IMG/VR virus record: IMGVR_UViG_3300033388_004714
Coordinates: 1 to 29,139 of that record
Length of the DNA stretch: 29,139 bases
Origin: a virus
Strand: one strand, 5' to 3'
Positions 1 through 29,139 of this stretch are shown here, piece after piece. A program made the translations under genes and the position numbers. How positions within the stretch are numbered: position 1 is the first letter of the stretch; each line of letters opens with the position of its first letter. Below the pieces are notes generated by a model, which had not been told where the DNA came from, made no database searches, and saw nothing but the letters and a program-made list of their open reading frames with translations.

Positions 1-94
1 CATCTTGCATGTCTATTACAAATTGTTCATATGGAGGTACATTGAAAACTGTAGAGGCATTGCTGTATAATTTTTGTAATATTTCTTCATTCAT
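1..94 (-). CDS. N-terminus of a third internal virion/ejection-like protein (cut by window edge)
   Basis: Only the first 31 codons are inside the window; the frame runs off the left edge. The protein begins MNEEILQKLYSNASTVF and continues without a stop. It starts nine bases after the stop of the 773-residue gene, behind an A/T-rich leader (TTATTAATAATAAAAT before ATG), the same start context as its neighbours, so I take it as real. By position it would be the third and probably largest gene of the ejection module, comparable with T7 gp16. In crAss-like phages giant virion proteins, including a virion RNA polymerase, lie downstream of the tail genes, so that is another possibility. Nothing in the visible residues shows a function. 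Confidence 0.6.
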   Translation of the reverse strand, partial: MNEEILQKLYSNASTVFNVPPYEQFVIDMQD

Positions 95-103
95 ATTTTA
101 TTA

Positions 104-2425
104 TTAATAAGCTGGTGGCCTTCCACCTTTTCTCTCTGTAAATTCTGTATTTTTTGCTTCAGTTTTTTCTTGAGCTGCTTTTGATATTAACTTATCTAAG
201 TTGGTAAAAGTTGTGTTCTTATCTATTACCAGGTCTGTTACTCCTGCTATAGTTAATGTTTTACCCTTATATTTTACAATCAACATACCTGTCTCACCAT
301 TATATTCTATCGTACTTTTTGATTTTACCACATTTGATGGTAAATAAGCTTTAAATACCTTATTTATTGCTCCATCTATTTGTTTTTTTCTTTTTGCTCT
401 TCCAGCCGCAGTAGCATTTCCAGACCAAAAGAAATTAGGTAATGTTGTTGCAGGATCTACTCCTTGGACAGTTGGTACTATAGTCTCTCTTAAAGCATCT
501 TCACCAGTTATAGTTGGTATATCATCGCCTTCACCTCTAATTATAGCTTCTCCAGAAGATCTTATTTTATATGGCTCACGAGATGAATATGCTACACTAT
601 CCCCACCAACATATGTTTGTGGAATACCCTTTTCTTTAGCCTCAAGAATTTGAGCAGGAGTAATTGTAATACCCTTAGTTGCCTCTTCTATCTCTGCAGG
701 GGTAGGCTTATAATCTTCCTTATAATCAGAAGTTCCTTTTTTAGCTTCATTAGCGGCTATAGCTATTTTTGTAGCTGCATTATTTTTTAACATAGAAGTT
801 ATTTCCTTATCATCCATATCTCGTGCACTAACTTTTATAGTTTTAGCATTATCCCCAGTCTGATATGTCTCAAGAATATCCTCATAAGAATCACCATATG
901 GTGTTAATAGTTGGAATAATTGCCCCATCATATCTTTAGTGCTTCTTATCTTTCCATTAGCATCTTTTCTTTCTACAGGCTCGGTTCTTCCACTTTGGTA
1001 GGTAATAACAAGTTGATCTCCAACCCTTTTAATGCTATCTATTTTTTCATCTTTATTGGTTTTACCTTTATTTATATCTTGAATACCTCTTGCACTCGCA
1101 CTTGAAAATGCACTTAAGTCTCCAAGAACTATATCTTGAACTCTGGTTAAATAACCTATTTTCTTTTTATCCTCTTCACCTATAAGATAGTCTGCTTGGG
1201 TTTGTTTATCTTCTTTTGATTGTAGTGAAGGAGTAGTCATTTCAACTTTTTGATCTAATTGTTGATCCATTTCTCTTTTTACTTTGTTTACCACATGATC
1301 TAAAGCACCCTTTTTATCACTGAAGGTATAGGTAGGAGGTTGAGCATTAGGATCTACTAAAATCATAAACTTTTCAGCAAGACCAGGGTTTTCTCTTTTA
1401 AATTGTTCTACTGAGGTAGCAATTTTATATGCTCCTCCATTTCCTGCAGCAGCATTAGCTAATCCAGCAGCATCTACTGCATTAATATTTAAAACCATAT
1501 TTCCATTAGCATCTTCAGTATATGCTCCAGGTATAATCGTATTGGTTACATCTTTTACTACTGTATCATATTCAGCTGAGGTTTTTATTAATGACATTCC
1601 CTCTTCAGAAACAACATAATATCCTCTCTTATCTTTTGTGCCTACAGATCTAAGAGTAGCATCCATAAAAACACCAAATCGTTCATTTTCTAAATTTACT
1701 TGATAACCTATATCTGTTACAGCAGCATCTCCTTCATAACCAATTCTTTGGTTAATTGTATTAAAAGGCAAAAACATATCATTTTGAGTTTGAAAATTAG
1801 GCATCAACATCTTACAAGTTCCCGCTTTTTTATCGGCAGCTGAACATTTAGGATCTTCATATAATCTCACTTGATAAAGATCTCCCGCAGGACTCATTAT
1901 CATTTTAGTATTTTTTAAATTTCTAAAACCAAAAGTAGATTGGTTAATAGCCATTTCAGTTGCATTAGCCACATCTCCTTTTCCTAAATCTGAGTTTAAA
2001 GCTCGTATATTAGCCTTAGCTTCCGCCGCATCCCAATTTTTAGCAGCTATTCCCATATTAGCTATTTGTTCTTTGGCTTTATTCATCTTAACTTTCAACT
2101 CTCCAGGTGTGATGTCTCGGTTTTTTACCATCAGATTCCACTGCAACACTTGTGCTTTTAGAGCTGTAGCTCCTTCTAATACAAATGTTCCTAAAGATTG
2201 GTAGTCAGTTGCAAATTTATCAATACTGGATTGAACATCCTGAAATGTTGTTTCAATATCTTCTTTTCGTTTTGTTCTTGTTTCTGCCTCATCTGTAGCT
2301 ATCTTAGTTAAATCTACAGCGGCTTGTCCCCAGTCAACTACTGTTTTTTCAGCATCTTGAGCAACATAAGTGGAAAATTTTCCTCTCTGTATTTCTTGTA
2401 CGCCTTTTGGTTGTGTTAATGCCAT
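104..2425 (-). CDS. Probable internal virion (ejection) protein, 773 aa
   Basis: I do not recognise a named family. The protein is 773 residues, hydrophilic, with no signal peptide or membrane segment. The N-terminal 200 residues are mostly charged and probably helical. The middle (about 200-400) has a more globular look, including an isolated Cys pair in KCSAADKKAGTC. The C-terminus is rich in Lys and Thr and ends GGRPPAY. It follows a 212-residue Ala/Gln-rich protein and precedes another gene running out of the window. This small, medium, then further-gene order downstream of the tail genes, with sizes 212 and 773, parallels T7 gp14 (196 aa) and gp15 (747 aa), which are ejected into the host. 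The role is inferred from position and size only. Confidence 0.72.
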   Translation of the reverse strand: MALTQPKGVQEIQRGKFSTYVAQDAEKTVVDWGQAAVDLTKIATDEAETRTKRKEDIETTFQDVQSSIDKFATDYQSLGTFVLEGATALKAQVLQWNLMVKNRDITPGELKVKMNKAKEQIANMGIAAKNWDAAEAKANIRALNSDLGKGDVANATEMAINQSTFGFRNLKNTKMIMSPAGDLYQVRLYEDPKCSAADKKAGTCKMLMPNFQTQNDMFLPFNTINQRIGYEGDAAVTDIGYQVNLENERFGVFMDATLRSVGTKDKRGYYVVSEEGMSLIKTSAEYDTVVKDVTNTIIPGAYTEDANGNMVLNINAVDAAGLANAAAGNGGAYKIATSVEQFKRENPGLAEKFMILVDPNAQPPTYTFSDKKGALDHVVNKVKREMDQQLDQKVEMTTPSLQSKEDKQTQADYLIGEEDKKKIGYLTRVQDIVLGDLSAFSSASARGIQDINKGKTNKDEKIDSIKRVGDQLVITYQSGRTEPVERKDANGKIRSTKDMMGQLFQLLTPYGDSYEDILETYQTGDNAKTIKVSARDMDDKEITSMLKNNAATKIAIAANEAKKGTSDYKEDYKPTPAEIEEATKGITITPAQILEAKEKGIPQTYVGGDSVAYSSREPYKIRSSGEAIIRGEGDDIPTITGEDALRETIVPTVQGVDPATTLPNFFWSGNATAAGRAKRKKQIDGAINKVFKAYLPSNVVKSKSTIEYNGETGMLIVKYKGKTLTIAGVTDLVIDKNTTFTNLDKLISKAAQEKTEAKNTEFTERKGGRPPAY

Positions 2426-2440
2426 AGTTTTTTTATATAA

Positions 2441-3079
2441 TTAAGAGCCTGAATCATCACCCCATATCCCAGTATTTACCTTACCAAGTGCTTCTAATTG
2501 TTGCTGTTCAAGGGGGGATAGTGCTTCTGATGTAAATAATGGTTGTAAATATCCTACAGAAGAAGCAAATTGTCCTACTCCTTTAAAACCACTCTTCATA
2601 CTTTTTGCTCTTGCCTCTAACATATCTTTTTCTCTCTGTGACTCATCTTTCGATTGATCAACATCCATTCCAATAAGTCGAGCGTTTATTCCTTCTTTGG
2701 CATCTGCTTTCATTACAGCATTAGAATATAAATCTGATTGCATTCCTATACGTGTCTTTTCTGCACCTGCCGCGGCTACTGCCCCTACTCCTCCTATTCC
2801 TGCAGCTAAATTTCTTGCATCTCCTGTGGCTAAAGATTCAATTTGTTGTTGTTGAAGCGCCATGTTTTGTTCGTATTGTTGCCCAAATGCATCTAAAGGA
2901 ACATTAAGTCCTTCATAAAAGTTTTTCTGTGCATTTTTTCGAGCATTATCCATTAGCCTTTTAGATTCTGCACGTGCTTTGTCTGCTGCTTTTCTTTGTT
3001 TTGCGGCTTCTGAAAACGATTTAATTGCCGAGGCAGCACCTGTGGCTACTCCGATTAATGCTCCTGTTGTTACTGCCAT
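2441..3079 (-). CDS. Probable small ejection/internal virion protein, 212 aa
   Basis: This is an Ala-, Gly-, Gln- and Lys-rich protein. The N-terminus (residues 1-20) is Gly/Ala-rich and mildly hydrophobic (GALIGVATGAASAIKSF). It is followed by a strongly helical charged stretch (about 20-60), a Gln run near residue 75 (ALQQQQIESL), a second Gly/Ala-rich patch around 92-107, and a charged helix at about 140-165. Such alternation of amphipathic helices and Ala/Gly patches is usual in podovirus ejection proteins such as T7 gp14. It starts one base after the GNAT gene stop, on the same predicted transcript, and is followed after 15 bases by the 773-residue gene. The ejection role is inferred from composition and context. 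Confidence 0.68.
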   Translation of the reverse strand: MAVTTGALIGVATGAASAIKSFSEAAKQRKAADKARAESKRLMDNARKNAQKNFYEGLNVPLDAFGQQYEQNMALQQQQIESLATGDARNLAAGIGGVGAVAAAGAEKTRIGMQSDLYSNAVMKADAKEGINARLIGMDVDQSKDESQREKDMLEARAKSMKSGFKGVGQFASSVGYLQPLFTSEALSPLEQQQLEALGKVNTGIWGDDSGS

Positions 3080-3080
3080 A

Positions 3081-3491
3081 TTATAATATTTTAATCATTT
3101 CTTGTGTATATGTAGAGCCTTCAATATATCCTATTTTTTTATAAACATCTATTAAAGGTTTATTTTTAATTAAGGCATACACATATTTTTTGCCTAATTT
3201 TTTAGCATCATCAGTTATAGTTTTCACTAACAATTCTAATGCCTCTCTTCTTTTTTGTCTATCTTTATAATGTATGTTGGAAATAATCCAATCACACCAT
3301 ACAGCTTTGGAATTTGTGGTATACATAAATCCTGCACAAATAGGTACAGTATCCTCAAACACCATATATCCTCCAGTTCCTTCATGAGGCAAAAAATCCT
3401 TAGAAGGAGGTGTCCATCTCCACTCTTTCCACCACCCACATAAAACCTCTTCATAATCAGTGGTTTTAAGTGGATATATATTTAATTTCAT
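3081..3491 (-). CDS. GNAT-family N-acetyltransferase-like protein
   Basis: This 136-residue protein has the layout of a compact GNAT domain. The N-terminal strand-helix is followed by GWWKEWRWTPPSKDFLP, then the central strands GGYMVFEDTVPICAGFMYT. The likely acetyl-CoA-binding region is around KDRQKRREALELLVKTI, where the basic turn before the helix stands in for the usual Q/RxxGxG/A loop. The end, KYVYALIKNKPLIDVYKKIGY, matches the C-terminal GNAT pattern in which an Asn/Tyr-containing helix precedes a Gly-Tyr/Phe strand. The substrate is unknown; phage GNATs in structural operons may modify virion or host proteins. It has its own TATCTTTG box ending only eight bases before the ATG and heads the ejection-gene transcript. 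The canonical loop is weak, so this is a family-level call. Confidence 0.72.
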   Translation of the reverse strand: MKLNIYPLKTTDYEEVLCGWWKEWRWTPPSKDFLPHEGTGGYMVFEDTVPICAGFMYTTNSKAVWCDWIISNIHYKDRQKRREALELLVKTITDDAKKLGKKYVYALIKNKPLIDVYKKIGYIEGSTYTQEMIKIL

Positions 3492-3498
3492 TTAATAG

Positions 3499-3506
3499 CA
3501 AAGATA
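3499..3506 (-). promoter_or_regulatory. Bacteroidota-type -7 box TATCTTTG before the GNAT gene
   Basis: TATCTTTG on the minus strand matches the Bacteroidota -7 consensus TAnnTTTG. It lies in the 23-base gap between the tail gene stop (3515) and the GNAT start (3491). The G of the box is eight bases from the ATG, so a transcript starting at the usual distance would be leaderless or nearly so. No -33 TTTG is evident upstream. Confidence 0.5.
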
Positions 3507-3514
3507 ATAAAAAT

Positions 3515-4291
3515 CTATGGATAACTTTTCATCACACTGCTCCCTACAGAAAACAACTCTACAGCTGCATTGTTATCATTTGTTAGAGTAAATTCCATAT
3601 AATATCCTCGTGCTCCATGGGATTCAGCCACACTATCTTTTATTGACATGATAAAAGATAAATTAGGTGGAACTGCACCTAATGGAGGGCCAACAGTATC
3701 TACTGTAATAGAATAGTTAGGAGTAGTATTATCTACTGCGGTTACAGTTCCTGCAAATACAGGAGCACCTGCAGGAGGATTAGCAGTATAATAAAGTAAA
3801 TCTCCTATGCTTAATATTGTTCCAGGAGGATTAGCAAAACTTAAAATCGTAGCATTTGGTGGGCCTGCCACAGCATTACACGCTCCAATTCCATTTGCTG
3901 ATCTTTCTCTCCAATTAATTACCCCATCATTATTACGAATAAAGGAATACCATTCTCCTTCTTTTTGTACAAAATAAGTTTCTAACATTGATCCAGCACT
4001 CAAATCAGTTGTTAGAGCTGTACATGCCCAACTATCATCACTTTCATAAGATAAAGTTTTAAACAATTTTATACTTAATGTTGGTTCAGGATTAAAAACA
4101 CTGGTTATAGAAGATGATTCAAAATTTCCATAATAAGTATTTCTTAAATTACTTGTGTTATGTCTCCATAAATTACCTTGATCAAAAGTATAAAAATAAC
4201 TATTCATCCCTATCATAAAATCTGGATAAAAAGAGTAAAAGGAAGGCCATCCTTTTGATTGATCACTATATGTTAATGTATAATTTGCCAT
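3515..4291 (-). CDS. Conserved tail/virion protein, 258 aa
   Basis: The N-terminus carries a distinctive signature, SKGWPSFYSFYPDFMIGMNS followed by YFYTFDQGNLWRHN (residues 12-45), which I recall from structural proteins of Bacteroidota podoviruses; I cannot verify this here. A central insert (about 145-215) is Pro/Gly-rich with IGDLLYYTA and GTVTAVDNTT, resembling the small beta-domain in the connector gene. The C-terminus (about 228-258) ends with RGYYMEFTLTN and LFSVGSSVMKSYP. It lies 10 bases after the 403-residue tail gene and is the last gene before the promoter-like box of the GNAT transcript. A distal tail component is likely; the exact position in the virion is not shown by the sequence. 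Confidence 0.7.
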   Translation of the reverse strand: MANYTLTYSDQSKGWPSFYSFYPDFMIGMNSYFYTFDQGNLWRHNTSNLRNTYYGNFESSSITSVFNPEPTLSIKLFKTLSYESDDSWACTALTTDLSAGSMLETYFVQKEGEWYSFIRNNDGVINWRERSANGIGACNAVAGPPNATILSFANPPGTILSIGDLLYYTANPPAGAPVFAGTVTAVDNTTPNYSITVDTVGPPLGAVPPNLSFIMSIKDSVAESHGARGYYMEFTLTNDNNAAVELFSVGSSVMKSYP

Positions 4292-4301
4292 AATATTTTA
4301 T

Positions 4302-5513
4302 TTAAACACATGTGGTTACTGAAGCTATTTCTCCAAAACTGCTTGTTATTGTTAAAAACTTATTAATTGGTGTTCCAGTATTATCTATAAACCTATAATG
4401 GAATGTGGAAGTTAAAGGTGTCGTTCCTGCACTATCACTATAAGCAAAATCTCCAGCTTGAGGATATGTCCCTACACCAGTATGATAATAATTTTGATCT
4501 ATAGTTGTTGTACACACAGCACCAAAAGTTGTACCAACACTTGATGACCATGATTGTAAAGCAGTACATAAACTTTTCGTTACAAGAACACCATCAGTGA
4601 CTTGCAAAGCATAATCAGTTCCTCCAAATGTCGATTTATACCATCCATCAGCAAGTTTAGTGACTCCGTTAGCATCAGTAAAAATCCAATCATATATGGA
4701 TGGATGACCTGCTGATCCATTGACAGGAGCATTATAATAAGTAGTAGATGTTAAACTGGCACATGCCGCAACTTGGGAAGCTTCTACTGTTCCTACAGTA
4801 AATCCAGTTAAAGCCACTGGACATGTAGTAGCAATATTCCATCCTGTTCCAGCACAAGGCCCTTCGATTACAAATGTAGCTGTTGAAGGTGTAGCATTAG
4901 GTTTAGGAATAACCATAATACAATCACCTGGGCCATTTGTAGTTAAATCTACACCTCCTGCAGCTTGATTACTATATGGGCCTAAAGTTACTGGGACACC
5001 TTGATTTACAAAAGCCCCTGCTCCTGAATCATATAGAAATGATGCTCCTGAGACAGTAAGGGAATTACTACCCGAAGCATTTGTAAGAACTAAAGAACAA
5101 CCAGCACCTGAAGTTATTCTTCCAACAACTCCTTGTAAATATCCATAATCCACAGATGAATATTCGGAGACTGTAGCACCATCATATGTCCATGAGCATT
5201 TATCTGGAACATTGATAGGATCAAAGGTGATAATTACAGCACCAGTAGAATCTCCTAAATCAACTGTTAAAGTATATTTTCCTGTAGTTCCTGAACCACT
5301 TATTCCACTACCACAAGGCACAGAACAAGAAACACAACTCCCTGGTTGTAATAATACAGGAGAACTTGGGCCTCCAATAAGTTGTCTGCTAATTCCATTT
5401 TGACTATAATATCCATTAGGTGCAACAGTGGTTAATCCTGCATTGGTATATACCATAGTGGTATTAGCAAAACTAACTCCATCAAAATAATATGTTCCTA
5501 AAACTCCTGGCAT
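4302..5513 (-). CDS. Tail fibre/appendage protein with YY...C modules, 403 aa
   Basis: A Gly/Ser/Thr-rich, Cys-containing secreted-fibre-like protein. Three regions share the pattern aromatic pair, Gly-Asp or equivalent turn, VYT/IFT/YSD, Gly-Tyr, then a C-terminal strand usually ending in Cys. They are residues 7-60 (TYYFDG...VYTNAG...NGYY), 258-316 (TYYNAP...WIFTDANG...GWYK...C316) and 341-402 (NYYHTG...GDFAYSDSAG...TTC402). A Cys-rich middle (60-67, CVSCSVPC) links the first to the rest. The same module ends the 1589-residue protein directly upstream in the operon and the 164-residue protein at 25272-25766. It lies 10 bases after the 1589-residue gene. A surface-exposed, host- or glycan-binding role is inferred; no enzymatic motif was seen. 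Confidence 0.7.
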   Translation of the reverse strand: MPGVLGTYYFDGVSFANTTMVYTNAGLTTVAPNGYYSQNGISRQLIGGPSSPVLLQPGSCVSCSVPCGSGISGSGTTGKYTLTVDLGDSTGAVIITFDPINVPDKCSWTYDGATVSEYSSVDYGYLQGVVGRITSGAGCSLVLTNASGSNSLTVSGASFLYDSGAGAFVNQGVPVTLGPYSNQAAGGVDLTTNGPGDCIMVIPKPNATPSTATFVIEGPCAGTGWNIATTCPVALTGFTVGTVEASQVAACASLTSTTYYNAPVNGSAGHPSIYDWIFTDANGVTKLADGWYKSTFGGTDYALQVTDGVLVTKSLCTALQSWSSSVGTTFGAVCTTTIDQNYYHTGVGTYPQAGDFAYSDSAGTTPLTSTFHYRFIDNTGTPINKFLTITSSFGEIASVTTCV

Positions 5514-5523
5514 AATTTTTTAT

Positions 5524-8500
5524 TTAACATGTTCCTATTTGTATTACTATTCCATCACTATTTACTCTTATATATCCACTTGTATACTTATACCACCCCG
5601 CTGTTAATGTAGTTGTTGTATCACAAATTGTAGAACTATACACAATACTTCCCACCACTGGATATGTTGTTGGGGTAACACTATTAAGAAAATAATAGGA
5701 TTGTGTTAATGGTTGATCACATGCTACACCAATAGACGGATGTACTGTACTTGAATCATAGGCGGTACATGTATAAGTACAATCACAACAAGCCTCCGTA
5801 ACATCTGTGCTATAACACAATGGTTGCCCAGATTGAGTTCTAAAATCATACACCAAATATAAGTATTGATTTCCAATTGGTAAAGAGAATGCTGGAGTAG
5901 TTGATGGTGTCACCGATCCTCTATAAACATCTGGAGCTGGAGAAGTAATTAATCCTGGTAGAATATCAGAGGCTGAACCAGTCAATGTATTAATATCCGC
6001 TACATTATTTGCATATAAGGTATTGCTTGAAAGAAAACTAAATTTATAAGCTGTATTGCCTACATCATAATCATCTGTTCCAATTTTATTTGATTGCATA
6101 AAGAAATCTACTCCATCATAAGGAAATACTCCTATTGATCTAATTCCAGTTTGTGAATCAAAAAGAGATGCCACCGTTGAACTACTTCCAAATACTGCTT
6201 GAGTACTTGCTGTAGGGCTAATTGTAGTGGTATTATTCCATCCATATTCTACATGTATTAAATTATCTACATTTGATCCTGAATTTAAAACTACTTGTAT
6301 CACAGTAATAGCAGTTTCAGTTGGACAGTTTGCTTCTAATGTATATGAAGCTGAGGTACTTGCTGCAGGTGTTACAGTAATATCCGCGGTAGTTGGTGTA
6401 TTTAAAGATTTACTAAAAGTATAATTTCCAGTAGTATTAACTATTGTTACTGGAGTTCCTGCCACCCCATTCCATGTTCCTGTAATCGTTACACTTCCTG
6501 TAACCGTAAATGTAACCGTTGTGGTTGTATCAATAACTTGACCAAAATCAAAAGTAAATGTTTTGGCGGTGCTTGTGGATGAAATGTGTATAGATTGTCC
6601 ACATGGGATAGGTATAGAGGGAACTGGGACTTCTACATCATTTGTACTGAGCACATATTCATCCATGTATGGATCATAAGCACCTAATTTTTGTGTGGTT
6701 AAGGCTGTACTAAATTCATCTCTAAACCAGGATCTCATTCCAGTATCTGAAATAACGGTTACTTCATCACTCTTCAGACTCGCACCAGTTAATTTTATAA
6801 CCGCTCCTCGTTTGGTGTCGGTAAAAAATACATTACTTCCCCACTGAATAAAGCTTTCTGGATTAAAACTTATACCATAATCTTCTATGCGGGCTATTTG
6901 TGTCCCTAAAATTTGGGGAATTGAAGCAATAGCCCCTCCTCCTGTTGCATCAGAAAGTAAATTTTTATTAGTTAAAATATAAGAAATTTTATCTTCTTGT
7001 AAAATCAAAATATCAGTTTCACGCGAATGTAGTTTCATAACTGGGCCATAATTTTGCTCTAAATCTTTGAAATTAGCTAACCCTAAATTAAATTCATTTA
7101 AATTATTCAATCCACTATTACTACTAAAAACACCACTATATGTCAGTCCCGCAAACCTATCGGCTTCTTTATAGTCTTGATTGGATACAGCTAATGTTCG
7201 TTGTCCCATTACAAGACTTTTAGCCGCTAATTTATCTTCTATTTTATAACTTTCTACTCCATTCCCAAAAGCATAACAATCCATAAAAGGTAATAATACT
7301 ATGGCATCTGCCGAAGCAGTTTGAGATTGATCTCCATCGGCAGTTCCTGCTTGATGATACCCTCCTGTAATAGAATAATCTTGTGAAGCATCATAAAAAA
7401 TATCTGCATTAGCATCTGCAGGCTCTGTCTCAAAAACAAATAAATTATTGGCACGTGTAACTGTTATTTCCATTTCAATTTTCGAGTACCCATTTTTTCC
7501 TAAAAAAGTCTTACACCCAGGGATTCCATTTTTAAAACACATATACATTGGTAGAGTTGCATCAATTGTTCCTGTATATCCTGGTTGCCAAAATTGTAAT
7601 ACAGGACGCCATTGGCTAACGGGCATAGCATATGCAGCAGCATCTGATGATCCTACGGGTATATCCGAAGTGGCGGCATCATAAATAACAGAATCAAAAT
7701 ATGGTGCATTAGTTTCATCAGTTGATGACCAATTTCCAGTTGAAATATCTATATTATCTCCCACAAACCAATCATACATATTTGTATAATCTTGAGAAGC
7801 TATAAATTGTCTATCCCATTCATAAGCAAAAGCCTCACATCCCCTCCCCCCTTCACTTCTCCCAAAAAAAATCCTTATATCAATAATAGATCCCTCTGGA
7901 ACAGTATATATTGCATAGGTATCTACTGCAGGTGGGCCTGGATCAGTTGTTGTTGTGAAAATTGGATAGCCCACAAATGGCCTTCTCCAGCTCTCATTAT
8001 CTGACTTATATTTTTTTTCTCCCAAATCTATTACACTATTCTCACCCTCTAAAATTGTAACATTAAAATTTTGACTTTTAATAATCATATATAACCCTGG
8101 AACTTGATGAGAATCTTCTCCTAATTCATTTAAATTTGATAAAAAATCCTCTCCTTCGGCAACAATATCTAAAACCTCACAGGTAGAAAGCTTAAGTAAA
8201 GCACCATTTGCATCTCTTTTAACAATAAGTTTTTGCCCTTTTTCAGCTTTATTTTGATTATCTCCTTCTAACTTAAAATATACATTATTATTAGATGGTC
8301 GAATATATATAAAATTAGAATATATAGTTTCATATCCTGTTTTACTGGGCTTTACTACCATTTTATAGCGAGATGCCCATGATGGAGGTAAACTACTAAT
8401 AGTACATTGTATCTGATTTTTACTCGTACTGTTTTCTGTAGGAATAAAAATAGTGTTATACTCGGACACCAAAACTGTAGAAGCTCGAGCATAGTCATCC

Positions 8501-10293
8501 ATATATACAATACCTGTTTCGAAATCTCTATTGCTATGTAAACTGGCGGTATCTGAAGAAGTTGAAAAAGCAGCAGTTACCGATTCAAATCTAAAAAATT
8601 CAAAAATATCAGTTACTGGTGCATTAGTTTCTCTAAAATTCATTGCTATAGGTTGCAAAGTAAAAGTGTCATCTCCAGGAAGAGTTACTAACTTAAATCC
8701 TTGTTGAGCGGTAGCATCAGTTAAACTACTATTATGTTTTGTCCACCCAGGACAATTAGTTGGAACTGTAAGTGCACAATTAAATTGATCTGTTATTGAT
8801 GTTCCATCAGCACAAGTCGCAATAGTATTAAAATTTGTATTTAACACTGTTCCTAATCGATTAGCAAAAGCGTCACTGGAAATCATATCATATATACTAT
8901 TATAGTCTACAGGCAAAACAAATGATAAATTTAAAGTAACATCTCCATTGGAAAAGCTAAGTGGATAACAAGGATTTAATGAATCATTAGGTGAAGTAAC
9001 TTCAGAACTGGTTAAGTTTAAGCTCAAGGCGAAAGTAGATTCAGCTTTTAATAAAGTTTTAATAGCTGTTAAATCTATTGTTGCTAAAGAGTTTGTTATA
9101 GATGTGTTTACCCCTGAAAGAGTATAATCTATACCTGTGGTTAAAGTAGCATTATCAAGTTCAATAAAATTTATAACTTGATTTATTAATTTAGTATTAT
9201 AATTAACTGAAATATTTGAACCAGTGGCGTTTGTAATATTATAACCATCCACATAATTTCCATAAAACAATCTATTAGCCATAATAGTTTGAGCCTCTGC
9301 GGTTCTTGGAACATTATCATATAATCTTAATAACTCATCAGCTCCTATTACAGTATAAATTTTACTATTAGTAAACACATAAGATTGAGTGCTGTTATCA
9401 CCCCATCCATAATCTTCTTTATTAAATCTTTCAATTACATAAATAACATTGGAATTTGAATCTTTATACAATAAATCAACTTCTTTTACTCTTTTTGATC
9501 CTGTATTAAATGTTACATTAACACTATTATATGCATTTAACATTCCTCCGTTAGTAAAATTATTGGTATCAAACTGAAATAATCCTGGTTGAAATGCTGG
9601 ATTACTAAATAATGAAGTGGCACTATATTCATCATCTAAATATTTATATCGATAAGCGAATGAAATAAATCTATTTTCTAAATAATTTTCTTGTCCATAA
9701 ACATTTTGTAATGTAAGTCCAGGGGTTGGTAAAGTATCAGATGTTCCATATCCTGGTGGTTTAACTATAACATTTACATCTTCTGGGACTAAAACATCCA
9801 CCCCCCCTACAGGATCAGGATAACTTCTGTTTATATTTATTTTTCTTGGAGGATTAAAATCATCTGTCCAAAAAAGCATATTTTCTATTAAATTTACACC
9901 TGTAATTAAATATGTCGTTTGGAAGTTTAATACAGTAGTAGACTGAACATGATAATTAATTGCTGTAGTTGTAGTATTATAAGAAACTATAGAGTCTAAT
10001 CTGCCTACTGTAACAGGATTATTAGGATCATGAACAAACCAATATATAGTTTCTCTCATTCCATCTTCATAACTTCCCACTACTACCGCATCAGTGGATA
10101 GGCTTTGACCTCCATAAGTAAGAGTAGTTAGTTGCTCATTTCCTCTGGAATTTTCAACCGCCCCCATTTCAGTGGTTTCGGTAGATCCTAAACGAACATT
10201 CATCGCATCAACATATTCTCCTGGTGGAAGAAGTCTTTCATCCACCGATTTGTTCATTCGACCTTGTATAAAATTTGTTGTAATTATAGGCAT
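5524..10293 (-). CDS. Large tail protein, P22 gp10-like stabilization/nozzle type, 1589 aa
   Basis: The N-terminal region (1-230) has motifs typical of phage stabilization (P22 gp10-like) or tail-nozzle proteins of short-tailed phages: DERLLPPGEYVDAMNVR (18-34), LIENMLFWTDDFNPPRKI (135-152) and ENRFISFAYRYKYLDDEYS (206-224). The long middle is beta-rich. Around residues 1040-1180 it contains stretches such as ILILQEDKISYILTNKN and GSNVFFTDTKRGAVIKL, which look like propeller blades. The C-terminus is Thr-rich and holds a Cys cluster (EACCDCTYTCTAYDSS) and then a YY...C module ending at the final Cys1589. It starts one base after the tail-tube-like gene. In crAss-like phages the equivalent large proteins form the tail muzzle. 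The N-terminal call is fairly firm; the C-terminal appendage role is inferred. Confidence 0.82.
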   Translation of the reverse strand: MPIITTNFIQGRMNKSVDERLLPPGEYVDAMNVRLGSTETTEMGAVENSRGNEQLTTLTYGGQSLSTDAVVVGSYEDGMRETIYWFVHDPNNPVTVGRLDSIVSYNTTTTAINYHVQSTTVLNFQTTYLITGVNLIENMLFWTDDFNPPRKININRSYPDPVGGVDVLVPEDVNVIVKPPGYGTSDTLPTPGLTLQNVYGQENYLENRFISFAYRYKYLDDEYSATSLFSNPAFQPGLFQFDTNNFTNGGMLNAYNSVNVTFNTGSKRVKEVDLLYKDSNSNVIYVIERFNKEDYGWGDNSTQSYVFTNSKIYTVIGADELLRLYDNVPRTAEAQTIMANRLFYGNYVDGYNITNATGSNISVNYNTKLINQVINFIELDNATLTTGIDYTLSGVNTSITNSLATIDLTAIKTLLKAESTFALSLNLTSSEVTSPNDSLNPCYPLSFSNGDVTLNLSFVLPVDYNSIYDMISSDAFANRLGTVLNTNFNTIATCADGTSITDQFNCALTVPTNCPGWTKHNSSLTDATAQQGFKLVTLPGDDTFTLQPIAMNFRETNAPVTDIFEFFRFESVTAAFSTSSDTASLHSNRDFETGIVYMDDYARASTVLVSEYNTIFIPTENSTSKNQIQCTISSLPPSWASRYKMVVKPSKTGYETIYSNFIYIRPSNNNVYFKLEGDNQNKAEKGQKLIVKRDANGALLKLSTCEVLDIVAEGEDFLSNLNELGEDSHQVPGLYMIIKSQNFNVTILEGENSVIDLGEKKYKSDNESWRRPFVGYPIFTTTTDPGPPAVDTYAIYTVPEGSIIDIRIFFGRSEGGRGCEAFAYEWDRQFIASQDYTNMYDWFVGDNIDISTGNWSSTDETNAPYFDSVIYDAATSDIPVGSSDAAAYAMPVSQWRPVLQFWQPGYTGTIDATLPMYMCFKNGIPGCKTFLGKNGYSKIEMEITVTRANNLFVFETEPADANADIFYDASQDYSITGGYHQAGTADGDQSQTASADAIVLLPFMDCYAFGNGVESYKIEDKLAAKSLVMGQRTLAVSNQDYKEADRFAGLTYSGVFSSNSGLNNLNEFNLGLANFKDLEQNYGPVMKLHSRETDILILQEDKISYILTNKNLLSDATGGGAIASIPQILGTQIARIEDYGISFNPESFIQWGSNVFFTDTKRGAVIKLTGASLKSDEVTVISDTGMRSWFRDEFSTALTTQKLGAYDPYMDEYVLSTNDVEVPVPSIPIPCGQSIHISSTSTAKTFTFDFGQVIDTTTTVTFTVTGSVTITGTWNGVAGTPVTIVNTTGNYTFSKSLNTPTTADITVTPAASTSASYTLEANCPTETAITVIQVVLNSGSNVDNLIHVEYGWNNTTTISPTASTQAVFGSSSTVASLFDSQTGIRSIGVFPYDGVDFFMQSNKIGTDDYDVGNTAYKFSFLSSNTLYANNVADINTLTGSASDILPGLITSPAPDVYRGSVTPSTTPAFSLPIGNQYLYLVYDFRTQSGQPLCYSTDVTEACCDCTYTCTAYDSSTVHPSIGVACDQPLTQSYYFLNSVTPTTYPVVGSIVYSSTICDTTTTLTAGWYKYTSGYIRVNSDGIVIQIGTC

Positions 10294-10294
10294 C

Positions 10295-11209
10295 TTACTT
10301 TATCCATTTATCCTGACCTCTTAAATTCATTAAGAGTCTCCCAGGGTGTATATTACTTAATCTTAATTTAGCATTTCTTAATAAAGAAGATTTGTCTTTT
10401 CTTACTCTATTTACTATATACTCTTGTACTCCAAATCGGCCATTTAAAATAGAAAACCTAATATATGCATACAGATATTCTTCAAATAATTTATTTACAC
10501 TTACTTGAGAATCATCTCCATTTTCCATCCCATCTGATACATATTCTAAAACTATTGAACTTGTTGCAAGTGCAGAACTAAAATAAATACAGCCCGCTTT
10601 TTTGTCTACTCTAAAAGTTGGATTAGCATTTGCGGTTTCTGTATTTAAACCAAATCTTGAACCAACTGTCCAATCAAAATACCAACGCCCATCAACTAAC
10701 CATCCTTCTTCTCCATTAAATATGCTATTAGAATTTAAATATATAGAACGAGTTCCTCTACTTAAATCAATTTGACTCTCTTGTGGGCTTAAAGTGTTTC
10801 CATCTTGATCAAACAAAATATTAGAATTATTATCTTGTAAATATGCCGATGCCCAATTGGTTTGTATGTTTTCACTTAAAGGATATAATATACCATTTTT
10901 ATAGGAAGAAATTCTAACCCAATTAACATAATCAGGTGGGAATACAAATGTGAAATTAGATGTCAAATTTAATTGAAGAACTTTAATTTCTTTCATTGCA
11001 TCATAATTCAATTCTTGAATACCTCTCTTTGCATAAAATATAGCCTTGTTTCTGTCTAAATTATTTATCAATTCTAAATCACCCGCATACATTAACATAA
11101 AGTTATTTACTATATCTTGTAATGACACATATTGGTATGAGCCCCAGTTGGAATCAGTAGGAGTAGTGCCATTATTTTCGTAATATGTATATTGTGTTAT
11201 ATATGCCAT
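10295..11209 (-). CDS. Tail tubular protein A-like / P22 gp4-like ring protein, 304 aa
   Basis: The start has a short N-terminal arm, then a helical core with LQDIVNNFMLMYAGD and IFYAKRGIQELNYDAMKEIK (residues 54-73), followed by FVFPPDYVNWVRISSYKNG. The C-terminal part has SSIVLEYVSDGM and a long helix pair (NKLFEEYLYAYIRFSILNGR, then VNRVRKDKSSLLRNAKLRLS). This arrangement of an early helical A-x-x-x-I-Q-E-L segment, a central beta barrel and a late helical bundle is that of head-to-tail adaptor or tail-tube A proteins (T7 gp11, P22 gp4). It lies between the connector-like gene (one-base gap) and the large stabilization protein, which is the expected order. The length is somewhat above T7 gp11 (196 aa), in keeping with larger podoviruses. 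Confidence 0.78.
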   Translation of the reverse strand: MAYITQYTYYENNGTTPTDSNWGSYQYVSLQDIVNNFMLMYAGDLELINNLDRNKAIFYAKRGIQELNYDAMKEIKVLQLNLTSNFTFVFPPDYVNWVRISSYKNGILYPLSENIQTNWASAYLQDNNSNILFDQDGNTLSPQESQIDLSRGTRSIYLNSNSIFNGEEGWLVDGRWYFDWTVGSRFGLNTETANANPTFRVDKKAGCIYFSSALATSSIVLEYVSDGMENGDDSQVSVNKLFEEYLYAYIRFSILNGRFGVQEYIVNRVRKDKSSLLRNAKLRLSNIHPGRLLMNLRGQDKWIK

Positions 11210-11210
11210 C

Positions 11211-12221
11211 TTATGTTTGTATTTGGTTGTCTTGTACTATTTCTTGTTGTCCAAAATTATACACATCTTTTTCTCTTATTTCGATGCCTACATATTGACA
11301 AATCTTTGCTACTAATCCAGGTTCATCAGATAGGGGTAATTCAAAATTTTGATAATCCACTGCGGAGTCATCAAATAATGGCTCACCTCCTGGTAAAGTT
11401 ACATACGTCCAGTTAGGAGATAAAGGGTATCTAATATATTGTGTTTTAACTGCACCTTTTTGTCTAATAGTGCTTGGATAAACTGTTACTGTATTTCCTG
11501 TAAACGATGTATTACCTGCTTGTATATTAGAACTTGCTCCTCCTAATACATATGCTGGAAATTGAGTAGTAGGAGCAGTTAAATTAGAACTGGTTAATAA
11601 ATAAATTTTATGTTGTTTTACTCTTTCTACTTCAGTTATATTTACATTATTATATATAACATAATTTTCGCCAGTAGTTATAATATCTTCACTTAAACTT
11701 AAAGTTGTTGCATCATCGACCGCAGTAACATATGCTTGAGAAATTGGAGCTGATGTAGTATTTACTACTATGCTTCCAACTGCTGGAGAAATTAAAAATT
11801 CTGCACCACCTGTAAGAGGTACAAAACCCCCTGCGGCATCAATTAATTTGTATCCTTGAGCGGCAGTAGTTGTCCCTGCATATAAAGCTGTAGGATAATA
11901 AAAAAGTTTATTTATAATATAATAATCGGCAGGAAGATTATAAAGATTAGCATTATTTAAATTAGCTACTGTTTGGTCTAAGAAGATTTCAGCCGAAAAC
12001 ATATCTATCACCTCTTCTAATCCTTTTAAAAGATCAGCATATCCTTGATTAGATGCACTTACTTTTTGTTTATTAAGATAGTTATTGTATTGATAGAAAT
12101 AATCTTCAAATAAATCCATCTGTGCTTGTTGACAATATAAATTAAAATCTTGAGGAGATATATAGCCATAATTGTTTTTATTAGCTATGGCTAATACTGT
12201 ATTTCTTATATCATTTATCAT
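11211..12221 (-). CDS. Head-tail connector/ring-like virion protein, 336 aa
   Basis: The N-terminal helix bundle reads NTVLAIANKNNYGYISPQDF and QAQMDLFEDYFYQYNNYLN (to residue 50), then a conserved-looking LYNLPADYYIINKLFYY (93-109). A small beta-domain, GSIVVNTTSAP...AYVTAVDDATTLSLSEDI...YVIYN (149-191), seems inserted before the rest of the fold. The last third includes KTQYIRYPLSPNWTYV (259-274), a motif common in phage head-tail connection proteins, and a helical end. It is the first gene behind the box at 12239-12246 and leads the tail operon (gaps of 1, 1, 10 and 10 bases downstream). I infer a neck/ring function from position between capsid and tail-tube genes. No specific family name can be assigned with certainty. 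Confidence 0.72.
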   Translation of the reverse strand: MINDIRNTVLAIANKNNYGYISPQDFNLYCQQAQMDLFEDYFYQYNNYLNKQKVSASNQGYADLLKGLEEVIDMFSAEIFLDQTVANLNNANLYNLPADYYIINKLFYYPTALYAGTTTAAQGYKLIDAAGGFVPLTGGAEFLISPAVGSIVVNTTSAPISQAYVTAVDDATTLSLSEDIITTGENYVIYNNVNITEVERVKQHKIYLLTSSNLTAPTTQFPAYVLGGASSNIQAGNTSFTGNTVTVYPSTIRQKGAVKTQYIRYPLSPNWTYVTLPGGEPLFDDSAVDYQNFELPLSDEPGLVAKICQYVGIEIREKDVYNFGQQEIVQDNQIQT

Positions 12222-12238
12222 AGTGAAATCTCTTTACA

Positions 12239-12246
12239 CAAAGATA
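12239..12246 (-). promoter_or_regulatory. -7 box TATCTTTG of the tail operon
   Basis: TATCTTTG on the minus strand, 18 bases upstream of the connector ATG at 12221, matches Bacteroidota TAnnTTTG. It sits two bases beyond the T-tract of the preceding terminator (12249-12258), so terminator and promoter are directly abutted. The T-tract occupies the upstream promoter region, and a -33 TTTG is not seen. Confidence 0.55.
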
Positions 12247-12248
12247 CT

Positions 12249-12283
12249 AAAAAAAAAAGAGGCTTAATTTTTTAAACCTCTTT
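12249..12283 (-). terminator. Rho-independent terminator after the small paralogue pair
   Basis: On the minus strand AAAGAGG (12283-12277), a T.G pair, TTAA, a four-base A loop, TTAA and CCTCTTT (12262-12256) form a 12-pair hairpin. The run of T continues to 12249, giving ten consecutive T overlapping the end of the stem. It begins 23 bases after the stop at 12307. This is a clear intrinsic terminator by inspection. Confidence 0.85.
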
Positions 12284-12306
12284 CAATTTTAAGTGTAATA
12301 TGATGA

Positions 12307-12861
12307 TTATGCTGTAGCTATATCAAGTACATAACTTGAAGGTACTGCCCATTGATACTTAGCTTCTGGCCACGCCAGTATTAATGAAGATTCTATAACA
12401 TCTTCAAAGCCATCTCTCATTTCTTCATTTCCTGCAGCAACCGCAGCATGAGTTATTCTGACTTTTATACCAGAAACTCCACTATATTGTATATCTACAC
12501 CACTATTAATAGCATCTCCTTCACTTTCTACAAGAACTACACCATCGGTAGCAACTAATTGATTAGAAGAAGAAGAAATGTCATAAATAACATAAGTTTT
12601 CGCAGTATTTAAACCAGTACCTAAAGTAGCACCGATAGCGGTTAAAGATAATATTGTAGCACTGTCAATAGCAGCAACAGTATACATTCTATTGTCAGCA
12701 GTATCCCATACTACATCTCCAACTACTGTACCATCAGTATCAAAAGCTGCAGATGAATCACGCAGTTTATCGTTACCGACTTCACTTGCTCCATCTGTTG
12801 TTCCACTTGCGACTGTGTTTTGAACAGGGATACTTGCATATTTTTGCATTGCACTATTCAT
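12307..12861 (-). CDS. Small virion-associated protein, long paralogue with inserted domain, 184 aa
   Basis: This protein is a larger relative of its upstream neighbour. Residues 5-13 (MQKYASIPV) match MEKYLKIPV of the neighbour. Residues 101-163 (QLVATDGVVLVES...VRITHAAVAAGNEEMRDG...ILAW) align with the neighbour's QIVSVTNVKLVEQ...VTLTHAALGAGYETMRDE...ATGW. Between them, residues about 20-96 are extra and contain GDVVWDTADNRMYTVAAIDS, ILSLTAIG and YVIYDI, resembling residues 149-191 of the connector protein. Start is ATG 12861, two bases after the previous stop; ATG 12849 is an alternative that matches the paralogue's start. The isolated two-gene transcript beside the capsid gene suggests an abundant virion component such as a decoration protein, which is inference. 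Confidence 0.72.
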   Translation of the reverse strand: MNSAMQKYASIPVQNTVASGTTDGASEVGNDKLRDSSAAFDTDGTVVGDVVWDTADNRMYTVAAIDSATILSLTAIGATLGTGLNTAKTYVIYDISSSSNQLVATDGVVLVESEGDAINSGVDIQYSGVSGIKVRITHAAVAAGNEEMRDGFEDVIESSLILAWPEAKYQWAVPSSYVLDIATA

Positions 12862-12863
12862 GC

Positions 12864-13142
12864 TTATGCTATAGCAATTCCGCTTACCGCAGAACTTGGG
12901 TTATAATCATAAGAGACTGCTGTCCAGCCTGTCGCAAGGGCATCAAGGATAACATTTTGTACTTCATCTCTCATGGTTTCATATCCTGCTCCTAAAGCAG
13001 CATGAGTAAGAGTAACAACTTTACCTGAGCCATAAGCTAAAGTTACAGTTGTAGTAGAAGCTTGTTCTACTAATTTTACGTTAGTTACAGATACGATTTG
13101 TTTTTGTTCGCCTGTAACTGGGATTTTTAAATATTTTTCCAT
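12864..13142 (-). CDS. Small virion-associated protein, short paralogue, 92 aa
   Basis: I place the start at ATG 13142 (MEKYLKIPV). A longer frame exists to 13178, but its first codon is TTG and lies inside the TATCTTTG box, so it cannot be the translated start of a transcript from that box. The protein is beta-rich (TNVKLVEQASTTTVTLAYGS), followed by THAALGAGYETMRDEVQNVI and a C-terminal helix/strand ending SGIAIA. Its sequence is found again, split by an insertion, in the next gene. It has its own promoter-like box and shares a strong terminator with its paralogue, implying a separately controlled and perhaps abundant product. A capsid decoration or head-fibre role is possible; no family was recognised. 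Confidence 0.72.
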   Translation of the reverse strand: MEKYLKIPVTGEQKQIVSVTNVKLVEQASTTTVTLAYGSGKVVTLTHAALGAGYETMRDEVQNVILDALATGWTAVSYDYNPSSAVSGIAIA

Positions 13143-13175
13143 AATAATAATAAGATTTTGGGTTAAACAATACCA

Positions 13176-13183
13176 CAAAGATA
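13176..13183 (-). promoter_or_regulatory. -7 box TATCTTTG of the small paralogue pair
   Basis: TATCTTTG on the minus strand lies between the stop of the 261-residue gene (13193) and the ATG at 13142. It matches TAnnTTTG of Bacteroidota sigma-A promoters. A start about seven bases downstream would give a leader of roughly 25 bases. It is preceded by a T-rich stretch, without a visible -33 TTTG. Confidence 0.55.
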
Positions 13184-13192
13184 CAAAAAAAA

Positions 13193-13978
13193 TTAATTAT
13201 TTTGTAAGCGTTTTAAGAGGAGCTTATAGAGTTCTACACCTTCATCACTTTGAAAATGTGATGCCACAATAAAATATGGATCTTCACCATAAGGAACTGT
13301 TAAAAGCTTCTTTTTGTTTTTAGGTAAATTAAAATAAACATCTTTTTGACCATTTTTAAAAGCTAAAAGGTTGTTTTCAAAAAATCTAAATACTGTGTCT
13401 TGCAAATCTAACATAGGATCATTAAGGGTATCCATAAAATCTTCTGGATGTTCTTTAGCATAAAGCATAATGTCTCTTTTAATTTCTACCGAACTTAATT
13501 TGTCAGTTTGACTTCCTAAAAGAACTCTTGCTACCGCGATTCTTTTATCATGTGATAATTCACGAGCTAAAACTTGAGCTTCTAAACCTGCTTCTACCAC
13601 TTCTAAATGATCAATTGCATCTTTTTCTTTATTTATCTCCTCAAAAACCATATTTTTTTGTGGATGATAATGTAAAAATTGTTGAAGTACTTGATTGTTT
13701 TTAGGAACAAATAATACACCATCCTCAAAAACTATTGGTTCTAATATTGCACTTCCATCTTGCTCATCTTCAAATGGGCTTTTTTGATTTCTTGCATATC
13801 TTAAAGGTTTATTAATTCCTTCTTTTTCATCAAAATATAATAAGGGGTGTCGAGAAGAATTTCTTGATGCTAACATATATGATAATGGAGCACTAAGTTT
13901 CGTTAATTTGTAGAATTTATCTACTAAAGGCTCTCTTTTTTGGGTGACCTTTTTAATAAGGGTTGTTTCTTTTTTCAT
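13193..13978 (-). CDS. Conserved virion-region protein of unknown function, 261 aa
   Basis: A hydrophilic, mixed alpha/beta protein. Its most distinctive part is RHPLLYFDEKEGINKPLRYA followed by NQKSPFEDEQDGSAILEP (residues 43-80), then VFEDGVLFVPKNN. The second half is helical (EAGLEAQVLARELSHDKRIA, then IKRDIMLYAKEHPEDFM) and ends with FNLPKNKKKLLTVPYGEDPY and a C-terminal helix. I believe similar proteins occur in other marine phages near the capsid genes, but cannot check that here. It lies downstream of the capsid terminator and upstream of the next promoter box, and its own 5' gap shows no TATCTTTG. It may therefore be made from terminator read-through, giving much less product than the capsid protein. 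The function is unknown. Confidence 0.68.
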   Translation of the reverse strand: MKKETTLIKKVTQKREPLVDKFYKLTKLSAPLSYMLASRNSSRHPLLYFDEKEGINKPLRYARNQKSPFEDEQDGSAILEPIVFEDGVLFVPKNNQVLQQFLHYHPQKNMVFEEINKEKDAIDHLEVVEAGLEAQVLARELSHDKRIAVARVLLGSQTDKLSSVEIKRDIMLYAKEHPEDFMDTLNDPMLDLQDTVFRFFENNLLAFKNGQKDVYFNLPKNKKKLLTVPYGEDPYFIVASHFQSDEGVELYKLLLKRLQNN

Positions 13979-14000
13979 TATAATTAAATTTAATTTGAGT

Positions 14001-14036
14001 TAAAAAATAAAAAAAAGGGGAGGAAACAACCTCCCC
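14001..14036 (-). terminator. Strong rho-independent terminator after the major capsid gene
   Basis: On the minus strand GGGGAGG (14036-14030), loop TTGTTT and CCTCCCC (14023-14017) form a seven-pair, G+C-only stem. It is followed by TTTTTTTTATTTTTT (14016-14002). It begins 15 bases after the capsid stop at 14052. Such a GC-rich stem stands out in this AT-rich genome. Confidence 0.92.
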
Positions 14037-14051
14037 TAATTTTAATAATTG

Positions 14052-15518
14052 TTATGCATCTTGAAATAAGAAGAAGTTGTTTGCACCTAAAGTACATACA
14101 CATCTTTCACTCAAGAAGTTCACTTCCATTGCATCCAGATCAGAAGTTCTTGCACCACCAGCTGAGCCAGTTATCCAAGTTTTATAACGTCTGTCTTCAG
14201 TTTCAGAAGCTCTATATCTAACATGTAAGAATGGTCTTTTCGCATTCTTTCCTAATACTTGATCGTATACTGTAGTTGAACCAGCTGGGACTAAAAGTCC
14301 ATTAACTGCTCCACCAACAATACCACCTCTCATAGTAGGATCATTAAGATATTTCCAATCAGACTTATAGAAGTCATAACCTCTTCTAAATCCTGTAAAT
14401 CCAAGATTTAAGGCCATTTCCTCATCATTATCAAATAAACCATATGATGTGCCACCTGCTCCATAAGAGTTTTGTGAGGCTAACATATCATCTATATCAA
14501 ATGAGAAGTTTCTATCAACGAAAATAACATTTTCTTCAATAGATCCTTGTTTGTCAAGTCTTGAAATAATGTTGTCAAACTGAGAAAGAGTTTGTGGATT
14601 ACCTCCACCAAACACATTACCTCTATTTTCAACAACATAGAAAATTCCGTCAGAACCATTTAGATCTGCTAAAGATGCTGCTGCGGCTACTCCTTGGAAG
14701 AATCCACCTGCACCTGAAGCTACATCCGCTGGGACTGCTTCAATCATTGCTGTTTCTAAATAATCTTCAAATCTTAGCCTTGTTTCATGCTCAGATTTTA
14801 GATACCATAAGTATCCAGTTGCTCCATTTTCAGTTGTAACTTCTACCCATCCGATTTGAGCCATATCAGAACCAGAGACAGAATATTTGTCTTTGATAAT
14901 AATTGGTTTGTTATCGAAGAAGAAGTCATCAGCATCATTTGAGCCAACCATTCCAAGAACACCTTTGTTAAATTCAGAACCATAAATAAATATATCACAA
15001 GCTACTGCTGCTGCCATAGTTTGACCTCCATTCTCATAGTAATCTACTACTATTTGGTTTGGAGCTGCTGTGGTAGGAGCTGTGCTAATAACAGCTTTAT
15101 TAGATAGAGCTGATCCTGGAGTTCTATCCGAGATCATAACTGTTTGTCCTACTCTAAGAGCCGCTAAATTTGGTGTCGCTGGGATTGTAATCGCAGGATT
15201 AAAGTTAGTTAGGTTATTAGGTATAGTCCAAGTAGCTTGATCTGATGCTGCTGCTGCACCAGAGGTACAACTTTGATACTTAACATGTAGTCTTCCTTGT
15301 TCTGCCCATTTAATAAGGTCAGAATTAGAAGGCATTTCAGCGCCTACCATTCTTAAGAATGATGCTACTGATCGATTTCCATATCTTTCAAATTCTTTTT
15401 CATAAGTATCGGGTAGATACTGATTCAAGAAGTCAAAATTATTGATATAGTTTGTAGACAACGGTACTTGTTGACTACTGGGTTGCAAATCGTACCCTGG
15501 GGTTACATTTACTGCCAT
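14052..15518 (-). CDS. Major capsid protein, 488 aa
   Basis: Identified as the capsid protein from size, position directly after a scaffold-like gene and after terminase and portal, an isolated strong terminator, and sequence character. The N-terminus (NNFDFLNQYLPDTYEKEFER, residues 26-45) is a helical arm followed by SVASFLRMVGAEMPSNSDLI. Further on are WVEVTTENGATGYLWYLKSE, a helix (RFEDYLETAMIEA) resembling an HK97-fold spine, and FGGGNPQTLSQFDNIISRLD. The C-terminus is EVNFLSERCVCTLGANNFF. The length agrees with crAss-like and related podovirus capsid proteins (about 490 aa). The leader upstream of ATG is a tandem A/T repeat (AATTAAAAATTAAAAATT) with no Shine-Dalgarno. The HK97 fold is assumed from the family and is not demonstrated here. 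Confidence 0.85.
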   Translation of the reverse strand: MAVNVTPGYDLQPSSQQVPLSTNYINNFDFLNQYLPDTYEKEFERYGNRSVASFLRMVGAEMPSNSDLIKWAEQGRLHVKYQSCTSGAAAASDQATWTIPNNLTNFNPAITIPATPNLAALRVGQTVMISDRTPGSALSNKAVISTAPTTAAPNQIVVDYYENGGQTMAAAVACDIFIYGSEFNKGVLGMVGSNDADDFFFDNKPIIIKDKYSVSGSDMAQIGWVEVTTENGATGYLWYLKSEHETRLRFEDYLETAMIEAVPADVASGAGGFFQGVAAAASLADLNGSDGIFYVVENRGNVFGGGNPQTLSQFDNIISRLDKQGSIEENVIFVDRNFSFDIDDMLASQNSYGAGGTSYGLFDNDEEMALNLGFTGFRRGYDFYKSDWKYLNDPTMRGGIVGGAVNGLLVPAGSTTVYDQVLGKNAKRPFLHVRYRASETEDRRYKTWITGSAGGARTSDLDAMEVNFLSERCVCTLGANNFFLFQDA

Positions 15519-15538
15519 AATTTTTAATTTTTAATTTG

Positions 15539-16687
15539 TTAAACTTTATTAATACTTCTAATCTTGAGTCCTCTTCCACTACTTGATGATTTGCTTTCTA
15601 CAGCTCTAATTTTTAATCCATCTTTGGTGACCAATCGAGGTGATTTTCGTATGTCCATGTTAATGTTTTTTGATTTTTTTGCAACATTATCAACAACACT
15701 TGAAGCACCTTGATCATAAAAAAATTGAGCAAACTTTTCAGGGTTAATAGCTACTGCTAAAGCCCTATGGTATTTAACTGGATCAGAGATTACACCTTCT
15801 TTATCCACATATTTGCCGATAAAATTGTTTACATCTTTCTGCACATTAAATAATTCTTGTGCAGTACCAGGTTTAAATGTTAAATTTTCTTCTCCTATTT
15901 GGAAATCAAAACCTTTGAAATCCGTTGAAAAAACTTTTTGAGTTTCATCCAGGAAGTATTTATATTTTTTACCATTTATTTCCTCAATAGATTTCGAGTC
16001 CTCAATATACTTTTTGTAAGCATTAAGACTTTTTTCTTGATCTTCTGATAATCCACCCCCGCTTGACTCAAGAGGAATTTTATACTTATCTTTTTGTTCA
16101 TTAAAAAACTTCTTCGCTTTCGCAAGTTCTCGTTTTTTAGCCAACTTTTTCTTCTTAACTTCTTTTGGTTCATCCAGTTCTTCATCAAAACTAAATTTTT
16201 CCTCTAAGATGTCTTGAACATCTATTGCATCTAAACCTTCTTCGTTTACTGCAACATAGTCAGCAAGTAAAGCATCATCATCCATAGTATTATAGTCTTT
16301 TTGTAAATTATAAAAGTCACTAATACCACGGCCTGTTTCCTGCTTATACTTTAAATACGCCGAAACATCTTCAGGTAAGGGTTCATTTGCCTCTTTTTCC
16401 GCAAACAATTCATCAACTGAATTTATTTCTTTGTTATATCTATTCTTCAAAAAAGAAAGAACGTTTTCATCATTTAACTCTGATGAGGGAGTTTTTTCTT
16501 GTTCTTCTGTTGTTTCTTCTTTTGGTGTATCCTCAGATGTATCCTGTGGAATACTTACTTTTTCAGCTTCAACAACAGTTTTTTCTTCTGTTTCTAAAGA
16601 ATCAGCATGTTTCTCCAACAACTGTTCCTCTATTTGGGCTTTTGATTTATTGTCAGTGCCTTCAACTGCTCTTACTTTTATTTCCAT
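15539..16687 (-). CDS. Probable capsid scaffolding protein, 382 aa
   Basis: The first 130 residues are extremely acidic and Glu/Thr/Ser-rich, with no aromatic core. The middle contains a Lys-rich helical block (KEVKKKKLAKKRELAKAKKF, about residues 177-196) and helical segments. The C-terminus is basic. This charge layout, and location immediately before the major capsid gene (20-base gap), is that of a scaffold. A short motif recurs: EIKVRAVE at residues 2-9, GLKIRAVE at 357-364 and GLKIRSIN at 373-380, the last two separated by a Ser/Gly linker. Repeated basic terminal motifs could contact capsid or portal. It is the first gene of a capsid transcript from the box at 16704-16711. No protease motif was seen in or near it. 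Confidence 0.65.
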   Translation of the reverse strand: MEIKVRAVEGTDNKSKAQIEEQLLEKHADSLETEEKTVVEAEKVSIPQDTSEDTPKEETTEEQEKTPSSELNDENVLSFLKNRYNKEINSVDELFAEKEANEPLPEDVSAYLKYKQETGRGISDFYNLQKDYNTMDDDALLADYVAVNEEGLDAIDVQDILEEKFSFDEELDEPKEVKKKKLAKKRELAKAKKFFNEQKDKYKIPLESSGGGLSEDQEKSLNAYKKYIEDSKSIEEINGKKYKYFLDETQKVFSTDFKGFDFQIGEENLTFKPGTAQELFNVQKDVNNFIGKYVDKEGVISDPVKYHRALAVAINPEKFAQFFYDQGASSVVDNVAKKSKNINMDIRKSPRLVTKDGLKIRAVESKSSSSGRGLKIRSINKV

Positions 16688-16703
16688 TAGATTTGATTTT
16701 TTA

Positions 16704-16711
16704 CAAAGATA
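16704..16711 (-). promoter_or_regulatory. -7 box TATCTTTG of the scaffold-capsid transcript
   Basis: TATCTTTG on the minus strand lies in the 63-base gap before the scaffold start at 16687, 17 bases from the ATG. It matches Bacteroidota TAnnTTTG. Together with the terminator at 14001-14036 it defines a scaffold plus capsid unit. No -33 TTTG is apparent. Confidence 0.55.
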
Positions 16712-16750
16712 AACATTTTATATATAATTAATTTAGGCGTGAGTTTGGCA

Positions 16751-16993
16751 TCATTTTTTCTTTTTCTTTAGCACTTTTTTCGCAACTACTTTCTTAATCA
16801 CATTAGCTGCAAGTTTTAATAATTTACCAGTACCACCCGTTATCAGTCCTATCGAACCACTTGAGGCTAACATTTTACCTTTAGGATACTTTTTTATAGT
16901 GCTTTTCTTTTTTGTTTTTTTTATTTTTTTAACTGGAATAACTTTTCTACGTACTACTCGAGTATTGTCTTTTTTTATTTTTCTTCCACTCAT
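16751..16993 (-). CDS. Very basic small protein, 80 aa
   Basis: Nearly a third of the residues are Lys or Arg (GRKIKKDNTRVVRRKVIPVK at the N-terminus and a Lys run at the end). They flank a short hydrophobic, Gly/Ser-rich middle (LASSGSIGLITGGTGKLLKL, residues 42-61) that could be a membrane-active or packing helix. It starts five bases after the stop of the 112-residue basic gene and is the last gene of the packaging/portal transcript. No catalytic motif was seen. Such composition suggests binding to packaged DNA or to the acidic scaffold encoded next, but this is inference. I do not recognise a family. Confidence 0.62.
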   Translation of the reverse strand: MSGRKIKKDNTRVVRRKVIPVKKIKKTKKKSTIKKYPKGKMLASSGSIGLITGGTGKLLKLAANVIKKVVAKKVLKKKKK

Positions 16994-16998
16994 AACTA

Positions 16999-17337
16999 TT
17001 ATCTATTTTTCTTAAAACTACGATATTTTTTCATTGCTTCTCTTCTATCTTTTCCTTTTTTCCAACTTCCAAAAGCAAATTTTTCAGCTCTCCTTTTTTT
17101 CTTAAATTCATAAACTTCTCCAGCAGCTATAGCTTCTTTAAAGTTTTGTGACTTTTTTTTCCCTTTTTTATCAAAGGTTATAGTAGGAGCTGCATAATAT
17201 CTTTTTTTACCTTTTTTGTTTGTTCCTTCATAGTCTGCCATTCTATGAGTTTCTGTTCTTCCATCAGCTAATTTATTTCCTACTCCTTTTCTAATGTTTC
17301 GGGCATGTCTTTTTCTATTTCTCTTTACAACAGACAT
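16999..17337 (-). CDS. Basic portal-adjacent protein, 112 aa
   Basis: The start is ATG 17337, one base after the portal stop codon. A longer frame to 17352 begins with TTG inside the portal gene, so I reject it. The N-terminal 30 residues are Arg/Lys-rich (VKRNRKRHARNIRKGVGN). Then come HRMADYEG, KKRYYAAPTITFD, EAIAAGEVYEFKKKRRAEKF and AFGSWKKG. The pattern H-x-M, a Y-x-A-x-P-T stretch, GEVYEF and a final F-A-x-G-S-W-K is one I associate with small domains encoded beside podovirus portal genes. The function is unknown. The high positive charge suggests contact with DNA or with the acidic scaffold during assembly. Confidence 0.65.
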   Translation of the reverse strand: MSVVKRNRKRHARNIRKGVGNKLADGRTETHRMADYEGTNKKGKKRYYAAPTITFDKKGKKKSQNFKEAIAAGEVYEFKKKRRAEKFAFGSWKKGKDRREAMKKYRSFKKNR

Positions 17338-17338
17338 A

Positions 17339-19774
17339 TTATCTTGGTTCAAATTCTGCTAAATCGAAACCATCTAAACTATCTTCGTTAGATTCAAAAT
17401 CTATAGGAGGTAAATTTCTTTTCTTTTGCTCAATCATTTTAGAGGTTTGAGTAGACTGTTGACTAATTCTACCATCTTTAGATTTTTCTCTTTCATTTTC
17501 CCTGTCTTGTAATCCTTGTTGCTCTGCTCCTTTTAATTGCATATTGAATTTAAACTCTTCAGTCATTAATGCTAATTTAAGGTCTTTTTCGGCTGTAAGT
17601 TTGTGAATAGAAAACTCACTTTTTGCTTTTTCTAATTGCATTTTCCCTTGAATTTCTGTTTGATTTTTTTGCATTTCTAATTGGGCAGCAGCTTGTTGTG
17701 CCTGCATTTGTTGTTGAGCAGCCATTTCTTGCTCTTGCATTGCTTGTTGTTGTTCAGCTATTTGTTTTTGTTTTCTTTTCAATTTAAGAAATTGATTAGC
17801 CATTTTTATATTATGGATTTCACGAATATCAATAGCATCTTCTAAGTTAATATTTTCTTTAGATAAAGCCATTTGAATATTTTGTTCCAACATAGCTTTT
17901 TGCTCTTCATCTGGAGATAATTCTAAAAATATCCCAAAATCATAAAGATATAAGTCTTTAATATCTTCTAATATACCTACATTATATTTGCCTAATTGGT
18001 GAACAAACTCATCAGAATAATCAGAATATTCTAAAATATCAGCAGTTCTTATAGCTAAACATTCGGCTATGGTTCTTGTAATATATAAGCTGGCATCTAA
18101 AATATGGCGGGTAGCTACATTAGAATTTAATGCGGCTAATTTTTGTACTCCCACTAATGAATTTGGATCTGGAGTAGAACCATCACGTGCCTCATTTAAT
18201 CCAGTTACTTGTCTTATCATGTCTAAATAATGATTGTAATTCCCAATAAGCATTTGTAATTTGGTAGAACCACTATTTGAAGTAAGTTGTTGAATTGGAA
18301 TTTTAGCATTATTATATTCTCCATCTCCCGTATAACTTCTTCCTACAACACTACCTGTTTGAAAATATAATCGTAAAGCGTCTTCAGGATTATAGGCTGC
18401 TCCATTCCCTAAATCTACTTCACTTAATCCATCAGCATCTATAAACACACCATCTGGAACAACCCTTGAAACTACTTGTTGAATTTTTAAATGAGTGATT
18501 TGAATTAAATCAGCAAAAGGAATCATTCTTCTTGTTAAGGATTCTAATATTCCTTTATAACTTCGTGGTGCACAAGCAACATAATTTGGAAAAGCAAATT
18601 GGTTGGCAGATTTGGGGCGCACCATATTTTCTCCTAATTTCCATTGAAGCAAAATATTAGTTCCCATTACCATCACCCCATCATACCATACATCAATTCT
18701 TTTTTCAATTCTTTCAAATCCACCTTCATCCATCATTTCTTGTGGTGGATTAAACTGATCATCTTTTTCGACAGTTTTAAATGAACCATCGGCCATTTTT
18801 TTCTTTTTATAAACAAATGTATGAGTGGTTTTATAATTAAAATAAAGCAAAGTGGCTGTATCTCTATAAAACATACTGTTTTCGTAAAACTGTGCAGTAT
18901 TAAAATACTGATACCAAGATTGACTGCTTTTAGCAATTTCCTCTAAATCTTCCTTGGTTAAGGTTGGATCTATTTTAATAAGCTCTGTCATTGGAACAGT
19001 CTTTATTTCTCCCCAATAAAAACAATCTTTAAAATGAGGATCTTCGGTATAACTATAGACTACATTTGCAGGATCTACATAATCTACTTTTACTCCTTGA
19101 CCTAATAAAAATTCGTGTTTTGTAATTCCTATGCCAACCGTAGTAAGATCATAGTCTACTCTTTTTCTAATATCATTATAATGATTTTCATCCAACAATG
19201 TATTAATAGCTTCTTCTGCTGCTATTTCCACCGCAGGTTTATATTTCATAGACATAAACAACTCTAACTCATCAGGATTTGAAGGAAGTTCTTCTTCTGG
19301 AATAGTAAATGTGTCAACTCCAAATTGTTCATTTATCTCTGCAAGAAGTGGTTTTGCAGCCATATCTGCCTCAACCATTTTTTGAAATTCGTTTCTTTTT
19401 TCTGCGGATAACCCATCTTCTGCATATGCCCTAACTCTAAAAAGTCTATCAGACATTCCATTAACTACAATATCAACAAATTTGGGAATAATTGGAACTG
19501 GAGTCCAATCTAAATTCAGATAACTTAAATCGCCATCTATTGCTAATTCATTTTTATATTTTGCGATTGATTGCTCTCCACGAGCATATAATCTTAATTT
19601 TTCAAATTCTGCCCATTGGCTATAAAACCTACAAGTTCCACTATCTCTACGAAACCATTCGTATTGGATAGCTTGACCAATTTGTAGTCCATATTCTTTT
19701 GTGTCTTTGATTGAATCAGAAACAAATTGATCAGGAAATGCAGCAAGTTTGACGTTTATATTTATTTGCTTCAT
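17339..19774 (-). CDS. Portal protein, 811 aa
   Basis: Assigned as portal from its size, its ATGA overlap with the large terminase gene and its domain layout. The N-terminal region (about 30-130) has IQYEWFRRDSGTCRFYSQW and AKYKNELAIDGDLSYLNLDW. The middle has beta-rich wing-like sequence with MNEARDG-type loops (TGLNEARDGSTPDPNSLVG). A long Gln/Ala/Glu-rich coiled coil spans about 660-765 (IAEQQQAMQEQEMAAQQQMQ onward), as in P22-like portals whose C-terminus forms a barrel. The C-terminus is acidic. The length is close to that of P22 gp1 and crAss-like portals (about 725-830 aa). It forms the dodecameric DNA entry channel and the motor docking site, by family knowledge. No frameshift or truncation was seen. 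Confidence 0.85.
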   Translation of the reverse strand: MKQININVKLAAFPDQFVSDSIKDTKEYGLQIGQAIQYEWFRRDSGTCRFYSQWAEFEKLRLYARGEQSIAKYKNELAIDGDLSYLNLDWTPVPIIPKFVDIVVNGMSDRLFRVRAYAEDGLSAEKRNEFQKMVEADMAAKPLLAEINEQFGVDTFTIPEEELPSNPDELELFMSMKYKPAVEIAAEEAINTLLDENHYNDIRKRVDYDLTTVGIGITKHEFLLGQGVKVDYVDPANVVYSYTEDPHFKDCFYWGEIKTVPMTELIKIDPTLTKEDLEEIAKSSQSWYQYFNTAQFYENSMFYRDTATLLYFNYKTTHTFVYKKKKMADGSFKTVEKDDQFNPPQEMMDEGGFERIEKRIDVWYDGVMVMGTNILLQWKLGENMVRPKSANQFAFPNYVACAPRSYKGILESLTRRMIPFADLIQITHLKIQQVVSRVVPDGVFIDADGLSEVDLGNGAAYNPEDALRLYFQTGSVVGRSYTGDGEYNNAKIPIQQLTSNSGSTKLQMLIGNYNHYLDMIRQVTGLNEARDGSTPDPNSLVGVQKLAALNSNVATRHILDASLYITRTIAECLAIRTADILEYSDYSDEFVHQLGKYNVGILEDIKDLYLYDFGIFLELSPDEEQKAMLEQNIQMALSKENINLEDAIDIREIHNIKMANQFLKLKRKQKQIAEQQQAMQEQEMAAQQQMQAQQAAAQLEMQKNQTEIQGKMQLEKAKSEFSIHKLTAEKDLKLALMTEEFKFNMQLKGAEQQGLQDRENEREKSKDGRISQQSTQTSKMIEQKKRNLPPIDFESNEDSLDGFDLAEFEPR

Positions 19775-22047
19775 TTATTAAGTAGTTGACTTACTGTACT
19801 CTTGTTATTATATCTTGCAAAGTTAATGCTAATTTTCGACTTTTCTTGTGTCGGTGTATAGAGGTGTTTTTGATTGGCCATAATAGCTAATCCAGTACTA
19901 ATTGATGCATCAAACTTTGTCCTATTATTTATATCAAACTTCGCCCAATCTTCTAAAGTTTTTTGAAAAAACATTATTCCCATATCATCTTTTTCTCTAA
20001 ATGCCCCTTCTAAATCCAATCCTACATGTTTTTCTATATAAGATTCTATTGCTGAAGCATGTGCTTGTTTAACATCTTCGGAAGTGTTTGGTATTCCTCC
20101 TAACTCTCTTTCAGTTTTAGATAATTTTGTAAAACTTTTATCAGGTCTATTTAAACTGAAACCTCTATATCCTCTATTTTTAATATGATATAAAAGGCGT
20201 GGTTTATTGTTTTCCACTAATATTGGCATACCATAAAAGATACATGCCATTAATACTTCTTCAAAAAATATTTCTGCGGTTTGTGGGCGTGCAATATATT
20301 CTAAAAAGAATTGATTACTCGGCCATTCATCCATATTAAATTTTGTCATTCCATGTAATGCACCGTTAGATCCACTACCAACAACAACACCAGAAATATC
20401 ATATGAATCACAACCAAATGAACCTAAATGTTCATTGCCTGGATACTTTCTCCCATTCTTAACAATTACATTGTTTTGTTGATCTGGTTTAGGCAAGTAA
20501 GATACAAAAAATCTACCTCTTTTATTTGGACTCCATATTACTTTAGTATCCTTAATACCATCCTTCCAATGAAAGCCTCCTTGAGTTACATGATGTTGAA
20601 TAATTAAAGAGTCATTATAATCTATTTGTTGATAAATTTTAGTAAGATTAAAGAGAGATTGTTTGCTCTCATCTCTAAAGGCATGTGATTCTGTTCGTGG
20701 AAATTGTCTATAATATTCATTTAAAGCATCAGCATCAATTGCTAAAGAATCTACTTCATTTTGCCAATAATCAATTGCACCTATATTTATTGATTCATTG
20801 TCTATTCCTAAAACATTTATGTTTTTACCACTCAAAACTGGGTGTCCATATATATCAATAAAACCTTCCATATTCCATTCCATAGGAACAAAAAGATTAT
20901 ATAATCCGCTTTTTGTTTGCCCATTAGCATTCCTGTTAACTGGATCGGAGTCATAAAATAATTTTTTAAAATTTCCCCCACCTTTAGCTAAAGCATTAGA
21001 AGTTGATCCCATCATACATTTTCCTATTATTCTTTTTCCTAACCTTAAACAAGTCTTTGTCACTCTCCAATTATTTAAAATATTTTCAGGTCTTTCCCAC
21101 TTCCCACTTTCATCATGAATTAATAATTGTAATTTTTCTCCATCATAACTGTTATCCGAAGTATTTTTCCAGTCAATAGTAGTATCTAATCCTTCTAAAT
21201 CTTCATCTCCTACATCAAACATATTTTTCTTTGTAATCTTAGAAGCAGGAACTCTATAGGCTAATTCTGTTTTAGGCTTATCCATACCATCTTGTATGGG
21301 TTTAAAAAAGAAAGGATAATTGTTTGAAATAGGGACTATTTTATCGGTAAACATTTTTTTAGAATCTGATCCAGTTTTAGATAATACACCTATTCTGGAA
21401 TCTTTAGAAATAGTAGCTGTATTTACTCCTTCACAAGAACTCATAAATGAAAATCCTGAACGTCTTATTTTTAAATAACATATACCAAAACTTCTATAGT
21501 CTACCTTACAAGCTTCCCAAAATAAATAAAATATTCGATTTGCTTCACGAAAATCAGGATGCCCTATATCAATTTTAGTCCATTGAAGGTACATATAATG
21601 TGTGCCTGTAATATAAGTCGGCATTCCATTATTCAAAAACCATGTTCCTTGTTCTCTTTTATTAAATTCTTCTTCTATATAATCTACCCATTTATTTTTA
21701 AAAGACATTGGAGTTTGATGCCATTGGAAAATGGTTTGTATTCTTTTTAACTCTTTTGGACAGGTATTTGTTTTCCAAAATTGATTTTTAGGTTTTAGTG
21801 TAGAAAATAATTTAGGAGTATATGGAAGTCCTATATTTAAATTATTTATTTTATATATCTCTCCGAGAGTTCCATTTTTAGAAATAATAACAATATCATA
21901 TTTGGAATTATATCCAGGAGTCCAGGAACGTGCATTATTTTTAGATGTCAAAACATTTTTAGGAATAATGTTTTTTACTAAAGAAAATAAATTATTTTGA
22001 TCGTGACTCTGCAAATCCTTGTGGTGTTTGTTTTTTATTAATCTCAT
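19771..22047 (-). CDS. terL: Terminase large subunit, 758 aa
   Basis: ATPase and nuclease motifs can be read. A deviant Walker A, KIRRSGFS (193-200), has its Lys at the start as in lambda gpA (KSARVGYS) rather than GKS. Walker B is LLIHDE with D312 and E313, and the coupling motif is GSTS (347-350). The nuclease half has GCDSYD with D547, LVENN with E612 and FDASISTG with D713 as likely metal ligands. A conserved-looking stretch NRNANGQTKSGLYNLFVPME (371-390) follows the coupling motif, as I recall for crAss-like or related Bacteroidota phage terminases. The 56-base overlap with the upstream gene comes from using ATG 22047; a shorter start would need TTG. It powers DNA packaging with the portal encoded next. 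Confidence 0.9.
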   Translation of the reverse strand: MRLIKNKHHKDLQSHDQNNLFSLVKNIIPKNVLTSKNNARSWTPGYNSKYDIVIISKNGTLGEIYKINNLNIGLPYTPKLFSTLKPKNQFWKTNTCPKELKRIQTIFQWHQTPMSFKNKWVDYIEEEFNKREQGTWFLNNGMPTYITGTHYMYLQWTKIDIGHPDFREANRIFYLFWEACKVDYRSFGICYLKIRRSGFSFMSSCEGVNTATISKDSRIGVLSKTGSDSKKMFTDKIVPISNNYPFFFKPIQDGMDKPKTELAYRVPASKITKKNMFDVGDEDLEGLDTTIDWKNTSDNSYDGEKLQLLIHDESGKWERPENILNNWRVTKTCLRLGKRIIGKCMMGSTSNALAKGGGNFKKLFYDSDPVNRNANGQTKSGLYNLFVPMEWNMEGFIDIYGHPVLSGKNINVLGIDNESINIGAIDYWQNEVDSLAIDADALNEYYRQFPRTESHAFRDESKQSLFNLTKIYQQIDYNDSLIIQHHVTQGGFHWKDGIKDTKVIWSPNKRGRFFVSYLPKPDQQNNVIVKNGRKYPGNEHLGSFGCDSYDISGVVVGSGSNGALHGMTKFNMDEWPSNQFFLEYIARPQTAEIFFEEVLMACIFYGMPILVENNKPRLLYHIKNRGYRGFSLNRPDKSFTKLSKTERELGGIPNTSEDVKQAHASAIESYIEKHVGLDLEGAFREKDDMGIMFFQKTLEDWAKFDINNRTKFDASISTGLAIMANQKHLYTPTQEKSKISINFARYNNKSTVSQLLNK

Positions 22048-22267
22048 TTCCTTCTAATAATGATTTTTCATCTTCAATTCTTTTAAGTATTTCAAATGCA
22101 TCAAAAATTGCAAGTTTCTTTGTAGCTGCTGCATTTTTTAATCTATCGGCTGCCAATGCATCATCTTTATCATATTTAATAATATCCTCCTTAGCTACTT
22201 TAATTAATTGACCTACTGCTTTTTCTCCTGCTTTTATTATTTCTAATTTTATTTCTTTTATATCCAT
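21992..22267 (-). CDS. Candidate terminase small subunit, 91 aa
   Basis: A small, mainly helical protein with regular charged heptad-like spacing (KEIKLEIIKAGEKAVGQLIK, then DRLKNAAATKKLAIFDAFEI and LKRIEDEKSLLEG). It ends with a basic Gln/Ser tail (GFAESRSK). It begins within the stop codon of the 2OG oxygenase gene (TAATG) and overlaps the large terminase start by 56 bases. Position directly ahead of the large terminase, size and helical content fit a small terminase subunit. No helix-turn-helix can be confidently marked, so this is an inference from context. The long overlap suggests coupled translation of the two packaging proteins. Confidence 0.6.
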   Translation of the reverse strand: MDIKEIKLEIIKAGEKAVGQLIKVAKEDIIKYDKDDALAADRLKNAAATKKLAIFDAFEILKRIEDEKSLLEGNEINKKQTPQGFAESRSK

Positions 22268-22839
22268 TATACAAATTTATAAAACATTACAAAAACCTTT
22301 CTGCCACTTTTCCATCCTTTATTAGGATATTTACTGTGGAAATAAGATGAGGGATATGAAATTAAACGATTAGACTCATATCCTAACACACTATTTAATC
22401 TCCACATATCTAAATTTTCTGCATCTATTTTTAATAAGTCATTATATTTTTCATCACTAAAATCATTAGGTAAATTATTCCCATATATTTCATGTTCCCA
22501 TAATGCTGTGCCATGCAGCTCTTCTAATTCACGCGGGGAAATATAGAGAACAATTGCCCTATCTGGTTTTTCTCCCTTTATATTTAAATCAGAATGGATT
22601 CTCCAACTAATATCTAATTTATTAGTTGCTTGTCGAAAAAAACTTAATATATTTTTTAAGCTTTTACCTTCTATAATCTCTAATTTACTTATAATATAAT
22701 CATCAAAATCTTTATTACTTTCTTGTATATAAAAATTTTTTTTTCCCACCTCAACTTTTTCAAAAGAATTATCATTTAAATAATTTTGAATTATTTGAAA
22801 AAATTCTTTATCAATAAAATCATCTATCATATAGATCAT
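22267..22839 (-). CDS. 2-oxoglutarate/Fe(II)-dependent oxygenase, 190 aa
   Basis: The prolyl-hydroxylase-like layout is visible. The N-terminal MIDDFIDKEFFQIIQNYL is typical of the family start. The metal motif HxD is H82-S-D84 in SWRIHSDLNIKGEKPDRAIV. The strand AIVLYISP (95-102) follows, then GTALWEHEIYG. The distal ligand is H168 in SYFHSKYPNKGW, with R180 (SGRKVFVMFY) positioned to bind 2-oxoglutarate. All three metal ligands and the Arg are present, so an active enzyme is expected, hydroxylating an unknown protein or small molecule. The start at 22839 overlaps the GroES-like gene stop (ATGA); ATG 22830 is an alternative. Marine phages often carry such oxygenases; the substrate cannot be told from sequence. 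Confidence 0.8.
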   Translation of the reverse strand: MIYMIDDFIDKEFFQIIQNYLNDNSFEKVEVGKKNFYIQESNKDFDDYIISKLEIIEGKSLKNILSFFRQATNKLDISWRIHSDLNIKGEKPDRAIVLYISPRELEELHGTALWEHEIYGNNLPNDFSDEKYNDLLKIDAENLDMWRLNSVLGYESNRLISYPSSYFHSKYPNKGWKSGRKVFVMFYKFV

Positions 22840-23426
22840 AAAACCATAGTTATATTGTCTGTTCTCATTCTATATAATACTTCTTCATCAATAATAAATT
22901 CATATTCACTCTCAGGTTGATAAGAAATTTCATCTCCCACTTTTAAACCTAACTCTTCTAATTCTTTATTAATATACTTAATTACACCTACTAATGGTTC
23001 GTTACTCCCCCTTTTATTTAAAAAAGAATCTTTTATCTCTGAGGGTTTAATAAAACAATATTTATCATATCCTTTCCATTTATCATTCCTTTTATATAAA
23101 AAAAACTGATCAGGATCTACTAAAAAAAGGTTTTCTCTTAAATGGCTTTTACCACTTTTTCTTCTGCCATACATATCATTATAAAATTTAAAGACATTAT
23201 GATGAACTACCAATGTATCTCCTTTTTTAATTTCTCCTGTATAATTAATGGGGGTTTCTATTACAGTAGCAAAACGATTTGATGATTTGTAGTCTTCTTC
23301 AGAAGTGCTGGTAATAAAATCTGTATCGCCTATTTTTTTTATGTTACTATATCTACGAAATTCAATATCTCCAACAACAGTTGTATTGGCTAAAGGAGTA
23401 ACTATAAAAGAATATGGTGATTGCAT
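22836..23426 (-). CDS. Probable two-part GroES-like co-chaperonin protein, 196 aa
   Basis: The C-terminal half (about 120-196) resembles the GroES/Cpn10 fold. There is a start strand (KYCFIKPSEI), then VGVIKYIN (146-153), LKVGDEISYQPESEYEFIID (161-180) and EEVLYRMRTDNITMVL (181-196). Compare the GroES pattern: GDxV, then a strand, then D-x-E-E-x-L-x-x-x-x-x-D-I-x-x-V/L. The N-terminal half has a similar order: SFIVTPL, a mobile-loop-like stretch with RYSNIKKIGDTDF, GEIKKGDTLVVHHNVFKFYN (64-83) and LFLVDPDQFFLYK (100-112). This suggests two diverged GroES-like units in one chain. GroES is normally about 97 aa; phage co-chaperonins such as T4 gp31 are about 110. It overlaps the 2OG oxygenase gene. 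I rate the C-terminal match as fair and the duplication as tentative. Confidence 0.55.
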   Translation of the reverse strand: MQSPYSFIVTPLANTTVVGDIEFRRYSNIKKIGDTDFITSTSEEDYKSSNRFATVIETPINYTGEIKKGDTLVVHHNVFKFYNDMYGRRKSGKSHLRENLFLVDPDQFFLYKRNDKWKGYDKYCFIKPSEIKDSFLNKRGSNEPLVGVIKYINKELEELGLKVGDEISYQPESEYEFIIDEEVLYRMRTDNITMVL

Positions 23427-23432
23427 AAAAAG

Positions 23433-23639
23433 TTATGAGCCACAACCAATACACTCTATTGCTGAATCAGTTGGTTTAACTCCATTTAATTTCATTTTAA
23501 TTTTGTGAATTTCATCAGCATACATCATCTGTTCTGCAAGGTTATCTGTTAAAGCCTTCCAGCCTTGGTATAACTCAATTCTTTGTAGCAATTCATTTCT
23601 TTCTTTTTTAGCAAAATATATTTGGTCTTCTAAGTTCAT
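23433..23639 (-). CDS. Small helical protein with C-terminal CIGC, 68 aa
   Basis: A short, charged, mainly helical protein (LEDQIYFAKKERNELLQRIE and DEIHKIKMKLNGV). It ends PTDSAIECIGCGS, so a CxxC pair lies six residues from the C-terminus. That pair could bind a metal or form a disulfide. No family is recognised. It sits one base after the 74-residue gene and six bases before the GroES-like gene, in the same tight transcript. Coding is supported by ATG start, packing and lack of any competing frame. Confidence 0.55.
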   Translation of the reverse strand: MNLEDQIYFAKKERNELLQRIELYQGWKALTDNLAEQMMYADEIHKIKMKLNGVKPTDSAIECIGCGS

Positions 23640-23640
23640 A

Positions 23641-23865
23641 CTAAAAATTTATATTATATTCTAAAGAAATGGGTAATGTTGTTTTAAACTCTTTCCATAA
23701 TAATACTTCATCATCTTTCATAATCCATATTTTATAAGATTTACTGAGAGAATCAGACTGAATTAAATGAATAGTATAGCCACCACCTAATACTTGTTGT
23801 CCTACTATGTAATGCATAGCTCCAGACTTATAGTCTGCACCTATAGAAATTTTCCTAATATCCAT
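23641..23865 (-). CDS. Small conserved-looking hypothetical protein, 74 aa
   Basis: A compact, mostly beta protein: MDIRKISIGADYKSGAMHYI, VGQQVLGGGYTIHLIQSD, KIWIMKDDEVLLWKEF and PISLEYNINF. There is no signal peptide or membrane helix. It lies four bases after the fibre-like gene and one base before the 68-residue gene. I think near relatives occur in other marine phages, but no function is known to me. The small single-domain character suggests a regulatory or assembly-helper protein rather than a major virion part, which is a guess. Confidence 0.58.
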   Translation of the reverse strand: MDIRKISIGADYKSGAMHYIVGQQVLGGGYTIHLIQSDSLSKSYKIWIMKDDEVLLWKEFKTTLPISLEYNINF

Positions 23866-23869
23866 TTAA

Positions 23870-24394
23870 TTAAAATGTTGTTCCTACAGTTAAAACTCTA
23901 TAATAAACATCAAAATACATAATTCCAGTTCCCACTGTTGGGTTAGCTGCAGTAGTTAAAGTAACCGCAGTGTTTTGGTCAATAACTTTCGTGGTTGCTC
24001 CAGTTTCTATTTTACTTACTAAATCAGTAGCAAAATTTGCTGATGCCAGGGCTAAAGTTCCATAAACTATTGCTCCTAATTTTACCTCTAAGTTATTTCC
24101 AAAATCAAACTGTGTTCCTGCATCTAAATAAGTAGTAATACTTATAATATCTATAACCTTTCCTGCTCCTGGAGCTGCAACTAATGTTTGAGCTGTAGTG
24201 GCTAAAAGAAATAAATTCGCAGCATTAATAGAAACTTTAGAAACTAAAGTGTCTACTCCAAATAATGTTTGAATAGATGATAATGTACATGACTTAGTAA
24301 GTAAATTATCAGATTCATCCGTTAATATAAGATAATCCGAGGCAACTGGATCTGTTAAATTTGTATAAACTGCGGTATTACTAATTCTTGCCAT
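23870..24394 (-). CDS. Fibre-like virion protein, 174 aa
   Basis: The N-terminal 45 residues, MARISNTAVYTNLTDPVASD then YLILTDESDNLLTKSCTLSS, follow a pattern common at the start of phage fibre and decoration proteins: a short arm, DxLixTDxxxN, and a T-K-x-x-x-x-x-I motif, with IQTLFG closing it. The rest (about 50-174) is Ala/Thr/Gly-rich and beta-type (TTAQTLVAAPGAGKVIDIIS, FGNNLEVKLGAIVYG, IMYFDVYYRVLTV), as expected for a trimeric jelly-roll-like head. It follows the 92-residue coiled-coil gene by six bases. A head-fibre or tail-attached fibre role is likely. The exact site on the virion is not determined. Confidence 0.62.
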   Translation of the reverse strand: MARISNTAVYTNLTDPVASDYLILTDESDNLLTKSCTLSSIQTLFGVDTLVSKVSINAANLFLLATTAQTLVAAPGAGKVIDIISITTYLDAGTQFDFGNNLEVKLGAIVYGTLALASANFATDLVSKIETGATTKVIDQNTAVTLTTAANPTVGTGIMYFDVYYRVLTVGTTF

Positions 24395-24400
24395 AAGTGT

Positions 24401-24679
24401 TTATTTTACTTTCTCTACTTTAACCTCTTCTACTTTTTCTTCATCCTTTGGTGGTGGATCGGTTACCTCTCCTGTTTGAAGATTTATAGTCGCGTTTTGA
24501 CCATATTTTTTTGTTAAAACCGCTTCCTTTTCTTGAAATAGTTTCTTTATTTCTTGAGTACGAGTAATTAATTCATGCTGTATAATTATACCATCAGCAA
24601 TTTTAACTTTAATTTGTCCAAATTCAGCATTTAAATCTTGGATTCCTTTTAATTCTTCTTCATTTAATTTTTTTGACAT
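24401..24679 (-). CDS. Small coiled-coil protein, 92 aa
   Basis: Mainly helical, charged and coiled-coil-like (EELKGIQDLNAEFGQIKVKI, then ELITRTQEIKKLFQEKEAVL). The C-terminus is acidic/basic, Pro-containing and Val/Lys/Glu-rich with repeated EKVEEVKVEKVK. NLQTGEVTDPPPKDEEK forms a linker before it. It is the first gene of the packaging transcript, 33 bases downstream of the TATCTTTG box. It might be a small assembly chaperone or structural linker; nothing in it identifies a family. Confidence 0.58.
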   Translation of the reverse strand: MSKKLNEEELKGIQDLNAEFGQIKVKIADGIIIQHELITRTQEIKKLFQEKEAVLTKKYGQNATINLQTGEVTDPPPKDEEKVEEVKVEKVK

Positions 24680-24711
24680 TTTATTTTATTTTATATTAAA
24701 CATTAATCCTA

Positions 24712-24719
24712 CAAAGATA
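24712..24719 (-). promoter_or_regulatory. -7 box TATCTTTG before the packaging cluster
   Basis: TATCTTTG on the minus strand sits in the 53-base gap between the methyltransferase-like gene (stop 24733) and the 92-residue gene (ATG 24679). It matches TAnnTTTG. From here gene spacing is six bases or less, or overlapping, down to 16751, so one transcript could carry all genes from the coiled-coil protein to the basic 80-residue protein. Confidence 0.52.
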
Positions 24720-24732
24720 ATAAAAAATACTT

Positions 24733-25260
24733 TTAGTTTAATGATAATTCAGCTACTGGTAAAATTATTTTTCCACCTACATTTAAGTTGTCCGACCAAT
24801 TAGCTAAAAGATCAGTTTTATTTTGTTCTGAAATTTCATTTTCATCCCACCACAAATCAATAATAATTAAATCATATTTGTTTGATGTAGAATAAGAATA
24901 AATATCTCCTTCAATAATATTGATAGTATTATCTAAAAATCCTTCAGAATTTACCCAGCTTATTAATTCATTATTAATTTCTACCACATCTACTACACTA
25001 CAATTCTCTTGAGTTTTTAGATACTCTGGAATTAAGCCTAATCCTAAACCACCTACTAATACTGTGTCAAAAGTAAAATCTTTATAAAGTGTGTTCATCT
25101 TTTCACAAGTGGAACATTTCCCTAAAAAAACATCAGCATAATAATCTTCATTATATATACATCGATCATCACCAAAATCTAACTTTGAAACTCCATCTGA
25201 TTTAGAAAGAGAAAAAGTTGATCCTATATGTTCTTGTAATAAATTTTCTGCTATTATCAT
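24733..25260 (-). CDS. Class I SAM methyltransferase-like / spermidine-synthase-like protein, 175 aa
   Basis: A Rossmann-type fold can be followed. Motif I is TVLVGGLGLGLIPEYL (66-81), with a Gly-rich loop. The acidic end of strand 2 is VDVVEINNELI with E95. IIEGDIYSY with D119 follows, then motif IV KYDLIIIDLWWDE (128-140). NVGGKIILP (160-168) is the usual post-IV Gly turn. The order and LIIIDLW fit spermidine-synthase-like members of the class I SAM-dependent family. The N-terminal beta hairpin of true spermidine synthases is shortened here (LDFGDDRCIYNEDYYADV). The substrate is unknown; no DNA-methylase motif (N/DPPY) was seen. It is the only enzyme between the tail genes and the packaging transcript. 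Confidence 0.72.
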   Translation of the reverse strand: MIIAENLLQEHIGSTFSLSKSDGVSKLDFGDDRCIYNEDYYADVFLGKCSTCEKMNTLYKDFTFDTVLVGGLGLGLIPEYLKTQENCSVVDVVEINNELISWVNSEGFLDNTINIIEGDIYSYSTSNKYDLIIIDLWWDENEISEQNKTDLLANWSDNLNVGGKIILPVAELSLN

Positions 25261-25271
25261 ATTTTAATATT

Positions 25272-25766
25272 TTAACACGATGCAACTCCTGTTATAATGC
25301 CACTACTATTAACTGTAAATCTATAATCTGTAGTACCATTACCTATGCACGTATTACAATACCCATAATTTCCAGCACTTGGAGTTGTTGTTCCCCCACT
25401 GTTTGTATATACTTGATCGCTTACTGCTGGTGTTGAATCTGGAAAATACCAGAGTGTTGTTGTAGTTTGTCCACATGCAAATACTGGTTTTGGGACACTT
25501 GTAGTATAAACTCTTTTGGCCGCTAAAACAACAAAATCTTTATCATAACTATAAAATTCATTTGCCGCATAAGGAGTGCTTGAGTCAGGAGGAGGAGCAT
25601 TTCCACTTACTGCCGAATAAGTAAAAGCATGAGAACAAGCTTGTCCACCTATAACCAATTCTTTTATGGCTATACATCCATCTATTGTTCCGCTACCATA
25701 AGTTCCAAAATAACATTCTTGAGCTAAAGAATACCAATCTAATACTCCACTTGCAGGTACTGCCAT
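25272..25766 (-). CDS. Small tail/adhesin-like protein with C-terminal YY...C module, 164 aa
   Basis: The first 80 residues (VPASGVLDWYSLAQECYFGT, then KELVIGGQACSHAF and FYSYDKD) look like a small Ala/Gly-rich virion domain seen, as far as I recall, in other Bacteroidota phages. The C-terminus (about 98-164) is a module with WYFPDS, VSDQVYTNSGGTT, AGNYGYC and FTVNSSGIITGVASC. It is shared with the 403- and 1589-residue tail proteins and ends in Cys164. There are eight Cys in all. It follows the large fibre gene by two bases, suggesting assembly or attachment together with the fibre. A receptor-contacting tip or fibre-associated protein is possible; no function is proven. Confidence 0.62.
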   Translation of the reverse strand: MAVPASGVLDWYSLAQECYFGTYGSGTIDGCIAIKELVIGGQACSHAFTYSAVSGNAPPPDSSTPYAANEFYSYDKDFVVLAAKRVYTTSVPKPVFACGQTTTTLWYFPDSTPAVSDQVYTNSGGTTTPSAGNYGYCNTCIGNGTTDYRFTVNSSGIITGVASC

Positions 25767-25768
25767 AA

Positions 25769-28300
25769 TTAAGATTTTTTAAGTTCATCAATTTCAGCTT
25801 TTAATTCTTTAATAGATTCAATAAGTAAAGGAACTAATTTGTCATAAGAAACTGTTTTATATTCTACACCCTTAGCAGCTTCTGTGTCTGATATAGGAGC
25901 GACATGTACTACTTCAGGCATTATTTTTTCTACCTCTTGTGCATTTACACCTACTTGTCTTTCGTTATTATCATAACCTAACTCTTTAGCTAACTCATTT
26001 TCTCTAAAGTAATATCCTCCTAATTGACAAACTTTATCTAAAGCATTAGGAATATTTCCTTCAAAGTCTTTAAGTCTTTCATCAGAATAATAAGCATAAA
26101 TATTATTTGTAGCTCTTATCATTCCCGTAGTTCCTGAAGCATTTGTTCCAACTCCAAAAGAATCAAATCGAACATCTGCAGCAGTATCAATATCTTGTTC
26201 GGTAGAAACTGTTACAGCTCCTGTCGCTCCGCTAATATCTATCCCCGTTCCTGCCACTATAGAAGTAACACCAGCATTGGTTAAAGTAACCGCACCTGTA
26301 GTTCCTCCTCCACTCATACCTGTCCCCGCAGTTACAGCAGTTATATCACCACTATTAGTTGTATATCCTGCATTATTAGACCACATAGATATATTACCTA
26401 ATTTATTAGTAAATGTTTGTGAATTAGAAGCTGTAGTAGTCCCTGTATTAGTTGTATACCCTGCACCATTGGTGATGCTGGAATTATTTAAAGTGATATT
26501 AGCACTACCATTGAAACTTGTACCTGAAATTGTTCTTGCAGTCTGAAGTACTGTCGCACTACCAGCATTACCTGTAATCGTGGTTTGTGTAACATTAGGT
26601 GCTGTGTTAGCAAATACTGTACCTACCAACGAAAGACCTGAACCTGCAGTATATGTGGTGTTTACATATGAGGTAATATATCCTGCACCATTTGTAATAG
26701 CATTATTGTTTAAAGAAATGTTTGCTGAACCATCAAATGATACACCAGCAATCGTTCTTGCGGTTTGAAGTTTGGTTGCAGTACCCGCATTACCTGTAAT
26801 AGTTGTTTGTACAATATTAGGAGCAGTATTTGTAATTGTTAAAGTACCTCCACTTACTGTTGAGGTCATTTCAGATGTAATACCTGTTCCTTGTGCAATA
26901 GTTAATGTTTCGCCATTAGATACAGTACTTGTCTCAACTCCATTACCTTCTTTAATAGTCCAAGAAGACATTGTCCCTGTGGCTGTTGTGTATCCTGCAC
27001 CATTTGTTATAGCATTGTTGTTTAAAGAAATGTTTGCAGAACCGTTAAAGCTTACACCAGCTATATTTCTTGCAGTCTGAAGTACGGTAGCACTACCTGC
27101 ATTTCCAGTGATAGTTGTCTGTACTATGTTAGGTGAGGTGTTAGCAAATACTGTACCTACCAACGAAAGACCTGAACCTGCAGTATATGTAGTGTTTACA
27201 TATGAGGTAATATATCCTGAATTATTAGTCCACTGACTTATATTACCACTTTTTCCTGTAAATGTCTGAGTATTTGAGGCAGTAGTTGTTCCTGTGTTTG
27301 TAGTATATCCCGCACCATTGGTTATGCTGGCATTATTTAAAGTTATATTCGCGCCACCATTGAAACTTGTGCCTGAAATCGTTCTTGCGGTTTGTAAAAG
27401 GGTTGCAGTACCTGCATTACCAGTTATGGTTGTTTGTACTATGTTAGGTGAGGTGTTAGCAAATACTGTACCTACCAACGAAAGACCTGAACCTGCAGTA
27501 TATGTGGTGTTTACATATGAGGTAATATATCCTGCACCATTTGTAATGGCATTGTTATTTAAAGATATATTTGCTGAACCATCAAATGATACACCAGCAA
27601 TCGTTCTTGCAGTTTGAAGTTTGGTTGCAGTACCCGCATTACCTGTAATAGTTGTTTGTACTATGTTAGGAGCAGTGTTTGTTATTGTTAAAGTACCACC
27701 ACTTGTTGTTGAGGTTAATTCGGATTCAATACCTGTTCCTTGTGCAAAAGTTACAGTCTCTCCATTAGATACAGTACTTGTCTCAACTCCATTACCTTCT
27801 TTAATAGTCCAAGAAGACATTGTTCCTGTTCCTGTGTTTGTAGTATATCCTGCACCATTTGTAATGGCATTGTTATTTAAAGATATATTTGCAGAACCGT
27901 TAAAACTTACACCAGCTATAGTCCTTGCAGTCTGAAGTACTGTTGCACTACCAGCATTTCCTGATACTGTTGTTTGTACAATATTAGGAGCAGTATTTAC
28001 AATATTTAATGTGCCTGATGTAGTAATAGGGCTTCCTGAAATTGAAATGCCTGTTCCTGCAGATGCAGCTACTGAAGTAACTGTACCTGAGTTAGTTGTC
28101 CAACCTGCATTATTACTAAAGATACTTAATGGTATAGATGAGATTAACTGTCTGTTATCTGCACCGCCATTTTCAGCAATTAAGTAGTCTGTCGCTACTA
28201 ACGTTCCTCCTACACCTAATTCTCCTAAATCTAAATTAAGGGTTACCGTTCCTGATGTTCCTCCCCCGCTTAATCCTTCCAGCTGTAACTGCGGTATTTG
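25769..28300 (-). CDS. Repetitive tail fibre, C-terminal part with peptidase-S74-type chaperone
   Basis: The frame is open from 28300 to the stop at 25769. The first in-frame ATG is at 27820, but that MSSWTIKEGN is an internal repeat found again 283 codons later, so it is unlikely to be the true start. The body has six copies of a fibre block (GNAGTATKLQTARTIAGVSF, then ANISLNNNAITNGAGY). The C-terminus is an intramolecular chaperone of the peptidase-S74 type: YYSDERLKDFEG contains Ser579 and Lys584 (numbered from ATG 27820), the Ser-Lys dyad that autocleaves after trimerization. VGVNAQEVEKIMPEVV and a final coiled coil (IESIKELKAEIDELK) complete it. The upstream half is in another frame (28236-29139), indicating a frameshift near 28275-28285. 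Confidence 0.82.
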   Translation of the reverse strand, partial: QIPQLQLEGLSGGGTSGTVTLNLDLGELGVGGTLVATDYLIAENGGADNRQLISSIPLSIFSNNAGWTTNSGTVTSVAASAGTGISISGSPITTSGTLNIVNTAPNIVQTTVSGNAGSATVLQTARTIAGVSFNGSANISLNNNAITNGAGYTTNTGTGTMSSWTIKEGNGVETSTVSNGETVTFAQGTGIESELTSTTSGGTLTITNTAPNIVQTTITGNAGTATKLQTARTIAGVSFDGSANISLNNNAITNGAGYITSYVNTTYTAGSGLSLVGTVFANTSPNIVQTTITGNAGTATLLQTARTISGTSFNGGANITLNNASITNGAGYTTNTGTTTASNTQTFTGKSGNISQWTNNSGYITSYVNTTYTAGSGLSLVGTVFANTSPNIVQTTITGNAGSATVLQTARNIAGVSFNGSANISLNNNAITNGAGYTTATGTMSSWTIKEGNGVETSTVSNGETLTIAQGTGITSEMTSTVSGGTLTITNTAPNIVQTTITGNAGTATKLQTARTIAGVSFDGSANISLNNNAITNGAGYITSYVNTTYTAGSGLSLVGTVFANTAPNVTQTTITGNAGSATVLQTARTISGTSFNGSANITLNNSSITNGAGYTTNTGTTTASNSQTFTNKLGNISMWSNNAGYTTNSGDITAVTAGTGMSGGGTTGAVTLTNAGVTSIVAGTGIDISGATGAVTVSTEQDIDTAADVRFDSFGVGTNASGTTGMIRATNNIYAYYSDERLKDFEGNIPNALDKVCQLGGYYFRENELAKELGYDNNERQVGVNAQEVEKIMPEVVHVAPISDTEAAKGVEYKTVSYDKLVPLLIESIKELKAEIDELKKS
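26357..26971. repeat. About 615-bp fibre super-repeat, copy B
   Basis: Second copy of the super-repeat at 27206-27820, in frame. Differences cluster in ETLTIAQGTGITSEM against ETVTFAQGTGIESEL and in the GKSGNISQW linker (NKLGNISMW here). This points to duplication followed by modest divergence. The boundaries are approximate. Confidence 0.8.
27206..27820. repeat. About 615-bp fibre super-repeat, copy A
   Basis: From the MSSWTIKEGNGVETSTV codons downward, about 205 residues are repeated with high identity at 26357-26971 (offset 849 bases, exactly 283 codons). The unit contains two GNAG fibre blocks and a TASNxQTF linker. The boundaries are approximate. Confidence 0.8.
28091..28223. repeat. 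133-bp direct repeat, copy 1
   Basis: This segment is repeated at 29007-29139 with three visible mismatches (28096, and one each in the GATACTTAAT and ATCTGCACC stretches). It encodes GGTLVATDYLIAENGG and RQLISSIPLSIFSNNAGW of the fibre. The offset is 916 bases, not a multiple of three, so the two copies are read in different frames. Confidence 0.9.
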
Positions 28301-29139
28301 CTAAAGTAATTGTTCCTGTTCCAGTAATTGTACCACCACTAAGTCCAGTACCAGTTGCTACTGAAGTGACTGTTCCTGCATTGGTAGTAAATCCTGAATC
28401 ATTATCAAATTTAGATAACCCTATATCACTTAATAAAGATCTATACGCATTATCACTTTGGTTAAATAATATTGAAGAAGTATTTCCTATAATGGCTTCT
28501 GTGGCTGCTTTTACAAGATTATCCGTACCGTCATAATCAATATCTAATGTAACAGATCCACTTGTTCCTCCTCCTGTTAATCCTGTTCCCGCAGTTACGC
28601 CCGTTATGTCTCCAGGACTTCCGCTGGATATCGCAGTTATTCGACCTTGTGCATCTACAGTTAAAGCTGTAGCTGTATAACTACCTGCACTTACCGCTGT
28701 ATTAGCTAAATTTAAAGTAACTGTTCCTGTAGTTCCTCCGCCTGATAATCCTGTTCCTGCTGTTACACCCGTTATGTCTCCTGAGTTTGATGTCCATCCA
28801 CTAACATTATCCATAGTTGATAGATCAATATCTCCAGGAGCTATTTTTTTAGTTGTTCCTGCAGTATTAGCAACAGAGAACCAGTCGGCATCACCTGCGA
28901 ATGTAGTTGTCGCTGAACTTTCTACATCTAAGGTTATTGTTCCTGTAGAAGTAATAGTTCCGCCAGATATGCCAGCACCTGCAACTAATGATGTTAGTGT
29001 TCCTAAGTTAGGTGTCCAACCTGCATTATTACTAAAGATGCTTAATGGTATAGATGAGATTAACTGTCTGTTATCTACACCGCCATTTTCAGCAATTAAG
29101 TAGTCTGTCGCTACTAACGTTCCTCCTACACCTAATTCT
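28236..29139 (-). CDS. Repetitive tail fibre, N-terminal part, frameshifted and open at the window edge
   Basis: The frame is open from the right window edge to a stop at 28236, so the start lies outside; ATG 28814 is only the first Met. It has Gly/Thr-rich fibre repeats: GDITGVTAGTGLSGGGTTG, NTAVSAGSYTATALTVDAQG and GTVTSVATGTGLSGG. Near the end the expected fibre sequence breaks down after NTAVTAG into RIKRGRNIRNGNP and a stop. The +1 frame from about 28285 resumes GLSGGGTSGTVTLNLDL and continues into the chaperone-bearing part. Compared with the repeat unit GCTGGAACAGGATTA, the junction GCTGGAAGGATTA lacks two bases. I read both parts as one fibre gene broken by a sequencing/assembly error or a real deletion. 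Confidence 0.75.
   Translation of the reverse strand, partial: ELGVGGTLVATDYLIAENGGVDNRQLISSIPLSIFSNNAGWTPNLGTLTSLVAGAGISGGTITSTGTITLDVESSATTTFAGDADWFSVANTAGTTKKIAPGDIDLSTMDNVSGWTSNSGDITGVTAGTGLSGGGTTGTVTLNLANTAVSAGSYTATALTVDAQGRITAISSGSPGDITGVTAGTGLTGGGTSGSVTLDIDYDGTDNLVKAATEAIIGNTSSILFNQSDNAYRSLLSDIGLSKFDNDSGFTTNAGTVTSVATGTGLSGGTITGTGTITLANTAVTAGRIKRGRNIRNGNP
29007..29139. repeat. 133-bp direct repeat, copy 2, ending at the window edge
   Basis: Second copy of the segment at 28091-28223, with three mismatches. The window stops inside it, so the full length of the repeat is unknown. A contig end inside a near-identical repeat is a common assembly break. Confidence 0.88.

What the first reader, a model, noticed from the sequence alone, without database searches (positions are those of the whole stretch)
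12864..13142. Two adjacent small paralogues, one with a domain inserted after its ninth homologous residue
MEKYLKIPV and MQKYASIPV open the two proteins. QIVSVTNVKLVEQ / QLVATDGVVLVES and THAALGAGYETMRDE / THAAVAAGNEEMRDG align after that. The second protein has about 75 extra residues between these parts. This looks like tandem duplication plus domain insertion within a two-gene transcript that has its own promoter box and terminator. It may be an undescribed decoration or head-surface protein pair.
Basis: seen in the sequence. Interest (0 to 1): 0.62.

Follow-up and report, generated by a model that had tools for sequence, protein, structure and literature searches.

The report
Phage paralogue pair with plug-in domain
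A marine crAss-like phage carries two neighbouring copies of a small, apparently undescribed protein, one with an extra beta-barrel threaded into a hairpin; relatives carry zero to four copies with zero to three such barrels, so it is probably a modular virion accessory protein, although no virion evidence exists.

Summary
P1 (12864-13142, minus strand, 92 aa) and P2 (12307-12861, 184 aa from the conserved ATG) are paralogues: BLASTP E 6e-12, core-profile hit E 7e-16. AlphaFold2 models show matching secondary-structure order. P2 carries about 82 extra residues in the first beta-hairpin. The insert is a beta-barrel resembling insertion domains of phage tail, baseplate and capsid proteins (Z 7 to 7.7). 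It is homologous to an insert in the next gene, a ring-protein-like gene.

The window is a crAss-like podophage fragment related to Elemovirus and Callevirus. In IMG/VR relatives the place between the 13193-13978 and ring genes holds 0 to 4 copies of the small protein, carrying 0, 1, 2 or 3 barrels. One uninserted copy is commonest. The array has its own conserved Bacteroidota-type promoter box (59 of 63 loci). In some relatives the cassette has moved beside phage groEL or terL.

No Pfam or solved-structure family, and only a marginal match to an uncharacterised PHROG. Most likely a virion surface accessory protein. Capsid placement is inferred, not shown, and tail placement is a serious rival.

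The parts
12864..13142 (-). P1: 92-aa uninserted form (MEKYLKIPV...); predicted order b1 (4-7), b2 (15-18), b3 (22-26), b4 (32-37), b5 (42-47), helix (56-70), b6, b7
   Evidence: ORF; AF2 pLDDT 93.9, pTM 0.82; relatives
12307..12861 (-). P2: 184-aa inserted form (180 aa from MQKY at 12849); likely start is ATG 12861, 2 nt after the P1 stop
   Evidence: ORF; upstream start conserved in relatives; AF2 pLDDT 78.9, pTM 0.77
12574..12819 (-). Inserted beta-barrel domain of P2 (residues about 11-92 of the 180-aa form)
13175..13183 (-). Bacteroidota-type -7 promoter-like box TATCTTTGT, 33 nt upstream of P1
   Evidence: TANNTTTG within 70 nt of the first P gene in 59 of 63 non-identical loci, 3.8 expected
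12255..12284 (-). Intrinsic terminator-like hairpin with U-tract just after P2
12238..12246 (-). Promoter-like box TATCTTTGT of the next unit (ring gene)
11211..12221 (-). Adjacent gene, ring-protein-like (R), phrog_14543 virion structural protein; weakly crAss001 gp34-like
   Evidence: E 2.8e-35; profile (E 0.012)
11652..11879 (-). Copy of the same insert domain inside R (residues 115-190)
   Evidence: hhalign E 2.5e-18, 38% identity; HMM E 2.5e-24
13193..13978 (-). Upstream flanking gene W (261 aa), weak profile match to crAss001 gp33; no promoter box upstream of it in relatives
14052..15518 (-). Major capsid protein homologue (context)
   Evidence: phrog_13704; 44-64% identical to structural proteins of Elemovirus, Maribacter phage Panino and MW202828

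Best explanation
P1 and P2 belong to a small virion accessory family of crAss-like phages of Bacteroidota. SHOWN: they are paralogues; P2 holds a predicted beta-barrel module in the first beta-hairpin of the shared core; the same module sits in the adjacent ring-protein-like gene; copy number and module number vary across relatives; the pair looks like its own transcription unit. INFERRED: the 85-95-residue core is the docking base that attaches to the capsid shell, made late and in many copies from its own promoter. P1 occupies the plain sites. P2 occupies a subset of sites and holds its barrel out from the surface, adding a binding or stabilising module. The b1-b2 hairpin acts as a plug-in point because the barrel's first and last strands run on from core strands b1 and b2, so modules can be added (three barrels plus a GGxGY domain in L207) without disturbing the base.
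For: Paralogy and insertion. Secondary-structure order of the core is the same in both models; the model strands E4-17 and E85-100 of P2 run from core into insert. The insert's nearest solved folds include barrels in virion proteins: VP1 capsid 9in6 Z 7.7 (2.6 A, 76 aligned), lambda tail tip 8k35 Z 7.3, Mystique tail tube 9n71 Z 7.0, JBD30 baseplate 8rk3 Z 6.9; by sequence, related inserts sit in other phage proteins that match PHROGs labelled structural or tail fibre. Context: between MCP-W and ring-ring-muzzle genes, all annotated structural in cultured relatives except W. Copy and module variation. Own promoter box in 59 of 63 loci, later P genes 5 of 49, W 0 of 58. Purifying selection with the insert looser than the core (dN/dS 0.27 vs 0.17). 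Absent between W and R in MW202828, Elemovirus and phi38:1, as expected of an accessory protein.
Against: No member is in a cultured phage, so there is no proteomics or image of it on a virion. The gene sits next to ring-protein genes and shares its insert with one, which suits a tail site as well. The core has no significant solved-structure match (best PH-like Z 5.2, within background). In some relatives the cassette lies beside groEL, far from the capsid genes. Middling Z values for small barrels are common, and F1-ATPase barrels match almost as well.
Confidence: 0.45

Rival explanations
1. Tail or neck accessory proteins: the P core docks on the ring or collar of the short tail, next to the ring protein encoded downstream, and the barrels of P2 and of the ring protein pack together or present receptor-facing surfaces.
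For: Adjacent to the ring and muzzle genes; the same insert domain is in the ring-like protein (E 2.5e-18); barrel look-alikes are mostly tail tube, tail tip and baseplate domains.
Against: Ring insert and P insert do not track each other tightly: 21 loci have only the ring insert and 6 only the P insert (not corrected for kinship). P has its own promoter box and terminator, separate from the ring operon, and can move away from the tail genes.
Confidence: 0.25
2. Assembly or internal head protein (for example a head-completion factor, portal-vertex protein or ejected cargo) rather than an outer decoration.
For: Position next to the capsid gene and to W, which is weakly similar to crAss001 gp33; in some relatives the gene is beside phage groEL; crassviruses store cargo proteins in head and tail (PMC10172136).
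Against: Number of copies and of modules varies widely and the gene is missing at this place in cultured relatives, which is unusual for an essential assembly factor.
Confidence: 0.17
3. Not a virion protein: a small late-expressed factor acting in the host cell, such as counter-defence or host modulation.
For: Own promoter box; the cassette relocates with it, sometimes to non-structural neighbourhoods.
Against: Commonest position inside the structural module and an inserted domain whose relatives are virion proteins.
Confidence: 0.13

Closest known systems
T4 Hoc (PMC10385173)
   Same: Conserved base domain plus a variable string of small beta modules; some phages carry two Hoc paralogues of different module number.
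   Different: Ig-like modules strung end to end at one terminus in Hoc; here the modules are threaded into the first hairpin of the core. No sequence relation was found, and capsid binding of P is untested.
crAss001 capsid auxiliary protein gp36 (PMC10172136)
   Same: Two-domain plan in which one domain is inserted in a PH-like domain; gene a few places after the capsid gene. The P core also draws weak PH-domain matches (Z up to 5.2).
   Different: 333 aa against 92/184; the inserted domain is FliD/FliC-like, not a small barrel; no profile similarity, though that test was too weak even for the capsid proteins.
Beta-barrel insertion domains of phage virion proteins (VP1 capsid, lambda tail tip, Mystique tail tube)
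   Same: Predicted fold of the P2 insert (Z 7 to 7.7).
   Different: The carrier protein here is a 90-residue core without a solved relative; sequence identity 4-16%.
Homologous insert of the neighbouring ring-like protein
   Same: Same domain by sequence (E 2.5e-18).
   Different: Sits in a ring-protein-like gene, not in the P core.
phrog_15734 (94 aa, unknown function)
   Same: Matches 12 of 55 uninserted members, best E 3e-4.
   Different: For P1 the match covers 37 residues only; membership of the PHROG could not be inspected.

Membership tests
Crassvirus-like structural module | Muzzle protein | tested here: met
   PF25731 crAss_MUZ 40.4 bits, cut-off 27, ORF 5524-10293
Crassvirus-like structural module | Gene order terminase, portal, capsid, ring, ring, muzzle | tested here: met
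   PHROG hits in order; same order in Callevirus phi38:1 and Elemovirus; ring identity of R and R2 rests on order and weak profile matches
Crassvirus capsid auxiliary protein gp36 | Sequence homology to gp36 | tested here: inconclusive
   hhalign E 0.18 for P core vs gp36, but the positive control (capsid vs gp32) also failed
Crassvirus capsid auxiliary protein gp36 | PH domain contacting the capsid protein | tested here: inconclusive
   weak PH-like matches only, Z 5.2 or less; no contact data
Decoration proteins (Hoc type) | Present on the outside of the virion | not testable with these tools
   no cultured carrier found in the phage collection
Decoration proteins (Hoc type) | Conserved base with variable modules | tested here: met
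   core profile plus 0, 1, 2 or 3 insert-domain hits per protein; that the core is a capsid-binding base is not tested
P2-insert domain family | Significant profile match to the ring-protein insert | tested here: met
   hhalign E 2.5e-18; HMM E 1.3e-19 in P2 and 2.5e-24 in R
Capsid-protein I-domain | Significant profile match of the insert to the E-loop I-domain of the window's capsid protein | tested here: inconclusive
   hhalign E 0.14 over 15 columns, not significant

The most novel reading that the evidence does not exclude
A new scaffold family of crassvirus-type virions: a roughly 90-residue core whose first hairpin is a dedicated acceptor for beta-barrel modules shared with the tail ring protein, giving phages a movable cassette that tunes copy number and length of surface projections, possibly in the role of the auxiliary capsid protein of gut crassviruses.
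Probability: 0.25. Interest if true: 0.65.

Novelty: new variant of a known kind. Interest (0 to 1): 0.47.

Why it matters
If the core is a virion docking base, this locus is a natural series (no gene, one plain copy, plain plus one barrel, plain plus two or three barrels) for testing how phages build and vary surface modules. It lies in aquatic crAss-like phages, whose virion surface proteins are largely uncharacterised outside crAss001. It also shows one small domain in two adjacent structural genes of the same phage, which makes domain exchange inside a virion module directly testable.

Tried and rejected
Chance similarity: rejected. A link between the P2 insert and the capsid protein's own I-domain: suggested by a shared VG-x-x-V motif, but not significant (E 0.14). 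Homology of the core to crAss001 virion proteins: nothing significant, but the single-sequence test was underpowered. Solved structures by sequence: nothing meaningful. Foldseek against PDB for the core: no E under 0.5, so a new fold is neither shown nor excluded. Independent insertions at the same site: the tree wants about 4 changes, but one origin is not rejected (AU p 0.149). Hosts or prophages in bacterial genomes: no relative in the genome collection with the patterns used. The five small ORFs at the same place in Maribacter phage Panino are not P homologues. TANNTTTG alone is not enriched in the whole window (48 vs 46); only the longer TATCTTTGT and the position upstream of genes are informative. 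Very divergent array members (L029 117 aa, the L030 181-aa C-part, L034 96 and 184 aa, the C-parts of the 264-266-aa forms in L029, L169, L175, L205, L206) did not reach E 1e-3 with the core profile, so their kinship rests on position, the N-terminal motif and, where present, the insert.

Full report
WHAT THE WINDOW IS. The window is a whole IMG/VR record of 29,139 bases, classed as a virus. The structural genes run on the minus strand: terminase (19771-22047), portal (17339-19774), a 382-aa protein (15539-16687), capsid protein (14052-15518), gene W (13193-13978), P1, P2, a ring-like gene R (11211-12221), a second structural gene R2 (10295-11209) and a 1589-aa muzzle-like protein (5524-10293). 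The muzzle passes the Pfam cut-off for crAss_MUZ, and PHROGs name most of the others. The nearest annotated capsid proteins are in MW202828 (64%), Maribacter phage Panino (52%), Elemovirus (44%) and Cellulophaga phages. It is therefore a fragment of a crAss-like podophage of Bacteroidota.

THE OBSERVATION. P1 (92 aa) and P2 (180 aa from MQKY) align by BLASTP at E 6e-12 with the short N-terminal motif as a second piece. A profile of 55 uninserted relatives finds the P2 core at E 7e-16 and places the break at core position 9-12. P2 probably starts 12 bases earlier than MQKY, at 12861, because the four-residue extension recurs in relatives, often overlapping the P1 stop by one base. About 82 residues are inserted.

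STRUCTURE. AlphaFold2 with alignments of locus proteins gives P1 pLDDT 93.9 and P2 78.9. The core elements fall in the same order: b2, b3, b4, b5, helix, b6 and b7 of P1 at 15-18, 22-26, 32-37, 42-47, 56-70, 77-79 and 86-91 correspond to P2 97-100 (end of a long strand), 104-108, 115-122, 129-135, 141-157, 164-166 and 174-179. In P2 the first strand (4-17) and the strand 85-100 run from core into insert, so the insert extends the first hairpin. The core has no significant solved relative; second-look matches are PH-like at Z up to 5.2, which is background level. In the library of predicted viral proteins it matches small uncharacterised proteins (TM up to 0.97), one of which is 174 aa with only an 84-column stretch aligned, as an inserted form would be. 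The insert matches beta-barrels in VP1 capsid, lambda tail tip, Mystique tail tube, JBD30 baseplate and chi tail tip at Z 6.3-7.7, but also the N-terminal barrels of F1-ATPases; the fold is a common one.

THE SAME DOMAIN NEXT DOOR. Profiles of the P2 insert and of residues 115-190 of R match at E 2.5e-18 with 38% identity, and a joint profile finds only these two proteins among window ORFs of the coding strand. R proteins of some relatives (for example L030-L034) and of Elemovirus are shorter and lack it. The capsid protein's own E-loop domain does not match significantly.

NATURAL VARIATION. Across 91 non-identical W-to-R stretches (the sample was seeded by P and R, so counts are not frequencies) the place holds: plain P plus P with one barrel (35), one plain P (34), two to four genes in several arrangements, and P with two or three barrels (L029, L169, L175, L205, L206 two; L207 three). 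R insert and P insert occur in all four combinations (41 both, 23 neither, 21 only R, 6 only P). L207 encodes a 402-aa protein with the N-terminal motif, a GGxGY-type domain, three tandem barrels and then the rest of the core. L027 and L141 carry a GGxGY-type extension at the C-terminus instead. A wider search found 326 relatives in IMG/VR, of which the best 80 mostly show a single plain P between W and R. In five contigs whose capsid protein is 75-78% identical to the window's, P lies directly upstream of a phage groEL-like gene far from the capsid gene, and in L223 it lies near groES-like and terminase genes; for two of these (L229 and L223 records) the W-R gap was read and holds no P. A much more distant 81-kb relative, with only 33% muzzle identity and no detectable capsid match, also has P.

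TRANSCRIPTION. TANNTTTG is the -7 element known for Bacteroidota promoters (own knowledge; the consensus appears in PMC6847099 and PMC9723704, found, not read in detail). It lies within 70 nt upstream of the first P gene in 59 of 63 loci (3.8 expected), of later P genes in 5 of 49, of R in 48 of 63, and of W in 0 of 58. In the window the box is at 13175-13183 and a terminator follows P2. Most relocated copies keep the box, and L222, L223 and L224 keep much of the same leader. The cassette therefore seems to move as a unit with its promoter.

EVOLUTION. On a tree of cores, the inserted P2 proteins of the window's lineage form one clade (100/100) on a long stem, and P1 proteins group with plain copies (86 columns, many forks unresolved). 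This fits one old duplication followed by fast change of the inserted copy. One origin of insertion is not rejected (AU p 0.149). dN/dS is about 0.2 for P1, P2, W and R; 0.27 for the insert and 0.17 for the P2 core.

HOW IT MOST LIKELY WORKS. The plan resembles T4 Hoc, a conserved capsid-binding domain with a variable string of modules, sometimes in two paralogues per phage (PMC10385173), and, in having a domain inserted in a small base, the crAss001 auxiliary capsid protein (PMC10172136). I infer that the core docks on the virion and the barrel projects. Capsid is my first choice because of the separate promoter, the variable copy number and the dispensability, but a tail-collar site is credible because of the shared insert with the ring protein. 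No step of docking is shown.

MEMBERSHIP. I do not file P under Hoc, gp36 or any named family: virion location was not testable, and homology tests were negative or underpowered.

Noticed in passing
L224, L228, L229, L232, L237 around 5001-7000: The small P gene lies directly upstream of a phage-encoded groEL-like chaperonin gene (groES-like gene nearby in L224 and L232) in close relatives of the window phage.
   Followed up: partly
L207:3706-4914: 402-aa P relative with a GGxGY-type domain and three tandem barrel domains threaded between the N-terminal motif and the rest of the core.
   Followed up: partly
L027:1557-2360, L141:3989-4792: P2 forms with an extra C-terminal GGxGY-type domain, similar in motif to the one inserted in L207.
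   Followed up: no
window 16751-17352 (minus strand): Two small, very lysine/arginine-rich ORFs (80 and 117 aa) between the portal and the 382-aa gene; the second overlaps the end of the portal gene. Function not examined.
   Followed up: no
window 25769-27820 (minus strand): 683-aa protein of repeated TTYTAGSGLSLVGTVF / ITGNAGTATLLQTARTI units ending in a region that looks like an S74-type intramolecular chaperone; probable tail fibre (by eye only).
   Followed up: no
window 3499-3506, 16703-16711, 24711-24719 (minus strand): Further TATCTTTG(T) boxes just upstream of genes, suggesting a map of transcription units.
   Followed up: partly
L151-L174 (for example L157:3911-4444): A different family of 160-180-aa phage proteins (MAYPKITVNTG...) carries the same insert domain at residues 33-97, so the module travels between unrelated small phage proteins.
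   Followed up: partly
L205:1468-1799: One P gene appears split by a frameshift relative to the near-identical L206; sequencing error or pseudogene.
   Followed up: no
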